NCBI GenBank assembly: GCA_026702615.1
Contig: JAPPBY010000005.1
Location: 26,661 to 90,660, forward strand
Length of the DNA: 64,000 nt
Direction of reading: 5' to 3'
DNA from: Chloroflexota bacterium
Lineage (GTDB): Bacteria > Chloroflexota > Dehalococcoidia > Tepidiformales > Tepidiformaceae
Part shown: in pieces, positions 1 to 64,000 of the stretch
Layout: each line of letters opens with the position of its first letter
Position numbering within the stretch: position 1 is the first letter of the stretch
Notes under the pieces: generated by a model
What the model was told of the DNA's origin: nothing
Seen by the model: the letters and a program-made list of their open reading frames with translations, nothing else
Databases searched by the model: none
Position numbers and translations under genes: made by a program

Positions 1-716
1 TCCGTCGCAAACTTCTCCAGTGAGGCGCCGGTGAGTGCGAGTGCGCCTACGAACTGCGCGTGCCGGTCGCGCTGGATGACCTGCGTCGAAGCGTGCTCGA
101 CGCCGAGTCCGAGCGTCGTGCACGTCGCCTCCTCGATCTCCGGAGGGATGGAGGCGTGCGTGCCCACCGCCCCGCTGATCGCGCCGACCGCGATCGTCTC
201 GCGGGCGGCCAGCAGACGCTCGCAGTTGCGCCGCATCTCCGCGACCCACACCGCTACCTTCAGTCCGAACGTGGTCGGCTCGGCGTGGACCCCGTGCGTG
301 CGGCCCGGGCAGAGCGTGTCGCGGTGGTTCCGCGCGAGGTTCTCCAGCGCTGTCGTCAGCTGCTCCACGCCTGCGATGAGCAGGTCGCTCGCCGCCCGCA
401 GCTGGAGCGCCGTGGCCGTGTCCCAGACGTCGCTGGTCGTGAGCCCGAAATGGACATAACGCGACTCTTCACCGAGCGAGTCCGCTACTGACTGCAGGAA
501 CGCCGTCATGTCGTGGTGCGTGACCGCGAGGTACTCGTTCACCTTGTCGACGTCGAAGGTGGCGTTGGCGCGGATCAGTTGGGCCGCTTCCACGGGCATC
601 TCGCCCGCGGCGGCGCGCGCTTCGCAGACGGCAATCTCGACCTCGAGCCAGCGTTCGAACTTCGCCTGCTCGCTCCAGATGGCGGCCATTTCGGGCCGCG
701 AGTAACGAGGGATCAC
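1..716 (-). CDS. purB: Adenylosuccinate lyase, 5' part (runs off left edge)
   Basis: Cytosolic purine-synthesis enzyme that releases fumarate from SAICAR and from adenylosuccinate. Only the first 238 codons are in the window. The start is a GTG (714-716) with GGAG about six bases upstream. The frame is open to the edge and begins VIPRYSRPEMAAIW, as PurB proteins do. It carries the fumarase/aspartase-superfamily signatures in the expected order: TSDVWDT near residue 95, GRTHGVHAEPTTFG near 138 and SGAVGTHASIPPE near 180. The catalytic-serine loop and C-terminal domain lie outside. It is divergent from the SDR gene at 854, with a 137-base shared promoter region. Identity is clear; only the exact start is inferred. 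Confidence 0.95.
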   Translation of the reverse strand, partial: MIPRYSRPEMAAIWSEQAKFERWLEVEIAVCEARAAAGEMPVEAAQLIRANATFDVDKVNEYLAVTHHDMTAFLQSVADSLGEESRYVHFGLTTSDVWDTATALQLRAASDLLIAGVEQLTTALENLARNHRDTLCPGRTHGVHAEPTTFGLKVAVWVAEMRRNCERLLAARETIAVGAISGAVGTHASIPPEIEEATCTTLGLGVEHASTQVIQRDRHAQFVGALALTGASLEKFAT

Positions 717-853
717 AAGGCGCTCCGGGGAGAGTGGGGTTGTGGCGTGGCCATCACTTCAATCATAGCTTGGGGAGCCCCTGTGCGAGCCTCGTGCCGT
801 TCGTAATTCACGGGTGCCAGCGTGTAGACTGCCGCTCCGCCGGGAGGTGCCGA

Positions 854-1675
854 GTGGAAGAGTTCCGCGGTCGTACAGCTGTGATCACCGGAGGGGGTGG
901 CGGTATCGGCCGGGCGCTGGCCGTTGCCTTTGCCCGGGAAGGCATGAACGTCGTCATCGGCGAGATCGACATGGATGCCGCCGCCGGCACCGTCGCCGCC
1001 GTCGAGGAGCACGGCGTGCGCGCCATCGCCGTCCAGAACGACGTCGCCGACCGCGCTTCCATGCAGGCGCTCGCCGACGCAACGCACGACGCCTTCGGTG
1101 GCTGTCATGTCCTCTGCAACAACGCCGGCGTCGTCACCTTCAAGCTCGCCCAGGATATGACCGAGGACGACTGGGACTGGGTCGTCGGTGTCGACCTCTA
1201 CGGCGTCATCTACGGCATCCAGGCGTTCCTGCCGGGCATGGTGGCGGCGGGCGAGGGCGGCCACATCGTGAACACGGCCTCCATCGCCGGCCTCGTCGCT
1301 CCGGCTACCCCCGGCATCTCTTCCTACTCGACCGCAAAGTACGGTGTCGTCGGCATTTCCGAGGCGCTCGCGCTCGACCTCGAACCGCACAACATCGGCG
1401 TGAGCGTGCTCTGCCCCGGTGGCGTGCGCTCCCGCATCGTCGAGGCGGGCCGCAACCGGCCCGACGAGTACGGCGGACCCGAGGACCCCATCCGCGAGAT
1501 GCTCCCCGGCGAAAGCGTTCCCCAGGAGATGCTTGAGCCCGAGGACCTGGCCCAGAAGGTCCTGAACGCCATTCGTGGCAACCATCTCTACGTCGTCAGC
1601 CACCCCGAGACTCAACCCGCCGTCGAGGCCCGCTTCCAGCGCATCCTCGACGCCTACGACCTCATTCCCAGCTAG
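854..1675 (+). CDS. Short-chain dehydrogenase/reductase
   Basis: Classical SDR oxidoreductase of 273 residues, NAD(P)-dependent and cytosolic; the substrate is unknown. The Rossmann glycine motif TGGGGGIG is at residues 12-19, NNAG at 89-92, the catalytic Ser near 143, and YSTAK gives Tyr158 and Lys162. The frame is open further upstream, but the GTG at 854 has GGGAGG six to seven bases before it and puts the first beta strand at the usual distance from the N-terminus. Two ThuA-like genes follow after 24 bases, so the three are probably one operon. SDRs of this layout often oxidise secondary alcohols in catabolic pathways; that role is inference. Confidence 0.9.
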   Translation: MEEFRGRTAVITGGGGGIGRALAVAFAREGMNVVIGEIDMDAAAGTVAAVEEHGVRAIAVQNDVADRASMQALADATHDAFGGCHVLCNNAGVVTFKLAQDMTEDDWDWVVGVDLYGVIYGIQAFLPGMVAAGEGGHIVNTASIAGLVAPATPGISSYSTAKYGVVGISEALALDLEPHNIGVSVLCPGGVRSRIVEAGRNRPDEYGGPEDPIREMLPGESVPQEMLEPEDLAQKVLNAIRGNHLYVVSHPETQPAVEARFQRILDAYDLIPS

Positions 1676-1699
1676 TCACACCGCCGAAAGGAGCGAGTC

Positions 1700-2521
1700 A
1701 TGTCCGTCAAGGTGCTCGTCGTTACGAAGGGCCACCCGTTCGATTACAACGGCTTCTACGCCATGTTCGATGAGAATCCCGAGCTGCTTACGACGCAGGT
1801 CGAGCAGCCCGCCGCGCAGGTCATGCTGCGCCCGGAGAACGTGGCCGAGTACGAGGCCGTCTGCTTCTACGATATGTGGGGCACCGAGAGCCCCGATGGC
1901 GGCGCCAGCTTCGTCCCCGCTCCCGACGAGTACCAGGAGAGCATCGCCGCCCTCCTCCAGAGCGGGACGGGCATCGTCATGATGAACCACGCCATCGTGC
2001 AGTGGCCGGCCTGGCCCGGCTGGCGCGACGTCAGCGGCACCTCGTTCCTGTTGACCGAGGGCGAAGTCTTCGGCGAGATGACCCCCGGCTCCGGCTACCG
2101 CGGTGGTGCCGTCGACCCGCGCGGCAACCCCACCGGCACCGTCTCCGCCGACTCCGGCGCCGCCGGCCACCCCGTCCTCGACGGCGTCGAGCCCTTCACG
2201 ATCGAGGACGAGCTCTACCTGACCTCGAAGAGGTTCGAGTCCCAGCCCGACATCCTGCCGCTGATGCGCACCGACTACCCGATGGTGAAGGAGAACTTCA
2301 ACCCGCCGCCGCTCGCCCCCGCCGAGGAGCAGGCGCGCTGGGACCATCCCGAGGGCAGCAACCTCGTGGTCTGGGCCAAGAAGAGCGTCAACTCCCCCGT
2401 CATCGCCATGCAGATCGGCGATGGCCCCAACTGCTACGCGAACCCTGAGTTCCGCAAGCTCCTCAGTAACGCCCTCCACTGGGTGGCGACGGAGGACGCG
2501 CGGACCTGGGCCGCCGGCTAG
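1700..2521 (+). CDS. ThuA-like protein, copy 1
   Basis: A 273-residue cytosolic protein that looks like the ThuA (trehalose utilisation) family, a class I glutamine-amidotransferase-like fold with no established reaction. It starts VKVLVVTKGHPFDYNGFY, the usual first strand and loop of the family. It also has a buried strand (GIVMMNHAIV) followed by WPAWPGWRD and a GTSF segment. The ATG at 1700 has GAAAGGAG upstream. The next gene is a close tandem paralogue, about 80% identical by eye, 37 bases downstream, so this is a recent local duplication. Its place behind an SDR suggests a shared role in sugar or small-alcohol turnover, which is a guess. Confidence 0.75.
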   Translation: MSVKVLVVTKGHPFDYNGFYAMFDENPELLTTQVEQPAAQVMLRPENVAEYEAVCFYDMWGTESPDGGASFVPAPDEYQESIAALLQSGTGIVMMNHAIVQWPAWPGWRDVSGTSFLLTEGEVFGEMTPGSGYRGGAVDPRGNPTGTVSADSGAAGHPVLDGVEPFTIEDELYLTSKRFESQPDILPLMRTDYPMVKENFNPPPLAPAEEQARWDHPEGSNLVVWAKKSVNSPVIAMQIGDGPNCYANPEFRKLLSNALHWVATEDARTWAAG

Positions 2522-2558
2522 CCGGAACCGCGGGCAAGACCCCGGAGAGGAACCATCC

Positions 2559-3362
2559 ATGTCAGTGAAAGTGCTCGTCGTGACCAAGGGCCACGGCTTC
2601 AACTACAACGGCTTCTATTCCATGTTCGATGACAACCCCGAGCTGCTCACCACGCAGGTCGAGCAGCCGGCCGCGCAGGTGCTCCTGCGCCCGGAGAACG
2701 TGGCCGAATACGACGCCGTCTGCTTCTACGACATGTGGGGCGTCGATTTCTCACCCGCGCCCGAGGAATACCAGCAGAGCATCGCCGCGCTGCTCGAGAG
2801 CGGGAAGGGCCTCATGTTGATGAACCACGCCCTCGTGGAGTGGCCCGCGTGGCCCGGCTGGCGCGACGTCAGCGGCACCTCGTTCCTGCTGACCGAGGGC
2901 GAGGTGTTCGGCGAGCTCACGCCCGGCTCCGGCTATCGCGGCGGTGGCGCTGACCCTCGCGGCAACGGTCGCGGCAAGGTCACGCCCGACCCCGCCGCCG
3001 CCGGCCACCCGGTCCTTGAGGGGCTCGACGACGGCTTCGTCGTCCAGGACGAGCTTTATCTCACCTCGAAAATCTTCGAGTCCCAGCCCGACATTCTCCC
3101 GCTCATGCGCACGGACTACCCGATGGTGCAGGAGAACTTCAACCCGCCGCCGATGGCCCCCACGGAGGAGAAGGATCGCTGGTCCCACCCCGAGGGCAGC
3201 GACCTCGTTGTTTGGGCCAAGAAGAGCGGCAACTCGCCCGTCGTCGCCACCCACCTCGGCGACGGACCCGGCAGCTACGAGAGCGAAGGCTTCCGCAGGC
3301 TCCTTCACAACACCCTTCACTGGGTGGCGTCGGAGGAAGCGCGGGCCTGGGCTGCCAGCTAG
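2559..3362 (+). CDS. ThuA-like protein, copy 2
   Basis: Paralogue of the preceding gene (267 residues). The N-terminus VKVLVVTKGHGFNYNGFY, the MNHALVEWPAWPGW segment and the C-terminal NTLHWVASEEARAWAA all match copy 1. The main difference is a deletion of a few residues after CFYDMWG (the TESPDGGAS stretch of copy 1 is missing). A longer reading frame exists upstream, but the ATG at 2559 with GGAGAGG before it matches the start of copy 1. The stop is only six bases from the end of the convergent epoxide hydrolase. The substrate is unknown. A heteromeric pair or a diverged dosage copy are both possible. Confidence 0.75.
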   Translation: MSVKVLVVTKGHGFNYNGFYSMFDDNPELLTTQVEQPAAQVLLRPENVAEYDAVCFYDMWGVDFSPAPEEYQQSIAALLESGKGLMLMNHALVEWPAWPGWRDVSGTSFLLTEGEVFGELTPGSGYRGGGADPRGNGRGKVTPDPAAAGHPVLEGLDDGFVVQDELYLTSKIFESQPDILPLMRTDYPMVQENFNPPPMAPTEEKDRWSHPEGSDLVVWAKKSGNSPVVATHLGDGPGSYESEGFRRLLHNTLHWVASEEARAWAAS

Positions 3363-3368
3363 CGACCG

Positions 3369-4544
3369 CTAGCGCAGGTTCCGGAACGTTGCGCGGATGC
3401 CGCGCACGATCGCCTCGGGCTCCTCGGCGGGCGCGAAATGCCCGCCGGCCGGGTGCGAGTCCCAGTGCACCAGGTTCCAGTATTCGCGCTGCTGCTCGCT
3501 TGGCTTCTGCGGCGCCCCGGGTCCGTGGAACGTGAGCCCCGTCGGCGCCTCCACGACCGGTGTGCGGTCGTGGCTCGGCTGCCACTGGTTCCAGGCCGCC
3601 TCGTAGTAGTACCGCACCGAGGTCACGAAGGCGTCCGTCGCCCAGTACAGCATCATCGTCGTCAGCAGGTCGTCCTTGGGGAAGCGCGACTCCACGTCCC
3701 CGTTCGTGTCGCCCCAGTTCCGTCGCCGCTCAAGGATCCAGGCGCAGAGCCCGATCGGCGAGTCGTGCGCCATGAAGGCGAGCGTCTGCGGATCGAGCGC
3801 CTGCACGGCCACGTGCGCCGAGTAGTAGCGCAGGCGGGCCAGGTTGGCCGCCCGCGCCTCTCCCGGCGGCATCGACGCCAGTCCCGGATCGCCCAGCACC
3901 CACGGCCGGTCGTGCGTGAACATGTTCAGCATGATCGCGTCCGTCAGGTGGATGCCGATCAGGTGCTCGGCGTACTTGTGCCCGAGCTGGCTCGTGACGA
4001 GCGCTCCCCAGTCCCCGCCCTGCGCCGCGAAGCGCTCGTAGCCGAGCACCTCCCGCATGAGCGTCACCCACAGGTCGGCCGTCCGCCAGTAGTTGATGCC
4101 CGACGTCGTCAGCGGCGTGGAGAAGCCGTAGCCCGGCAGCGAGGGCACGACCACGTCGAACGAGTCCGCCGGGTCGCCGCCGTGGGCGGCCGGGTCGGTC
4201 AGCGGCCCGATCACATGGCGGAGGTCCCAGTACGTCCAGGGCCAGCCGTGGGAGAGGATGATGGGGATCGGGTTCGGTCCCTTCCCGCGCTCGTGCACGA
4301 AGTGGATCGGCATCCCCTCGATCTCGACGTGGAAGTTGTTGAAGCGGTTCATCTCCGCCTCGTGTGCGCGCCAGTCGTAGCGGTTGAGCCAGTGGTCGGC
4401 GAGCTCGCGCAGGTACTCCCCGTGCACCCCGTACCCCCATCCCTCGTTGCCGAAGTCGGGCGCCCAGTTGATGCGCTCAAGCCGCTCGCGCAGGTCCTGC
4501 AGCTTCTCCTCGGGAATGGCGATCTCGAACGGCTCGGCCTGCAT
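3369..4544 (-). CDS. Epoxide hydrolase (EHN-type alpha/beta hydrolase)
   Basis: A 391-residue alpha/beta hydrolase with the N-terminal epoxide-hydrolase domain (EHN; residues about 4-110, including LQDLRERLERINWAPDF) found in microsomal and juvenile-hormone epoxide hydrolases. The oxyanion motif HGWP is near residue 100 and the nucleophile elbow GGDWG (Asp) near 177. The catalytic His lies in GGHFAPAEEPEA near the C-terminus. It opens epoxides to diols by an Asp-ester intermediate. No signal peptide is visible. It converges with the ThuA pair and has its own leader. The length is typical for the family. Confidence 0.9.
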   Translation of the reverse strand: MQAEPFEIAIPEEKLQDLRERLERINWAPDFGNEGWGYGVHGEYLRELADHWLNRYDWRAHEAEMNRFNNFHVEIEGMPIHFVHERGKGPNPIPIILSHGWPWTYWDLRHVIGPLTDPAAHGGDPADSFDVVVPSLPGYGFSTPLTTSGINYWRTADLWVTLMREVLGYERFAAQGGDWGALVTSQLGHKYAEHLIGIHLTDAIMLNMFTHDRPWVLGDPGLASMPPGEARAANLARLRYYSAHVAVQALDPQTLAFMAHDSPIGLCAWILERRRNWGDTNGDVESRFPKDDLLTTMMLYWATDAFVTSVRYYYEAAWNQWQPSHDRTPVVEAPTGLTFHGPGAPQKPSEQQREYWNLVHWDSHPAGGHFAPAEEPEAIVRGIRATFRNLR

Positions 4545-4728
4545 GGCGTTCCTCCTGCCGGGTGTGGTTGCGCGGCGAGTCTAGCCCCTACCGGGTGCGG
4601 GGGTTGGGGCCTGCTCCCTATTGCAGACATAACGATTTCCCATCTTGCCAGCCGCCATTGAAAGGCCGTTCTGAGGGGGCTAGTGTCACACTGCGCGTCG
4701 GGGGACGGCGCATCACAAGGGGGATGTT

Positions 4729-5463
4729 ATGAACGTACTTAGTAGCTTGTGCTCCGCACAACGGGCGCCCGGGACGGCAATCGTCTTAGGGCTTGTCGTC
4801 ATGATCATCTGCTTGATCCTGTATCCCGGGGGCTGGCTGATCGATACGGGTGACCCGCTCGACTTCGAGCAGACAATCCGGGCCTTCACGGAGAACGACA
4901 ACCTCACGCACGCGCTGTCGTTCGTCGTCATCCTGTGCTCGTTGCTGATCTCCTACGGCCTCTTCTCGTTCTGGCGGCTCCAGGGACCCTCGGGAAGCCT
5001 GGGCCACTCCATGCTGCGCTTCGGGATTCTGGTCAACCTGTTCCACTACGGCATCTACATCCTGACGATGGGAACGCGGCACCTTCTCGTTGCGGTCGCG
5101 CAGCACGCCGAGTCACTCGCGGATCCCGCGGGGGCGCCGGATCTCATGCTGGTGTTGCATGCGACCAGCGGTGGCCTCTATTTCGGTTTCATCACCATCT
5201 CGTCGATCAGCGGCATTCTCGTGGGTATTGGCCTTGCCAGGCGCTTCAGCTCGTTGAACCTCACCTCCGCAGCCTGCTGGGTCTTCGGCCTTGCCGGCGT
5301 GGCGGGTCTCGTCAATGTCGTTGTCGGCCAGCAGGCCGAGGTCGATCCCGAGGCCTTCATCATGGCCAGCAACATCGTCCTCTTTGTCGCTGCCGCCGCC
5401 CTGCTGTTGATTGGCATCGGCGTGATACGGGGCGAGAAGGAGCTCATTCCCGAGGACGACTAG
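4729..5463 (+). CDS. Polytopic membrane protein of unknown function
   Basis: A 244-residue integral membrane protein that I cannot assign. Six or so hydrophobic segments are visible: around 17-38 (VLGLVVMIICLILYP), 63-82, 95-115, 145-170, 178-200 and 215-237. The C-terminus is acidic (GEKELIPEDD). It has no transporter signature or metal-binding motif that I recognise. It resembles small DUF4386-like proteins in topology only. The ATG at 4729 follows AAGGGGGAT. A long perfect hairpin (5485-5526) separates it from the next gene, so the two are probably not a simple operon. Confidence 0.75.
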   Translation: MNVLSSLCSAQRAPGTAIVLGLVVMIICLILYPGGWLIDTGDPLDFEQTIRAFTENDNLTHALSFVVILCSLLISYGLFSFWRLQGPSGSLGHSMLRFGILVNLFHYGIYILTMGTRHLLVAVAQHAESLADPAGAPDLMLVLHATSGGLYFGFITISSISGILVGIGLARRFSSLNLTSAACWVFGLAGVAGLVNVVVGQQAEVDPEAFIMASNIVLFVAAAALLLIGIGVIRGEKELIPEDD

Positions 5464-5484
5464 GCCCGCTCGTTTATAGCCATC

Positions 5485-5526
5485 CCATCGCCGGCGGGAA
5501 CGCATTCGCGTTCCCGCTGGCGATGG
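5485..5526. terminator. 19-bp hairpin between two genes
   Basis: Near-perfect inverted repeat: the arms 5485-5503 and 5508-5526 pair over 19 positions with one G-T mismatch, around a four-base ATTC loop. It starts 22 bases after the stop at 5463 and ends 52 bases before the start at 5579. No T-run follows, so it may be a factor-dependent terminator, a transcript-stabilising hairpin or an interspersed repeat. Confidence 0.5.
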
Positions 5527-5578
5527 TGATCGCGCTGGGCTACAGTTCCGGCAGCGCTTTCGCGCTCCGGGGGATCCT

Positions 5579-7768
5579 ATGGTCGTCGAGACGAAGCAGA
5601 CCTTCTGCCGCTTCTGCCACGCCTTCTGCGCTATCGAAGTCGACATCGAAGACGGCCGCGCCGTCAAGGTGCGCGGCGATGCGAAGAACCCGATGTACCA
5701 GGGGTTCACCTGCATCAAGGGACGCCAGCTCCCCGAACAGCACTACCACCCCGACCGCCTCCTCCACTCCCAGAAGCGCGCCCCCGACGGCACGTACCAC
5801 GACATCCCCCACCAGCAGGCCATCGACGAGGTCGCCGACAAGCTCCAGGCCATTATCGCCGAGTACGGCCCCCGCGCCGTCGCCACCTTCAGCGGCACCT
5901 ACGGCTTCTCCTTCCCCTCCTCCGGGCAGTTCACCGGGGCCTTCATGGCCGGCATCGGCTCCAACATGACCTACTCCGGCGGCACCATCGACCAGCCCGC
6001 CAAGCCCATCGCCCGCGCCTACCACGGCAACTGGGGCGCCGGCCCGCAGATGTTCGACGACTCCGACGTCTGGATGCTCATCGGCGCCAATCCCACCATC
6101 TCCATGTGGGGCGGAATCCCCCAGTACAACCCAGCAAAGCGGCTCCACCAGGCGAAACAGCGCGGCATGCAGTTCATCGTGATCGACCCGCGTCGGACCG
6201 AAGCCGCGGAGAAGGCGGATGTCTTCCTGCAGGTGAAGCCGGGCGAAGACCCCACCCTGCTCGCCGGCATCCTTCGCGTCATCCTCACCGAGGGCCTCGT
6301 CGACGGAGACTTCGTCGCCGCCAACGTGCAGGGCCTCGAGGAGCTGCGCGAGGCCGTCGAGCCGTTCACCCTCGACTACGTGGAGGAGCGCGCCGGCGTC
6401 GCCGCCTCCCTCGTCGAACGCGCCGCCCGCATCTTCGCCAGCGGCAAGCGCGGCTCCGTCACGTCCGGCACGGGCCCCGACTTCTCACCCCACCCCAACA
6501 TCACCGAGTACCTCATCAACTCCATCAATACCGTCTGCGGGCGCTGGCTGCGCGAAGGCGAGCGCGTCCCCAACCCGCCCGTGCTGCGCAAGCCGAAGGA
6601 CTACGTCGCCCAGGCCTACGAGGAGAGCACCGACTGGGATGCCCGTGAGCGGATGCGTATCCGCGATCTGCCCATCACCGCCATCGGACCGCCCACCAGC
6701 GCCCTCGCCGAGGAGATCCTGACGCCGGGCGAGGGACAGGTCCGCGCCCTGATCTGCATCGGCTCGAACCCCATGGCCGCCTGGCCCGACCAGCTTCGCA
6801 CCTACGAGGCCATGCAGGCCCTCGACCTGCTCGTCACGCTCGACATCAAGATGTCGGCGACGGCCAAGCTCGCCCACTACGTGATCGCGCCCAAACTCTC
6901 GCTCGAGCGCGAGGACACAACCCTCCCCAACGAGTCCCTCTCGGGCGTTTTCGGCTTCGCCCAGGGCTACCCCGCCCCCTACGCCCAGTACGGTCCCAAG
7001 CTCATCGACCCGCCCGAGGGGTCGGACGTGATCGAGGAGTGGGAGTTCTTCTGGGGGATCGCCCACCGCATGCGCATCCCCCTGCGCGCCGGTTGGGGAG
7101 AGGTGGATATCGACAACAAGCCGACCACCTCGCAGATCATCGAGTGGATGTGCGAGGGTTCGCGTATCCCCCTCGACGAAGTGAAGAAGTACCCCCACGG
7201 CCACATCTTCGAGGACGACGAGATCCGCGTGCTGCCCAAACGCCCGGGTTCGCCGCGCCTCGATGTAGGCCGCGCGGAGATGATGGCGGAGCTCGCCGAG
7301 GTGCGCGCCGAGCCCTACTTCGAGGGTGGCGGCTACCGCGAAGGCGAGGAGTTCACCCACCGCCTCGTCTCCCGCCGCATGCTCGAGTCGTACAACTCCT
7401 CGGGCCGCGACATCCCCCGGCTCATGCGCAAGTACGAGAACAAGGGCAATCCCGCCTACATGAACCCGATGGATATCGCCGAGCTCGGCCTCGCCGCCGG
7501 CGACCTCGTCGAGATCGAGTCGGCGCGCGCCGCCATCTACGGCGTCGTTGAGCCCGCGGACGACGTTCGCTCCGGCGTCATCTCGATGGCCCACGCATGG
7601 GGCGACGCCCCCACCGAGGACGCGCGCGTGCGCGAGCTCGGCGCCAACACCGGCCGCCTCTCCGACACGCAGCGCGACTTCGACCCCATCACGGGCATCC
7701 CCGTGATGAGCGCGATCCCGGTCAACGTGCGCAAGGTCGAAGACCCCGCGCCCGTCCCGACGGGTTAG
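5579..7768 (+). CDS. Molybdopterin (bis-MGD) oxidoreductase with N-terminal [4Fe-4S] cluster
   Basis: A 729-residue member of the DMSO reductase superfamily. The N-terminal cluster domain shows Cys10, Cys13, Cys17 and Cys45 (CRFCHAFC ... GFTCIKG). The molybdopterin domain contains LIGANPTISMWGG and VIDPRRTEAAEKAD, which bind the pterin. A molybdopterin dinucleotide-binding domain (about 610-720, with NPMDIAELGLAAGDLVEI) closes the protein. There is no Tat signal, so it is probably cytoplasmic. No electron-transfer or membrane-anchor gene is adjacent, so it may act alone or with an unlinked ferredoxin partner. The substrate cannot be read from sequence. The length fits formate dehydrogenase or acetylene hydratase-like members. 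Confidence 0.9.
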   Translation: MVVETKQTFCRFCHAFCAIEVDIEDGRAVKVRGDAKNPMYQGFTCIKGRQLPEQHYHPDRLLHSQKRAPDGTYHDIPHQQAIDEVADKLQAIIAEYGPRAVATFSGTYGFSFPSSGQFTGAFMAGIGSNMTYSGGTIDQPAKPIARAYHGNWGAGPQMFDDSDVWMLIGANPTISMWGGIPQYNPAKRLHQAKQRGMQFIVIDPRRTEAAEKADVFLQVKPGEDPTLLAGILRVILTEGLVDGDFVAANVQGLEELREAVEPFTLDYVEERAGVAASLVERAARIFASGKRGSVTSGTGPDFSPHPNITEYLINSINTVCGRWLREGERVPNPPVLRKPKDYVAQAYEESTDWDARERMRIRDLPITAIGPPTSALAEEILTPGEGQVRALICIGSNPMAAWPDQLRTYEAMQALDLLVTLDIKMSATAKLAHYVIAPKLSLEREDTTLPNESLSGVFGFAQGYPAPYAQYGPKLIDPPEGSDVIEEWEFFWGIAHRMRIPLRAGWGEVDIDNKPTTSQIIEWMCEGSRIPLDEVKKYPHGHIFEDDEIRVLPKRPGSPRLDVGRAEMMAELAEVRAEPYFEGGGYREGEEFTHRLVSRRMLESYNSSGRDIPRLMRKYENKGNPAYMNPMDIAELGLAAGDLVEIESARAAIYGVVEPADDVRSGVISMAHAWGDAPTEDARVRELGANTGRLSDTQRDFDPITGIPVMSAIPVNVRKVEDPAPVPTG

Positions 7769-7800
7769 GCGGCGGGGCGTTCCGCCGGAGCCATCGGCGC

Positions 7801-8457
7801 TTACTCCCTCGCGATGAGGGGCGCTGTGCCGCGCCCGGGAAAGACGGGCGGATCGGTGGGCTTGGCGCCAGGGCGGACGCCCGGATTGTCGAGCCACTCC
7901 CAGTGGGAGGTCGCGTCGTCCGGCGCGCGAGCAGCCTGGACGAACGCAGCGGCGAAGTCGGGGAGGGAGTGCGGTGGGTCGGTCGGGAACTGCTCGACGC
8001 GGTTCCATTCGTGCAGACAGATGCGGTGCGCCACCTTCCACTCGCCCCGTCGTCGCTCGAAGCGGTCGATGTAGCGGCCGCAGAACGTGAACAGGCTCGC
8101 GTTGTGCTCATCGATTGGCGAGTGGCTCCAGGTAACGAAGCTCGCTTCCGAGAAGGCGACGTCGGCGCTCTGGAACTCAACGTAGTGATTGCCGATGAAG
8201 TGCACCGCCCGGGAGTCGCTTGGCTCACCGTCGTCGCGGGGCGCGAAGAACTTCGAGAACTCCCAGCCCGGGCCCTGGAACATGGCCCCGTGGTCGTCGT
8301 ACCCGTCCTCGTGGTAGACGGACTTCACCAGCTCGGGATCGCTGCGGTCGACCCCGCGGCAGTAGCGCATGATGACGTCGTAGATCTCCGCCTTGGCGAC
8401 CAGCTTGTCGACGGCGGACATCGTTTCCGCGCTAGCCGTTGTCTGCGTGTTGGTCAT
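7801..8457 (-). CDS. SnoaL-like (NTF2-fold) protein
   Basis: A 218-residue protein of the SnoaL-like polyketide cyclase/dehydratase family. Signature segments are AEIYDVIMRYCRGVDRSDPELVKSVY near residue 25, YDDHG near 55, the central strands around HFIGNHYVEF, and the C-terminal sheet (FCGRYIDRFERR, WKVAHR). A disordered C-terminal tail of about 50 residues follows. Members act on cyclic substrates as cyclases, dehydratases or isomerases; which of these applies is unknown. A second homologue sits at 49693-50250, which helps define the family in this genome. It converges with the Mo-enzyme gene. Confidence 0.8.
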   Translation of the reverse strand: MTNTQTTASAETMSAVDKLVAKAEIYDVIMRYCRGVDRSDPELVKSVYHEDGYDDHGAMFQGPGWEFSKFFAPRDDGEPSDSRAVHFIGNHYVEFQSADVAFSEASFVTWSHSPIDEHNASLFTFCGRYIDRFERRRGEWKVAHRICLHEWNRVEQFPTDPPHSLPDFAAAFVQAARAPDDATSHWEWLDNPGVRPGAKPTDPPVFPGRGTAPLIARE

Positions 8458-8626
8458 CGCTCATCTCCTCGCCGTGGGACGGTATCCGGTCGACAAGTCT
8501 AGGGAATCCGTCCCCGGCCTGGGATGCGGATGAATGCCCCCGCCGCCTTGAGTGGCTCTAGAGAGCCCCTCGATATTTCCCGAAACGGGTGGGGTAATTC
8601 GAGGGATCGCGACCTAGGGTTGGTCC

Positions 8627-9031
8627 ATGATGCGTTCGATTCATGGCACGCCCCCGCTCGCCCTGGCCGTCCTCCTGGCGCTGACGCTCGCCGTCGTCGC
8701 CTGCACACCCGAGGGCCCGGCGACAGCTCCGCCTGAACGGGGGACGGTGGCCTCAGACCCTGCGCCCACCCGTCCACCGCCCGTCCCGGCAACCCGCAGG
8801 GCAGAGCCCACGGAGACGCCAACGGCTCAGTCAACACCGACGGTTCAGCCAACGCGACCGCCATCGCCAGATGCGTCCACCCCCGCCACCTACACCGTCC
8901 AGCCGGGCGACGTGTGCTGGCGTATCGCGCAGGACCATAGCGTGACAACCATCGCGCTCCTCGAGGCCAACCCGCGGATCAATGCCAACTGCACCAATCT
9001 CGCCGTCGGCTGGGAACTGGTGATCCCCTAG
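8627..9031 (+). CDS. LysM-domain lipoprotein
   Basis: A 134-residue exported lipoprotein. The signal peptide (MMRSIHG then a hydrophobic run LALAVLLALTLAVVAC) ends in a lipobox with Cys26. A Pro/Thr-rich linker of about 60 residues follows, then one C-terminal LysM domain (about 88-134: TYTVQPGDVCWRIAQDH ... LLEANPRINANCTNL ... WELVIP). LysM binds GlcNAc-containing polymers, so this is likely a cell-wall-bound surface protein. The domain has two cysteines that could pair. A second ATG three bases downstream of the first is an alternative start. It is a monocistronic gene between convergent and divergent neighbours. Confidence 0.85.
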   Translation: MMRSIHGTPPLALAVLLALTLAVVACTPEGPATAPPERGTVASDPAPTRPPPVPATRRAEPTETPTAQSTPTVQPTRPPSPDASTPATYTVQPGDVCWRIAQDHSVTTIALLEANPRINANCTNLAVGWELVIP

Positions 9032-9166
9032 GGCGTGCCGGACCGACGCGGCGCGGGCATGCAGAGACACTGGCGGGATGGCGTGCTTGTGCGAGAAGCG
9101 CTGTGCCCGGTTCCTGGAGGTGCCTTCCGTTCAGAAATCCACGGCAAGCACTACTCTTCGTCTGCT

Positions 9167-12100
9167 TCAATCCCCCGCTGTCCAGGTAACGGCCTCTTCG
9201 GCCGTCACCCAGTAGGTCGGACCGGACGAGAACGTGGTGAGGGTGTTAAGGCCGGGGATGTCGTCCAGGTCGGGGAAGTACCCGAGCCACCGGCCCGCGG
9301 TCCCGTCCCAGGTGTAGACGGCGACCACCGCTTCGGGGAGGCCGGCCTCGGCGATAGCCACGCCACCAGGACCTGGCCACTTGAACGAGGTCCACGCTGG
9401 GCCCAGCTCGAGTTCCGCAGGCCCAGCCCCGAAGGCCACGCGGTAGACCTTCGTGCGGCTGCCGTCCGCTGAAGTGACCCTGATCGTGATCGCGGCGAGG
9501 CCGTCCAGGGCGACCTGGTGGCCGTTGGTCCTGCGGCCGTCGGCGTCGTCCGGCTTGACCTCGACCTCCGTGCGGCGCTGCACCGCCCCCGCCTCGACCG
9601 TCGTCTCCCTCGCGCCCTCGGCAATGACGCCCCGGTAGTCGGTCCGATCCGGGTCGAACACCCCGATGTCGACACCGCTGAGCCTGAGGGAGGCGAGTCG
9701 TGCGTCAATGGCATCAGGCATGTTGTAGGTGTAGACCCTGCCGTCGCTCTCGTCGGCGACGTACACGATGTCGCCGGTGGCCCAGATGCCCCGCGGACTG
9801 TTGTTGCTCGCGTCGCTCAGCTCGGCGAAGTCCTCGTCGGGGAAGCGCTCGAGGGCCGGGGGCTCTTCGGGCGGTTCGTCACCATCGGGCAAGACGGGTA
9901 CCCGGTAGGCGAAGAGGCGGCGTGGGCTTGAGCTGGGGTCGGAGACCCAGAACGAGACGCCGTCGGACCAGATGCCGCGAGGGTCGCTGTTCCGTGGGTC
10001 GAGGCTGTACCTGGCGAGGAAGTCGCCGCTCGCGAGGTCGTAAACGAAGAGGGATGGGTTGCGGTTGAGCACCCACATCGCCTCGCCGTCGGACCAGATG
10101 CCGCGCGCATTGCGGTTGTCGCGGTTGAGCACGAGGTCGCGCTCTGGGAGGCGCGCGCCGCTCTGGAGGTCGTAGGCGAACAGCGTGTTCTGGCCGCTGT
10201 CGGAGACCCAGATGGTCGTGCCGTCGGACCACACGCCGCGGGGCGCACGGTTGCGCTCGTCGAGCTCGAACTCGCGGCCTTCGACGCGCTCGCCGGTGGC
10301 GAGGTCGTAGGCGTAGATGGCGTCGTCGGCCCCATCACCGTTTTCCAGCAGCCAAACCGTGGTGCCGTCCGACCACATCCCGGTGGGGGAATCGTGACCA
10401 CTGGCCAGCGGCTCGATGTCGTGCTTCACGGTCCACTCGAAGTCGACGGTGCTCGGCGTTGGGCCTGTCCCGCCCCCACCGCCACCACCACCACCGCCGG
10501 CGAAGCCGCCTCCACCGAACGTGCCCCTGCTGGACCTGGCGATGGTGATGATCACGTCCACGGAGTCGTCGGTCGAGTCGGACGGGTTGTAGCTGGGGTT
10601 GAACCCATCGTGCACGTCCACCGTGACGTTGTGCGTCTCCTGCACGTCCGGGTCCAGCACTGCCTTCGTGCGGATCTGGCCGGTCTCCGGGTCGATCTCG
10701 AACTTGTCGGCATCCGGCCCGCTCAGGCTGTAGGTGAGGATGTCGTCCGAGTCGGGATCGGTCGCCTTCACGGGTGGGCCCACGGACCTGCCGGCCGACG
10801 TCCCCTGACCGACCGAGCGAGGCAATTCGGCCTCGTCGAAGGCCGGAGCGTTGTTCGACGACGGCTTGGTGTCGCCGATCTTCGCGGCCGTCACCGCCGA
10901 AGCGGACTTGTTGCCGCCGCGCTGGTCGGAGTACTCCACCGTCGCCCGCAGATAGTTGCCGACGTCGTCGGCGCCCGCGGTGTAGGAGCTCGACCTGGCG
11001 CCCGCGATGTCCTGCCAGCTTGAGCGGTTGGTGGACCGCGCCCACTGCCAGGCTTCACCGGACACGCTGCCGTCGTCGTCGTTGAGCACGGCGTCGAAGC
11101 GGGTGTTTTGCCAGCCGCGTAGCGGCGAGAGGGTGAGCACGCCCGCCTCTTCCACGTCCGTCACCGTGACGGTCACGTCGAGGCTTCCCGTGAGGCCGCC
11201 GGGGTCTTCGGCGGTCACCCTGATCGAGAAGCTCGTGTTGCCGCCCTCGTAGTTCGGCGGTGTCGCGAAGTACAGCTGGCCGCGGCTCGAGATCCAGAAG
11301 TCGTTGCTGTTGACCGACCACTCGAGCGTGTCGCGCTCCGGGTCGGCGCCGGTATAGGTCGCGACCGCGGCGCTGCTGTTCTCGGCGATGGATGGCGTGG
11401 TGTCCCCGCTGACCACCGGCGCCTCGTTCACGTTCGTCACGCTGATGGTGATGGTGATGGTGTCGTCGATCACGTCGTCGGCGTCGTCGTTCTGATCGGC
11501 GCCGTCGCTCACCGACACGATCACGCGGTAGCTCCGCTTGCCTTCGAAGTCCAGTTCCACGCCCGACGCCAGCCGCAGCTGGCCGCTGTTCTCGTCGATC
11601 TCGAAGGAAGTCGCGTCCGTGCCGCTCAGGGAGTAGGTGAGGGAGTCGAAGTTCACGTCCGTCGCGGCCACCGGATCCCCGATCGCGTCGCCGCCCTGGG
11701 CGTCCTCGGGCACCTCGCGCTTGCCGTTCTCCGTGACGGGGAAGGCGGGCGCTGAGTTGACCGGCGGCGGGTCGCCCACGCGCGAGGAGACCTTCGAGGC
11801 GGTCTTGTTCTGCCCGTGGCCGTCGGAGTAGGAGGCCGTGGCGCGGATGAAGTTGCCCGCATCGACCAGCGTCGGCGTGTACCTGTTGCTGGTCGCCCCC
11901 ACCAGGTTGACCCAGTCCGTACGGCCGTTGGGCGAGCGCGCCCACGCCCAGGTGACCGAGCTGGGGCCATCGTCGTCCTCGAGCACCGCCGTCACCTCGA
12001 CGCGCGCCTGGATGGTGGCCGTGAGCGTCGTGAGCGTCACGGCGCCGGCCTCGTCCACGTTGTCGACCGTGATCGTGACGTCGATCGATTGGTCGATCTC

Positions 12101-15100
12101 GGCGGAGGTGTTGCCGAGGCCGTCCTTCCCGTCGTGCACGTCGACCGTGACCTCGTAGCTGGACTTCGTCTCGAAGTCGAGGGGCTCCTTCACGCGCAGC
12201 TGGCCGCTGCTGGCGACGATGCTGAAAGAGGCCGCATCCGTCCCGCTGAGCGAGTACGTGAGCCGGTCCCTCTCGGGGTCCTCGGCGGCCACGGGGTCGC
12301 CGATGCTCGTGCCGGACCTGCTGTTCTCCGGCACGGACCGCGCGCCGTTCTCGGAGGCGGGGAAGGTGGGCTGCTGGTTCTCGCCGAAGACGCGCAGCGC
12401 GGTGATCCCCTCGGCGCGCTTGCCGCCCCCGCGGTTGTCCGTGTAGGTGACGGCCGCGCGGAGGAAGAACCCGGCGTCCGCCAGCACCGTGGTGTAGCTG
12501 CTGGTGGTCGAGGTGGAGGTCGTGTTCGGGATGTTGGTCCAGCCCGTGCGCCCGTCGCGGGAGCGTGCCCACCGCCAGCTGCGGCCGGTGATACTGCCGT
12601 CGCCGTCCGTGAGGGTGGCCTGCACCCTGACCCCGACCCCCGGCTCCGGCTCGGAGAGGGTGACCACGCCCTCCTCCTCCACGTCGAGCACCCGGATCCC
12701 GACGGTCGTGTCGTCGTCGGCCACGCGCTCGGTCTCGACTGTGCCCTGGTCGTCCCTGCCGTCGCTCACATTGACGGGCACGAGGAACAGCCCAGTCGTC
12801 GTCTCGAAGTCCAGCGCCTGGACCGTCCGCAACTGCCCGGTGGTCGGGTGAATCTCGAAGAGCGCGCCGTCGGCCCCCTCACCGATCGCGAACGTGAGGG
12901 GGTGATTTTCGCGGTCGGTGGCCGTCACGCGCTCGCCGATCTCCTCGCCGGCGCTCGTCTCCGGGATGTTTTGGGTTCCGCCGGTGCGGATGCGCGGCGG
13001 TGCGTTGGGGATCGGGTCCGGCGTGATCGCGGCCGTCGCCTCGCTCTCGGCCGACTTCCCCCCGCCCCGGCGGTCCGTGTAGGAGCTCACGATGGCGCGT
13101 ATCTCGAGGTCCGTCTCGTCCTCGTCCGCGACGTAGGTGTACTCATCCATGGCGGTGTTCGAATGGATCAGCTGCTGCCACGCGCCGCCCGACGTCCGCG
13201 TCTGGATGATCCAGGCGAACCCCCCGGAGCCCGGGAGCTGGTCCAGCACGATGCCGCCGTCCGGGTCGGAGATCATGAACGTGACGCTCTCCCCGACGGC
13301 TGGGTTGAGGTTGCTGACCGAGATCGCCCCCGCCTCCTCCACGTCCCGCACCGTCACGGTGACGGGCTGCTCGGCGGTGCGCCGGTTGGTCTTGCTCTTG
13401 ACGTCCCTCACGACGACGGTGAAGTTGTAGACGTTGTCGCCGTTCGCGTCGTCCGGGTCCTCGAAGCTGGGCGCCTCCTTGAAAACGACGTTGCCGCCGC
13501 TGTCGATCTCGAAGTCGGCAGCGTCCGTGCCAGTCAGCGACCATGTGACCCCGCCCTCCTCGTCTCGCCCGGTGTACGTGGCGATAACCGGGAAGGCGTA
13601 GGGCGGCTCCTGGAGGTTCGCGTCGAGGGTCGCGTTGTGCTCGTCGAGATTCAGGGTTGCCGTGGGCGTCCCCGTGAACTCCGGTCGCTCGTTTACGTCG
13701 TCAATCCGGATGAAAAGGTCGTAGCGCGCGACATTGGTGCCGTCGGAAGCGTTCACGGTCACCACGTAGAAATCACTGCCACTCGAGTGAGAACCCAGCG
13801 GGTTCTCACGGTCCGGGACGATGTTCCAGCGGACGATGGCCCGCTCGTCGGAGTTGGGCTCCTCGACGTTGGGGTCCTCCGCGATGACGAAGTCGATCGC
13901 GTCAAGCCCGGTGATGGTCCAGATGATGTCATCCCCCTCCTCGTCCCGGGCCTCGAACGGGTACCAGTACAACTGGTTCTCCAGGGTCGCCGGGATGGAA
14001 GCCATGTCGGCCGCCGTCGTCCCCGAGTCGTACTCGATCTCGTTAGCGTGCAGGCCCGGGCCTACCACGTCAGTGAATTCTGGCGTCTCGTTGACGTTGG
14101 TGACCGTCACCGTCATCGGGTAGTCCCGCGTGCTCACGCCGTCGCCAATCTTCACGATGACCTCGTACTGGTTGTCATCGGCGGCGTGGCTCTCGGTGGC
14201 GTTCACGCGGTCGGTCGGGTCCTCAAAGTTCGGCCCGTTCCGGAAGCTGAGCGTCCCGTGGCCGGTTGTGGCGTCCTCCATGATCTCGAAGTCGGCCGCG
14301 TCCGTGCCGGCCAGGGACCAGGACAACTGGGTGAGTGTGCTTGTCTCCTCATCCCGCGGGATGTAGGTCATGACGTCCAGGTCCGCGGACTCAGCATCCC
14401 ACTCGATCTCCGCAAAGCTCTCGTCGGGAACACCGGCCGGAATCTCTGGCGTTTCGTTGACGTTGGTGACTCGCACGGTGACGGTGAATGTCCCCACGCT
14501 GTTCGATTCACCTGCTCCGTCGTCCGCCTCCACGACGACTTCGTACATGTTGTCGGAGGCGCCCATCATGTTTGAGTCCGCCAGGTCGGCGGGGTTCTCG
14601 AAGTCCGGCTCGATGCTGAAGGACAGGACACCGGTGCTCGAGTCGATGCTGAAGTGGGCAGCGTCCGTGCCGGACAAGTCGAACGTGATCGTCTGGAGAC
14701 CGGCGTTGTCGGCGTTGTCGTCGTCGGTGGCGGTGTAGGTGCCGATGACAAGCTCGGAAGCCGTGGCGGTGTGATCGAATTCGACTTCCGCGAAGTCCGG
14801 CGTGGCGTTCCCGCTCACCACCGGTCGCTCGTTCAGGTCGTTGACCGTGACCTGGACGCTCTGTGTGTCTTCCAGCCTTGGGCTCCCGTTATCCCTTACC
14901 CGCACCGTCACGTCGTAGACGTTGTTGGTGCCGGTGTCGTCAGGCATCTCGTAGTCCGGCGGGTTCTTGAACGTGAGCTCGGCCGTTCCGTTCACGGTCG
15001 AGGTGATGTTGAAGTCCCCGGCATCATTGCCCGACAGGTCCCAGACCATCGTGCCCGTTGTCGCGTCCGGGTCCGTCGCGATGTACGTCGCGACCACGCC

Positions 15101-18100
15101 CGTCGCGTTCTCGTCGAACGTGGCGGTGGACGGGGCCGTGGTCAACGTGGGCGTCTCGTTGACGTCCGTGACGGTCACGGCGAGCGACTTGGAGATGCTG
15201 AGGTGATTCGACGCTCCCCGGGCGCCGTCGATGCCGTTGTCCGTGACCGTGACCGTGACGTTGTAGACGCCGTCGCCGCCGGCGTCCTGCTTGTCCTCGA
15301 AGTTCGGCGCGTTCTTGAAGGTGAGCACGCCGCTGGTCGCGCCGATCTCGAAGAAGGACCCGTCGTCGGCCGTTTCCACGGACCACGTCAGGGTGTTGTC
15401 CGCGTCGTCGGCCTCGTTGTTGCTGTTGTCGGGGTCGGTGGCAACGTACGTGAGCACGGAGGTCTGGTTCTCGGCGACGGAGATGGCGGTCTGGGGGGTT
15501 GTGATCGCGGGCGTCTCGTTGATGTCTGTGACGTTGACGATCACAGAGACCATGTCGTCTGTATTGGTGTTGCTGTTGCCGGCGGCGTCCTTGTTGTCCC
15601 GCACGTTCACGCTCACGTCGTAAAATTCCCGATTTTCAAAGTTGTAGCTGACGCCGCTCTTGGTCTTGATCTGTCCGGTGCTGGAATTGATAGTGAATGA
15701 TGACGCGTCGCTGCCGGTGAGCCAGTAGTGCAGCGTGTCACCGGTGTCGTCGTCGCTGGCGGCCACGGCCGCGCCGACGTCCACGTTTGCTCCGCTGTTC
15801 TCCGCCACCTCCCGCGTTATCACACCGTCCACGCCAAAGGTCGGCTCGTTGTTGCTGGCGGCAATCTGGCCCGTCACCGCACTCGCGGACTTGCCGGAGC
15901 CCTGGGGGTCGGTGTAGGACGCCGTGGCGCGCAGGTACCTGTTCACGTCCACGGCCACGCTTGTATACGTGTTGTTTGTCGCCCCGCTGATGGGGGCGAA
16001 GGGACCCGATGCCGAGGCGGCCAGCGCCCACTGCCACGTCAGGTTGGTGATGGTCCCGTCGATGTCGGTAACCGACGCCGTCAGGGTCTCCCCACCCGCT
16101 TCCGTGCCCGTGATCGTCACCGTGCCGGGCTCGTCCACGTTGGAGAGGTTGATGGTCACGGTGATGGTGTCGTCGGTCACCATGTCGGCGTTGCCGGCGT
16201 CGTCCTTTTCGTCGCTCACGTTGACGATGACGGTGTAGGACTTCTTCGAGCTCTCGAAGTCATACGTGATCCCTGACCTGGTCAGGATCTGCCCGCTTGT
16301 CGCGAGGATGGTGAAGGAAGAGGCATCCGCGCCGCTCAGCCAATACTCAAGCGTGTCGCCGTCGTCATCCGTGGCAGCCACCACAGCCCCGACGTGTACA
16401 CCCCCTCCGCTGTTCTCCGGCACGCTGCGCGTGGCGGTCGTGGTGCTGAACGACGGATCGACGTTGCCGGACGCCACCTGGCTCGACGCGGCGCTGGTTG
16501 CGGACTTTCCCGAACCGTGGGGATCCGTGTAGGAGGCCGTGGCTTTCAGGTACTTGCCCACGTCGGCGGCTACGGGCGTGTAGGGGTTGGACGTGGCCCC
16601 GCTGATGGGTGTGTAAGTCCCGAGCGCCGTGTCGGATCGCGACCACTGCCACGTCACGCTGCTGGTCGTCCCGTCATGGTCGGTCAGCGTCGCGGTTACC
16701 GCCTGCCCGGCCGTGATCGTGCCGGGCAGCGTCACCGTGCCGGCCTCGTCGATGTTGGTGATGGTGACGACGACGTTGATGGTGTCGTCGACGGCGGTGT
16801 CGGTGTTGCCGTTCGTGCTTCCGGCGGCGTTGATCTTGCTGTCGCGCACCCGCACGGTCACGTTGTAGGTGTTGTCGGTTCCCTGGTCCCTGGGGTCCTC
16901 GTAGTCGGTGAGGGCCTGGAACCTGAGCGCGCCCGTTGACGAGTTGATGGTGAAGTCGGCCGCGTCGGGGCCGCCCAGCGTCCACGTCAGCGTGTCGTCC
17001 TCGGGGTCGTCGGCCGCGTACGTCGCGAGCGGGTCGCTGGGCCCGGTCCCCTCCGGCTTGCTGATGGAGGTGTGGGACGAGCCCGTGCTCGTGATGTCCG
17101 GCGCCTCATTGACGTTGGCGACCGTGACGATGACGTCGAAGGTGTCGAACAGCGCGGGCGAGCCGCTGTCGGTGGCTACGAGGCGCACCTGGTAGGTGTT
17201 GGCAGGGGGAGTTGCCAGGCTGCCCGGCGTCTCGTAGTCCGGCGCGTCCTTGAACGAGAGTACGCCGGAGGTCGAACCGATCTCGAACAGCGATCCGTCC
17301 TGGTTCTCCTCAACACTGGTGTCGCTGTCTATCGACCAGGTGTGAGTGTTCGCCGTGTCTGGGTCCGAGACCGTGTAGGTCCCGACGGTGGTCGTGTTCT
17401 CATCGACCTCGGGGTCGAAGGTACCGCCGATTGTCGGCGGTTCATTGACGTCGTTGACGCTGATGGTCACCTTGATGCTGTCGTCCCAGATGCTGTCGGG
17501 GTCTCCGCTGGGACTTTTGCTGTCACGAACGTAGAGCGGCACGACGTAGGACGATGTGGTCTCGAAGTCCAGGGGGGCCATCGTCAAGAACTGGCCGGTG
17601 TTTGTGCCGACGGTGAAGATGAAGAAGGTCGCGGGGAACGAGTAGGTCAGCGTGTCGCCCGAGTCGTCGTCCGTGGCGATGACCGCGCCGACGTTTGTCC
17701 CAGACGTCGAGTTCTCATCAATTCTGAGGGTGGCCGTCTCGGCCGTGAACGTCGGCCTGTCGTTGCTCGCGCCGGTGTGGTTCGTCACTTGCTGGGCGGT
17801 GAACGCTGGCGCGTTGTTGGGCGTGGCCGCATCGTCCTGCACCGGGCTTGAACCGATTGTGTAGTCCAGCGTCACCGTGTCGCTGCTTGCGGCGCCCGTC
17901 GACAGCGTCAAAGCCACCTCAACGCCGCGCACGACGACGCTCGACGGGGTGTAGTCCGTGCCGCCGATGTCCACGGTGAAGTCGGTCGTGGCGGGGGTGG
18001 AGCTCTCGTTCAGGAGCTCGTTGTAGATGAGGACCAGGGACGTTCCGTCCACGTTCACCACGAGCAGTGAAGGAGGAGTGTTATCGAAGTTCTGCCGGAC

Positions 18101-18670
18101 GGGTCGCTCGGCTTGCTGCGGCTCGCTGGCCTGCTCGGACGACTCCGACTCTGGCTCCGAAGCCGGCTCGGGCGTTGCCTCGGGCTCGGGGGTAGTGGCC
18201 TCGGGGATCGTGATGTCGGTCCGGTTTGACCTGGAGCCCTGGTCGTTCGAGCGGATGCGGTAGCGGTAGTCCTGCCCGGCCGTGACGGTGCTGTCGGTGT
18301 AGGTGAGGACGCTGCCGTCGACGCTGTCGATCTTCGTCATGCGCGCACCCTGGACGTCCATGTCGCGGCGGTAGACGGCGTACTCGTCGGGCGTGCAGTC
18401 GGGCGAGGCCTCCCAGGTCAGCACCACGGCTGAGCCGTCCTCGCTGAGGGCGCTCGTCAGGTTGGTCGGGGGCACGCTGCAGGTCGCGTCGGCGCCGGCG
18501 CCGTCCGCGCTCGTGAGCAGCAGCCCGAGCAGCACGAGGAGGACCGAGACCGGAGCGATCAGGCGGCAGACGCGCCTGCGCTCAAGAAACGGAAAGTACG
18601 CCCGCGGTGCGCGATGTTTCGTCCAGGGCCGCACGGCGCGGCGAGGCCCTGGAGAGAGAAGACCCAACAC
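9167..18670 (-). CDS. Giant secreted cadherin/Ig-repeat protein with beta-propeller C-terminus
   Basis: A 3,167-codon surface or secreted protein. The N-terminal signal segment is LIAPVSVLLVLLGLLL (about 36-52). An FN3-like domain (about 62-150), an acidic Pro/Glu/Ser linker (about 150-190) and a SwmB-like domain (about 195-290) follow. Then come about 16 cadherin-like domains linked by DVNE/NVNE/DVEE motifs (15 counted), with six Ig-like domains inserted, recognised by a WQW/WAR core and a final SYTD..GGGKSA strand. A poly-Gly stretch near 2690 leads to five RG[VI]WSDG-type propeller blades. A cadherin-like beta-sandwich domain (DARLASLRLSGVDIG) ends the repeats. No sortase motif or C-terminal anchor is seen. 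Asp/Asn-rich linkers imply calcium binding; adhesion is the likely role. The start is a GTG at 18670; no closer start precedes the signal segment. Confidence 0.9.
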   Translation of the reverse strand: MLGLLSPGPRRAVRPWTKHRAPRAYFPFLERRRVCRLIAPVSVLLVLLGLLLTSADGAGADATCSVPPTNLTSALSEDGSAVVLTWEASPDCTPDEYAVYRRDMDVQGARMTKIDSVDGSVLTYTDSTVTAGQDYRYRIRSNDQGSRSNRTDITIPEATTPEPEATPEPASEPESESSEQASEPQQAERPVRQNFDNTPPSLLVVNVDGTSLVLIYNELLNESSTPATTDFTVDIGGTDYTPSSVVVRGVEVALTLSTGAASSDTVTLDYTIGSSPVQDDAATPNNAPAFTAQQVTNHTGASNDRPTFTAETATLRIDENSTSGTNVGAVIATDDDSGDTLTYSFPATFFIFTVGTNTGQFLTMAPLDFETTSSYVVPLYVRDSKSPSGDPDSIWDDSIKVTISVNDVNEPPTIGGTFDPEVDENTTTVGTYTVSDPDTANTHTWSIDSDTSVEENQDGSLFEIGSTSGVLSFKDAPDYETPGSLATPPANTYQVRLVATDSGSPALFDTFDVIVTVANVNEAPDITSTGSSHTSISKPEGTGPSDPLATYAADDPEDDTLTWTLGGPDAADFTINSSTGALRFQALTDYEDPRDQGTDNTYNVTVRVRDSKINAAGSTNGNTDTAVDDTINVVVTITNIDEAGTVTLPGTITAGQAVTATLTDHDGTTSSVTWQWSRSDTALGTYTPISGATSNPYTPVAADVGKYLKATASYTDPHGSGKSATSAASSQVASGNVDPSFSTTTATRSVPENSGGGVHVGAVVAATDDDGDTLEYWLSGADASSFTILATSGQILTRSGITYDFESSKKSYTVIVNVSDEKDDAGNADMVTDDTITVTINLSNVDEPGTVTITGTEAGGETLTASVTDIDGTITNLTWQWALAASASGPFAPISGATNNTYTSVAVDVNRYLRATASYTDPQGSGKSASAVTGQIAASNNEPTFGVDGVITREVAENSGANVDVGAAVAASDDDTGDTLHYWLTGSDASSFTINSSTGQIKTKSGVSYNFENREFYDVSVNVRDNKDAAGNSNTNTDDMVSVIVNVTDINETPAITTPQTAISVAENQTSVLTYVATDPDNSNNEADDADNTLTWSVETADDGSFFEIGATSGVLTFKNAPNFEDKQDAGGDGVYNVTVTVTDNGIDGARGASNHLSISKSLAVTVTDVNETPTLTTAPSTATFDENATGVVATYIATDPDATTGTMVWDLSGNDAGDFNITSTVNGTAELTFKNPPDYEMPDDTGTNNVYDVTVRVRDNGSPRLEDTQSVQVTVNDLNERPVVSGNATPDFAEVEFDHTATASELVIGTYTATDDDNADNAGLQTITFDLSGTDAAHFSIDSSTGVLSFSIEPDFENPADLADSNMMGASDNMYEVVVEADDGAGESNSVGTFTVTVRVTNVNETPEIPAGVPDESFAEIEWDAESADLDVMTYIPRDEETSTLTQLSWSLAGTDAADFEIMEDATTGHGTLSFRNGPNFEDPTDRVNATESHAADDNQYEVIVKIGDGVSTRDYPMTVTVTNVNETPEFTDVVGPGLHANEIEYDSGTTAADMASIPATLENQLYWYPFEARDEEGDDIIWTITGLDAIDFVIAEDPNVEEPNSDERAIVRWNIVPDRENPLGSHSSGSDFYVVTVNASDGTNVARYDLFIRIDDVNERPEFTGTPTATLNLDEHNATLDANLQEPPYAFPVIATYTGRDEEGGVTWSLTGTDAADFEIDSGGNVVFKEAPSFEDPDDANGDNVYNFTVVVRDVKSKTNRRTAEQPVTVTVRDVEEAGAISVSNLNPAVGESVTFMISDPDGGIVLDQLPGSGGFAWIIQTRTSGGAWQQLIHSNTAMDEYTYVADEDETDLEIRAIVSSYTDRRGGGKSAESEATAAITPDPIPNAPPRIRTGGTQNIPETSAGEEIGERVTATDRENHPLTFAIGEGADGALFEIHPTTGQLRTVQALDFETTTGLFLVPVNVSDGRDDQGTVETERVADDDTTVGIRVLDVEEEGVVTLSEPEPGVGVRVQATLTDGDGSITGRSWRWARSRDGRTGWTNIPNTTSTSTTSSYTTVLADAGFFLRAAVTYTDNRGGGKRAEGITALRVFGENQQPTFPASENGARSVPENSRSGTSIGDPVAAEDPERDRLTYSLSGTDAASFSIVASSGQLRVKEPLDFETKSSYEVTVDVHDGKDGLGNTSAEIDQSIDVTITVDNVDEAGAVTLTTLTATIQARVEVTAVLEDDDGPSSVTWAWARSPNGRTDWVNLVGATSNRYTPTLVDAGNFIRATASYSDGHGQNKTASKVSSRVGDPPPVNSAPAFPVTENGKREVPEDAQGGDAIGDPVAATDVNFDSLTYSLSGTDATSFEIDENSGQLRLASGVELDFEGKRSYRVIVSVSDGADQNDDADDVIDDTITITISVTNVNEAPVVSGDTTPSIAENSSAAVATYTGADPERDTLEWSVNSNDFWISSRGQLYFATPPNYEGGNTSFSIRVTAEDPGGLTGSLDVTVTVTDVEEAGVLTLSPLRGWQNTRFDAVLNDDDGSVSGEAWQWARSTNRSSWQDIAGARSSSYTAGADDVGNYLRATVEYSDQRGGNKSASAVTAAKIGDTKPSSNNAPAFDEAELPRSVGQGTSAGRSVGPPVKATDPDSDDILTYSLSGPDADKFEIDPETGQIRTKAVLDPDVQETHNVTVDVHDGFNPSYNPSDSTDDSVDVIITIARSSRGTFGGGGFAGGGGGGGGGGTGPTPSTVDFEWTVKHDIEPLASGHDSPTGMWSDGTTVWLLENGDGADDAIYAYDLATGERVEGREFELDERNRAPRGVWSDGTTIWVSDSGQNTLFAYDLQSGARLPERDLVLNRDNRNARGIWSDGEAMWVLNRNPSLFVYDLASGDFLARYSLDPRNSDPRGIWSDGVSFWVSDPSSSPRRLFAYRVPVLPDGDEPPEEPPALERFPDEDFAELSDASNNSPRGIWATGDIVYVADESDGRVYTYNMPDAIDARLASLRLSGVDIGVFDPDRTDYRGVIAEGARETTVEAGAVQRRTEVEVKPDDADGRRTNGHQVALDGLAAITIRVTSADGSRTKVYRVAFGAGPAELELGPAWTSFKWPGPGGVAIAEAGLPEAVVAVYTWDGTAGRWLGYFPDLDDIPGLNTLTTFSSGPTYWVTAEEAVTWTAGD

Positions 18671-18797
18671 GCGTGAAACGATAGGTGAGCGGAGCGTGTC
18701 TTATGTGAGAGTACTGTGAAATATGTCTTATCAGGCGTAAGATATCTGTTAGTATTCGCCGGACGATTCCAGCCAACCGTCGATCACAGGGGGAAGC
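18671..18797. promoter_or_regulatory. AT-rich divergent promoter region with repeated octamer
   Basis: This 127-base spacer between two divergent genes is markedly AT-richer than its surroundings. The octamer TGTCTTAT occurs twice on the plus strand, at 18697-18704 and 18724-18731, 27 bp apart. The second copy overlaps a 5-bp inverted repeat (TCTTA 18726-18730, TAAGA 18738-18742). The neighbour encodes an OmpR-type DNA-binding domain, and such regulators bind direct repeats, so an autoregulatory site is possible but unproven. Confidence 0.4.
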
Positions 18798-21200
18798 ATG
18801 GGCCAGGACGACACGCCGTCAGCGCTCGAGGCTCTTCGGGAACGCCTCTCGAGGCTGAGCGAGGCTAGCGTCCGCATCAATGAGAGCCTCGACTTCAACG
18901 TCGTCCTCCAGGAAACCATCGACAACGCGCGGCGCCTCACCGGCGCCCGCTATGGCGTGATCGCCGCGATGAGTGAAGCCGGCGGTCTGGATGCGCTCCT
19001 CACCTCGGGTACGACGGAAGAGCAGCACGGCACGCTCACCGAACTGCCGGGCGGGAGGGGGATATTCGACCACTTCAGCACGATCGCGGGGCCTCTCCGT
19101 GTGGAGGACTGGGACGAATACGCCGCCTCGGCCGGACTCGCCGTCCCGCTGCCCATAACCGTCTTCGCCGGCCTGGCCACGCCCATGCGCCATCGCGCCG
19201 AGCCCGTGGGAGTCATCATGCTCGGGCACGACCGACCGGATGCCAGGTTCAGCGAGGAGGACGCCGAGACGCTGGTCATGTTCGCCTCGCAGGCGGCGTC
19301 GGTCATCGCCAACGCCCGGCGGCACCGGGACGTGCAGCGCGCCCGGGGCGACCTGGAGACCCTCGTGCATACCGCCCCGGTCGGCGTCGTCGTCCTCGAA
19401 GCGAAGACCGGCGAGCTGCTGTCGGTCAATCAGGAGGCGCTACGGCTCGTCGAGATTCTCAACCCCGGAAAGCCGCCGGCGGAACTCCTCACGTCCTTGA
19501 CCGTGCAGCGCGCGGATGGGCGCGAGGTTTCTCTGAGTGGCTTCCCCCTGGTCGAGGTGCTCCGGCCGGCGGGGACGGTACGAGGCGAGGAGGTAACCCT
19601 CACGATGCCCGAGGGCCGCTCGCTCACGACCCTCATCAACGCCACTCCCATCCGAATGGAGAACGGAGAGCTGGACAGGTACGTCATCACCCTGCAGGAC
19701 ATGACGCCACTGAGGGAGCTGGAGCGGCTCCGGGCCGAGTTCCTCGCCATGGTGAGCCACGAGCTCCGCGCCCCCCTCACCTCCGTCAAGGGCTCGATCA
19801 CCACCCTCCTGAACCCCTCGAGCCCGCTGAACCCGGCCGAGATTCTCCAGTTCCACCGCATCATCGATTCCCAGACCGACCAGATGCGAGAGTTGATCGC
19901 CGACCTCCTTGATGTGGCGCGTATCGACACCGGTACCCTGAGCGTCGCTCCGGAACCGACGGATCTCGCGACGCTGATCGGTGAGGCCCGGGAGGCCTTC
20001 CAGAGTGGTGGCGGCCAGCACACCCTGCTCATCGACCTCGATCCCGAGCTTCCCCTGGTTATGGCCGACCGGCTGCGCATGGTCCAGGTGTTGAACAACC
20101 TGCTGTTCAACGCGGCCAGGCACTCGCAGGAGACCTCGCCCATCAGGGTGTTGGTTGAGCGGGGGGAGATTCAGGTGACCGTCAGGGTGGCCGATGAGGG
20201 CAGCGGCGTGCCGGCAGACCAGATGTCGAGCCTGTTCCGAAAGTTCTCGGGCATCACCGCCGAGGACAGGGAACGCGACTTTGCGCGGACGGGCCTGGGC
20301 CTTGCCATCTGCAAGGGCATCGTCGAGGCGCACGGCGGCCGTATCTGGGCGGAGAGCGACGGACCGGGGACCGGCGCCCGCTTCTCCTTCACCATCCCCA
20401 CCGTGGGAACGGTAGAGGCCCCCTCGCCCGCCCAGACCGCCCAGCCATCCACCCGCTCCCCGCGACCGCAGGAGCAGGAGCGGTTGCGCGTGCTCGCCGT
20501 GGACGACGACCCCGAGGCGCTCCGCTACATCCGGACTGCGCTCACCGACTCCGGCTACGAGCCGATCGTGACGACCGAACCCCAGGATGCGCTCACCCTC
20601 ATGAAGGACGAACGCCCGCACCTGGCCTTGCTCGACCTGCGCCTTCCCGGAACCGACGGCATCGAGTTGATGGCGGAAATCACGGCGATGGCGGACGTGC
20701 CCGTCATCTTCATCTCGGCCTACGGACAGGACGAATTCATCGCCAGGGCCTTCGAAGAGGGAGCCGAAGACTACGTTGTGAAGCCTTTTTCAGCCACGGA
20801 GCTGGGCGCGCGGATTAAGGCGGCCCTTCGGAGGCGGGCAGCGTCCGAGCCCGAGGAGCCCTACGTCAGGGGCGACCTCGTCATCGACTTCAGCGAGCGG
20901 CGTGTAGTCCTCGCCGGTGAACTGATCACCCTGACACCTATCGAACACCGGACGCTCGTCGAGCTCTCGGCGAACGCGGGCCGGGTGGTCACCCATGAAC
21001 AGCTGCTGCGACGGGTGTGGGGTCTGCAGGCCGGCGACGACATCCGGCCCATGCGCACCGCCATCAACAGCATCCGCCGAAAGCTTGGCGACGATGCTGC
21101 GAGTCCCACCTACATCTTCACCGAGGCCCGCGTCGGCTATCGCATGGCGAAGCCTGAGCCTCCGGACGGGGACGAGGAAAGCGCGCGCTCGACGTCGTGA
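18798..21200 (+). CDS. Single-chain GAF-PAS-histidine kinase-receiver-winged helix regulator
   Basis: An 800-residue protein carrying a whole two-component system in one chain. GAF is at about 25-178 and PAS at about 185-305. HisKA has phospho-acceptor His321 (MVSHELRAPLTS), and the ATPase domain covers about 385-535 with the N box NNLLFNAARHS at 433-443 and G boxes DEGSG and GLGLAI. A Pro-rich linker follows. The receiver (about 563-678) has phospho-Asp613 and Lys662, and an OmpR/PhoB winged helix spans about 690-790. There is no membrane segment, so the kinase senses a cytosolic or diffusible signal through GAF/PAS. The start ATG follows AGGGGGAAGC. It is divergent from the cadherin gene, which may be its target. 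Confidence 0.92.
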   Translation: MGQDDTPSALEALRERLSRLSEASVRINESLDFNVVLQETIDNARRLTGARYGVIAAMSEAGGLDALLTSGTTEEQHGTLTELPGGRGIFDHFSTIAGPLRVEDWDEYAASAGLAVPLPITVFAGLATPMRHRAEPVGVIMLGHDRPDARFSEEDAETLVMFASQAASVIANARRHRDVQRARGDLETLVHTAPVGVVVLEAKTGELLSVNQEALRLVEILNPGKPPAELLTSLTVQRADGREVSLSGFPLVEVLRPAGTVRGEEVTLTMPEGRSLTTLINATPIRMENGELDRYVITLQDMTPLRELERLRAEFLAMVSHELRAPLTSVKGSITTLLNPSSPLNPAEILQFHRIIDSQTDQMRELIADLLDVARIDTGTLSVAPEPTDLATLIGEAREAFQSGGGQHTLLIDLDPELPLVMADRLRMVQVLNNLLFNAARHSQETSPIRVLVERGEIQVTVRVADEGSGVPADQMSSLFRKFSGITAEDRERDFARTGLGLAICKGIVEAHGGRIWAESDGPGTGARFSFTIPTVGTVEAPSPAQTAQPSTRSPRPQEQERLRVLAVDDDPEALRYIRTALTDSGYEPIVTTEPQDALTLMKDERPHLALLDLRLPGTDGIELMAEITAMADVPVIFISAYGQDEFIARAFEEGAEDYVVKPFSATELGARIKAALRRRAASEPEEPYVRGDLVIDFSERRVVLAGELITLTPIEHRTLVELSANAGRVVTHEQLLRRVWGLQAGDDIRPMRTAINSIRRKLGDDAASPTYIFTEARVGYRMAKPEPPDGDEESARSTS

Positions 21201-21296
21201 CGGGACGATGCTGTTCACGGCAGGGCGGCCTGGTGAGAGCGGACGTACGCTCGCGGGCGTCCCGATGCGGAGAGCCGGGGGAGGCCAGGCGCCTGA

Positions 21297-22154
21297 CTAC
21301 GTACCTGCCCGTTTCTGCGCCAACGCCACCAGCCGTTCGACCGCTGCCACCCGGGACGGGACGTCCTCGTCGGGTGGGCGGATCGCCCGCAGGATCGCCA
21401 GGTGCTCGATCGCTCGTACAACCACCCAGCGCCACATCAGGTTCGTGTTGACCGGCCCCGTCAGCTGGTACCCGCGCAAGTAGGCGAAAGCGGCCAACGG
21501 TCGGAACAGTCGCGTGATCACACGCAGCGCCGGGGTCGCGTCGAGCGGCTCGCCCAGCCGCACCACGGTTACCGTCCGCGCAACGTCCGCCTCGGCTGGC
21601 CCGGCCGCGCACGACCCCCAGTCGATCACCACCCGCCGCCCTCCCCGCTCCAGCAAGACGTTCCCGGCGTGGAAGTCTCCGTGGCAGAACCGGTCTCCGC
21701 CTTCGAGCCCCTCGATCGTTTCCCTGGCGAGCGTCGCCAGGTGCGGCGGAATCTCCACGTTCGCGACCCACTCGTCCGCCCGCTCGTGGACGGTCGCGAT
21801 TCCTGAGGGGGCGGGAAGCGCGTTCACCCGGGCATGGATCTTGCCCGTCTCCCACGCCTCCCGCGCCAGGAGCCACGGCTTGCGCCCCACGAGGTCGAGC
21901 AGGTTCTCCCCGTCGATGCGCTCCATGAGCGTGCCCGCGCGGCCGCTGAGGCGCAGCGCCTCGCCAAGACGCGGCGCCGGGATGCCCCCCGCCAGCGCCG
22001 CCGCTATAGCGATCCGCTCCGGCTCGACGTTGCCCTCGTACCCCTCCCGGAACAGCCGCAGGGCCTGACCATCCTCCCACGCGAAGATCTCCGCCTCCCA
22101 TCCCTCTCCCAGCTTCTCCAGGCTGGCAAGGTCGACGCTCGACCCCTCCGTCAT
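21297..22154 (-). CDS. APH-family phosphotransferase
   Basis: A 285-residue kinase-like protein of the aminoglycoside phosphotransferase (APH/choline kinase) family. The Brenner motif HGDFHAGNVLL is near residue 180 and the metal-binding DWG near 197. The N-lobe has LGEGWEAEIFAWEDGQALRLF with an alanine-leucine-arginine segment in place of the usual VAVK, as is common in APHs. Substrates in this family range from antibiotics to small-molecule alcohols, so resistance should not be assumed. It stands alone, convergent with the sensor kinase gene. Confidence 0.8.
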   Translation of the reverse strand: MTEGSSVDLASLEKLGEGWEAEIFAWEDGQALRLFREGYEGNVEPERIAIAAALAGGIPAPRLGEALRLSGRAGTLMERIDGENLLDLVGRKPWLLAREAWETGKIHARVNALPAPSGIATVHERADEWVANVEIPPHLATLARETIEGLEGGDRFCHGDFHAGNVLLERGGRRVVIDWGSCAAGPAEADVARTVTVVRLGEPLDATPALRVITRLFRPLAAFAYLRGYQLTGPVNTNLMWRWVVVRAIEHLAILRAIRPPDEDVPSRVAAVERLVALAQKRAGT

Positions 22155-22229
22155 GCCCCCTCCCCAGTCTCCGCAAGCTGCGCCATGCCGCTCCTGCCGC
22201 GCGCCGCCTCATCCTCGGGCAGAGCGGTA

Positions 22230-22301
22230 TACCCCCGGCAGGAATCGAACCTGCGCACATGGTTTAGGAAACCACTGCTCTATCCCCTGAGCTACGGGGG
22301 C
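22230..22301 (-). tRNA. tRNA-Arg (anticodon CCT)
   Basis: The minus strand folds as a full cloverleaf. The acceptor arm GCCCCCG pairs with CGGGGGT (last pair G-U). The D arm contains TAGCTCAGGGGATAGAGC, the anticodon stem GTGGT/ACCAT encloses TTCCTAA with anticodon CCT, and the T arm contains GGTTCGATTCC. CCA is not encoded. It would read AGG codons. Confidence 0.95.
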
Positions 22302-22363
22302 CTGCCTGTATGAGAACGCGCTTTCGCCGGGCTGTCTAGCGCCCGACCAGTCCGGCGTGCGAC

Positions 22364-23035
22364 CTAGACCGTGACCTCGCAGAGGTCGGGCGCCGGCACG
22401 ACCGGCGCGCCCGTGAGCTGCTGGACGTCGTCGACCGTGAAGCCGGGCGCGATCTCGCGCAGCTGGAAGGACTCGCCGGCGGGCTCGAAGAGGCCCAGGT
22501 CCGTCATCACGAGCGTGACCACGCCGGCCGCCGTCAGCGGCAGGGCGCAGCGTTCGAGCAGGCGCGGGCGGCCGTCGCGCGTCGTGTGTTCGAGCAGCAG
22601 GAACACCTGCTTCGCGCCCACCGCCAGGTCCATCGCCCCGCCGATGCCGCCGCCCTTCCGGCCGCTGATGCGCCAGTTCGCGAAGTCGCCGTTGGCGGCC
22701 GCCTCGTACGCCCCCAGGACGGCCACGTCGAGCAGCCCGCGCCGGATGATCGCGAACGCGTCGGCGTGGTGCACGATCGACGCGAGGGGCGTGAGCAGCA
22801 CCGGCTGCGCGCCGCCATTCACGACATAAGGCGTTGCCTCCTCCACCGTCGCGTTCCGCCCGTACCCGATGACGCCGTTCTCGGAGTGCAGGATGACCGT
22901 ACGGTCCTCCGGCACGAAGTCGGAGCAGCGCGTCGGCATGCCCACGCCCAGGTTCACCACCCAGCCGTCCTCGAACTCGGCCGCGACCCGCGCAGCCATC
23001 AGGTCGCGAGACAGCCGCTTCGCTTCGGCAGTCAT
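22364..23035 (-). CDS. CoA-transferase subunit B
   Basis: The 223-residue beta subunit of a family I 3-oxoacid-type CoA-transferase. The catalytic glutamate lies in the conserved SENG motif (HSENGVIGYG, about residues 51-60), after VNLGVGMPT and before the glycine-rich KGGGIGGAMDL. It pairs with the alpha subunit just upstream, and the 4-base overlap (ATGA at 23032-23035) implies translational coupling. The enzyme moves CoA between acyl-CoA and a carboxylate. The acid cannot be named: ketoadipate, acetoacetate and other acids are used by relatives. It is the last gene of a three-gene operon with an F420-type oxidoreductase. Confidence 0.9.
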   Translation of the reverse strand: MTAEAKRLSRDLMAARVAAEFEDGWVVNLGVGMPTRCSDFVPEDRTVILHSENGVIGYGRNATVEEATPYVVNGGAQPVLLTPLASIVHHADAFAIIRRGLLDVAVLGAYEAAANGDFANWRISGRKGGGIGGAMDLAVGAKQVFLLLEHTTRDGRPRLLERCALPLTAAGVVTLVMTDLGLFEPAGESFQLREIAPGFTVDDVQQLTGAPVVPAPDLCEVTV

Positions 23036-23775
23036 GACCGCGGCGTCCCGCTGAACATGGCGAGTGGCGGCGCCTGGAGCATGCCTCCCGCCTCCGGGAT
23101 GGACACGACCCGCTGCACGAAGATGCCCGGCGTGTGGATCAGGTCCGGGTCGAGCTCCCCCACTTCCACCACTTCCTCCGCCTCCACGAGCGTGCAGTCG
23201 GCCGCCATCGCCATGATCGGGTTGAAGTTGCGCTGCGAACGCCGGAACACGAGGTTCCCGAACGTGTCCGCCTTCCAGCAGCGAATGAGGGCGTAGTCGG
23301 CGACGATCGCCTCCTCGAGCACGTAGGTGCGGCCCCCGAACTCGCGGTGCTCCTTCCCCTCCGCCACCTCCGTCCCCACCCCCGCGGGCGTGAAGAACGC
23401 GGGGATGCCCGCCCCGCCCGCGCGGATGCGCTCGGCGAGCGTCCCCTGCGGCGTGATCTGCGCCTCGATCTCGCCTGCCTCGTTCAGCTCCTCGAGCGGG
23501 GTCCGTCGTGAGGGGTGGGTGGAGGCGGTGAACGCGAGAATCACGCGGCTCACGCGCTTCTCCTCGACCAGGTTGCCGGTCGTGATGACGCCGTCGTCGC
23601 GGGTCATGCCCGCGCCGTTCGCGATCAGCGTCAGGTCCGAGGCGCCCTGCTTGTAGAGGGCTGCGACGAGGTTGTGAGGAGAGCCCGGCTCGCCGAAGCC
23701 CGCCACGAGGATGCTCGAGCCGTCCTCGACCCCGGCGACGGCGTCCTCGAAGCTGGCGACGACTTTCGACTCCAT
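23032..23775 (-). CDS. CoA-transferase subunit A
   Basis: The 247-residue alpha subunit of the same family I CoA-transferase. The glycine-rich CoA-binding loop is VAGFGEPGSP (about 23-32), with NGAGMTRDDG and GGRTYVLEEAIVADYALIRCWKAD typical of the fold. The ATG at 23775 lies eight bases after the stop of the LLM oxidoreductase gene, so the three genes are probably co-transcribed. The acyl acceptor is unknown. Together with the redox enzyme it would fit activation and oxidation of a carboxylic acid, which is inference. Confidence 0.9.
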   Translation of the reverse strand: MESKVVASFEDAVAGVEDGSSILVAGFGEPGSPHNLVAALYKQGASDLTLIANGAGMTRDDGVITTGNLVEEKRVSRVILAFTASTHPSRRTPLEELNEAGEIEAQITPQGTLAERIRAGGAGIPAFFTPAGVGTEVAEGKEHREFGGRTYVLEEAIVADYALIRCWKADTFGNLVFRRSQRNFNPIMAMAADCTLVEAEEVVEVGELDPDLIHTPGIFVQRVVSIPEAGGMLQAPPLAMFSGTPRS

Positions 23776-23783
23776 CGCAGTGG

Positions 23784-24692
23784 CTACGCCCGGCCCATCC
23801 GCCCGACCAGGTAGGCCGCGGTGCGCCCTTCCGCTTCGGGGTCGACCGGCATGATGGAGGCGGAAAAGTCGCTCACGCCCATCGCTTCCAGCCGGTCGAG
23901 CGCCTCGTCGAGCGCGCGCTCGTCGCCGAGGATGGCGACGTCGCCTGGACCTCCCGCCCCCTCCCGATCCAGCATCGCCCGGTACGAGGGGATCCCCCCG
24001 TAGTTGGCCAGCATCTTGCCGACGCGCTCGCGTGCGTCGTCGGGGTTATCGGTAATGGCGATGGGGAAGGCCGCGACGATGCGTGGCGCCTCCCGCCCCG
24101 CCCGCTCCGAGGCCTCCCGCAGCGCCGGTGCGATGTAGTCCTCGATCGTGTCCGGTCCCGTCATCCAGAGGCTCGTGCCGTCCGCCACCGAACCCGCGAG
24201 CGCGAGCATGCGCGGCGCCATCGCCGCGAGCAGCACGGGCGGCGCCTCGGCGCCGGGAACGCCGTAGGTCGCGTTGATGCGGTAGCTGTCGTTCTCGACG
24301 TGCGTCTCCTCTCCCCGGAGCAGCGGGAGGAGCGCTTCCAGATAGTCGCGCATGTGTCGCGCGGGCCGCTCGAACGACATCCCCCACATGTCCTCGATCA
24401 CGAACTTGTGCGAGAGCCCGATGCCCAGCGCGAAGCGGTTCCCGGAGGCGGCCTGCACGGTCAGCGCCTGCTGCGCCATCGTCACGGGGTGGCGGGGGTA
24501 GGTGGGGACGACAGCCGTGCCCAGCTCGATGCGCTCCGTCTCCCGCCCGATCACCGTAAACGCGCTCATGGCGTCGAGCCCGAAGACGTTGGGCATCCAG
24601 ACGCTGTCGAAGCCTTGCGCTTCCAGCTCCTGCGTGCGCGCCAGCAGTCCGTCGAGGTCCTGCCGCCCGCCGATCATCACGCCAATACGCAT
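23784..24692 (-). CDS. LLM-class F420-dependent oxidoreductase
   Basis: A 302-residue luciferase-like TIM-barrel protein. It begins MRIGVMIGGRQDLDGLL and shows the family hallmarks: FDSVWMPNVFGLDAMSAF near 30-46, TAVVPTYPRHPVTMAQQALT, and GIGLSHKFVIEDMWGMSF near 105. The short 302-residue length and the GLSHKFVIEDMWG segment fit the F420-using subgroup (TIGR03564-like) rather than FMN monooxygenases. The distinction is by pattern only. It heads the operon with the CoA-transferase subunits, eight bases downstream, so its substrate is likely a CoA-linked or acid intermediate. Confidence 0.85.
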   Translation of the reverse strand: MRIGVMIGGRQDLDGLLARTQELEAQGFDSVWMPNVFGLDAMSAFTVIGRETERIELGTAVVPTYPRHPVTMAQQALTVQAASGNRFALGIGLSHKFVIEDMWGMSFERPARHMRDYLEALLPLLRGEETHVENDSYRINATYGVPGAEAPPVLLAAMAPRMLALAGSVADGTSLWMTGPDTIEDYIAPALREASERAGREAPRIVAAFPIAITDNPDDARERVGKMLANYGGIPSYRAMLDREGAGGPGDVAILGDERALDEALDRLEAMGVSDFSASIMPVDPEAEGRTAAYLVGRMGRA

Positions 24693-24809
24693 TCCCGTTC
24701 CTCCGAAGGCGCAAGGCTACCAGAGCGGTGCCCGCCCCTCATGCGCGCCCGCGACGCCGCGTTCCCCTAGGATTGGCCCCGGGCCACAGGACGCCCCGGG
24801 AGGATCGTT

Positions 24810-25751
24810 ATGGACGGCTGCATCGACGTACACCATCACGTGCCCTCAGCCGAGATTGCGGAGGCCGCCACGGAGGTCGGCATTCCCATGGCCGGCGCCT
24901 GGACCCCCGAGATGGCGATGGCCGCCATGGACGCCAGCGGCATCGCCGCGGCCGTGCTCACCCCCACCATCTTCGTCGCCGACGTGGGCGACCCCGCGGC
25001 GGCGGTTCCCCTCCACCGCGCCACCAACGATTACCTCTCCGGCGTCGCCCGGCGCTGGCCCCACCGCTTCGGCGCCTTCGCCACCCTCCCCCTTGTCGAC
25101 CCCGACGCCGCCCGCGCCGAGCTGGACCGCGCCTTCGACGACCTTGGCATGGACGGCGTCCTCCTCCCCAGCGGCGTCGGCCCCGACCTCATCGGCGCCG
25201 AGCGCTTCGACTCCACCCTGGCGGCAATGAACGACCGCGGCGCCGTCATCCACCTCCACCCGACAAAGTCGCACATCGGCATCCCCAACCTCTCCCCCGC
25301 CGTCGTCGACTTTCCCGTCGAGACGACGCGTGCGATCGGCAGCCTGCTCGCCTCCGGCGCGCTCGAGCGGTACGAGAACCTGACCTGGGTCATCGCCCAC
25401 GGCGGCGGCTGCTTTCCCTACATCGCCGGGCGCGTGGCCCGCTCCGACGGCGCCGAGCCCTTCACCACGACCGCCCCGCAGGGCACGCTCGCCTACCTCC
25501 GGCGCATGTACTTCGACGTCGCCGTGACCTGCCACCCCAACGCCTTCCCCAGCCTCCGCACCGTCACCGACATCGACCACATCGTCTTCGGCACCGACTA
25601 CCCCGCCTTCTCCCAGCAGGACGTCGACGAAGCGATGGCGTTTCTGGTGAACGAGTCCGGCTTCACCGAGGACGAGCTCGACGCCATCGCCTCAAAGAAC
25701 ATCAAGCCCCTCTTCCCCCGCCTCACCGCCGATATGCAGGCAGCCGGCTAG
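24810..25751 (+). CDS. Amidohydrolase family (ACMSD-like) metal enzyme
   Basis: A 313-residue amidohydrolase_2 family protein of the ACMSD/5-carboxyvanillate decarboxylase type. The N-terminal metal motif is DVHHH (residues 6-10). A further metal His lies in the IHLHPT strand, another in WVIAHGGGCFPY, and the catalytic Asp in VFGTDYPAF near residue 280. Such enzymes decarboxylate or hydrolyse aromatic acids and related compounds. The ATG at 24810 follows GGGAGGATCG. It is monocistronic, converging with the DUF192 gene three bases away. Confidence 0.88.
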   Translation: MDGCIDVHHHVPSAEIAEAATEVGIPMAGAWTPEMAMAAMDASGIAAAVLTPTIFVADVGDPAAAVPLHRATNDYLSGVARRWPHRFGAFATLPLVDPDAARAELDRAFDDLGMDGVLLPSGVGPDLIGAERFDSTLAAMNDRGAVIHLHPTKSHIGIPNLSPAVVDFPVETTRAIGSLLASGALERYENLTWVIAHGGGCFPYIAGRVARSDGAEPFTTTAPQGTLAYLRRMYFDVAVTCHPNAFPSLRTVTDIDHIVFGTDYPAFSQQDVDEAMAFLVNESGFTEDELDAIASKNIKPLFPRLTADMQAAG

Positions 25752-25754
25752 CCC

Positions 25755-26396
25755 CTAACGCCCCTCCACCCCCGGCGGGATCGCGACAACGTCGCCGACG
25801 CCCAGCCCCTGGCGCTCGAACCAGCCGCCGTTGACCTCTAGCGTGTACCGGTAGGGCTGCGCGGGCGTGAGGATGTCGAGGCTCAGGGGCACGCCGTGGA
25901 CGATCTCCAGCACGGTGCCGTCTGCTCCCAGGTAGGCGATGTCGAGCGGGATGAGCGTGTTCCGCATCCAGAAGCCGCCGGAGCGGTCGCCCGAAAAGAC
26001 AAACAGCATCCCCGCCAGCTCGTCCATCGACTGGCGAAACATTAGCCCCCGCTGCCGCTGGTCCGACCGGTTCGCGATCTCGACCGTCAGCGTCACCGAC
26101 GACTCGCCGTCCGCGCTGGTCACCGTGAGCCGCGTGATGGGGAGGAGGCACGGATCCGGGACGTTCGCCGAGCACCGTTCCGGAGTCCAGTCTCCCGCGA
26201 GGCCGGGGATGACCGCTCGGTGTACTTCGTCGGGGCTCGCCTCTGCTGTGGCGGTAGCCGCTGTCTTGGCCGTCGGCTCAGGCGCGACGGTTGTGACTAA
26301 CTTTGGGTCCGACTCCCCTTGCCCCTCCTGCACCGTCACGGCCAGCGTGACGGTCAGCGCCGCGAGGCCCGTCAGCAGGAGCGCGGCGTAGCGCAT
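25755..26396 (-). CDS. DUF192 protein with export signal
   Basis: A 213-residue exported protein. The N-terminus MRYAALLLTGLAALTVTLAVTV is a signal peptide or anchor, then comes a low-complexity linker. The C-terminal half is a DUF192 domain: RGLMFRQSMDELAGMLFVF, then GGFWMRNTLIPLDIAYL, then a final VNGGWF...GVGDVV strand. The family has no proven function. It is the last gene of a probable operon behind nudC, with only four bases between them. The longer N-terminal half is specific to this protein. Confidence 0.85.
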   Translation of the reverse strand: MRYAALLLTGLAALTVTLAVTVQEGQGESDPKLVTTVAPEPTAKTAATATAEASPDEVHRAVIPGLAGDWTPERCSANVPDPCLLPITRLTVTSADGESSVTLTVEIANRSDQRQRGLMFRQSMDELAGMLFVFSGDRSGGFWMRNTLIPLDIAYLGADGTVLEIVHGVPLSLDILTPAQPYRYTLEVNGGWFERQGLGVGDVVAIPPGVEGR

Positions 26397-26400
26397 CGTG

Positions 26401-27210
26401 CTAGCCCGCTATGTGGCGGGCCACCCAGGACGTGATGAGCCGGTTGGCGATGCTGATCGGACCGGGGATGTTCGGAAGCGCGTCCACCGGGAACCAGTCG
26501 GCGGCCGCGATCTCCGCATCTTCGAGGACGATGTCGCCGCTCTCGTACTCGGCGAAGAAGCCGAGCATGAGCGAGTTGGGGAACGGCCACGGCTGGCTGC
26601 CCCGGTACTCCAGGTTCTTCACGCGCAGCCCGACCTCCTCCTCCACCTCCCGCAGGAGCGCCCCCTCGACTGTCTCGCCAGGCTCCACGAACCCCGCGAG
26701 GGCGCTGTACAGGCCCTCGGGGAAGCGGTGGCTGCGCGCCAGCAGCACCTCGTCGCCCCGGTGAATGAGCGTGATGATCGCCGGGGAGAGCTGCGGGAAG
26801 CGCAGCAGGCCGCACTGTGGGCACCGCATCGAGCGCTCGCCGGACACCGGTTCGTTGCGAGCGCCGCAGCTTCCGCAGAAACGGTTGATCCGCTCCCACT
26901 CGACGATCTGCACAGCACGGCCCGCGGCCATCCACATCTCTTCGTCGGTCATCCCGTAAACGGAGAAGAGGTCGCAGAAGTGCCAGCCCTTGCCCGCCTC
27001 CGCTTCATTCGCGACCCCCGCCGCCCAGACCTGCTGCCCGTCGATTGTGCCGATGAAGTGCGCCGCCCCGGTCCGGGGCAGGCGGTCCGCTTCCCGCTGT
27101 TCGGCGAGGGCCGCGTCTGCCTCGCGGAACAGGACGCGGTCGCGCTGCACGAGCATCCAGAGCCGCGAGCTGTCGCTGTCTTCCGGCGGAACCACTCCGG
27201 GTTCGAACAT
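26401..27210 (-). CDS. nudC: NAD(+) diphosphatase (Nudix)
   Basis: NudC cleaves NADH/NAD+ to NMN and AMP, and decaps NAD-RNA in some bacteria. This 269-residue protein has the N-terminal NudC domain, a zinc ribbon with the pairs CGSC and CPQC near residues 113-135, and the Nudix box GFVEPGETVEGALLREVEEEVGL near 172-194. The NudC-specific SQPWPFPNSLM is at about 206-216. All expected metal residues are present. It is downstream of an ABC exporter and an LLM enzyme and four bases before the DUF192 gene, so it is probably part of a five-gene transcript. Confidence 0.93.
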   Translation of the reverse strand: MFEPGVVPPEDSDSSRLWMLVQRDRVLFREADAALAEQREADRLPRTGAAHFIGTIDGQQVWAAGVANEAEAGKGWHFCDLFSVYGMTDEEMWMAAGRAVQIVEWERINRFCGSCGARNEPVSGERSMRCPQCGLLRFPQLSPAIITLIHRGDEVLLARSHRFPEGLYSALAGFVEPGETVEGALLREVEEEVGLRVKNLEYRGSQPWPFPNSLMLGFFAEYESGDIVLEDAEIAAADWFPVDALPNIPGPISIANRLITSWVARHIAG

Positions 27211-27251
27211 GACCGCGCCAGCCTACAGGCTCGGCCGCGCCCCGCGAACTA

Positions 27252-28220
27252 CTACGCCGGGCCTAGCAGCTCCGCGAAGGCGCGCATCTCGCGCTCGATG
27301 TCCGGCCCCATCGGCTGCCACATCAGCTCGGTCGCCCCGCCTGCTTCGAGGGCCTCCAGCCGCTCTCGGATCTCGTCGACTGTGCCCGTCAGCTGCGCCG
27401 GTGACTCAGACTCGGCCGCGAGCGCCCTGCGATCGTGCTCGTTCAGCTCCACCAGGTGCCCGCGGTGGATCTCGAGGTGCCGCACGTCCTCCGCAACTCC
27501 CGCGATCGACGAGGCCCAGTCCTGCCCGCCCGGAAACGCATCGAGCGACTGCCCGCGAGCGGCCGTTCCGTGGTAACGCACCGCCAGCGACGGCGCCGTC
27601 GCCTCAAAAGCGCGCTGCGACCGTGGCGACTCGCCCGGATCGAGCACGGTGCCGGTGCTGAGCACTGCACACCAGGAGAACCCCGGCACCGGGCGGAAGC
27701 TCACCGCCACGCCGCTGCTGATCTCTCGCGCGAACGCTTGCCCGCGCGGCCCCTGCGCGTTGACGAGAACCGGCACGTCGATGGGCCGTTCCGGCGCGAA
27801 CCCGTCGGAGTGCAGCATCTGCGTTGCCGCCCCGTCGACCTCCACCACTTCGCCCCGAAGCAGCGCCATCACCTGCCGCACGCTCCGCTCGAAGTCGCGC
27901 CGCGAGAGCATCGGCTGGCCCATCGCCAGCCTCCCCGTGAACCCCGCCCCGAACGCGACCGCCAGCCGCCCCGGCGCGAGTTCGTCGAGCGTGGCGATGG
28001 CGGCGGCCTGCGTCATCGGGTGGCGCAGGTGCGGAACCAGCACGCCCGGCCCCAGCCCGATGCGCTCCGTGCGTTCGGCGATGCGCGCGAGCGTCACCCA
28101 CACGTCGTGGTAGAGCGCGGGCGAGTCGTAGATCCAGACGCGCTTGTAGCCGAGCTCCTCGGCTAGGACGGCCTGCTCGACCGCCGCGCTGTTCGCCGGA
28201 AACGCACACGAGATATCCAT
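27252..28220 (-). CDS. LLM-class flavin/F420 oxidoreductase
   Basis: A 322-residue bacterial luciferase-like TIM barrel. Family segments are ELGYKRVWIYDSPALYHDVW near residues 23-42, LGPGVLVPHLRHPMTQAAAIATLDEL, and FGAGFTGRLAMGQ near 90. The pattern near residue 90 resembles F420-dependent members such as methylene-tetrahydromethanopterin reductase-like enzymes. The substrate is unknown. It lies 34 bases after the ABC permease gene and 41 bases before nudC. Confidence 0.85.
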   Translation of the reverse strand: MDISCAFPANSAAVEQAVLAEELGYKRVWIYDSPALYHDVWVTLARIAERTERIGLGPGVLVPHLRHPMTQAAAIATLDELAPGRLAVAFGAGFTGRLAMGQPMLSRRDFERSVRQVMALLRGEVVEVDGAATQMLHSDGFAPERPIDVPVLVNAQGPRGQAFAREISSGVAVSFRPVPGFSWCAVLSTGTVLDPGESPRSQRAFEATAPSLAVRYHGTAARGQSLDAFPGGQDWASSIAGVAEDVRHLEIHRGHLVELNEHDRRALAAESESPAQLTGTVDEIRERLEALEAGGATELMWQPMGPDIEREMRAFAELLGPA

Positions 28221-28254
28221 CGTTCGACTCCTGGAAGAGGATGCTAGCAGTGCC

Positions 28255-29031
28255 CTAGACGCGAGGCTCCCAAGAGGAGAACCGCAGCGTGACCAGGAGC
28301 CCCACCACGCCCCACGCCGCGATCACGCCAAGATGAACCGGCTCGAAACCGGCACCCGTCTCGAACGGATTGAAGCCGGTTTGCAACGCCTCCGAGAGGT
28401 GCCGCACGGGGAACACCGAGCTTACGTGCTCGACCCAGGCGGGCGTACCCGCGTCCGGCGGGATGAACACGTCCGAGATGAACAGCAGTGGCAGGATGGA
28501 CGCGTTCACGACGGCCGGCGCCGCGTCCGCGTTCGGGACCATCGCGGCGATCGCGAAGCCCATCGCGCAGAACGCGAACGCGCCCACCGCCAGCGTCACC
28601 AGTACGGCCGGCATCGTCTGCCCCGGCACGTCGACGTCGTAGAACAGCCACCCGAACAGCACCACCAGCACGAGAAGGGCCAGCATCAGGATCATCGCGT
28701 GCGCGATGCGCCCGAACAGGAACGCCCAAGGCGGCAACGGCGAACCCCGGACGCGCTTCAGCACGCCCCCGTCCCGGTCGAAGACCCAGCTCATCGCGAT
28801 CGACGTGTAGCACGAGTTCACGATCGTGAGCGCCGCGATCGCGGGGATGTAGAACGTCGCTCCGCTGATGACGCGATCGCCGAGATTAAGGTCGTTGCCC
28901 CCGAAGATCACGTTGAGGATGACGAGGAAGATCAGGGGGAACGCGATCGTGAAAAACGCCGCCGCTGGATTCCGCCGAAACGCGCGCTCCTGGTACTTGA
29001 TCTGCAGGAGCACCAGCCTCGCCGCCTTCAC
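28255..29031 (-). CDS. ABC-2 type exporter permease
   Basis: A 258-residue integral membrane permease of the ABC-2 family. Six hydrophobic segments are visible, starting with FFTIAFPLIFLVILNVIFG (about 25-43) and ending with a C-terminal segment near 225-250. The conserved cytoplasmic region around the first loop has DRDGGVLKRVRGSPLPPWAFLFGR. It overlaps the ATPase gene by four bases. The cargo is unknown; drugs, lipids and polysaccharides are typical for this class. Confidence 0.88.
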   Translation of the reverse strand: MKAARLVLLQIKYQERAFRRNPAAAFFTIAFPLIFLVILNVIFGGNDLNLGDRVISGATFYIPAIAALTIVNSCYTSIAMSWVFDRDGGVLKRVRGSPLPPWAFLFGRIAHAMILMLALLVLVVLFGWLFYDVDVPGQTMPAVLVTLAVGAFAFCAMGFAIAAMVPNADAAPAVVNASILPLLFISDVFIPPDAGTPAWVEHVSSVFPVRHLSEALQTGFNPFETGAGFEPVHLGVIAAWGVVGLLVTLRFSSWEPRV

Positions 29032-29939
29032 GAAACCACCTCCCCGTCGCCCTCGTCCGTCAGCCGCAGGAATACATCCTCCAGGGAGAGGCGGCTGACC
29101 GTCAGGTCCTCCAGCTCGATGCCCTCGCCCAGCGCCCAGCTCGTGAGGGTGTTGAGGTCGCGCGTCGGGTCGATCGTCCGTGCCTCGATCAGCCCCTCGT
29201 CTGCCTCACGCAGGCCCAACCCGTCCGGGAGCGCCGCCCCCTGCGGCGCGCGGAAGCGGATGACCGCGTCCGCGTCGGCCGCGACCAACCCCGCGGGCGT
29301 GTCCTCGGCCACGATCTCGCCCCGCACCATGATCGCGACGCGGTCGGCGAGCGCCTGCGCCTCGTCGAGATAGTGCGTCGTCAGCAGCACGGTCTTCCCG
29401 AGCTCGCGCAGGCTCCGGATCATCGCCCAGGCGCCCCGCCGCGCCGTCGGGTCGAACCCCGTCGTCGGCTCGTCGAGGAACAGCAGCTCCGGGTCGCCCG
29501 CCAGCCCCACGGCCACATCGAGGCGGCGCTGCTGCCCGCCGGAGAGGCGCCGCACGCGCTGGTCCCGCTGCTCCTCCAGCCCCACCACCTCCAGCACCTC
29601 GTCGAGCGGCAGCGGTCGCGGGTAGAACCCCCGGAACATGTCGACCGTCTCCGAGACGGTCAGGTACGGCTCGAGGCCGGTGTGTTGCAGAACGATGCCC
29701 ATGCGTTCCTTGAGCGCGACCTCGTTCCGGCCCGGGTCGAACCCGAGCACGTTCACCTCGCCCGCGGATCGCGAGCGGTGCCCCTCGAGGATCTCGACTG
29801 TTGTCGTCTTCCCCGCTCCGTTGGGGCCCAGCAGCGCGAATACCTCGCCACGCTCGATGCGCAGGTCGATACCGCGCACGGCGTCGAGATCGCCGTACCG
29901 TTTCCGCAGCCCCCGCACCTCGATGACCGCCTCAGCCAT
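29028..29939 (-). CDS. ABC exporter ATP-binding protein
   Basis: A 303-residue ATPase of the DrrA/CcmA exporter type. Walker A is GPNGAGKTT (about 38-46), the signature motif LSGGQQRRLDVAVGLA is near 135, and Walker B plus catalytic Glu is LLFLDEPTTG near 155. The C-terminal 70 residues form the substrate-class extension usual for drug or lipid exporters. It overlaps the downstream permease gene by four bases (ATGA-type coupling) and heads the five-gene minus-strand cluster down to the DUF192 gene. Confidence 0.93.
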   Translation of the reverse strand: MAEAVIEVRGLRKRYGDLDAVRGIDLRIERGEVFALLGPNGAGKTTTVEILEGHRSRSAGEVNVLGFDPGRNEVALKERMGIVLQHTGLEPYLTVSETVDMFRGFYPRPLPLDEVLEVVGLEEQRDQRVRRLSGGQQRRLDVAVGLAGDPELLFLDEPTTGFDPTARRGAWAMIRSLRELGKTVLLTTHYLDEAQALADRVAIMVRGEIVAEDTPAGLVAADADAVIRFRAPQGAALPDGLGLREADEGLIEARTIDPTRDLNTLTSWALGEGIELEDLTVSRLSLEDVFLRLTDEGDGEVVS

Positions 29940-30036
29940 GCCGCGATCCTAGGGGAGCGGCGGGCAAGGGGCTGCTTCCCGGGAGCATGTGTCACGGCAG
30001 TCATCCGCGCCACGACCTCCGTAGACTGAGGCCTCT

Positions 30037-31524
30037 GTGTCTACTGCCTGGGTCATAGCGGTCTTCTCGGTTTATTTCTCGCTCCTCATCGTGATTGCGG
30101 TCGTCGGCGCCCGGCGCATGAGGAACATGTCCGAGTACGTGCTCGGCGGCAGGCGGCTGAGCAGCTTCACCGCCGCTCTCAGCGCCGGCTCTTCCACGAC
30201 GAGCGCCTGGACCATGCTCGCCCTGCCCGCGCTGGCCTATGTGAGCGGCCTCGTGGAGATGTGGATTCCCCTGGCGGCGGCAGTCGGTCTCTGGCTCAGC
30301 TGGACCTTCGTCGCCAGGCGGCTCCGCCGCTACACCATCGCCGCCAACGACGTCCTCACCATCCCCGAGTTCTTCGAGGTGCGCTTCGGCGACACGACCG
30401 GGATTCTGCGGGGGATGACGGCTGCCATCACCATCCTCTTCGTCGTCTTCTACGTGAGCTCCGGGCTGGTGGGCGGCTCCAAGCTGCTCGACACGATGTT
30501 CGGCATCGAAACCAACACCGGCATCCTGCTGACCTTTGGGGCGGTGGCCTCCTACACCCTTATCGGCGGTTTTCTCGCCGTCTCGCGCACGGATGTCTTC
30601 CAGGCGCTCCTCATGATCACCAGCCTCACCATCATCGCCACCGTGCTCATCAGCTCGACAGGCAGCCCGTTCGCGGATACGACCGGCGAGAACCAGGGAT
30701 TCTTCAATCCGTTTACCAGTAGCACCGGTTCTTCGATCGATGCGGTCTTCATCCTCTCCGCCCTCGGGTGGGCGTTTGGCGCGTTTGGCGCGCAGCGGAT
30801 TTTGCAGCGCTTCATGGCCATTGAGCGTGAGGACCACATCCCCAGAAGCCGCAACCTGTCCTTCGTGTGGCTGGTGCTCGTCTACTCCCTCGCGCTAATC
30901 GTGGGTCTGGTCGCGCACAGCGCCCTGACGGAGAGTGCGATGCTGGGCGAGGTCACTGATCCGGAGCGCATCTACGTGGTGGTGTCGGAGGTCTTCTTCC
31001 ATCCCGCGGTGACCGGCCTCCTCCTGACCGCCGTGATCGCGGCCGTCATGAGCACCGCCGACTCTCAGTTGCTCCTCGCCTCCGCCGTGGCCACCGACGA
31101 CATGCCGGTTCTCAAGCGCATCGCCTACGCCATCTCGGAAAACCGCCGCGTCTGGCTGGGCCGCCTCCTTCTCGTCATCATCGGCGGTGTCGGCGTGCTG
31201 GTCTCCGTCTACTTCCCCGGTTCGATCAATGAGCTGGTCGCCTACGCCTGGGGCGGGATGGGGGCGGCCTTCGGGCCGGTCACGATCCTGGCCCTGTTCT
31301 GGAGGCGCTTCAATTTCCCGGGGGCGCTCGCCTCCATCGTCGTCGGGACCGTCGTTGCCTCAATCTGGGCTTTCAGCGACGGCGGACCGTCCGGCATGTG
31401 GGACATGCAGCCCGCCACGCCGGGCTTCATCCTCGCCTCGGTCGTGGCGGTCGTCGTCACGCTCGCCACGCCGCCCCCGTCCCGAGAGGTCGTGCACCTC
31501 TTCGACAGGGTCAACGCCCGCTAG
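30037..31524 (+). CDS. Sodium:solute symporter (SSS family, PutP-like)
   Basis: A 495-residue polytopic inner-membrane transporter with about 13 membrane segments. SSS signatures are ALSAGSSTTSAWTMLALPALAYVSG (about 47-71), DVLTIPEFFEVRFGD near 105 and AVMSTADSQLLLASAVATDD near 335. The last holds the sodium-site helix. The organisation is that of PutP-type proline/acid symporters, but the solute is not readable. The start is a GTG at 30037 after TGAGG. The stop shares its CTAG with the stop of the convergent SulP gene. Confidence 0.9.
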   Translation: MSTAWVIAVFSVYFSLLIVIAVVGARRMRNMSEYVLGGRRLSSFTAALSAGSSTTSAWTMLALPALAYVSGLVEMWIPLAAAVGLWLSWTFVARRLRRYTIAANDVLTIPEFFEVRFGDTTGILRGMTAAITILFVVFYVSSGLVGGSKLLDTMFGIETNTGILLTFGAVASYTLIGGFLAVSRTDVFQALLMITSLTIIATVLISSTGSPFADTTGENQGFFNPFTSSTGSSIDAVFILSALGWAFGAFGAQRILQRFMAIEREDHIPRSRNLSFVWLVLVYSLALIVGLVAHSALTESAMLGEVTDPERIYVVVSEVFFHPAVTGLLLTAVIAAVMSTADSQLLLASAVATDDMPVLKRIAYAISENRRVWLGRLLLVIIGGVGVLVSVYFPGSINELVAYAWGGMGAAFGPVTILALFWRRFNFPGALASIVVGTVVASIWAFSDGGPSGMWDMQPATPGFILASVVAVVVTLATPPPSREVVHLFDRVNAR

Positions 31525-33188
31525 CTGGAGAGCGCCAGCAGTCGCGCCGCGATCTCCCGTGCTTCCTCGAGATCCTCCGCGAAGCGATCCTCGGGAACCC
31601 GGTCCAGCACGTTCAGCGACTCCATCGCCCTGCGCGACGATCCCCTGAGGCCCATCACGATGACCTCCGTGTCCTGCGCGATCGCCGTGTCTACCAGCTG
31701 TTCGACTACGAGGGCCGCGCTGTCGTCCACGTAAACCGTCTCGGAGAAGTCGAGGATGACCACCTCGTGGTCGCGGATGTCCATGCTGATGGTGGTGATC
31801 AGCTTGCTCGAGGAAGCCACCGTGAAGCTCCCACGCAGCGCGACGAGGCCCACTCGTGCGGAGAACGCGTCGATATCGGCCGGACTCTCTTCGCCGGTAA
31901 AGAAGCTGCGGTCCAGCAGCGGCACCGAGACCACGCTGTCGAGCTGCAGCCGCTCGAACTGCCGGGCGCTGGCCATGCCCGCCGCAATCAGGCCGATCGC
32001 AACCGCGGATACCAGGTCCAGGAACACCGTCATGGCCAGGGTGATCAGCATCACCAGCAGGTGCTCACGTTGCACGTGCAAGAGCCGCGTGAGGAAGCGC
32101 CAGTCGATGATGTCCCAGCCGACCTTCATCAGGATGCCCGCGAGCACGGCCTGGGGAATCTCCTCCGCGAGGGGTCCAAGGCCCAGCACCAGTGCTAAGA
32201 GGATCGCCGCCCGCAATACGCCCGAGACCGGCGTGCTGCCACCGGCTCGCAGGTTCACCACCGTGCCAGGGGTAGCGCCGGCGCCCGCCAGCCCTCCGGA
32301 GAGCGCCGCCGCCACGTTGCCGATGCCCTGCCCCATCAGTTCCTTGTTCGGGTTGTGCTGCGTCCGCGTCATCGAGTCGGCGATGAGCGAGGTCAGCAGG
32401 CTGTCGATCGCTCCCAGTAGCGCGAGGGTGATGGCTGGCTGCACCATGCTTGCCAGGAAGCCCGCGTCGAGCGCAGGCAGGCCGAAGTCGGGCAGCCCCC
32501 TGGGCACGGCGCCGATGTCGCCGATCACGGGCGTGTTCGAGAGCCAGAGCACGCCGATGACGGTTCCCACGACGAGCGCCGCCAGCGTCGGCGGCAGGAA
32601 CTTCCGGAACTGCTGCGGCCAGAGGATGCCTACCAGCAGGGTCGCCGCGGCGATCGCGAACGCCTCGAAGTTGACGTCCCCGAGCACCTCCGGCCAGGCC
32701 CGCATCGCCTTGAGTGGCCCGCCCGTGGGCACGGCCCACCCCAGGAACGGCAGCGTCTGGATGATGATGATGATGATCCCGATGCCCGACATGAACCCGG
32801 ACGTCACCGAGTAGGGCGTGTACGAGATGAATCGCCCGATGCGCAGGACGCCCAGGAGAATCTGGATCACCCCGGCCATCATCGCGATCGCGAGGGCCTT
32901 TGAGAGATCGCCGTCGGCGTGCACGGTGAAGATGACCGCCATGGCCACCGACGTCGGCGCCGTGGGACCCGAAATCTGCGACCTCGTGCCGCCGAACACC
33001 GCCGCGAAGAAGCCCACGGCGATCGCCCCGTACAGCCCTGCCGCCGCCCCCAGACCCGAGGCCACGCCGAAGGCGAGCGCGATCGGCAGTCCGACGACCG
33101 CCGAGGTGATGCCGCCGAAGATGTCCCCGCGGAACGTATCGAGGCTATAGCTCACCCGTGGCATGGCTTGGGAAAGGCGATCCGTCAT
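31521..33188 (-). CDS. SulP-family anion transporter with STAS domain
   Basis: A 555-residue SulP (SLC26-like) transporter. The membrane domain starts near residue 20 (FRGDIFGGITSAVVGLPIALAFGVASG) and has the conserved GGTRSQISGPTAPT segment near 70. The C-terminal STAS domain covers about 430-530 with VILDFSETVYVDDSAALVVEQL. Bacterial members move sulfate, bicarbonate or other anions. The upstream gene of the same operon is a beta-carbonic anhydrase, so bicarbonate (BicA-like) is the more likely substrate; this is context inference. The stop overlaps the convergent SSS symporter stop. Confidence 0.92.
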   Translation of the reverse strand: MTDRLSQAMPRVSYSLDTFRGDIFGGITSAVVGLPIALAFGVASGLGAAAGLYGAIAVGFFAAVFGGTRSQISGPTAPTSVAMAVIFTVHADGDLSKALAIAMMAGVIQILLGVLRIGRFISYTPYSVTSGFMSGIGIIIIIIQTLPFLGWAVPTGGPLKAMRAWPEVLGDVNFEAFAIAAATLLVGILWPQQFRKFLPPTLAALVVGTVIGVLWLSNTPVIGDIGAVPRGLPDFGLPALDAGFLASMVQPAITLALLGAIDSLLTSLIADSMTRTQHNPNKELMGQGIGNVAAALSGGLAGAGATPGTVVNLRAGGSTPVSGVLRAAILLALVLGLGPLAEEIPQAVLAGILMKVGWDIIDWRFLTRLLHVQREHLLVMLITLAMTVFLDLVSAVAIGLIAAGMASARQFERLQLDSVVSVPLLDRSFFTGEESPADIDAFSARVGLVALRGSFTVASSSKLITTISMDIRDHEVVILDFSETVYVDDSAALVVEQLVDTAIAQDTEVIVMGLRGSSRRAMESLNVLDRVPEDRFAEDLEEAREIAARLLALSS

Positions 33189-33262
33189 AGCAAGAAGCCG
33201 GAAGCATACGAGAATGCCGGTCCCTTGTGGTGAACTCCGTCAGCTGCTCTGGCGGTCGCGAT

Positions 33263-33754
33263 CTAGGAGACCTCGTTCAGTTTCCCTGTCGCGCAGTCAT
33301 AGACGAACCCGCGAATGTCGTCCGTGTTCGGGATGAACGGGCTTGCCTTGATGCGCGCGATCGACTGACGGACGTCGCCGTCGAGATCGTCAAACGCCTC
33401 CATCGCAAACGACGGCCGGATGCCCGTGTCGGCCGCGATCGCGTCTTTCACGTCGTCGTCGCGGAAGGTCATCATGCCGCAGTCGGTGTGGTGGATGAGC
33501 ATGATCGAGGTGGTGCCCAGCAGCCGCTGCGAGATCGTGAGGGAGCGGATGGCGTCATCCGTCACGACGCCCCCCGCGTTGCGGATGACGTGCGCGTCGC
33601 CCACGTTGATGCCCAGCAGGGCGTGCGTGTCGAGTCGCGCGTCCATGCACGCCACCACCGCCAGCCCCAGCCCCGGTGGCGCGTGCGCATCACCCTTGTC
33701 GAAACTCGCGGCGTAGCTCGCGTTGTTCTCCAGGAGATCGTCGATCGCGGTCAT
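33263..33754 (-). CDS. Beta-carbonic anhydrase
   Basis: A 163-residue zinc enzyme interconverting CO2 and bicarbonate. Zinc ligands are Cys36 in the CMDARL motif, His89 and Cys92 in HTDCGM. The Asp38-Arg40 dyad is present. This is a short type of beta-CA, without N- or C-terminal extension. It sits between a SulP transporter gene 74 bases downstream and an NCS2 permease gene 30 bases upstream, all on the minus strand. The arrangement argues for a bicarbonate uptake module supplying carboxylases. Confidence 0.92.
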   Translation of the reverse strand: MTAIDDLLENNASYAASFDKGDAHAPPGLGLAVVACMDARLDTHALLGINVGDAHVIRNAGGVVTDDAIRSLTISQRLLGTTSIMLIHHTDCGMMTFRDDDVKDAIAADTGIRPSFAMEAFDDLDGDVRQSIARIKASPFIPNTDDIRGFVYDCATGKLNEVS

Positions 33755-33784
33755 TGGAGCCTCCCTTTGTGTTGGGGGCGCTCG

Positions 33785-35545
33785 TTAGGAGTCCCCCTCG
33801 GGCGGGACGACGCGGACGGCGATGATATCCGTGTCGTGGTACTGCTGGTGTGTCACCGATTCGGCGTAGCTCCGGAGCAGCACGAGCGAAAGTTCCTCTT
33901 CGACAGCCGTCAAAGAGTCGTGCTCCTGGATCTGCCGGATCTGGTCCTCGAGGTTGGCGCCCGCGCCTCCCCCGATGAACTCGAGGTCCGCCGTCGTCCC
34001 CTCGCTCGAGGCAAGCACGACGAGCTGGCGTTCGTCCTTCGGTTTCTCGTCCTCGTCATCGCCGCCCAGGCTCAGGTCAAGCGGCGCCAGCGTCAGGAGC
34101 GTCTCCTCGGCGACCGCGGTCAGCCGCTCCTGCATCGCCGAGTCCCAGTTCCGGCGTCTCGCGAATCTCGTGATGAACTCGTTCAGATCCGGCAGGGCGT
34201 CGACATTGAGCTGCGACTGGAAACGCATGCGCCGCGGGTTCGTCAGCTCCAGGTACAGGATCATCACGATCGCGGCGAGCCCGCCCGTCGTGATCCCGCT
34301 CTTCAGCAGCGCGTTGCCGACGGCCCCGATGTCCGGCAAATGGAATAGCTCGAACTGGAACGATGCCGCGATCCAGAAGCACACGCCGGCGACTGCGATT
34401 TTCTCCTGGCTCTGCTCGTTCTGGATGACCGTCCGCGCGCCTTCGACGAAGAGTGCGCCCGTCACCATGATCAGGTACCCCGTCATGACCGGCCCAGGGA
34501 TGCTGCTGAGCACCGCCGACACCTTTGGCAGGAACGCCACGATGATGAGGATGGCGCCGATGAAGTAGCCCACCCGCCGCGCCGCCACGCCCGTGATCTG
34601 CGTGAACGAGACCATGGCCGGGTTGATGGCGTTCGGCACCGTTCCCGCGAGCCCCGCGAGCAGATTGCTCGCGCCGGCCCCTGCCACCGCCCCCTGCACC
34701 TGCCGGAAGCTGACCGCGCGGTTGTCGCGCCAGGCGACCCGCTGCATCGCGATGGTCGCGCCGTTCGCCTGGATCGCGATGATCACGCCGAGGAAGAGGA
34801 ACGCTGGCACCAGCGTCCAGAAGTCCACGCTGAAATCCAGCCTGAGCCCCGGCGACTCGCTCGGGACGCCCACCCAGTTCGCCGCCGTGATGCGTCCCGT
34901 ATCGAAAATGCCGAGCGCCCCCGCCACGACGCAGCCGACCACGATTCCCGCGAGCGGCCCCCAGAAGCGCAGGAACGCCGAGCCACGCAGCATCAACGCC
35001 GCCGCCACCACCATTGTCGCGAGCGCCGTCAGCGATGCCTCTTCCGGATCGGCGCTGGTGGCGTCGTCCAGCAGGTCGAACACCACCGAGGCCAGCGTGA
35101 TCGACAGGATCATCATCACCGTGCCGCCCACCGTCGGCGTCACGAAGCGGCGCAGGATGAAGAGCCAGCGCGAGACGACGAGCTGCACGATCGCCGAGAG
35201 GACGACGAGCGTCGTCAGCGTCGCCGGCCCCCCGTCGACAAGGGCGGTGATGCAGAACGGGATGGCGAAGGCCGCCGTGAACATCGGCAGCACCGCCCCC
35301 GCCCCCACGAACCCGAGCTTCCGCACCTGGATGATAGTCGAGAGCCCCACCACCACCAGCGACGCGAACACCATCCACGTCACGTACGAGCCACCCCGGT
35401 CCGCCGCGTTGGCGACGATCACCGGCGTCACCAGTAGCGTTGCCGAGGCGATCAGGCTGAACTGCAGGCCATAGCCGAGGGAGCTCAGGAGGGGCGGCTT
35501 GTCGTCCGCCTCGTAGCGCGGGTGCTCGGGAGCTGCAGCGGCCAT
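33785..35545 (-). CDS. NCS2 (xanthine/uracil) permease fused to a degenerate RsbW-like domain
   Basis: The first 430 residues form an NCS2/SLC23-type permease of 14 membrane segments with the core segment FVTPTVGGTVMMILSIT. After it comes a soluble tail of about 150 residues. The tail reads like a GHKL anti-sigma (RsbW/SpoIIAB) fold that has lost ATP-binding residues: QERLTAVAEETLLTL in the N-box helix position, FIGGGAGANLEDQIRQI in the G1 position and LVLLRSYAESVTHQQYHDTDIIAVRV in the last helix-strand. The tail match is by pattern only. Solute may be a nucleobase, but operon partners (carbonic anhydrase, SulP) leave this open. Confidence 0.8.
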   Translation of the reverse strand: MAAAAPEHPRYEADDKPPLLSSLGYGLQFSLIASATLLVTPVIVANAADRGGSYVTWMVFASLVVVGLSTIIQVRKLGFVGAGAVLPMFTAAFAIPFCITALVDGGPATLTTLVVLSAIVQLVVSRWLFILRRFVTPTVGGTVMMILSITLASVVFDLLDDATSADPEEASLTALATMVVAAALMLRGSAFLRFWGPLAGIVVGCVVAGALGIFDTGRITAANWVGVPSESPGLRLDFSVDFWTLVPAFLFLGVIIAIQANGATIAMQRVAWRDNRAVSFRQVQGAVAGAGASNLLAGLAGTVPNAINPAMVSFTQITGVAARRVGYFIGAILIIVAFLPKVSAVLSSIPGPVMTGYLIMVTGALFVEGARTVIQNEQSQEKIAVAGVCFWIAASFQFELFHLPDIGAVGNALLKSGITTGGLAAIVMILYLELTNPRRMRFQSQLNVDALPDLNEFITRFARRRNWDSAMQERLTAVAEETLLTLAPLDLSLGGDDEDEKPKDERQLVVLASSEGTTADLEFIGGGAGANLEDQIRQIQEHDSLTAVEEELSLVLLRSYAESVTHQQYHDTDIIAVRVVPPEGDS

Positions 35546-35773
35546 CGCGCGCCATTCTAGGCAAGCCGCTGATGCCCCGTCGGCCCACGAGCCTCAGGCC
35601 CGTCAATGCACGCCACGCTGCGAATGCCTCCGACAAGCCCGCTGAACCCCGTCATTACCGTTGCTCGAACCCTTACCCGTCGCGCCAGTGGGAACTCCTA
35701 GTCTGGTTGTCGTGAAGCCTCCGCCCAGTGAGTCGAAATTGGAACGTACGAAGTGCTACCAGGAGGTGCTGAA

Positions 35774-35893
35774 ATGATGCGCAGAAGTGGGCTGCCGCCC
35801 CTGCCAGGGCTGACGACGATCGCTTTCTTCCTGATGGTTGGCGCAATCGCCGGGGTGGTGATGGCCTCGCTCCTCGTCGTCCTGTCGTCCTAG
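35774..35893 (+). CDS. 39-residue single-span membrane protein
   Basis: A small ORF with one of the best ribosome sites in the window: AGGAGGT at 35761-35767, six bases before the ATG at 35774. The protein starts MMRRSGLPPLPG and continues as one hydrophobic helix of about 24 residues (from ITIAFFLM to SLLVVLSS region), ending directly after it. Positive N-terminus and a C-terminus at the membrane surface suggest N-in topology. I do not recognise the family. The gene stands 143 bases before the sterol reductase gene on the same strand. It could be a small subunit or regulator of it, but this is only proximity. Confidence 0.65.
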   Translation: MMRRSGLPPLPGLTTIAFFLMVGAIAGVVMASLLVVLSS

Positions 35894-36008
35894 CCCCGAG
35901 CGAGTCCCGGACACCTGCGTGCCGAGCGCAGATGGCAGGCCACCGCCAGTGCGGCCTGCCCCGGGGTTATCTCGCTTACTGCACAAGCGGGCCCCGGTTC
36001 TTTACCCT

Positions 36009-36035
36009 GCGGGCTAAGAATTGGGGGTAGCCCGC
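36009..36035 (+). promoter_or_regulatory. Hairpin enclosing the ribosome-binding site
   Basis: A perfect 8-bp inverted repeat, GCGGGCTA (36009-36016) and TAGCCCGC (36028-36035), encloses an 11-base loop. The loop contains the GGGGG Shine-Dalgarno run (36023-36027). The start codon of the downstream gene follows one base after the stem. Folding would place the ribosome site in a loop and the start beside a GC-rich stem, so it may tune translation. Confidence 0.5.
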
Positions 36036-36036
36036 G

Positions 36037-37185
36037 ATGATTGACTGGCTTGGCATCGAGCATCTCTTCGAACTGTCCACCGGGGAGAAGATCGCCGGGA
36101 TATTCACGCCTCTCGCCATCTTCGCCGCCTTCGCCATCGCGACGGTCGTCCTGCCGGGGAGGTGGGTCCCCGGTTACGTAACGGACCCGGCGACCGGCGA
36201 ACCCCGCCGGTACCGCCTCAACGGCCTCCTCGTCTTTGTCGTTGCGGTGCTCGTGTGGGGCTTCGAGGTCATCCCCGGACTCGATCGGGAGTTCTTCTAC
36301 CGAACCTCGCTCTACGCCGTCGCCGGTGGAACCGGCTTCTGCCTGCTCTTCACGGCGCTGGCCGTGTACACCCAGCCGAGGGTCGAGAACCGCAATCCCA
36401 TCATCGACTTCTACCTTGGCCGTATCCAGGAGCTGAGGTTCTTCGGCGACCGCCTCGACCTGAAGATGACCTTCTACGTCGTCGGCGGGACGATGCTGGG
36501 CATCAACGCCATGTCCGGTGCGGCCTGGCACTACGAGCAGTTCAGCCCGACCAACGAGGTCAACCTCGGCGTCTTCCTCTACGCCGCTATCTTCACCTTT
36601 TACGTCTTCGACTACTTCGTCTTCGAGCGCGTCCAGCTCTACACCTTCGACCTCATCCACGAGCGGATGGGCTTCAAGATGTTCTGGGGCGACAACATCG
36701 TCTACGGGTGGCTGTTCATCATTCCCCTGTACGGCATGGCCGCCTACCCGGACCCCGGCTTCGGCACCGCCTGGACGTACGTCTGGATCATCGGCGCGTC
36801 CGCGCTCTTCCTCGTCGGATGGAGCATCTCGCGCGGCGCCAACCTGCAGAAGTACACCTTCAAGCGCTGGCCTGACCGCAAGTTCCTGGGCATCATCGAG
36901 CCCCGCTACATCCAGGCCGGCGAACGCAAGATCCTGACCAGCGGCTACTGGGGCGCCGCCCGCCACTTCAACTACATGGGCGAGGGCTTCTTTGCGCTGG
37001 CCGTGGGCCTCTCTTTCGGCCACTTCGACGTCGCCTGGTCGTGGGCCTACGCGATCTTCGTCATCTCCATGTTCACCTGGCGCCAGGTCGAGGACGACCG
37101 CGCCTGCGCGGAGAAATACGGCCCCGAGAAGTGGGCCGAGTACCAGGAGAAGGTCCCTTACCGCATCGTCCCGGGGATTTACTAG
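36037..37185 (+). CDS. ERG4/ERG24-family sterol reductase-like protein
   Basis: A 382-residue polytopic membrane enzyme of the family that contains yeast ERG24 (C14) and ERG4 (C24) sterol reductases, DHCR7 and lamin B receptor. Family landmarks are present in order. GRIQELRFFGD and WHYEQF are near 130-170, LIHERMGFKMFWGD near 210, and NLQKYTFKRWPD near 270. The NADPH-site region LTSGYWGAARHFNYMGE follows near 310, and the C-terminus AEKYGPEKWAEYQEKVPYRIVPGIY closes it. All residues that I know as conserved appear intact. The family reduces C=C bonds in sterols or related polycyclic lipids. Which substrate a bacterium without visible sterol genes would use is open. Confidence 0.9.
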   Translation: MIDWLGIEHLFELSTGEKIAGIFTPLAIFAAFAIATVVLPGRWVPGYVTDPATGEPRRYRLNGLLVFVVAVLVWGFEVIPGLDREFFYRTSLYAVAGGTGFCLLFTALAVYTQPRVENRNPIIDFYLGRIQELRFFGDRLDLKMTFYVVGGTMLGINAMSGAAWHYEQFSPTNEVNLGVFLYAAIFTFYVFDYFVFERVQLYTFDLIHERMGFKMFWGDNIVYGWLFIIPLYGMAAYPDPGFGTAWTYVWIIGASALFLVGWSISRGANLQKYTFKRWPDRKFLGIIEPRYIQAGERKILTSGYWGAARHFNYMGEGFFALAVGLSFGHFDVAWSWAYAIFVISMFTWRQVEDDRACAEKYGPEKWAEYQEKVPYRIVPGIY

Positions 37186-37195
37186 GAGTCACTTC

Positions 37196-37218
37196 GCCGG
37201 CGGCAGTCAACCGCCGGC
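37196..37218 (+). terminator. GC hairpin after the sterol reductase gene
   Basis: Perfect 8-bp stem GCCGGCGG (37196-37203) with CCGCCGGC (37211-37218) and a seven-base loop, eleven bases after the stop at 37185. There is no T-run, so it is a plausible but unproven terminator or 3' stabiliser. Confidence 0.5.
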
Positions 37219-37316
37219 CCTGGGCTTCGCGTCGTCCTGGGAATAGGGGCATCTCACGCCTGATAACCCGGCACCTGAATCGCAAGGCTGCGTTGTCAAC
37301 GTCAGGAAGAACCCAC

Positions 37317-37430
37317 CAAGGGGATCTTTGCCCTGGATCCCCTTGACAAGATCCTTGAGATCGACCTAGAGTGCTCGCACATGAGGATCTCGACGAAGAG
37401 ATCAATGGAGAAGAGCACCAATGGCAGATC
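37317..37430. promoter_or_regulatory. GATC cluster with 10-bp inverted repeat
   Basis: Seven GATC sites start at 37323, 37336, 37350, 37359, 37386, 37400 and 37427. The first two belong to a perfect 10-bp inverted repeat, CAAGGGGATC (37317-37326) and GATCCCCTTG (37336-37345). Two later ones form GATCTC/GAGATC (37386-37403). The spacings are 13, 14, 9, 27, 14 and 27 bases. The last lies inside the third codon region of the DGQHR gene. About one GATC per 290 bases is expected at this base composition. This is a likely operator or DNA-modification-sensitive promoter. Confidence 0.6.
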
Positions 37431-38650
37431 ACCACTCCGGACACAACGGTTCCCGAACCACCGCGCTCAAAGGCTTGTTGCTCGTGCAGCGCGGGCAGCC
37501 AATCTTGCTGTCGGCGATGCCGCCGAAGCAGGTCATTCACCATCGCCGAATTGATGAGTTCGACAGTATTGCGAACCCTGATGGGTACCAGCGCAATGCT
37601 GTGACAGCCCGCATGAGAAAGGCGGGGGACTACTACCGGGGGACCGAGGGACGCATGCCGGGTCTCATGCCGAACCCGCTGCTCGCGAATATTCGGGAGG
37701 GTGACCTCGCGGAGGCGGACCTGAATTTCTGCGATGGGAACAGGGCCGAGTATGAAAATGCGAAGGCGACTGGGGGAAACTGGGTCGGGGTTGTCAGGCT
37801 AGACCTCCCCCTGGATGTTCCGGTTTGGATCTATGACGGTCAGCACAGAGTTGGTGGCATCGAGCTGGTGGCTGCCGATCTGGGGGCTCTTCCAGTACCC
37901 CTCTCGGTCACCCTTGGGCTGCCCCGCGAGGCTGAGATGCGAGAGTTCTATGAGGTGAACACGAACGCAAAGTCGGTAAAGACCGACCTTGCGTGGGAAT
38001 TACTGCGCCACATGGCCGTCGATGACCCTCAGCTGGCCGCACTCTTGGAGGAGACAGGACGTGACTGGACCGTTCGCGGCGTGGAGGTGGTTCACGAGCT
38101 ACTCTCTGTGAGTGCTGTGTGGGCTGAGTCAATTCAGTCGCCCAACACCCGAAGGAAGCCCAACGACCGTTTGACTGTGACTCAGGCACAGTTCGTGAAG
38201 TCGTTGAGGCCGGTCCTCAACATGCCGCTGCTGCAGAAGGCCTCGGCAACTACCGTTGCCGGTGTAGTTGACGCCTATTGGGAGGGCATTGCCAAGATTT
38301 TCCCCAGGCTCTTTTCGGCCGACGCCAGTCCTAAGGACTACGTCATCCAGAAAGGGGCGGGAGTGACCGCGTTCCACCGCGTACTCCCCTTCGCCATCGA
38401 GACCCTACGTGCGCGTAGCGAGCGGCTGGGCGACTCCGATGCGTACGCTGCTGTCATGTCGAAGCTGCCAGAACTTGCTGGCGATGTGTTCGACGAGGAT
38501 GGAACGGCCTCAACCGTTAGCGGCCCGGAGTTTTGGCTTTCTGGGAGCCAGGGGGTCGCAGGTCAGTTCACTGGGGAGGCTGGCTACAGGCGGCTCGCGT
38601 CCCGGATCCAGGCCCTCATGCCGAAACCCTCGGAGGAGATCATCCTCTAA
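37421..38650 (+). CDS. DGQHR-domain (DndB-like) protein
   Basis: A 409-residue protein with the defining DGQHR motif at residues 139-143 (WIYDGQHRVGG) and the later FYEVNTNAKSVKTDLAW signature near 187-203. DGQHR proteins have a ParB/Srx-like fold and include DndB of the phosphorothioate system and DpdB of the 7-deazaguanine DNA system. DndB is a transcriptional regulator. No DndA, C, D, E or Dpd gene is visible here, so it is an orphan in this window. Base composition is lower in GC than its neighbours and rarer codons appear, which suggests transfer. The start ATG at 37421 follows GGAG ten bases upstream. Confidence 0.85.
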   Translation: MADHHSGHNGSRTTALKGLLLVQRGQPILLSAMPPKQVIHHRRIDEFDSIANPDGYQRNAVTARMRKAGDYYRGTEGRMPGLMPNPLLANIREGDLAEADLNFCDGNRAEYENAKATGGNWVGVVRLDLPLDVPVWIYDGQHRVGGIELVAADLGALPVPLSVTLGLPREAEMREFYEVNTNAKSVKTDLAWELLRHMAVDDPQLAALLEETGRDWTVRGVEVVHELLSVSAVWAESIQSPNTRRKPNDRLTVTQAQFVKSLRPVLNMPLLQKASATTVAGVVDAYWEGIAKIFPRLFSADASPKDYVIQKGAGVTAFHRVLPFAIETLRARSERLGDSDAYAAVMSKLPELAGDVFDEDGTASTVSGPEFWLSGSQGVAGQFTGEAGYRRLASRIQALMPKPSEEIIL

Positions 38651-38771
38651 TGCGGAATACTCGGACGTTCTCGGTGTGGGGGGCTCACCTCCACCTGTAG
38701 CTGTCGTGGCGACGAATAACTCGCTCCGGCCCCGCCACTGCCGGCCATACTATGCCTGCGCTGCTTCTGCC

Positions 38772-39263
38772 CTAGTCCACTTCCGCGTAGGTGAGCAGCC
38801 ACTCTCCGTCGAACTGCTCATAGATGAACTTCATCTTGACGGAGCTCCCGCCGAACCGCGCCGTGTGCTTGATCTCCCACTTCCCCGGCTCAATCTCCCT
38901 GGGTGGGGATGTCTCCTCTGCTACGAAGACGGTGCCACGGTCCTTGAAAGGCGCCATGTTGCGCTCGAGGTCTTGCCTCTCGGTCGTCCAGTAGCTCGCC
39001 GCGTAGAACTGCCTGAGGTCGTCAAGCACGTAGGTGTTGTAGACCTCCCACAGCTCCATGGTCCTCTCGCTGAGGTAGGCGGCAAGCTCCGCGTCCGCTT
39101 CGCTCAGCGGCTCCTGTGGCGGGGGTGGTTCTTCCTCCCCCCCTCCGCCACACGCGGCCAAGGCGGCCACGGCAAGCGCCGCCAGGACGCACAGCAACCC
39201 GACCGTCCCGCTCTTGCGGACCGAACCGGTCCGCGTCTCTCGAAGCCTGTTGCTGAGTGTCAC
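38772..39263 (-). CDS. Lipoprotein of unknown function
   Basis: A 163-residue lipoprotein. A GTG at 39263 follows CGGAGGCACC. Upstream reading on the same frame is only antisense of the P450 gene, so this start is preferred. A basic N-terminus (RLRETRTGSVRKSG) and hydrophobic run end in the lipobox LAAC at residue 38 (Cys), then GGGG, acidic and poly-Pro linker. The mature domain (about 55-163) is a mixed helix and strand domain ending in a sheet (KWEIKHTARFGG, KMKFIYEQFDGEWLLTYAEVD), like an NTF2-type or lipid-carrier fold. The family was not recognised. Confidence 0.75.
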   Translation of the reverse strand: MTLSNRLRETRTGSVRKSGTVGLLCVLAALAVAALAACGGGGEEEPPPPQEPLSEADAELAAYLSERTMELWEVYNTYVLDDLRQFYAASYWTTERQDLERNMAPFKDRGTVFVAEETSPPREIEPGKWEIKHTARFGGSSVKMKFIYEQFDGEWLLTYAEVD

Positions 39264-39452
39264 GGTGCCTCCGTTCAGGACTTGAAACCCGTACAAGGAT
39301 ACTAGCCGCACGTCGGACCCTGCACATTTGTGTCTGTGCGCCTCAACCGCGAACGCCGGCGACAGGAGACGCACTCCCCTGGCCTGGCTGAAGGCGGTAC
39401 CGCCCTGGAGCGGGCGGTACACTGCCGGCCATCCGGGTCTCGGGGGAGCGCC

Positions 39453-40592
39453 ATGCCTGTCCGTCCTTTCGCTCCCCACGCGACCGTCGACCCGTACCCC
39501 GGACACCGGCGCCTGCTGCGGCGCAGCTCGCCCTACCACGAGCCCGACCTCGGCGCATGGGTCGTGACGCGGCACTCCGACATCCTCGACATCCTGCGCA
39601 ACCCCCGCGTGTTCTCGTCCTCGGGCAAGACGGGCGTCGACGACCCCAGCCGCATCATCATCCTCGTGAACGACGACCCCCCGCGACACACCGAGCGACG
39701 CGCGCTCGTGCAGCGGCCGATGACGCGCCGCCTCAACGACGACCTCGACACCTGGATCGAGCGTCGCGTCGACGGGCTGCTCGACGCGGTCGACCCGGGA
39801 AACGTCGAGGCGATGGGCGACTTCGCGGTGGGGCTCCCCGTTTCCGTGATCACGCACCTGCTCGGCATTCCCGATGAGGACAGCCACCGCTTCATGCGCA
39901 TGCGCAGCCCCCAGCGTGGCCAGACCCAGCAGGAGCGCGAGGCCGAGTTCACCGCCATCGTCGGTTACCTCCGGCGGCTCGTCGCCGAGCGCCGGCGCGA
40001 GCCCCGCGACGACCTCATCAGCGAGGTCCTCGCGCATGACCGCCACGGGCCGAGCCTGCAGGAGTGGGAGATCGTCGGGCTCTGCATCACCCTGCTCGTG
40101 GCCGGCAACGAGACCACCAGCAACCTCATCGCGAACAGCCTCAACGTGCTCGCCGCCGACCCGGACCTCTGGCATCGCCTTCGCGACGAGAGGGAGCTTG
40201 TGCCCGTCTTCATCGAGGAGATGGTGCGCTGGCAGTCCCCGACGCAGACCATCTTCCGGACGACGACCGAGGCCACCGAGATCGGCGGGACCCGCCTCCC
40301 CGCGGGCTCCGTGGTGGCCCTCGGAGTTGGGGCGGCAAACCGCGACCCGCGGGTCTTCCACCATGCCGACGTGATGGACCTCGAGCGCGATGTGCGGGAC
40401 CACCTCGGCTTCGGCAGCGGCGCGCACTACTGCATCGGCGCCCCGTTCTCGCGCCTCGAGACCGAGAAGCTGCTCGGCTCCATGCTCGACCGCTACGACC
40501 GCATTGAGCCCGGCGAGCGGAAAGCGCAACGCCAGACCGAGTCCCCCTTCATCTACGGCTTCCGCCGCTTGCCGCTCGTGCTCAGGCCCTAG
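39453..40592 (+). CDS. Cytochrome P450 (soluble, class I type)
   Basis: A 379-residue P450, slightly short of the usual 400. I-helix oxygen site AGNETT is at residues 217-222, the K-helix ExxR dyad Glu255-Arg258 region is in IEEMVR, and the heme loop FGSGAHYCIG gives Cys327. There is no membrane anchor. A longer ORF exists upstream, but the ATG at 39453 has GGGGGAG at 39442-39448 and its N-terminus (MPVRPFAPHATVDPYPGHRRLLR) is the usual start of bacterial P450s. It needs ferredoxin and reductase partners, which are not adjacent. Substrate unknown. It ends at a terminator shared with the convergent ABC operon. Confidence 0.93.
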   Translation: MPVRPFAPHATVDPYPGHRRLLRRSSPYHEPDLGAWVVTRHSDILDILRNPRVFSSSGKTGVDDPSRIIILVNDDPPRHTERRALVQRPMTRRLNDDLDTWIERRVDGLLDAVDPGNVEAMGDFAVGLPVSVITHLLGIPDEDSHRFMRMRSPQRGQTQQEREAEFTAIVGYLRRLVAERRREPRDDLISEVLAHDRHGPSLQEWEIVGLCITLLVAGNETTSNLIANSLNVLAADPDLWHRLRDERELVPVFIEEMVRWQSPTQTIFRTTTEATEIGGTRLPAGSVVALGVGAANRDPRVFHHADVMDLERDVRDHLGFGSGAHYCIGAPFSRLETEKLLGSMLDRYDRIEPGERKAQRQTESPFIYGFRRLPLVLRP

Positions 40593-40613
40593 CGCTTCCC
40601 CCGGCCCACAAGA

Positions 40614-40641
40614 AAGCGGCCCGCCGGAAGGCGGGCCGCTT
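40614..40641. terminator. Bidirectional terminator hairpin
   Basis: A perfect 12-bp stem (AAGCGGCCCGCC, 40614-40625, with its complement 40630-40641) and a GGAA tetraloop lie between the convergent P450 and peptide-ABC genes. The outer A/T pairs and the position 21 bases after one stop and 32 from the other fit a terminator serving both strands. Confidence 0.75.
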
Positions 40642-40673
40642 CGTTAGGGCAACTGCTCGGAGTTGCGAGGTCG

Positions 40674-42428
40674 TTAGCCGATGCGCTCCTTCTCCGCCGG
40701 GTCGATCCAGAGCTGCTGGAACCACGAGGTGAGGCCCGCTACCAGCACAACGTCCTTCAGGTAGCTCCACCACGTCGGGTGGAACACGATCTGGGCGCTG
40801 AAGATGTGCGGCGCCTCGTCGAGCAGGAAGTCGTCCGCCTCGCGGATGACGGCCGCCCGCTCCTCGATGTCCACGAGCCCCCGCTGCTTCTCGACCAGCG
40901 CGTCGAAGTCGGGGTTGTTGTAGCTCGCGAAGTTGAACGAGCCGCCCGAGTGGAAACGCGTGTCGATGTAGTGGCCGGGGTCGATGGCGCCGTTGTTACT
41001 GGCGATGCACATGTCGAAGTTCTTCTGCTGCCGGGCCACGATCCACTCCGTCGTGGGAACCTCGTTCAGCTCGAGCTCCACCCCGATCTGCTTCAGGTTC
41101 TCCTTGAAGGCGATCCCGTGGTTGCCGATGTAGCCCTGCTTCAGCGTCGTCAGGTTCAGGCCGTCGCCGTAGCCGGCCGCCTCCAGCAGCTTCTTCGCAT
41201 CGGCGATGTCCTGGTCCTTGGGCTGGCGGTAGCCCGGGAGCTCCGCCATCTCCTCCTGCGTGCGCCCGTAGAGCGGGAAGTACCCTGCCTGCGGGACCGC
41301 CGTCATGGTCAGGCCCGCCTCCTTGCCCCAGGCGTTCTGGAACGAGTCGCGGTCCGCGGCCAAATGCAGCGCCTGCCGCACGCGCTTGTCGCCGTACGGT
41401 TCGCGCGTGAGGTTCAGGTCGATGTCGTACGTGGACGAGAGCACCTTCGGGCGGCTCTGGATGGCGTCGCCGAACTCGGCCTGCAACTCCTCCACCGCCT
41501 GCTTCACGTTGCCCGTAATGAACGAGCTTGCGTCGATCTGGCGGCTGCGGAAGGCGGCGCCGCGCGCCGACCGGTCCGCAATGGGGATGAAGTTCACCTG
41601 GTCGAGCCACGGCTGCCCGGGCTCGTAGAAGTTCGGGTTGCGGTCCAGATGACTTCCGACCCCGACCTCCAGCTCGCCCCGTACGAAGGCGCCCGTGCCG
41701 ACCATGTTCTCGTAGAGCTTGATGCCCTCGTCGCCGACGGCGTCGTTTTGCTCCTTGTTCACCATCAGGTACGCGTCGTCCGCGATGACAGTGATCATCG
41801 GCGCGTGCGGCACGCTCGTCACGAGCTTGTAGGTCGATTCGTCGATCGCTTCGTGGCTCTGGGCCGTGTCGAGCTTCGAGCCGAAGACAAACTCCGGGTT
41901 GTCCTTCGCCATGCGCGTCACGCCGAAGACGGCGTCCTCAGCCGTGAACTTCCGCCCGTTGGCCGGTGGCAAGTCGTGCCAGTGAACGTTGTCCCGGATG
42001 GTGAAGATGTAGGTCACCTCGTCCGGCTGCTCCGGTGGCATGGCGATGTCGGGCAGGATGTTGAACTTGTCGTCGTACTTGATGATCCGCGAGTACACGT
42101 ATCCAAGGCCGAGCGAATACGTGCCGCCGAGGATCGTGATCGCCGGGTCGAACACGTCCGGCTCTCGAGAGGCTCCCTCGATGTTGAACACGCCTCCCTG
42201 GACCTGGCCGCCGGCCGGCGCCGCTGCCTCCGTTGCCGCCGCCTCCGTGGCGGCCTCGGTGGCCGGCGCCGCAGTCGCCACGGGAGTCGCGTCGTCATCA
42301 TCATCGTCATCGTCGCCGCAGCCCGCGATCGCGAGCGCGCCGAGACCAGCGGCCCCGGCGGCGGCTCCGCCAAGGACCGCACGCCTCGATACTCGCCTGC
42401 GCCAGTAACGGCTCCAATAGCTCTCCAT
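40674..42428 (-). CDS. Peptide ABC transporter substrate-binding lipoprotein (family 5)
   Basis: A 584-residue periplasm-facing binding protein of the DppA/OppA family. The N-terminus is a twin-arginine-like signal (RRRVSRRAVLGGAAAG) and a lipobox with Cys37 (AIAGC). It is followed by a poly-Asp run and an Ala/Thr/Pro linker. The SBP_bac_5 domain contains TYKLVTSVPHAPMITVIAD, GTGAFVRGELEVG and the C-terminal NYNNPDFDALVEKQRG-like segment. It likely binds short peptides or acylated amino acids, since the operon also carries a D-aminoacylase. It is the last gene of the four-gene operon. Confidence 0.9.
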   Translation of the reverse strand: MESYWSRYWRRRVSRRAVLGGAAAGAAGLGALAIAGCGDDDDDDDDATPVATAAPATEAATEAAATEAAAPAGGQVQGGVFNIEGASREPDVFDPAITILGGTYSLGLGYVYSRIIKYDDKFNILPDIAMPPEQPDEVTYIFTIRDNVHWHDLPPANGRKFTAEDAVFGVTRMAKDNPEFVFGSKLDTAQSHEAIDESTYKLVTSVPHAPMITVIADDAYLMVNKEQNDAVGDEGIKLYENMVGTGAFVRGELEVGVGSHLDRNPNFYEPGQPWLDQVNFIPIADRSARGAAFRSRQIDASSFITGNVKQAVEELQAEFGDAIQSRPKVLSSTYDIDLNLTREPYGDKRVRQALHLAADRDSFQNAWGKEAGLTMTAVPQAGYFPLYGRTQEEMAELPGYRQPKDQDIADAKKLLEAAGYGDGLNLTTLKQGYIGNHGIAFKENLKQIGVELELNEVPTTEWIVARQQKNFDMCIASNNGAIDPGHYIDTRFHSGGSFNFASYNNPDFDALVEKQRGLVDIEERAAVIREADDFLLDEAPHIFSAQIVFHPTWWSYLKDVVLVAGLTSWFQQLWIDPAEKERIG

Positions 42429-42483
42429 GCTGGGTCCTCCTTCGACCGCTGTTGGAAAGGCACTATACGACAGGGTGCAATAG

Positions 42484-43386
42484 CTAGAGCGAGCGCAGGC
42501 GCGGGTCCCACACGTCTCGGATGGCGTCGCCGAACAGGTTCACGCCGAACACGGCAAGGCTGATGGCGATGCCGGGGAAGATGGCCAGGTGAGGTGCGTA
42601 CAGGATCTCACCGCGCGACTCGTTCAGCAGGTTGCCCCACTCGGGCGTTGGTGGCTGCACGCCCAGGCCGAGGAAGCTCAGGCCCGCGCTGATCAGCAGC
42701 AGGCTCCCGATCGAGGTCGTGATGAGCACGGCCACCGGTGGTAGCAGGTTGGGCAGCAGGTGGCGCCCGAGCACCCTCGGCGTGCGCGCGCCCATCGCGT
42801 AGGCGGCCTCGATGTAGGGCTCGTTCAGCAGGGAGAGGGCCACGCTCCGCGCCACCCGGATCGTGGGCGGGATCACGAGCAGGGTGAGGACGATGATCAG
42901 GTCTAACGTGTCCCGTCCCAGCACAGTCACAAGGAAGAGCGCCAGGATGATCCCGGGCAGCGCTAGGAACGAATCCACGATGCGCTGGAAGAGCAGATCC
43001 ACCCAGCCCTTCGCCCAGGCCGAGACGACGCCGAAGAACGTACCCCCGATGAAGCCGAAGATGACCCCGATGACGGCCAGCGCGATCGTCGGCCGCCCCC
43101 CGCTCATCATGCGCGAGTAGTAGTCCCGCCCGTTGTTGTCCGTGCCGAACCAGTGCGCGGTGCTCGGCCCCTCCTGGAAGGCAGGCGAGAGCGCGTTGGG
43201 ATCGGTCCGCACCATCCACTCGCCGAAGATCGCGATCACCAGGATGAGGATCACGAGCACCAGCCCGAGCGCTCCCACGGGTTGCGTTCGCACGAACCGT
43301 CCGAAGCGCCGGACGAGACCGATTGCACGCTCGCGCAGGACGTTGGGGGCTTCGACGCCGGGTTCGGGAGCCGTCATCGCCGTCAT
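42484..43386 (-). CDS. Peptide ABC transporter permease (DppC-like)
   Basis: A 300-residue permease of the DppC/OppC class with a long N-terminal cytoplasmic region and six membrane segments. The BPD_transp_1 coupling loop is near residue 200 (EPYIEAAYAMGARTPRVLGRHLLPN). The N-terminus lacks a signal peptide. It overlaps the DppB-like gene by four bases (42484-43386 against 43383-44327), so the two subunits are translationally coupled. Its C-terminus ends DVWDPRLRSL, typical of the class. Confidence 0.9.
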   Translation of the reverse strand: MTAMTAPEPGVEAPNVLRERAIGLVRRFGRFVRTQPVGALGLVLVILILVIAIFGEWMVRTDPNALSPAFQEGPSTAHWFGTDNNGRDYYSRMMSGGRPTIALAVIGVIFGFIGGTFFGVVSAWAKGWVDLLFQRIVDSFLALPGIILALFLVTVLGRDTLDLIIVLTLLVIPPTIRVARSVALSLLNEPYIEAAYAMGARTPRVLGRHLLPNLLPPVAVLITTSIGSLLLISAGLSFLGLGVQPPTPEWGNLLNESRGEILYAPHLAIFPGIAISLAVFGVNLFGDAIRDVWDPRLRSL

Positions 43387-44327
43387 GAGTAGCGGATCCT
43401 CGGATCGAACACGGTGTAGGTGAGGTCGATAATGAGATTCACGAGCGTGAACAGCACGCCCGCGAGCAGCACGAAGGCCTGCACGGCCGGGTAGTCGGAC
43501 TGGTTCACGGAGTTGACGATGTACCGCCCCAGCCCGGGCAGCGAGAAGATCTGCTCAAGGAAGACCGAGCCCGAGATCATCCCGCCGAGCGAGAGACCGA
43601 TCACGGTAACGACGGGGATCATCGCGTTCTTGAGCACGTGCCGCCAGATCACCGTGAAGCCCAGCAGGCCCTTGGCGCGCGCCGTGCGCACGTAGTCCTG
43701 TCGCAGCGCTTCGAGCACCTGTACGCGCGTCAGCCGCAACAGGATGGAGGAGAAGGCCAGGGCCCCCACCGCCGCCGGAATCGCTACTTGTCCGAGGTTG
43801 GCGAACGGGTCCTCGAGGAAGTCGACGTACCCGAACTTGATCGACCAGTCGGTGAACACCGGTGGCAGGCCCACCACCAGCGTGGCCGAGACGAACACCG
43901 GGATCGCCAGCCCGAACGTGGTCACGAAGCGCAGGACGTGGTCCTCGATCTTGTTCTGGCGCACCCCCGCGATGATGCCCGCGCCCACACCGAACATAGT
44001 GGACATAAGCAAGGTCATCAGGCCCAGTTCGAGCGTGACCGGCAGCCGGTCCCATAGCTCGTTGCGGATGGGCCGGTCGTTCCAAAGGGAGTTGCCGAAG
44101 TCGCCCTGGAAGATGCCGCCCAGCCAGTCGCCGTACTGGACAATCACAGGACGGTCCAGTCCCAGGTGGGCGCGCAGGGCCTCCGCCCGCGCGGGCGTGT
44201 ACGAGTTCTCCAGCTTGGCCGCCACGATGTCGCCCGGGATCGCGTCGACCATGAAGAACACCGCGATCGACAGGATGAAGAGTACAACCGGTACGGCGAC
44301 CAGGCGGCGGACGATATAGGCGGTCAT
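43383..44327 (-). CDS. Peptide ABC transporter permease (DppB-like)
   Basis: A 314-residue permease starting MTAYIVRRLVAVPVVLFILS, the usual first membrane segment of DppB/OppB. The EAA coupling loop is EALRQDYVRTARAKGLL near residue 205. Motifs GLDRPVIVQYGDWLGGIFQGDFGNSLW and LPGLGRYIVNSVNQSDYPAVQAFVLL are class hallmarks. It follows the deacylase gene by 25 bases. No ATPase gene for this operon lies in the window. Confidence 0.92.
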   Translation of the reverse strand: MTAYIVRRLVAVPVVLFILSIAVFFMVDAIPGDIVAAKLENSYTPARAEALRAHLGLDRPVIVQYGDWLGGIFQGDFGNSLWNDRPIRNELWDRLPVTLELGLMTLLMSTMFGVGAGIIAGVRQNKIEDHVLRFVTTFGLAIPVFVSATLVVGLPPVFTDWSIKFGYVDFLEDPFANLGQVAIPAAVGALAFSSILLRLTRVQVLEALRQDYVRTARAKGLLGFTVIWRHVLKNAMIPVVTVIGLSLGGMISGSVFLEQIFSLPGLGRYIVNSVNQSDYPAVQAFVLLAGVLFTLVNLIIDLTYTVFDPRIRYS

Positions 44328-44351
44328 CCCTGGGAACGATCCTCCTCTTGC

Positions 44352-46085
44352 TCAGGCGCTGCCGTGACGCAACACCTTGCCCGGTGTCGCTCCCGTGCAC
44401 TCGCCTTCCTCGAATGTCACCTCGCCGTTCACGAGCGTCCAGCGATAGCCCGTCGCCTTCCGCACCCGACGCCATTCGTTCGCGGGGAAGTCGAATGCCT
44501 TCTCCTGTGGCTGCAACGCCAGGTTCTCGTAGTCGTAGACGACGATGTCGGCGGGAGCGCCCTCGCGGATCCAGCCGCGATCCAGGAATCCGGCCGCCAG
44601 CGCCGGGTAGGCCGAGAGCCGCCAGTGGGCCTGCTCGAGGTCCATCACGCCTTCGTCGCGCACCAGCTTTGTCAGGTACTCGGTCGTGTAGGCGCCCAGC
44701 GTGATGAACTTCGTGTGTGCGCCCCCATCGGAGACGCCCGGGAGCGCGAAGCTGGAGTTGCAGACTTCCTTGATCGCCTCCATCTCCCCCTCGGAGCGCT
44801 CCCGCGGCGGGGTCACGAAGGTCGTTTGCAGGTCGTCCGCCACCGCGAGGTCGAGCATCGCGTCGATCGGGTGCTTCTCCGTCCGCTCCGCGACCTCCGC
44901 GATCGTGAGCCCCTCGCAGTCCCGCAGCTCGTCCTTCTCCACCGACTCCACGATCATGGAGGCGACGCCCCAGACGTTCACGCCGCCCACGCGCTCCTCG
45001 GTGCCGCCGCCCGCGATCGGGCCCTTGCCCGCGTCGAACTCTTCGCGCAGGGCGGCTCGCCGCTCCGGGTCGCTCATCTTCGCGATGCGCGTGGGCACGT
45101 CGCCGAGGGTGATGTCGCGCCAGTGCGGGCTCGAGTCGAAGAGGTTCCAGTCCTCCAGCGTGAACTCGAAGCCGACCTCGGCCGTGATCAGCTGGGCGAA
45201 GACGCGGTTGCCGCGCTGGTTGGTGTCCTCCAGCCACTGCATCTGTTCCTTGTAGTTGTCCATCGGCTGCCCGTGCTGGTCCGTCGTTACGCCGAGGCTG
45301 CTCATCACCGGGCGGCCGCTCGCCTGGCAAAGGGCCTCCGTCAGCTCGTGGCTCACACCCGCCCCCTGGATGAATCCACGGCCCACCTTCTTCAGCACCC
45401 GCGCCAGCTTGATGACGTCGTCGTGCGGCATCACGTCCGTGATCATCGGGGTGCCGTCATAGTCTCGCTGGACGCTGCCTTCGCCGGAGAGCTGGGTCGA
45501 GAAGCCACAGCACCCCATCTCCATCGCCTCCTCAAGGATCTGGCACATGCGGTCCATCTCCTCGTCGGTGGCTGCCCGCCCCTTCTCCTCGATGCCCATC
45601 ACGTAGACGAGCAGTGGGTTCAGGCCGAGGTAGCTGAGCAGGTTCACGCCCTTCGGCGTCCGTTCAAGGCTCTGGAGGAACTCCGGATAGGTCTCCCAGT
45701 CCCAGGGCATTCCTTCCTGCATCGTTGCGAGGGGAACAGCCTCGTTGCGGGCCATCGTGAGCATGGCGCGGTCCTGGTCCTTCGGCTTCACCGGCGCGAA
45801 GCCGAAGCCGCAGTTCCCGATCACGACCGAGGTGACGCCATGCCACCCCGAGATCGAGCACCACGGATCCCAGAACACCTGCGAGTCGTAGTGGGTGTGC
45901 AGGTCGACGAAGCCGGGCGCGACGATCAGGCCGCCCGCGTCGAGCACCCTTGCTGCGTCCGACGTGTTGACCGCGCCAATCGACGCGATGCGCCCGTCCT
46001 TGATGCCGATGTCGGCCTTGAAGCGGGGGGTGCGCAGCCCGTCGATGACGGTGCCACCCTTGATGACGGTATCGAACTCGGGCAT
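44352..46085 (-). CDS. N-acyl-D-amino-acid deacylase family amidohydrolase
   Basis: A 577-residue metal-dependent hydrolase of the D-aminoacylase/dihydroorotase superfamily. The metal motif HTHYD is near residue 62, GNCGFGFAPVKP near 93, and a catalytic Asp in SDGGAHTKF near 470. The N- and C-terminal beta-sandwich halves (IKGGTVIDG, APADIVVYDYENLA) flank the barrel. The family hydrolyses N-acyl-D-amino acids and similar amides. As first gene of the peptide-ABC operon it probably processes the imported ligand. The ATG at 46085 matches conserved homologous starts. Confidence 0.9.
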   Translation of the reverse strand: MPEFDTVIKGGTVIDGLRTPRFKADIGIKDGRIASIGAVNTSDAARVLDAGGLIVAPGFVDLHTHYDSQVFWDPWCSISGWHGVTSVVIGNCGFGFAPVKPKDQDRAMLTMARNEAVPLATMQEGMPWDWETYPEFLQSLERTPKGVNLLSYLGLNPLLVYVMGIEEKGRAATDEEMDRMCQILEEAMEMGCCGFSTQLSGEGSVQRDYDGTPMITDVMPHDDVIKLARVLKKVGRGFIQGAGVSHELTEALCQASGRPVMSSLGVTTDQHGQPMDNYKEQMQWLEDTNQRGNRVFAQLITAEVGFEFTLEDWNLFDSSPHWRDITLGDVPTRIAKMSDPERRAALREEFDAGKGPIAGGGTEERVGGVNVWGVASMIVESVEKDELRDCEGLTIAEVAERTEKHPIDAMLDLAVADDLQTTFVTPPRERSEGEMEAIKEVCNSSFALPGVSDGGAHTKFITLGAYTTEYLTKLVRDEGVMDLEQAHWRLSAYPALAAGFLDRGWIREGAPADIVVYDYENLALQPQEKAFDFPANEWRRVRKATGYRWTLVNGEVTFEEGECTGATPGKVLRHGSA

Positions 46086-46282
46086 GGCTGCGCCTCCGAC
46101 CGTGTGGGTCGCATCCTACAACGTCTGGCAATAGCCCCGGCGGGAAACCATGGTGGCCCCACTGTAGGGCCGCGCATGCCGCCGGCCAGGCCACGCGCGG
46201 CGCCCGCCAGGCCGCAGGCGCATCCAGCGGTGCGGACCCGCTGACGCCGGTTTGCCGTACAGCGCCTGTCAGGTGAGAGAGG

Positions 46283-46359
46283 TGGTAGCGCGTGCGGGAT
46301 TCGAACCCGCGATCTCCGCCTTGAAAGGGCGGTGTCCTAGGCCTCTAGACGAACGCGCC
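46283..46359 (-). tRNA. tRNA-Glu (anticodon TTC)
   Basis: The minus strand gives acceptor GGCGCGT/ACGCGCT, anticodon stem CCGCC/GGCGG around CTTTCAA with anticodon TTC, and the T-arm GGTTCGAATCC. Unlike tRNA-Arg in this window, CCA is encoded (46283-46285). Confidence 0.95.
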
Positions 46360-46414
46360 TACCGGACTAGCAGTATAGCGCCGGGTGCGCTTTCGTCGGT
46401 TCCGGGAGGGGCGC

Positions 46415-46783
46415 TCAGGCGAGGCGGTTACCGCTGCGGTAGCGGTCCGGGTCGTCGCGACGGTCCTCGCGCTCCCGCGCCCAGCGAGCGTTGCGCTGAC
46501 GCATCACCTTCAACACCGTCTGGATGAGCGGTCCGCGCTCCTTCCAGACATCGGCCGCCAGCGCCTTGGCGGTTGCGAGCTCCTCGGGGTCGTGGACGTA
46601 GACGTGATCGGGCTCGATGACCTCGACCGGACAGGCGTCGACGCAGAGATTGCAGTCGATACAGCCGGAGGGCTCGATCGTGTGCTGGAGGTCCGGGGTG
46701 TCGTAGTAGCGGATGGTGTCCGTGGGGCAGACGTGGCGGCAGTTCCCGCAGTTGATGCAGCCGTCGATGATCTTGAGGGCCAT
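46415..46783 (-). CDS. 2[4Fe-4S] ferredoxin with C-terminal extension (A)
   Basis: A 122-residue ferredoxin. Two CxxCxxCxxxC clusters are visible: Cys9, 12, 15, 19 and Cys41, 44, 47, 51. A helical, highly charged C-terminal extension of about 60 residues (to RYRSGNRLA) is not part of the standard fold. The ATG at 46783 is preferred over a longer upstream frame, because the first cysteine then lies eight residues in, and AAGGA precedes it. It is the last of six co-oriented genes and starts five bases after the next ferredoxin gene. It is the probable electron donor to the diiron proteins of this operon. Confidence 0.9.
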   Translation of the reverse strand: MALKIIDGCINCGNCRHVCPTDTIRYYDTPDLQHTIEPSGCIDCNLCVDACPVEVIEPDHVYVHDPEELATAKALAADVWKERGPLIQTVLKVMRQRNARWAREREDRRDDPDRYRSGNRLA

Positions 46784-46788
46784 GCCCG

Positions 46789-47136
46789 CTAGTCCTTGCG
46801 CGAGCCGCGGCGCGCCTTCTCGGGCATCACCGAGGGCCGGAACTTGGCGCGCGGGGCGAGCTCTCTCAGCAACTCGTCCTGGTTCCGCTTGCGCGCCCAC
46901 TCGCGAGCCTTGGCGAGCGCCTGCTCCAGAGCCTCGCCACTGAGGACGTTGGTGTCGTCGTAGCTGATGCAGTCAACGGGGCAGACGGGCACGCAGGCGT
47001 TGCAGTCGATGCACTCCTCGGCATAGATGGTGTGCATGAAGTCGTCGGTATCGAAGTAGTGAATCGTCTCGGTGGGGCACACGCGGCGGCAGTAGCCACA
47101 GTTGATGCAGAGCCCCTTGTCGATGACGTAGGTCAC
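46789..47136 (-). CDS. 2[4Fe-4S] ferredoxin with C-terminal extension (B)
   Basis: A 115-residue paralogue of ferredoxin A. Clusters are Cys10, 13, 16, 20 and Cys42, 45, 48, 52, with one extra Cys at 56. The GTG start at 47136 overlaps the stop of the ferritin-like gene as GTGA, so the two are coupled. The first residues (TYVIDKGLCINCGYC) mirror ferredoxin A. The C-terminal tail is basic and ends EKARRGSRKD. Two near-identical ferredoxins with different tails in one operon suggest separate partners. Confidence 0.9.
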   Translation of the reverse strand: MTYVIDKGLCINCGYCRRVCPTETIHYFDTDDFMHTIYAEECIDCNACVPVCPVDCISYDDTNVLSGEALEQALAKAREWARKRNQDELLRELAPRAKFRPSVMPEKARRGSRKD

Positions 47137-47762
47137 TCGTCGTCGTCGCTCCCGCGGATGCCGATGACGCCGCCGGCTTCGGTCAGCATCTCCTCGAGGT
47201 GCATGCGCCACTCGTTCGCGCGGCGGCGCTTCTTCGGCGTATCGGCGAGTTCCTCGATCTGGGCCCGCCCCCACTGGATGTGCTCCTCCTCGTCGATGAG
47301 GATGAACTTGAGGATGCGCACGGTGGGGGAGTCGACGACCTGGTCAGTGGCGCGCATGTGATAGAGGTAGTGCGTCGCGAGATGGGGCTTGAGGACGCCG
47401 AAGATCCCCATCACGCGCAGGATCGGGTCGTCCTGATCCTGGATCTCCTCCATGAAGGCGCGGAACTCCTCGTTGGGGGGGTCCATCTTCGGGGAGGTCA
47501 TGAGCGGGTAGGGACCCTCCGCGCCTTCCGTCATGCGCAGCTCGGGGAGGCGCTTGCCGAGCATGTCGGCGTGCTGGGCGTCCTGGTAGGCAATGGGGCC
47601 GAACTCGACCTTGTGGTGAACCTGGGGCTGGGTGGCGATCCACTGCAGCAGGGCGCGCATCATCTCCACTTCCGCATAGCGGTAGTGCATCAGGCGGCGC
47701 GCGCATTCGTCCACGGAGAACGCCCCGCCCAGCTTTCGCTGGGGATACCACAGTTCGACCAT
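47133..47762 (-). CDS. Ferritin-like, putative diiron protein
   Basis: A 209-residue all-helical protein. Potential metal-binding residues are Glu31 or Glu33 in RYAEVEMM, the DxxH motif Asp61-His64 (DAQHADML), and the ExxH motif Glu148-His151 (DEEEHIQWG). This is the spacing of a four-helix ferritin-like bundle, although the third helix ligand is not clear. No homologue was named from memory. It is the fourth gene of the operon and overlaps ferredoxin B by four bases. It could be an oxygenase component, an O2/peroxide sensor or an iron carrier. Confidence 0.65.
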   Translation of the reverse strand: MVELWYPQRKLGGAFSVDECARRLMHYRYAEVEMMRALLQWIATQPQVHHKVEFGPIAYQDAQHADMLGKRLPELRMTEGAEGPYPLMTSPKMDPPNEEFRAFMEEIQDQDDPILRVMGIFGVLKPHLATHYLYHMRATDQVVDSPTVRILKFILIDEEEHIQWGRAQIEELADTPKKRRRANEWRMHLEEMLTEAGGVIGIRGSDDDE

Positions 47763-47799
47763 CGATGACTCGCTTCCCGGCCCGGGGGCCTGGCGTTTC

Positions 47800-48045
47800 C
47801 TACTTCAGCTCTTCGCGGGGGGTGAAGTAGAGGGCGCCCGACTCGCAGAGCTGGCACTGGCTCCACTCGCCACCGGCGAAAACCGCGGCGACCTCCTCCT
47901 CGGAGTCCCACATGGTGATCTGCTCGTCCTCGAAGGTGGAGACGTGGCAATCGGGCTTTTCGCAGACGAGGTCGTGGACGAGCATGGTGGCGGTGTCGCC
48001 GCAGTAGCGCTTGAAGTTGAAGGGCGGGCGCCAGCGTTTCGCCAT
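47800..48045 (-). CDS. Small five-cysteine protein
   Basis: An 81-residue protein with Cys15, Cys28 and Cys33 in the N-terminal part and the pair CQLC at 64-67. The last four could form a zinc ribbon (CxxxxC...CxxC); this is a reading of spacing only. It has no signal peptide. It lies 23 bases after the diiron paralogue and 37 before the ferritin-like gene on the same strand, so it is in the same operon. It may be an assembly factor or small subunit. Confidence 0.65.
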   Translation of the reverse strand: MAKRWRPPFNFKRYCGDTATMLVHDLVCEKPDCHVSTFEDEQITMWDSEEEVAAVFAGGEWSQCQLCESGALYFTPREELK

Positions 48046-48068
48046 CGTCTCTCCCCGGGCTGCAGCCC

Positions 48069-48803
48069 CTAGAGCGCGAAGTCCTCGGGCGGGAGCACCT
48101 CGTCACCGGTGTTGAGGGCCATCACGAGCTCCTCGAAGGCCTGCTGCGCCTCCATCGCCTCGCGGCGCTTGGCGGCGTCGCCCTCCGTGAGGCGGGGCAC
48201 CCAGTAGTTCCCGACCTCGACGTGCATGACCTCGTCGGCGTGGTTGAAGTCAAAGGCGGTTTCCCACTGCTTGTCGCCGATGTTGCGGCCCATGTCGATG
48301 AGCGAGGTGAAGAGGTTCATAGCCATGCCCTCGCCGCCGCGATGGACGGCGGCCATGCTGTTCACCATGTTCTGCTCGCCGGTCTGGGAGACGCTGCCGT
48401 CGTCGGCGCGGTAGCCGTCGGCGAAGTCGCCGAGGGTGACGCCGTGCTCGGGCATCTTCGCCAGCACGATTTCGGCGTGACGGCACTCGTCCCAGGTGAG
48501 GCGCGCGTTGACCAGCGCCAGCTCCCAGGGGAGATCCTCGCCATCCCCGTCCTTCGTGGCCATCACGTAGCGCCGTGAGAATGCCTCGGCGCCCCCAATC
48601 TCGCCGTTGTACATGGCGTGCAGGAGGACCCTCCGCGACATCTTCTCGGGATCGCGCAGGAGGATGGAGGCGAGGTCGATGCCGTTCTCGCGCCAGTTCT
48701 CCCGCTTGTCCACGGGAAGGTAGCGGTGCGGTGGGTCTCGGCGGTGGTCGCCGGCGTTCAGGGGGCGGTAAAAGGGTCGCTCGGTGGATTCGGTGGCGGA
48801 CAT
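48069..48803 (-). CDS. Diiron ferritin-like protein, paralogue B
   Basis: A 244-residue all-helical protein with the full diiron carboxylate pattern: Glu73 (GGAEAF), Glu106-xx-His109 (DECRH), Glu158 (GGEGM) and Glu191-xx-His194 (DEVMH). This is the E, ExxH, E, ExxH order of four-helix bundles. The C-terminus and the WDECRH, DEVMH and GNYWVPRL segments resemble DUF455-like proteins. It pairs with a close paralogue 66 bases upstream, about three quarters identical by eye. The ATG at 48803 is preceded by GGAGGA. Catalysis is unproven. Candidate roles are hydroxylase, oxidase or epoxidase. Confidence 0.75.
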   Translation of the reverse strand: MSATESTERPFYRPLNAGDHRRDPPHRYLPVDKRENWRENGIDLASILLRDPEKMSRRVLLHAMYNGEIGGAEAFSRRYVMATKDGDGEDLPWELALVNARLTWDECRHAEIVLAKMPEHGVTLGDFADGYRADDGSVSQTGEQNMVNSMAAVHRGGEGMAMNLFTSLIDMGRNIGDKQWETAFDFNHADEVMHVEVGNYWVPRLTEGDAAKRREAMEAQQAFEELVMALNTGDEVLPPEDFAL

Positions 48804-48869
48804 GCATTCCTCCCCGTTGTGTGGGCTGCTCTGGCTGCGCGGCGCTCGATTGCGCCGGTGCAAGCGCTC

Positions 48870-49619
48870 CTAGAGCGCGAACTCCTTTGGCGCGGCGACC
48901 TCGTCGCCGGTGTTGAGGGCCATGATCAGCTCCTCGAACGCCTGCTGGGCCTGCATCGCCTCGCGACGCTTGGAATCATTGCCCTCCGTGAGCCGCGGCA
49001 CCCAGTAGTTGCCGACCTCGACGTGCATGACCTCATCTGCGTGGTTGAAGTCGAACGCCGTCTCCCAGTCGGGGTCGCCGATGTTGCGGCCCATGTCGAT
49101 GAGGGCGGTGAAGAGATTCATGGCCAGGCCTTCGCCGCCGCGATGCACCGAGGCCATGCTGTTGATCATGTCGAGGGCGGCGCCGGGGTTGGAGTTGCCG
49201 CTCGAGCTGCTGAGGCCCTCGCCGGCCATGTAACCGTCGACGAAGTCGCCCAGCGTGCAGCCGTTCTTGGCCATCTGCTCGAGGACGATCTCGGTGTGGC
49301 GGCACTCGTCCCAGGTGAGGCGCGCGTTGACGAGGGCGAGCTCCCAGGGGAGCTGGTCCACGCCCTCCTTCGTGGCGAGCACGTAGCGGCGACCGAAGGC
49401 CTCGGAGCCGCCGATCTCGCCGCCGTACATGGAGTGCAGGAGTACCTTCACGGGCAGCTTCTCGGGGTCTCGCAGGAGGATGGAGGGCATGTCGATGCCC
49501 TGCTCGCGCCAGTTCGAGCGCTCGCTCACGGGCAGGTAGCGGTGGGGCGGATCACGCCGGATCTGGTCGGGTGCGGGATCCTGGTAGAAGGGTCGCTCCG
49601 TCGTCGCCTCTGCGGTCAT
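48870..49619 (-). CDS. Diiron ferritin-like protein, paralogue A
   Basis: A 249-residue four-helix protein and first gene of the six-gene operon. Metal residues are Glu73, Glu105-xx-His108, Glu163 and Glu196-xx-His199, all intact. A short Ser/Gly/Asn insertion (SSSSGNSNPG) near residue 138 distinguishes it from copy B. The start ATG at 49619 has AGGAGG upstream; a longer frame exists but runs into the promoter palindrome. The two copies may form a heterodimer, as the PaaA/PaaC epoxidase subunits do, or be alternate versions. Unknown substrate. Confidence 0.75.
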   Translation of the reverse strand: MTAEATTERPFYQDPAPDQIRRDPPHRYLPVSERSNWREQGIDMPSILLRDPEKLPVKVLLHSMYGGEIGGSEAFGRRYVLATKEGVDQLPWELALVNARLTWDECRHTEIVLEQMAKNGCTLGDFVDGYMAGEGLSSSSGNSNPGAALDMINSMASVHRGGEGLAMNLFTALIDMGRNIGDPDWETAFDFNHADEVMHVEVGNYWVPRLTEGNDSKRREAMQAQQAFEELIMALNTGDEVAAPKEFAL

Positions 49620-49655
49620 GGTCGCCTCCTGGACTCCGTGCGGCCCACACCGGGC

Positions 49656-49669
49656 CATTCTCGAGAATG
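49656..49669. promoter_or_regulatory. Perfect 14-bp palindrome over a -10 box
   Basis: CATTCTCGAGAATG is a perfect palindrome 37 bases before the start of the diiron operon. On the minus strand the sequence TATCAT, a good -10 box, overlaps its left end. TTAACC stands 18 bases further upstream as a possible -35. Next to it is the inverted repeat GGCCC/GGGCC. A dimeric repressor bound here would block RNA polymerase. Confidence 0.6.
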
Positions 49670-49692
49670 ATAGCGCCTCGCGGCCCCGCTGG

Positions 49693-50250
49693 TTAACCCA
49701 CGACCTCGCGCAGGCGGTAGATGAGGTCGCTGCGATCGCCGCGCCCCACCTGGGTGAAATTGGCCGACATCGTGGCGTTGTCGTCCAGCACGGGGTCGAT
49801 GCGGCTCCAGGAGTGGACGACGGTGCGGTGCAGGATGAGCCAGGGGCCGCCGTCGCGGCGTTCGAACACATCGACATAACGCCCGCCCCAGGTGAAGTCC
49901 GTGGCGACGCCGTCATCCCCGGCGGGGATGCGGTGGTAGGCCACGTGGTAGGTCTCGGAGTAGGCGCGGTCGCCGTCGACCTCGATGTGGGAGTTGCCGA
50001 GGAAGTGCTCGGTGCACGTGAGGTTCGAGAGGCCGACCATGACGTGCTCGGCGAACTCGAACGCGTTGCCCTTGAAGGTGCCGTGGTCGTCGTAGGCGTC
50101 GGGGTGGTAGGCGGACTTCACGAGGTCGGGATCGAGCAGGTCGATGCCGCGCGAGTAGCGCATCAGGGCATCGCGGATCTCCTGCTTGGCAAGCAGCTCG
50201 TCGATCGCGGCCTCGCGGTCGGTCTGGGTTCGGGGTTCGGTTGCCGTCAT
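49693..50250 (-). CDS. SnoaL-like (NTF2-fold) protein
   Basis: A 185-residue SnoaL-like cyclase/dehydratase-type protein. It aligns end to end with the 7801-8457 homologue: KQEIRDALMRYSRGIDLLDPDLVKSAY, then YDDHG, then the HFLGNSHIEV and GGRYVDVFERRDG strands. The last strand-helix region has the same WLILHRTVVHSW. The ATG at 50250 is preferred over a longer upstream frame. It lies upstream of the diiron operon on the same strand but is separated by the palindromic promoter, so it is probably a separate transcript. Such proteins act on ring compounds in oxygenase pathways. Confidence 0.8.
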   Translation of the reverse strand: MTATEPRTQTDREAAIDELLAKQEIRDALMRYSRGIDLLDPDLVKSAYHPDAYDDHGTFKGNAFEFAEHVMVGLSNLTCTEHFLGNSHIEVDGDRAYSETYHVAYHRIPAGDDGVATDFTWGGRYVDVFERRDGGPWLILHRTVVHSWSRIDPVLDDNATMSANFTQVGRGDRSDLIYRLREVVG

Positions 50251-50341
50251 CGCTGACCTCCGCGCGCAGCAGCGCGACGGCATTCTAGCCCGTGCCCGGC
50301 CCCGCCATCGGTGGCGGCGCGGGAGGCGTATCCTTCCGCCC

Positions 50342-51469
50342 ATGCCAGCGACGAAAGCCCCAGAGACCGCAGGACGCATGGCCGACGCGGCACGCGACTT
50401 CCTCGCGTCGCTCGATCCCGGGCAGCGGGAACGCGCCGTGCGCCCGCTCCTGGACGACGAGGAGCGGCGCCACTGGAACTACGCCCCCATGAAGCGCGAG
50501 GGCCTGCCGCTGCTGGCGATGACGCCGGGACAGCAGCAGGCGGCGAACCGGCTGGCGGCGACGGGCCTGAGCCGGTCGGGGTACGTGACAGCCGCGGTCG
50601 TGATGGGGCTGGAGAACATCCTCGACGCGGTGGAGGCGTGGAGCGGGGGGCGCATAGGGGTGGATGTGGGGTCCGAGCGCTGGCGTGACCCGCAGCTCTA
50701 CTTCGTGACCATCTTCGGGGACCCGGACGAGGAGACGTGGGGCTGGCGCTTCGAGGGCCACCACGTCTCCATTCACTACACGATCGAGGCAGGCAGCATC
50801 ATCGCCCCGAACCCGACGTTCCTCGGGGCGAACCCCGCGGAGGCGCCGTTCGGCGGCGATGGCACGCTGCGGCCGCTCGCCGCCGAGGAGGACCTGGCCC
50901 GCGAGCTGCTGCACGCGCTCGACGGGGAGCAGCGCGAGGCTGCGCTCATCTCCACTGCGGCTCCGCCCGACATCGTGCAGTCGAACCGGCCGCGCGTGGA
51001 GGACGGGGCGCTGCCCGTCCCGACGCGCCGCCTGATGGGCCTGCCCGACGACCCCGCCTGGGACGAACGCTGGCGCGCGGAGCGGGCCGGGCTCGGGTTC
51101 GGGCCTGAGCAGGAGGAGGCGGTGCGCTACTCCGTCACGCCGAGCGGCCTCGTGGCGGGGGCGCTGCGGGGTTCGCAGCGCGAGATGCTGGAGGAGCTGG
51201 TGGCCCTCTACGTAGACCGGCTGCCCGACGAGCTCGCGGAGAGCCAGCGGGAGGCCCTGGCGGGGGGCGCGCTCGCCGGCATGCACTTCGCCTGGGCAGG
51301 CGGGGCCGAGAAGGGGGAGCCGCACTACTACCGGCTCCAGGGGCCGCGCTTCCTCGTCGAGTACGACTGCACGCAGAACGACGCCAACCACATCCACGCG
51401 GTCTGGCGCGACCCTGAGGGCGACTTCGGGGAAGATCTCCTCGCGCGGCACTACGGCGAGCACCACTGA
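50342..51469 (+). CDS. DUF3500 family protein
   Basis: A 375-residue protein of the DUF3500 family. Recognisable segments are RRHWNYAPMKREGLPLLAM near residues 40-58, then GLSRSGYVTAAVVMGLE, then FEGHHVSIHYTIEAGSII. The C-terminal RFLVEYDCTQNDANHIHAVWRD is the usual ending. A longer upstream frame is rejected, because the ATG at 50342 follows a GC-rich divergent promoter region. Members are mostly exported or cytosolic with unknown function; no signal peptide is visible here. It is followed after 31 bases by the ketopantoate-reductase-like gene. Confidence 0.85.
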   Translation: MPATKAPETAGRMADAARDFLASLDPGQRERAVRPLLDDEERRHWNYAPMKREGLPLLAMTPGQQQAANRLAATGLSRSGYVTAAVVMGLENILDAVEAWSGGRIGVDVGSERWRDPQLYFVTIFGDPDEETWGWRFEGHHVSIHYTIEAGSIIAPNPTFLGANPAEAPFGGDGTLRPLAAEEDLARELLHALDGEQREAALISTAAPPDIVQSNRPRVEDGALPVPTRRLMGLPDDPAWDERWRAERAGLGFGPEQEEAVRYSVTPSGLVAGALRGSQREMLEELVALYVDRLPDELAESQREALAGGALAGMHFAWAGGAEKGEPHYYRLQGPRFLVEYDCTQNDANHIHAVWRDPEGDFGEDLLARHYGEHH

Positions 51470-51500
51470 GGGACGCCGCCGCCAGCGGGGAGGCCTGAGC

Positions 51501-52472
51501 TTGCGCTACGTCATCTACGGCGCCGGGGCGATCGGCGGGGTCATCGGGGCGCGGCTGCACCTGACCGGCCACGACGTCGCCCTCATTGCCAGGGGCGCCC
51601 ACCTGGAGGCGCTCCGCGAGAACGGGCTCACGTTCGTAAGCGCTGAGGGGACGGAGACGCTCCCGATCGCCGCGGCCGGGTCGCCAGCGGAGCTCGACCT
51701 GACCGAGGAAGACATCGTCATCCTCGCGATGAAGTCGCAGGACACCGTGGCGGCTCTGGACGCGCTCTTCGCGAGCGCGCCCCCATCGATCACCGTCGTC
51801 TCGGCGCAGAACGGGGTCGTGAACGAGCGCATGGCGCTGCGGCGCTTCCCGAACGTGTATGGCCAGCTCGTCATCCTGCCGGGGACGCACCTCGATCCGG
51901 GAACCGTCATCTCCAGCGCGAGCCCCGTCTACGGTGTCCTCGACCTCGGGCGTTACCCGAACGGCAGCGACGAGCGGGCGGAAGGAATCGCGAGCGACCT
52001 GACGGGGGCCGGCTTCAGCGCCGTCGCCTGCGACGACATCATGCCGTGGAAGTACGCCAAGCTGCTGCGGAACCTGGCGAACTCGACGCAGGCGATCCTG
52101 GGTCTCGAGGAGCGGGCCGAAGGCTTGATGGCGCGGGCGCATGAGGAGGCGCTGGCGTGTTTCGCCGCGGCAGGTATCGAACTCGTGGGCGACGACGAGT
52201 TCCGCGAGCGCTTCGAGGTGCTGAACCGCATCTTCTCCGGGAGCCCGGCCGCTCGCGCCGGGAACTCCTCGTGGCAGAGCCTCACGCGCGGGTCGACGAC
52301 CATCGAGGCCGCCTACCTGAATGGGGAGATCGCCCTGCTGGGGCGGCTCCACGGCGTACCCACGCCGGTGAACGCGCTCCTGCAGGAAGTTGGAGCGGAG
52401 TTGGCGGCGTCGGGACGGGGCCCGGGCGCGTACACGCTCGCCGACCTCGAAGAGCGGCTGAACCAGGGCTAG
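51501..52472 (+). CDS. Ketopantoate reductase family (PanE/ApbA-like) protein
   Basis: A 323-residue NAD(P)-dependent oxidoreductase. It starts with the Rossmann motif GAGAIG (residues 7-12) at the end of the first strand (RYVIYGAGAIGGVIGARLHLTGHDV). The family segment SAQNGVVNE is near residue 105. The conserved lysine is in MPWKYAKLLRNLANS near 180. The start is a TTG at 51501 with GGGGAGG about seven bases upstream. Paralogues of PanE act on many alpha-keto or hydroxy acids, so pantothenate synthesis is not assured. Its stop shares CTAG with the serine-hydrolase gene. Confidence 0.88.
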   Translation: MRYVIYGAGAIGGVIGARLHLTGHDVALIARGAHLEALRENGLTFVSAEGTETLPIAAAGSPAELDLTEEDIVILAMKSQDTVAALDALFASAPPSITVVSAQNGVVNERMALRRFPNVYGQLVILPGTHLDPGTVISSASPVYGVLDLGRYPNGSDERAEGIASDLTGAGFSAVACDDIMPWKYAKLLRNLANSTQAILGLEERAEGLMARAHEEALACFAAAGIELVGDDEFRERFEVLNRIFSGSPAARAGNSSWQSLTRGSTTIEAAYLNGEIALLGRLHGVPTPVNALLQEVGAELAASGRGPGAYTLADLEERLNQG

Positions 52473-53608
52473 CGATCCATCTCCCCCACCATGAAATCGC
52501 GGACGAGCGGGAAGACGGCCCGGCGCTTGGGCTCGAGGATGTCCTCTTCCCAAGTCTCAAGCAGGAAGGCGAACGTGAATCCCATGCTCGAGCCGTCATC
52601 CGGCATCACGTAGCCGGCCGAGACGAAGATGTCGGGTTCTTCTTCATCTTCTTCGGGCGTCCAGTAGCCGGCCTTCTGCCCGTACTGGTACCCCTCCACG
52701 CCGAAGTCGGCGGGGAATGCCTCTTTGCCTTCCGGCAGCACCACTTCGGAGGCGAGTTGCAGGAGGTGAGCGGTCCAGCGCTCGTCGAGCTGCTCGCCCC
52801 GCACGATCGAGGCCCAGAAGAGCGCGAGCTCGTGCGGGGTGAACCGGGCCCAGCGCCACCGCCACTCCGGGTACCACCTTGCAGAGACGCCCGCGCGAGC
52901 CATCACCTCGCCGACCTGCTCGGGCGTGATCAGCTCCGCGATCTCGTCGGTCTGCTTGTCGAGGGAGTGGTGCAGCACGAGCTCGACCTGCTCCTCGATG
53001 AGCTCGAATTCAAGGAGTCCATCCTGCACCGCGCGAAGTCCCGCGGTGAGGATGACGACCTTGCCGGCAGAGGCTGGGTACTGGGAGTGCTGCGGACGCA
53101 CGACGATGGAGGAGCCGCAGTCGAGGTCGATGAGGGCCAGCCCCCAGATGCCCTCGTAGTCGAGCATGGCCGCTTCGACCTCGTCGATGAGCAGCGCGGC
53201 ACGTTCGGCTACGGTCGCGCAGCGGGAAGGGCGGCCGTTCGTCGTTTCGGTGGCCGCGGCTGCGCTTGCGGTGGCTGTGGAGACAGTGGTGGCCGTTGGC
53301 ATAGCCGTTTCGGTAGCAGTAGCCGTGGGCGCCGTCGTCGGCGAGGGGCTTGGGGTCGGGGATGCGGTGGCAGTGGGAGGAGAGGTCGGCGTAGCGGCGG
53401 GCGTGGGGTCAGGCGGTGGGTTGGGAGAAGGGGAGGGGGTGGCGGTGTCGGGGGAAGGCGGAGCCGGGGTCGAGGTGGGGGGCTCAGGGGGTTCGGCAGG
53501 CTCCGAGGTCGGCGTGGACGAGCCGTCCTCGAGCACGAAGAACAGCACGACGGCAAGTCCCGCGACGATCGCCAGGATGACCGTTAAGACCCACCGGCTC
53601 GGGCGCAT
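52469..53608 (-). CDS. Membrane-anchored serine hydrolase (beta-lactamase/PBP-like)
   Basis: A 379-residue exported protein. An N-terminal anchor (residues 7-26) is followed by a Pro/Thr/Ser-rich linker of about 100 residues, typical of wall-spanning stalks. The catalytic domain shows the SxxK motif S180-A-G-K183. A KAGYW segment stands where KTG is expected, and SLD stands at the SxN position (HHSLDKQTDEIAE). The motifs are relaxed compared with class A beta-lactamases. It may act on peptidoglycan or other amides. Resistance cannot be inferred. Confidence 0.75.
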   Translation of the reverse strand: MRPSRWVLTVILAIVAGLAVVLFFVLEDGSSTPTSEPAEPPEPPTSTPAPPSPDTATPSPSPNPPPDPTPAATPTSPPTATASPTPSPSPTTAPTATATETAMPTATTVSTATASAAAATETTNGRPSRCATVAERAALLIDEVEAAMLDYEGIWGLALIDLDCGSSIVVRPQHSQYPASAGKVVILTAGLRAVQDGLLEFELIEEQVELVLHHSLDKQTDEIAELITPEQVGEVMARAGVSARWYPEWRWRWARFTPHELALFWASIVRGEQLDERWTAHLLQLASEVVLPEGKEAFPADFGVEGYQYGQKAGYWTPEEDEEEPDIFVSAGYVMPDDGSSMGFTFAFLLETWEEDILEPKRRAVFPLVRDFMVGEMDR

Positions 53609-53719
53609 CCGTCCACTGTAGCCGCATCACCGGCAGGGCCAAGATCGCCCTGTCTTGTGAGAACCCTCCAGAGGCGGCATAGTCGCGCCGCCGGGCGGTT
53701 GGCCCGCAAGGGGAGAGCG

Positions 53720-54547
53720 ATGGCTGGACTGAATCTCACGGGTATCGAGGGCAAGGTGGCGGTGGTCACGGGCGCGGGCCGCATGAAAAGCATCGGCCGC
53801 AGCATCGCCGTCGAGATGGCGAAGGCCGGGGCCGATGTGGTGATCACCGGCACGGGGCGTCCCCCCGAGCGCTATCCCGACGACGAGAAGGCCGCTGGTT
53901 GGCGCGACATCGCCTCCGTGGCGGAGGAGATCGAGGCGGAGGGCCGGCGCGCCCTGCCCCTCGTGAGCGACTCGGGGGACGAGAACTCCGTGCAGGAGCT
54001 CCTCGACGCCACGCTTACCGAGTTCGGACGCGTCGACTTCGTCGTGAACAACGCCGGGGCGGCGCGCGGTCCCGACCGCGTGCCCGTCGTCGACATGCCC
54101 ATCGATGCCTGGGACACGGTCATCCGGGTCAACCTGCGCGGTCCCTTCCTGATGTCGAAGATATTCGGGCAGCAGCTCATCGACGCCGGCAACGGTGGCG
54201 TGATCATCAACATCTCGTCGATCGCGGGGAAGGTGCTCGGTCCGAACATGGCCGCGTATGTCGCCAGCAAGGCCGGCCTCCAGGGCATGACCGGCGGGAT
54301 GGCGCGGGAGATCGGGAAGCACGGCGTCCGTGTGAACGCCATCTGCCCCGGGCTCGTCGACACCTCCCGCATGGCGGACGTGTTCGACGACCCCGACTTC
54401 GCCGCACGGGCCTCGATGATCCCGATCGGGCGCGCGGGCCTCGGCGAGGACATCGGCTGGGCGACCGTGTACCTCTGCAGCGACCAGGGGTCGTGGATCA
54501 CCGGCCAGTCGATCAACGTCTGCGGGGGCAACGCGGTCGCGCATTGA
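53720..54547 (+). CDS. Short-chain dehydrogenase/reductase
   Basis: A 275-residue SDR, NAD(P)-dependent. The cofactor motif is TGAGRMKSIG (residues 17-26), NNAG at 110-113, with Ser167, Tyr180 and Lys184 in the catalytic positions. The TGAGRMKSIG spacing is unusually long between the glycines, like some enoyl-reductase relatives. A longer upstream frame is rejected, because GGGGAGAG precedes the ATG at 53720. The stop overlaps the start of the PIN gene as TTGA, so the two are coupled. Confidence 0.9.
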   Translation: MAGLNLTGIEGKVAVVTGAGRMKSIGRSIAVEMAKAGADVVITGTGRPPERYPDDEKAAGWRDIASVAEEIEAEGRRALPLVSDSGDENSVQELLDATLTEFGRVDFVVNNAGAARGPDRVPVVDMPIDAWDTVIRVNLRGPFLMSKIFGQQLIDAGNGGVIINISSIAGKVLGPNMAAYVASKAGLQGMTGGMAREIGKHGVRVNAICPGLVDTSRMADVFDDPDFAARASMIPIGRAGLGEDIGWATVYLCSDQGSWITGQSINVCGGNAVAH

Positions 54548-54987
54548 CGGGCGAACGCAAACCGCTGCGGGCGATCGTCGACACGAACCTGCTCGTCGGG
54601 GCGCTGGCGCGGCCCGATGGGTCGGCGGCGCGCATCCTCGAGCACTGGCGGGCGGGCGACTTCGAGCATGTCGCCTCGCAGGCGACGCTGCGGGAGGCCG
54701 AGCTGGTGGTGGGCGCGCGCTGGGTGGCGCGCATCGCCGATAGCCGCGCACGCGACGCCTTGCTCGCGGAGCTCCGCGAGCACTCGGTGCTCGTCGATGC
54801 GCCCGTGCTCGATGAGCTCACGCTCAAGGACGCGGGCGACCGTCGCCTGGTGGAGGCAGCGCACGCGAGCGGCGCCTCGCACCTCGTGACCGCCGACCGC
54901 GAGGTACTCCTGGCCCGTGGCTACGGCGCCGTTGAGTTCGTAACGGCCGGGGAGTTCCTGCGGGCGCTTACTGCCCGCGCCGGTTGA
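54544..54987 (+). CDS. PIN-domain protein (putative ribonuclease)
   Basis: A 147-residue PIN-domain protein. It has the first acidic motif VDTNLLVGAL near residue 15, a central REAELVV acidic residue near 50 and the last motif LVTADREVLLA near 117. It resembles type II toxin-antitoxin PIN toxins, but no antitoxin-like gene is adjacent. The TTG start at 54544 overlaps the SDR stop by four bases and is the only start that keeps the domain intact. Toxin activity is therefore doubtful; it could be a housekeeping RNase or a relic. Confidence 0.8.
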   Translation: MTGERKPLRAIVDTNLLVGALARPDGSAARILEHWRAGDFEHVASQATLREAELVVGARWVARIADSRARDALLAELREHSVLVDAPVLDELTLKDAGDRRLVEAAHASGASHLVTADREVLLARGYGAVEFVTAGEFLRALTARAG

Positions 54988-55036
54988 CGCCTCCCGCGGG
55001 CGCTCCTACGGTTCGCGGACCCGAGGAGGCGGACCG

Positions 55037-55960
55037 ATGACACTGAACCCGCAGGCGAAATTCCTACTTGATCAGATGGCGGCGATGGGCATGCCGCCCA
55101 TCCACGAGCAGGAACCGGAGGCCGTGCGTGAGGCGAACCGCCTGCCACCGGCGGTCCCCGGCGCCACGATGGCCAACGTCGAGGACCGCAACATCCCTGG
55201 GCCCGCGGGCGACATCCCCGTGCGCATCTACCGCCCGACCGACGCCGGCGACCACTCCCTGCTGGTCTGGTACCACGGCGGTGGCTGGGTCATCGGCGAC
55301 CTCGACGGCGCGGACGTGACCTGCCGCGAACTGGCGGCGAAGAGCGGCTCGGTCGTCGTATCGGTCGACTACCGGCTCGCACCCGAGCACCGCTACCCGG
55401 CGGCGCACGAGGACTGCTACGCGGCGACGGTCTGGGCGGCGGAGAACGCGGCCGACCTTGGGGCCGACGCGAGCAAGCTCGCGGTTGGCGGCGACTCCGC
55501 GGGTGGCAACCTCGCGGCGGTCGTGTCCCTGCGGGCGCGGGACGAAGACGGTCCCGCGATTCGCTTCCAGCTGCTCGTCTACCCCGTGACCAACCACGAC
55601 TACGGAACCGACTCGTACTCGGACAACGCCGACGGCTACCTGCTGACGCGCGACGGCATGGAGTGGTTCTGGAACCACTACCTGGGACCGGACGGCGACG
55701 GCTCGCACCCCCATGCCTCGCCGTTGCGTGCCGAGGACCTGTCGGGGCTTCCTCCGGCGCACGTCATCACGGCCGAGTACGACCCGCTCCGGGACGAGGG
55801 CGAGGCCTACGCCAAGCGCCTCCAGGAAGCAGGCGTGGACGTTACGCAGACGCGCTACGCCGGCCAGATCCACGCCTTCTACGGCATGCACGGGGTCCTT
55901 GACGACGCCACGAACGCAGCCGACGAATCGGCGGAGAAGCTGAAGGCGGCGCTGGCCTAG
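55037..55960 (+). CDS. Alpha/beta hydrolase (HSL/acetyl-esterase type)
   Basis: A 307-residue soluble esterase of the hormone-sensitive lipase family. The oxyanion motif HGGGW is at residues 80-84, the nucleophile elbow GDSAGG at 152-157 with Ser154, and the catalytic Asp in TAEYDPLRDEG near 245. The catalytic His is in GQIHAFYG near 280. The layout and length are typical for Aes-like enzymes. The ATG at 55037 follows GAGGAGGCGG. It ends four bases from the convergent thrS gene. Confidence 0.92.
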   Translation: MTLNPQAKFLLDQMAAMGMPPIHEQEPEAVREANRLPPAVPGATMANVEDRNIPGPAGDIPVRIYRPTDAGDHSLLVWYHGGGWVIGDLDGADVTCRELAAKSGSVVVSVDYRLAPEHRYPAAHEDCYAATVWAAENAADLGADASKLAVGGDSAGGNLAAVVSLRARDEDGPAIRFQLLVYPVTNHDYGTDSYSDNADGYLLTRDGMEWFWNHYLGPDGDGSHPHASPLRAEDLSGLPPAHVITAEYDPLRDEGEAYAKRLQEAGVDVTQTRYAGQIHAFYGMHGVLDDATNAADESAEKLKAALA

Positions 55961-55963
55961 CGA

Positions 55964-57745
55964 CTACGGCGCGAGCGCCTTCGTCTCGCGCTCCTCCTCG
56001 ATGCGCCCGAGGAAGTCGGCGATCGGAATCGCGCCGAGGTCCTCGCCCGTGCGCACCCGCACCGCGACTGTGCCCGCCTCGGCCTCGCGATCGCCGGCGA
56101 CGAGCATGTAAGGGACCTTCTGCAACGTTGCGTGGCGGATCTTCGCGTTCATGCGCTCGCTGCGGGCGTCCACCTCCACGCGGAAGCCGGCCTCGCGCAG
56201 CGTGGCGGCCACCTCGTCGGCGTAGGGCTGGTGGCGGTCGGCGATGGGGATGACGGTCGCCTGCACGGGCGCGAGCCAGAGGGGGAAGGCGCCGCCGAAG
56301 TGCTCGATGAGCACGCCCAGGAAGCGCTCGGTCGCGCCGGTGACGGCCTGGTGGAGCATGACGGGGGTGTGTTCCTTCCCGTCCTCGCCCGTGTAGACGC
56401 AGCCCAGACGCCCCGGCTGGATGAAGTCGACCTGGATGGTCGAGAGCTGCCACTCGCGGCCGAGCACATCCTTGGCGATGAAGTCAGCCTTGGGGCCATA
56501 GAAGGCGGCCTCGCCCTCCTCCTCGGCGAACTCCAGCCCCGACGCCTCCATCGCGTTCCGCAGGGCCGCGACGGCCTGCTCCCACTGCTCGGGCGCGTCG
56601 ACGAACTTGCCGTCGTCTCCCGTGTCGGGCAGGGAGAGGGCGACGCGATAGTCGGTAAGGCCGTACGTCTCGAACGCTTCCCGGATGAGCGAGAGGCCGA
56701 GGGCGAACTCCTCCTGGATCTGGTCCGGTGTGCAGAACACATGGATGTCGTCCTGGGTGAGGGAGCGCACGCGCGTCAGGCCGTTCAACTCGCCCGACTT
56801 CTCGTAGCGGTAGAGCGTGGCGAACTCGGCGTAGCGCAGGGGCAGGTCCCGGTAGCTGTGGGGTTCCGCATTGAAGAGCATCATGTGCGAGGGGCAGTTC
56901 ATCGGTTTCATGAGGAATTCGGTCTCGCCGTCGACCATCGGCGGGAACATGGCGTCGGCATAGTGCTCGCGGTGCCCGGAGCGCTCATAGAGCTGGCCCT
57001 TCACCACATTCCCCGTCCAGACGTGCTTGTGGCCCGCGCGTTCCTGCAACTCCCGCACATAGCTCTCCATCAGGTGGCGGACGGTCTCGCCCTTCGGCAG
57101 GAAGAGGGGGATGCCCTGCCCCACGACGTCGGAGAAGGTGAACAGCCCGAGCTCGCGGCCGACGCGGCGATGGTCGCGCTTGCGGGCTTCCTCGAGCTGG
57201 CGCTCGTATTCGTCGAGTTCCTCCTGGGTCTCGAAGAGGGCGCCGTAGACGCGCTGGAGCTGGGGGTTGTTCTCGTCGCCGCGCCAGTAGGCGCCAGCGA
57301 TGCTCATAAGCTTGAAGGCGGGGATCTCGCCCGTGTGGTTCACGTGGCCGCCCCGGCAGAGGTCGGTGAACTGGCCGTGCGTGCACTGCGTGATGTCGTC
57401 GTCCTTGATGTCGGCGACCAGTTCGAGCTTGAAGGGCTGGTCGGCCCACTGCGCTTCGGCCTCTTCGCGGGTGATGGAGGACATCTGGAAGGGGAGCCGC
57501 CGTCCGATCGACTTGCGCATGCGGCGCCGCAGCCAGGTCAGGTCTTCCTGCGTAAGGGTGCGGGGCAGGAGGAAGTCGTAGTAGAAGCCCGTGTCAGTCG
57601 GCGGCCCGATGCCGACCTCGGCCTCGGGCATGAGCTCGACCATGGCCTCGGCCAGAACGTGCGCCGCCGAGTGGCGCATGCGTGAGAGCCGCTCTTCCTT
57701 CTCGAGGGCGGCGAGGTCGACGTGGTCTTCGATGGGTTCTGGCAT
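55964..57745 (-). CDS. thrS: Threonine-tRNA ligase, TGS-less
   Basis: A 593-residue class II synthetase that attaches Thr to tRNA-Thr. It begins within the second additional (SAD) editing domain with HSAAHVLAEAM near residue 26, and lacks the N-terminal TGS domain of E. coli-type enzymes. The SAD motif HGQFTDLCRGGHV is near residue 143. Catalytic motifs include the zinc cysteine MNCPSHMM and MTRV-like motif 2 (TRVRSLTQDDIHVF), followed by the HGXX anticodon-binding domain (HFGGAFPLWLAPVQ). The upstream T-box (57781-58006) controls it. Confidence 0.95.
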   Translation of the reverse strand: MPEPIEDHVDLAALEKEERLSRMRHSAAHVLAEAMVELMPEAEVGIGPPTDTGFYYDFLLPRTLTQEDLTWLRRRMRKSIGRRLPFQMSSITREEAEAQWADQPFKLELVADIKDDDITQCTHGQFTDLCRGGHVNHTGEIPAFKLMSIAGAYWRGDENNPQLQRVYGALFETQEELDEYERQLEEARKRDHRRVGRELGLFTFSDVVGQGIPLFLPKGETVRHLMESYVRELQERAGHKHVWTGNVVKGQLYERSGHREHYADAMFPPMVDGETEFLMKPMNCPSHMMLFNAEPHSYRDLPLRYAEFATLYRYEKSGELNGLTRVRSLTQDDIHVFCTPDQIQEEFALGLSLIREAFETYGLTDYRVALSLPDTGDDGKFVDAPEQWEQAVAALRNAMEASGLEFAEEEGEAAFYGPKADFIAKDVLGREWQLSTIQVDFIQPGRLGCVYTGEDGKEHTPVMLHQAVTGATERFLGVLIEHFGGAFPLWLAPVQATVIPIADRHQPYADEVAATLREAGFRVEVDARSERMNAKIRHATLQKVPYMLVAGDREAEAGTVAVRVRTGEDLGAIPIADFLGRIEEERETKALAP

Positions 57746-57780
57746 GACTGGGACTCTCCCGGACGTTCTGGCGCCTGTTC

Positions 57781-58006
57781 AGGGACGGCGCGCAGCCCGT
57801 GGTCCCACCCTGATTCCCCGCGCGTTCGCCAGTTGGCTGCGCGAGCTCATTACGGCCGGTAACGGGGCCATCCGTGCGCGCCTATCCGCGAGGGCTTCGG
57901 GCGCAGGCTCGCGGGTGGTGTTCGCCGCCGGGCGCCGCGCTTTCAGCCAGTGGCGCGGCTCTCTGTGGGTGGCGGGTACTCGTCCCGGTCGTCGCCTCTC
58001 TTTGTG
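57781..58006 (-). promoter_or_regulatory. T-box riboswitch (threonine) before thrS
   Basis: The minus-strand leader has the T-box parts in order. Stem I starts with GACGACCGGGACGAGTAC (about 57993-57976). The AGAGAG bulge region and a GCCGCGC/GCGCGGC stem follow (about 57962-57930). The specifier region reads GAAC-ACC-ACC, with the Thr codon ACC at 57919-57917. The CCGTTAC element comes later. The antiterminator bulge motif GGGTGGGACCACGG is at 57810-57797, followed by CCGTCCCT at 57788-57781. There is no poly-T after it, so it probably regulates translation initiation rather than termination. The GGGAGAG Shine-Dalgarno lies about 35 bases further. Uncharged tRNA-Thr would switch on thrS. Confidence 0.85.
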
Positions 58007-58019
58007 CGGTTGTACTTCG

Positions 58020-58025
58020 AGTATA
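58020..58025 (-). promoter_or_regulatory. -10 promoter element for the thrS leader
   Basis: TATACT on the minus strand is a near-consensus -10 box about 15 bases before the T-box. The -35 at the expected distance is weak, so it may be of extended or low -35 type. Confidence 0.5.
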
Positions 58026-58054
58026 GCGAGCGGGGCGGAGGGGTCGAGGGGTGG

Positions 58055-58603
58055 TCAGAAGCCGCCGTTGCTCGCGTAGATGACTACAAGCGCGATGCCC
58101 ACCGCGATCGCTCCCCACATCCGCCGCTTCCGGCGGCTGCGGAAGAGGCCCCGGATCTCGCGACGAAGGAAGCGCGCGAACCAGTCATCGCGCGGGCGGC
58201 CGTCACGACGGCGTCGGTAGGAACCTTGCCGGCTAGACGGACGTAGCGTGGACATGGAGGGGTTCGCATATGGCACTGGCCCCAGCCCTGTGTACTCGCG
58301 GAAGCGGGGCGACCGCTGGTCCCGAAGCGACTTCAGCGCAGCTTCGAAGCTCGCGGCGTCAGCACGCGTGTCCATGGGACCGGACCGCCACGCCAGCGTC
58401 GGATTCCCGCCAGCGGTGGACTCTGTTTCGCCACCCTGGTGTTCCCTCAGCCGCCGACCAATGTGAGCCGTGTGGCCGACGTAGTGGCCGTAGTCGGTGT
58501 CGAGGACGTACACGAAGAACCGCCGGTTGGGGTCGGCGGCGTCTCGAAGATCCTGCTCGTAACCGAGGTCTTCCGGCTCGTAGTACCTACGGCGTTTACG
58601 CAT
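58055..58603 (-). CDS. GIY-YIG domain protein with C-terminal membrane helix
   Basis: A 182-residue protein. The N-terminal domain has the GIY-YIG nuclease signature in degenerate form (RFFVYVLDTDYGHYVGHTAHIGRRLREH, residues about 28-55). It is followed by a charged Arg-rich linker and one C-terminal hydrophobic helix (MWGAIAVGIALVVIYASN) at the end. That would place the nuclease domain in the cytosol on the membrane. The ATG at 58603 is chosen; a GTG 39 bases upstream is an alternative and neither has a good ribosome site. The family of the whole protein is unknown. Confidence 0.75.
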   Translation of the reverse strand: MRKRRRYYEPEDLGYEQDLRDAADPNRRFFVYVLDTDYGHYVGHTAHIGRRLREHQGGETESTAGGNPTLAWRSGPMDTRADAASFEAALKSLRDQRSPRFREYTGLGPVPYANPSMSTLRPSSRQGSYRRRRDGRPRDDWFARFLRREIRGLFRSRRKRRMWGAIAVGIALVVIYASNGGF

Positions 58604-58688
58604 AAGGTTCGCCAGTATGCCAAGCCCCGCCGTGCCCCGCACCGGCGGGAGCGTGCCAGCGCGAAACGCGCTAGGCTGAGCAGTCCGC

Positions 58689-58765
58689 GGGCGGTTAGCT
58701 CAGATGGTTAGAGCGCTGCGTTGACATCGCAGAGGTCACTGGTTCGAATCCAGTATCGCCCACCA
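58689..58765 (+). tRNA. tRNA-Val (anticodon GAC)
   Basis: Complete cloverleaf: acceptor GGGCGGT/ATCGCCC, anticodon stem CTGCG/CGCAG around TTGACAT with anticodon GAC, and T-arm GGTTCGAATCC. CCA is encoded at the 3' end (58763-58765). Confidence 0.96.
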
Positions 58766-58955
58766 GGCTGGACAACATCGAGAACTTTCACCCTGGCGCT
58801 TGAACTCGGCTCTAGATAGCTACGGCTTCGCCGATCGCCTAGCGGCAGGGTGGACGAACCGGCGGCTCCGACCTTCGGGACGGGGAGTGTGCCCGTGCCG
58901 CCGCCCCCGGTATCGTTGGTTGCCCCTCGACGGCGGGGGCTGCGGAGGGGGACTG

Positions 58956-59627
58956 GTGGCGACCATCGCGGTGGTAGGTGTCGGACCGGGTGATCCGGAG
59001 TTCCTCACGCTCAAGGGGCGCACCGCGATCGAGGAAGCAGACTACGTCGCGGCATTCGAGACCGTGCTCGAACCGGTGAGCGGGTGGATACGCGGCACCT
59101 CCATGCCAATGAGCTACCTTGACCAGGAGCAGGTGCTGGACGAGCTGGCCGCCCACGCCGGGAGGGGCAAGCGGTGCGTGGTGTGCGCCTGGGGCGACCT
59201 CAACTTCTCTGCAGGGGAACTCATCGAGCGCGTCCGCCGCAGGGCCGAAGTGGAGTTGATTCCCGGCGTCAGTTCCGTACAGGTGGCGTGCGCTCGCCTG
59301 GGGCTGGCCATGGAAGCCTCGGTGTTCATCACCCTGCACGTCCGTGACGGACACGAGGCAGGCTTGAGTGATCTGAAGGAGCTGCTGCGGGGCGGAGGTC
59401 GGCACCTCATCGTGCTGCCGCGCCCGTTCGACCTCATGCCGCGCAGGATCGCCCAGGAACTGCTCGATGCCGGCGCCCCGGCAGACACCCCGGTGTACGT
59501 GATGGAGCGGCTCTCGTTGCCCGGCGAACGCATCGCTGAGCGCGGCCTCGCCTCTCTCGCTTTGGACGACACCGAGTGGAGTGACCTCACGATCCTCGTC
59601 TTTCCCACCCGTCCCCAGGTGGGCTAA
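58956..59627 (+). CDS. cbiE: Cobalt-precorrin-7 (C5)-methyltransferase
   Basis: A 223-residue tetrapyrrole methylase that transfers methyl from SAM in anaerobic-type corrin ring synthesis. The SAM-binding loop VVGVGPGDPEFLTLKG is at residues 5-20. The later motifs ELIPGVSSVQVACARLGL and PVYVMERLSLPGERIAE are typical for CbiE; the CbiT half is absent. A GTG at 58956 with GGAGGGGG before it is chosen over a longer upstream frame. It lies just before the cobalamin riboswitch, so it is not itself under that switch. Confidence 0.82.
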   Translation: MATIAVVGVGPGDPEFLTLKGRTAIEEADYVAAFETVLEPVSGWIRGTSMPMSYLDQEQVLDELAAHAGRGKRCVVCAWGDLNFSAGELIERVRRRAEVELIPGVSSVQVACARLGLAMEASVFITLHVRDGHEAGLSDLKELLRGGGRHLIVLPRPFDLMPRRIAQELLDAGAPADTPVYVMERLSLPGERIAERGLASLALDDTEWSDLTILVFPTRPQVG

Positions 59628-59706
59628 GGGGCGGAGCTCACTCGAGCGCTGGGACGAAGCCGCCTGCCCGCTCTCGACAGCTGCAACATTGTTTGACACC
59701 GAGCTC

Positions 59707-59880
59707 GCAGCGGTAGTAGCCTCGCGACCGCTGCAAAGTAGCGAAGCCGGTGTGAGTCCGGCGCTGTCCCGCAACTGTGTTCCGCCCTTTGGGGCGGTCA
59801 GCCAGGTCGCCGAAACGCAGCGAGACGTCCAGCCCGCGTGGCACGGGTGAGGTCGAGTCGGCCGGATTCAACCCCACTCT
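59707..59880 (+). promoter_or_regulatory. Cobalamin (B12) riboswitch
   Basis: The core of an adenosylcobalamin-type riboswitch is clear: GAAGCCGGTGTGAGTCCGG at 59742-59760, then GCGCTGTCCCGCAACTGTG at 59761-59779, and GTCAGCCAGGTCGCC at 59797-59811. A GCAGCGGT/ACCGCTGC hairpin (59707-59734) starts the element. TTGACA at 59693-59698 resembles a -35 but has no good -10 at the right distance. It should shut down the downstream genes when coenzyme B12 is plentiful. Confidence 0.92.
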
Positions 59881-59886
59881 CTTCAG

Positions 59887-59908
59887 CCCCCCGCGTGGGG
59901 GTTTTCTT
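59887..59908 (+). terminator. Intrinsic terminator of the riboswitch
   Basis: CCCCC/GGGGG stem (59888-59892 with 59897-59901) around a CGT-type loop, followed by TTTTCTT. It comes directly after the aptamer and 42 bases before the first ORF, so it is the expression platform for transcription control. Confidence 0.8.
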
Positions 59909-59949
59909 GTGGCTTCCGCACGGAACGCCGCAGCAGAAGGAGCACAGGG

Positions 59950-60096
59950 ATGGGCACCGCGCTGACAGGAAGCGTGCTGCGAACGTCCACGGCCGCTGCG
60001 TTGGCGTGGCTCCCCTGGTCGGGAGCGTTCTCGCCCTCGCAGGCGCGCGGCCAGCGCACCGAGGCAAGGCCTTCCGCCGGCGTGGTAGCACAGTGA
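59950..60096 (+). CDS. 48-residue ORF, first gene under the B12 riboswitch
   Basis: A short ORF that has AAGGAG at 59937-59942, seven bases before the ATG. The protein (MGTALTGSVLRTSTAAALAWLPWSG onward, 48 residues) has one weakly hydrophobic stretch and an Arg-rich C-terminal half. It does not match CbtB or any cobalt-transport subunit that I know. The TGA overlaps the GTG start of cobN as GTGA, so translation is probably coupled. It may be a real small protein or just a coupling leader. Confidence 0.55.
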   Translation: MGTALTGSVLRTSTAAALAWLPWSGAFSPSQARGQRTEARPSAGVVAQ

Positions 60097-62477
60097 CCAA
60101 GGCCGAGCCGGGCGGGGGACCGCGACCCGCTCGCAGGGCGCGCAATGTCGTCACGCGCGCCGACGGCAAGATGGTCAACGTCAACCGGCAGATGGGGCAG
60201 CTCTTCGTCTGCCGGTTCGGGTGCTGCTGCGGACGCGAGGAGGACGGGAAGCCCGAGGGCCACTTCGACCTCTACCACGAAGAGTGGGAACGCCGCCGCA
60301 TCCGCAACCAGGTCCACCTCAACATGGCAGGTTGCCTCGGGCCCTGTCCGCTCGCGAACGTCTGCATGCTGCTGTTCGAGGGAACGACGACGTTCTTCCA
60401 CTCGATGAACACGGAGCAGCGGATCGTCGAGCTGTACGACTACATCGACACGCTGATCGCGGCAGAGCGCTGGCTGCCGCCGCCCGCTGCGCTGCGAGAC
60501 CTTGCCTTCTCGGCCGTCCGCAGGGACGGCAAGTCGGCGGACCTGACCTTGCCTCCGGAGCAGCACACCGAGGCTGCGACGCGTCGCGAGGGCATCCTCG
60601 TCCTCACCCATGCCGATACCGACGTGCTGATGGCGTCCGCCGTCTCCGGGGACCTTGATGAGCAGTTACCCCGGCTACAGGTGATCAATGTCTCGCACCT
60701 GCAGGACGAGGCGGAGGCCGTCGCGTTCTTCGAGTCGGTGGTGCCGTTTGCCGAAGTCGTACTGGCGAAAATCTACGGCGGCGCGGCGGGCCTGCCCGGG
60801 TTCCAGCGCCTTGCCGCGATGATCGACCGCGACTCCCAGTGGTTCGTGGCGATGCCCGCGACGGACGATCTGGACCCGGAGCTGACTGCCTACTCAAACA
60901 CCGGCGTGGCGATCGCGCACGAGGCCAAGGCTTACCTCCAACTCGGCGGAATCGAGAACTTCCGCCAGTGCCTTTACTTCCTCAGCGATCACCTGCTCGC
61001 CACCGGAATCGGCTACGACCCACCGGCCGAGCAGCCGCGCAGCGGCGTCTACCATCCGCGCGTCTCGACTGGTGACTTCGACGACTGGCTTGGCATCGCC
61101 GACCCGTCGAGGCCCACGGTCGGGCTCACCTTCTACCGCTCCTACTGGCTCGCCGGCGACACCGCCTTTGTCGATGTACTTGTCGAGGCCGGCGAGGCGG
61201 CCGGTCTCAACGTGTTGCCCGTGTTCGCCTACTCCTTAAAGGACGAGGCAGCGGCGGCCGGCGACGACGGTGTACCCGCCGCCTGCTCGTACTTTCTCGA
61301 TGATGCGGGGCGGCCGATCGTGGATGTCGTAGTCCACACGATGTCGTTCGCGATGGGCGCTTCCTCGCCGGAAGATCGCGCCGAGGGCGAGTGGGCCACG
61401 GAAGTCCTGCGGCGCATGGACGTGCCGCAGCTGCAAGCCGTCAACGCCGGCATCTCCGCCGAGCGCTGGCGCGAGTCCGAAAACGGCCTGCCGCCCCTCG
61501 ACGTGGCGATGAACGTCGCGATCCCAGAGCTAGACGGTCGCATCATCGGGGTGCCCGTTGCGTTCAAGGAGGAGACGACCGGGCCCCACGGAGAGGGCCT
61601 TACGCGCCGCGGTGCCCTCGCCGACCGGGCGGAGCGTGTGATAGGCATGGCCGCGCGGCTTGCCGCGTTGCGTCACATTCCTCCCGCCGAGAAGCGGGTT
61701 GCGGTCGTGCTGACCAACCACAACGCCAAAGCCGCGCGGTTGGCGAACGCAGTCGGCCTCGACTCGCCCGCGTCGCTGCTTGAGCTCCTGAGGCGGCTGC
61801 GTGACGCGGGCTACACGGTCGGGGAGTTGCCGCCGGACCCTGACGCGATGATGGCGCTGCTCGTGGAGCGCGGGCACTACGACCGCGACCTGCTGACCGA
61901 GCAGCAGCTGCGCTCTGCCCTCGCGCGTGTGGCGCCGGACCGCTACGCGATGTGGTTCGAGGCGCTCCCTGCCCGGCGCGCCATGGAGATGGAAGAACAG
62001 TGGGGCGCGCCGCCGGGCGACCACTACATTGATGACTCCGGGACGGTGGCGCTCGCCGGGCTGCGCTTCGGCAACGTCTTCGTCGCGGTCCAGCCGCCGC
62101 GCGGGTATGGCATGGACAAGACGGCGATCATGCACAAGCCAGACCTCGCGCCACCGTACCCGTACCACGCGATGTATCGGTGGCTGGCCGAGCCGGAGCA
62201 CGCCGGTGGATTCGGCGCCGACGCGATCGTCCACATGGGCAAACACGGCTCACTCGAGTGGTTGCCCGGCAAGGGCGTGGGACTCTCCGAGGAATGCTAC
62301 CCGGACGTGTTCCTCGGCGACCTGCCGCTGATCTACCCGTTCATCGTCGACGATCCGGGAGAGGGCGCCGCCGCGAAGCGGCGGGCCCACGCCACCATCG
62401 TGGACCACCTGCCACCGCCGATGACCACCGCCGATACCTACGGCGAGCTGGACGGGCTCGGGCGGCTGGTCGACGAG
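60093..62477 (+). CDS. cobN: Ferredoxin-CobN fusion, 5' part before frameshift
   Basis: Large subunit of aerobic-type cobaltochelatase, which inserts cobalt into hydrogenobyrinate a,c-diamide using ATP with CobS and CobT, and the largest gene of the B12 cluster. The first about 140 residues are an extra [2Fe-2S] thioredoxin-like ferredoxin domain (FVCRFGCCCG and MAGCLGPCPLANVCML). CobN begins near residue 165 (GILVLTHADTDVLMAS) and has FYRSYWLAGDTAFVD, SFAMG, HMGKHGSLEWLPGKG and LPLIYPFIVDDPGEG. The GTG at 60093 overlaps the preceding ORF. The frame is intact to Glu-795, where one extra T breaks it. An ATG at 60171 is an alternative start. Confidence 0.88.
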
Positions 62478-62479
62478 TT
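62478..62479 (+). other. Frameshift: one extra T in cobN
   Basis: The CobN reading frame runs CGGCTGGTCGACGAG and then meets TTACTACCTG. Deleting one T of the TT at 62478-62479 gives GAG TAC TAC CTG CTG GAG (EYYLLE), which is what CobN has here. The undeleted frame reads Leu-Leu-Pro-Ala-Gly and then an Arg/Ala-rich sequence to a stop at 62876. Confidence 0.85.
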
Positions 62480-64000
62480 ACTACCTGCTGGAGCGCACCG
62501 ACCCGGAGAAGCTGCCGCTGCTGCAGCAACAGATCTGGACGCTGCTCCGCGAAGCGGACCTCGACAAGGACCTCGGCGCGCTGTTGAACGCCGACAACGC
62601 CGAGGACCACACGCACGAGTGGGACCCGACAACGCACGAAGACGGCGTCCCCTACTCGATTTCGGACCTGTCGGGCAACCAGTTCGCACACCTCGTGGAG
62701 GCGATCCATGCGTACCTGCACGAGCTGGGCACCGCACCGATCCGCAGCGGCCTGCACGTACTGGGCCAACCCCCGGACGGCGAGCGCCTGATCGACACGC
62801 TCATCATGCTGGTGCGGCTCGCGAACGGACCCGTGCCGAGCCTGAGGGCAGGCATCGGGGCCGCCTACGGCCTTGACGTAGCGGCGGCGCTACGCGCGCC
62901 CGGGCAACGCCCGGACATCCCGCTCGGTGCGCTCGCGGCGGCTTCCGGAATACCGGTGGAGTCGAACGCATCCGCGCTGGAGGCGGTCCAGGAGCTCACG
63001 CGGGTGGTGCTGCGGGCCCTCAACCACACCGGGTTCGACGGCGCGGACATCGGACCTCACGTTGCGGGGTTGCTGGCGGGCGCGACGGACGCCGCCGGCC
63101 TCGCGAGCGTCCGCGAGACGCTGGCGTTCGTCTGCGACCGGCTGGTACCCGCGCTACGTCGTACCGACGAGGAGATGCTGCACATCCTGTCCGCCCTGGA
63201 GGGGCGATACGTCCCGTCCGGACCGAGCGGCGCGCCCACCCGCGGGATGGCGCACGTGCTGCCCACGGGACGCAACTTCTACGCCGTCGACCCGCGCTCG
63301 ATCCCCAGCTCAACGGCCTGGCAGGTTGGGCAAGACCTGGCGCAGGGGGTGATCGACCGCTATGTCCGGGAACAGGGGCAACCGCCGCGCTCCGTCGGCA
63401 TTTCGATCTGGGGTACGTCGGCGATGCGCACTTCCGGCGACGACATCGCGCAGGTGCTGGCGTTGCTGGGGGTACGTCCCGTCTGGCAGCCCGAGAGCCG
63501 CCGGGTCACGGGCATCGACGTGATCCCGCTCGCCGAGCTTGGTCGGCCGCGTATTGACGTGGTGTGCCGCATCTCGGGGTTCTTCCGCGACGCCTTCCCG
63601 CACGCCATCGCGCTGATCGACGACGCGATCGAGCGTGTGTCGGGCCTGGACGAGTCACCAGAGGACAACTTCGTGCGCGCGAACCGGCTCGCTCACGCGG
63701 AACGGCTCCGCACGCAGGGGGCAAGCGAATCGGACGCCTGGCGTGACGCCGGGTATCGCATCTTCGGGAGCCCGCCCGGAACCTACGGGGCCGGCATCCT
63801 GCAGCTCATGGACGAGCGCAACTGGCGCGACGATGCCGACCTCGCCGAGACGTACGTGAACTGGGGCGGGTACGCCTACACGCGAGCCGAGTTCGGCGCC
63901 GACGCGCGGGCGGCCTTCCGCGACACGCTCTCGACGGTTGCGATTGCGGTCAAGAACCAGGACAACCGCGAACACGACATCTTCGACTCCGACGACTACA
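62479..64000 (+). CDS. cobN: CobN, 3' part after frameshift (runs off right edge)
   Basis: The +1 frame carries the rest of CobN in an uninterrupted frame of 507 codons to the window edge. Early segments are YYLLERTDPEKLPLLQQQIW, then YSISDLSGNQFAHLVEAIHAYLHELG and IRSGLHVLG. Later ones are MAHVLPTGRNFYAVDPRSIPSSTAW, then GTSAMRTSGDDIAQVLALLGVRPVWQPESRRV, then RISGFFRDAFPHAIALIDDA. All are typical CobN order. It continues beyond 64000. Without the extra T this and the previous entry are one gene. Confidence 0.88.

What the first reader, a model, noticed from the sequence alone, without database searches (positions are those of the whole stretch)
46415..49619. Six-gene operon of three putative diiron proteins with two dedicated ferredoxins
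Six genes on one strand, with gaps of 66, 23, 37, 5 bases and one 4-base overlap, encode two paralogous E/ExxH/E/ExxH four-helix proteins, a third ferritin-like protein, a five-cysteine small protein and two 2[4Fe-4S] ferredoxins with unusual tails. Multicomponent diiron oxygenases such as PaaABCDE pair a diiron core with a reductase, but this combination is not one I recognise. It could be a new oxygenase or oxidase that draws electrons from low-potential ferredoxin rather than NADPH. A SnoaL-like gene lies directly upstream.
Basis: partly seen in the sequence, partly recalled or inferred. Interest (0 to 1): 0.78.

Follow-up and report, generated by a model that had tools for sequence, protein, structure and literature searches.

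The report
Two-part diiron oxygenase with own ferredoxin
In a group of Chloroflexota bacteria, neighbouring genes encode a protein with a complete two-iron binding motif, a partner protein in which that motif is incomplete, and a ferredoxin, which together would likely form an oxygen-using enzyme that takes its electrons from its own ferredoxin.

Summary
In detail: six minus-strand genes at 46415-49619 have the stated gaps. The window's lineage duplicated A and F and has a small Cys protein, C5. In other Chloroflexota B and A are fused in that order in 20 of 27 distinct B places, so they very probably form one complex. A keeps six diiron ligands without substitution in 37 segments where covered. 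B is predicted ferritin-like but has no helix-3 carboxylate, and other candidate ligands drift. 'Three diiron proteins' becomes: A1 and A2 predicted catalytic, B predicted structural, as in PaaA/PaaC. The dedicated ferredoxin would supply electrons; no NAD(P)H reductase was recognised among the six. Near the module in relatives: a luciferase-like monooxygenase or P450 in 12 of 17 contexts. Substrate, iron and activity are untested. A new variant of the multicomponent diiron oxygenase kind.

The parts
48870..49619 (-). A1: DUF455 protein, predicted catalytic diiron subunit (E68, E105xxH108, E163, E196xxH199)
   Evidence: Pfam PF04305 37.5 bits, cut-off 34.3; ligand conservation
48069..48803 (-). 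A2: second DUF455 paralogue (74% identical to A1), same six ligands
   Evidence: PF04305 44.1 bits, cut-off 34.3; 74%; separate clade from A1 in the tree, A2 clade support 89/99
47800..48045 (-). C5: 81-aa protein; C15, C28, C33, C67 invariant and position 64 Cys (4) or His (4) in 8 aligned orthologues; predicted small metal-binding (zinc-ribbon or rubredoxin-like) accessory protein, seen only in the genus and in G010
   Evidence: alignment A3; no convincing Pfam, NCBIfam or PDB match; distribution
47133..47762 (-). B: predicted ferritin-like four-helix partner without helix-3 carboxylate; predicted structural subunit
   Evidence: AlphaFold model pLDDT 85.3, pTM 0.83; fold matches; ligand counts; fused to A elsewhere
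46789..47136 (-). F1: 2[4Fe-4S] ferredoxin with C-terminal tail; GTG start overlaps the stop of B by 4 bases
   Evidence: Fer4 4e-14; overlap; eight cluster Cys in 39 of 39 ferredoxin segments of the 30 loci
46415..46783 (-). F2: second 2[4Fe-4S] ferredoxin with longer C-terminal tail
   Evidence: Fer4_7 5e-12; 40% identical to F1
49693..50250 (-). SnoaL_4-family gene directly upstream; conserved there in the genus, so a doubtful part of the system
   Evidence: PF13577 3.6e-19; present in 8 of 8 genus relatives, not found at G010

Best explanation
The cluster encodes two DUF455 proteins (A1, A2) that carry the full six-residue diiron ligand motif, a partner B that is predicted to have the same four-helix fold but has no helix-3 carboxylate, and two ferredoxins with the cysteines for two [4Fe-4S] clusters; A and B are predicted to form a heterodimeric oxygenase in which A likely binds two irons and activates O2, B likely is a structural partner, and the ferredoxin would supply the electrons. 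Shown from sequence: gene order, co-occurrence, B-A fusion in relatives, ligand conservation in A, drift in B, eight cluster Cys in every F seen. Predicted: both folds (AlphaFold). Inferred: that A and B bind each other in the window organism, that iron is the metal, that F reduces A, that the reaction is a monooxygenation of an organic substrate, and that F is recharged by a 2-oxoacid:ferredoxin oxidoreductase. The two A paralogues would share one B and might differ in substrate. C5 would be an accessory protein of this lineage.
For: Co-occurrence: A, F and B on one strand in 30 of 30 loci from 30 genomes (tblastn with window and L062-L064 proteins; profiles). Fusion: of 27 distinct B places returned from 400 Chloroflexota genomes, 20 are B-A fusions in that order (the A half is weak, domain E above 1e-4, in 4 of the 20), 5 are separate genes with F, 1 separate without F, 1 unclear. 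Ligands of A: no substitution among 37 segments (up to 9 gaps per position where loci end); they are 6 of the 12 invariant columns of 62 aligned rows, mostly fusions. B: model pLDDT 85.3; fusion model pLDDT 76.5, pTM 0.81, two four-helix bundles with A's ligands inside the helices. Best Foldseek match of B is toluene-4-monooxygenase hydroxylase chain B, with PaaAC chain C at rank 16. The A profile's PDB sequence matches are RNR beta first, then mostly hydroxylase alpha chains (19 of 21 listed are natural diiron-type enzymes). B: no carboxylate at helix-3 positions 122, 125, 127 in 30 loci, K125 30 of 30. Precedent: PaaA catalytic, PaaC structural, same fold at 17% identity (PMC4498308, passages). 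Neighbours: luciferase-like monooxygenase in 9 and P450 in 3 of 17 contexts. A POR-family (2-oxoacid:ferredoxin oxidoreductase) match is in the same genome.
Against: DUF455 has no function that I found in print, so oxygenase chemistry is by analogy. PDB sequence matches of the A profile are individually weak (best E 0.0067); the B profile finds no PDB relative (best E 0.56); Foldseek matches of both models are all above E 0.001, and helical bundles score high by arrangement alone (note). Direct profile comparison of A with B is not significant (hhalign probability 3.5%). Around the fused genes no ferredoxin was found in the DNA fetched, except one weak hit about 6 kb off in L065, so F is not needed next to all B-A proteins. 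In the split family B keeps E31, H64, E158 and mostly D61, H127, H161, so a metal site in B is not excluded. 5 of 17 contexts have neither monooxygenase nor P450 among the neighbours scanned, and 3 of the 9 luciferase-like genes lie on the other strand.
Confidence: 0.55

Rival explanations
1. A-B is a ferredoxin-driven oxidase or peroxidase for O2/H2O2 removal, as rubrerythrin-type proteins do, with no organic substrate.
For: Ferritin-like fold, ferredoxin partner in all 30 split loci; part of the fold matches are bacterioferritins and Dps-like proteins.
Against: Oxygenase genes lie nearby in 12 of 17 contexts; a heteromeric pair with one degenerate partner is the layout of hydroxylases, and 16 of 21 PDB matches of the A profile are hydroxylase alpha chains, after RNR beta.
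Confidence: 0.2
2. B also binds a metal site of unusual ligands (E31, D61 or Cys, H64, K125 or H127, E158, H161), so the complex has two kinds of metal site.
For: E31 120, D61 119, H64 121, H127 121, E158 121 and H161 121 of 121 rows (window plus the 120 listed of 703 homologues).
Against: In 30 loci D61 is Cys in 8, H161 Gln in 3, H127 Gln in 1. In 11 fused relatives E31 is kept in 9, D61 in 8, H64 in 8, E158 in 6, H161 in 2 and H127 in 1. Which helix-3 residue faces the site could not be measured, since no coordinates are given.
Confidence: 0.15
3. A is an R2-like radical-generating or R2lox-like protein rather than an oxygenase.
For: RNR beta is the top PDB match of the A profile (E 0.0067); R2lox is among the fold matches of B.
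Against: Hydroxylase alpha chains are 16 of the 21 listed PDB matches; no reductase alpha gene among the eight neighbouring proteins scanned; the rest of the window was not tested for one.
Confidence: 0.07

Closest known systems
PaaABCE phenylacetyl-CoA epoxidase (PaaA-PaaC core)
   Same: Catalytic diiron subunit plus a structural subunit of the same fold, similar size (PaaAC chains of 236-248 aa); PaaA ligands E, ExxH, D, ExxH (PMC4498308, passages)
   Different: No Pfam PaaA_PaaC match over cut-off; no PaaE-type reductase or PaaB recognised among the six genes; A is DUF455
BoxAB benzoyl-CoA epoxidase
   Same: Diiron oxygenase served by two [4Fe-4S] clusters (BoxA; PMC4498308)
   Different: BoxB is monomeric and BoxA is an NADPH/FAD reductase; here the oxygenase pair is heteromeric and the ferredoxin stands alone
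Bacterial multicomponent monooxygenases (methane, toluene, phenol)
   Same: Alpha-type catalytic and beta-type partner subunits; weak sequence (A to alpha) and fold (B to T4MO chain B) resemblance
   Different: Shorter subunits (209-249 aa against about 300 and 500 in T4MO); no NADH reductase or effector protein recognised among the six; Phenol_Hydrox not over cut-off
Cyanobacterial aldehyde-deformylating oxygenase
   Different: Single subunit (recalled); B lacks the helix-3 carboxylate; 10-14% identity over the listed rows
DUF455 (PF04305)
   Same: A1 and A2 belong to it by the curated cut-off
   Different: No function seen in the listings and passages; the A-F-B unit and the B-A fusion are not described in the titles and abstracts listed there

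Membership tests
DUF455 (PF04305) | Profile match over the curated gathering score, for A1 and A2 | tested here: met
   A1 37.5 and A2 44.1 bits against 34.3
DUF455 (PF04305) | Same match for B | tested here: not met
   B 15.6 bits, E 0.013
Bacterial multicomponent monooxygenase | E, ExxH, E/D, ExxH diiron ligands in the catalytic subunit | tested here: met
Bacterial multicomponent monooxygenase | Second subunit of the same fold without an intact site | tested here: inconclusive
   predicted fold and missing helix-3 carboxylate agree, but fold and lack of metal are not shown
Bacterial multicomponent monooxygenase | Pfam Phenol_Hydrox or PaaA_PaaC match over cut-off | tested here: not met
   PaaA_PaaC 12.5 bits for A2 (cut-off 28.5), Phenol_Hydrox 14.4 bits for B (cut-off 24.4)
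Bacterial multicomponent monooxygenase | NAD(P)H flavin/[2Fe-2S] reductase encoded with it | tested here: not met
   None recognised among the six genes; the genome as a whole was not searched for one
Bacterial multicomponent monooxygenase | Diiron content and substrate oxygenation | not testable with these tools
   needs protein
BoxAB | BoxA/BoxB family match over the NCBIfam cut-off | tested here: not met
   F1 matches benzo_boxA at 29.8 bits, cut-off 459.2; A1, A2 and B match no NCBIfam model
Aldehyde-deformylating oxygenase | Sequence family membership | tested here: inconclusive
   fold match of B only; no NCBIfam match for A or B
2[4Fe-4S] ferredoxin | Two CxxCxxC...C motifs | tested here: met
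   39 of 39 segments with all eight cluster Cys

The most novel reading that the evidence does not exclude
A-F-B is a so far undescribed class of heteromeric diiron oxygenase built on DUF455, with a stand-alone low-potential 2[4Fe-4S] ferredoxin as obligate donor, so that oxygen activation is driven by 2-oxoacid oxidation without NAD(P)H; the fused B-A proteins of other Chloroflexota are its single-chain form.
Probability: 0.35. Interest if true: 0.78.

Novelty: new variant of a known kind. Interest (0 to 1): 0.62.

Why it matters
I found no reported function for DUF455 (listings and one passage). This work gives it a partner, a likely electron donor and a testable role. If right, a diiron oxygenase that draws directly on low-potential ferredoxin would join the multicomponent monooxygenases, and it would add an oxygenase to Dehalococcoidia and other Chloroflexota. 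It also gives clean constructs (three genes, or one fused gene) for the bench.

Tried and rejected
Three active diiron proteins: rejected as the leading reading because B lacks a helix-3 carboxylate in 30 of 30 loci and D61 and H161 vary. H127 as the replacing helix-3 ligand: left open; hhalign puts another residue there at low confidence, counting along the predicted helices puts K125 nearer (my inference), and no coordinates were available. Ferredoxin as partner of a neighbouring P450: rejected, since P450 was found in 3 of 17 contexts while F is in 30 of 30 loci. SnoaL as part of the core: present in 8 of 8 genus relatives, not found at G010. Downstream amidohydrolase: by blastp on ORFs present near the module in 1 of 8 genus relatives (a short fragment near another), and a tRNA-Glu gene lies between it and F2. 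Single-sequence PDB searches with A1, B and one fusion: no significant match; B profile none; C5 profile none. NCBIfam: no match for A1, A2, B, C5 or SnoaL nor a good one for the fusions. Plasmids by tblastn with B: no match. Terminator scan: none found, 1.3 expected by chance; one promoter-like site at 49696-49667, 0.3 expected, not relied on. Mirror-tree correlation r(A,B) 0.979, r(F,B) 0.898, r(A,F) 0.906 over 26 of 30 loci (4 cut-off loci dropped): not corrected for species relatedness, so weak support. The profiles were built partly from the same loci; (plain tblastn) gives the same 30 of 30. The viral fold library was not searched. Other phyla could not be sampled. The tepid-spring Tepidiforma paper PMC10284905 holds none of the words ferredoxin, diiron or ferritin (term search only). 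Paper searches: listings only, beyond the passages named.
Full report
What is there. Six genes on the - strand at 46415-49619: A1 48870-49619, A2 48069-48803, C5 47800-48045, B 47133-47762, F1 46789-47136 and F2 46415-46783. Gaps are 66, 23, 37, -4 and 5 bases; all frames are open. A SnoaL_4 gene (49693-50250) lies 73 bases upstream and a tRNA-Glu gene (46283-46359) downstream. The window lies in a 2.87 Mb draft genome; the seven named relatives found with A1 are titled Dehalococcoidia, Chloroflexi or, one, Tepidiformaceae.

Families. A1 and A2 pass the Pfam cut-off for DUF455; B passes none (best E 0.012 Ferritin, 0.013 DUF455); F1 and F2 are 2[4Fe-4S] ferredoxins; C5 matches nothing over a cut-off. 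PF04305 is found in 0 of 14 named control genomes, and in this genome only at the two A genes.

Does it recur? Of 60 genomes searched with A1 (own included), 12 have a match, among them all 9 of the genus. A profile of B found 31 of 393 Dehalococcoidia genomes, own included. All 30 carry A, F and B on one strand: order A-F-B in 20, A-A-B-F-F in 7 (the window's included), A-B-F-F in 2 and A-B-F in 1 (the same by plain tblastn). So the core is A, F and B; in the window lineage F lies behind B and, in most genomes, A and F are doubled. C5 was found in the genus and in G010, not in the other split loci. SnoaL was found in 8 of 8 genus relatives and not at G010.

Fusion. B was also searched in 400 Chloroflexota genomes (own included): 22 have it. 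The 28 loci returned stand for 27 distinct places (one protein was listed twice). 20 are single proteins with a B domain followed by an A domain (A half weak, domain E above 1e-4, in L045, L047, L054 and L055), 5 are separate genes with F (the window included), 1 is separate without F, and 1 (L060) is unclear. Around the fused genes (1.5 kb either side of the B match; longer stretches for 11 of them) the ferredoxin profile hits nothing but one weak place about 6 kb off in L065. Genes that are fused elsewhere usually make one complex; this step is inference, but strong.

Ligands. In A the six ligands E68, E105, H108, E163, E196 and H199 show no substitution in 37 segments of the 30 loci; up to 9 gaps per position, where loci are cut. 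In 31 aligned A rows, including four general DUF455 proteins, five of the six are invariant and E68 nearly so; one row is truncated there. In 62 aligned rows, mostly fusions, the A-half ligands are 6 of 12 invariant columns. One fused relative, L072, has Lys for one Glu. In B, candidate residues E31, D61xxH64 and E158xxH161 sit inside helices 1, 2 and 4, but helix 3 carries K125 and H127 instead of a carboxylate. Counts over 30 loci: K125 30, H64 30, E158 30, E31 29 plus one gap, H127 29 (1 Gln), H161 27 (3 Gln), D61 22 (8 Cys). In the 121 rows (window plus the 120 listed of 703 homologues) these residues are almost constant. In 11 fused B halves E31 is kept in 9, D61 in 8, H64 in 8, K125 in 10, E158 in 6, H161 in 2 and H127 in 1. 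The simplest reading: A has the active site, B is a partner whose site is incomplete and decaying.

Surroundings in relatives. For 17 split loci outside the window's family flanking DNA was fetched (the same-family loci G010 and G022 are not counted; at G010 a CoA-transferase gene lies close). A luciferase-like monooxygenase lies within two genes of the module in 9 (on the other strand in 3 of them) and a P450 next to it in 3. In the other 5 (two to three on short contigs) the neighbours scanned are peptidases, a glyoxalase, regulators, a VTT-domain protein, a dodecin and others. The 17 genomes and the window's hold 13 to 72 luciferase-like matches each, so chance adjacency within two genes is a few percent by my estimate; the loci are related, so 9 of 17 is not 9 independent events. 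Among the window's own next neighbours (SnoaL, DUF3500, amidohydrolase) there is neither.

How it likely works (inferred). The ferredoxin, recharged by the 2-oxoacid:ferredoxin oxidoreductase family member found in this genome (PF01558), passes electrons to the diiron centre of A, held in a heterodimer with B. Reduced A binds O2 and oxidises an organic substrate. Two A paralogues would share one B. Their separation is probably older than the genus: G005 (support 98/97) and, less surely, G010 (87/89) fall with A1; G008's place is unresolved in the tree, though it is closer to A2 by identity.

What is known. PaaA and PaaC share a fold at 17% identity; PaaA is catalytic and PaaC structural; BoxA, with two [4Fe-4S] clusters, serves the monomeric diiron epoxidase BoxB (PMC4498308, passages read; BoxB ligands in PMC5489048, passages read). 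The locus looks like a mixture of the two but belongs to neither family by the profile tests. Searches for DUF455 (15 papers listed of 15), for ferritin-like with Dehalococcoidia, ferredoxin and monooxygenase (0 papers), for ferritin-like with 4Fe-4S, DUF455 or PF04305 (15 listed of 63) and for uncharacterized ferritin-like protein, Chloroflexi and oxygenase (8 listed of 359) showed no paper on this unit in titles and abstracts (the library holds open-licence papers only).

Against. Activity, metal and complex are all untested; the fused form does without a neighbouring ferredoxin; the distribution is patchy (31 of 393); B's site is not wholly lost in the split family; 5 of 17 contexts show no oxygenase neighbour; the substrate is unknown.

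Noticed in passing
window 9170-18535 (-): A 3122-aa open frame with nine cadherin-domain stretches (PF00028, E 4.8e-91), a very large predicted surface or secreted protein.
   Followed up: partly
window 1700-3359 (+): Two tandem ThuA-family genes whose proteins begin almost identically.
   Followed up: partly
window 50378-51466 (+): DUF3500 gene divergent from the SnoaL-diiron cluster.
   Followed up: no
whole genome G000: 46 luciferase-like monooxygenase matches in a 2.87 Mb genome.
   Followed up: no
window 49696-49667 (-): Promoter-like site TTAACC-18-TATCAT about 48 bases before A1; 0.3 such sites expected by chance.
   Followed up: no
P0009, P0015, P0020 (proteins): Three different A paralogues list the same longest-contig length of 3,324,687 bases, so another genome probably holds at least three A genes.
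   Followed up: no
L105:1183-1605: An F420H2-dependent quinone reductase-like gene lies between the luciferase-like gene and B in G583.
   Followed up: no
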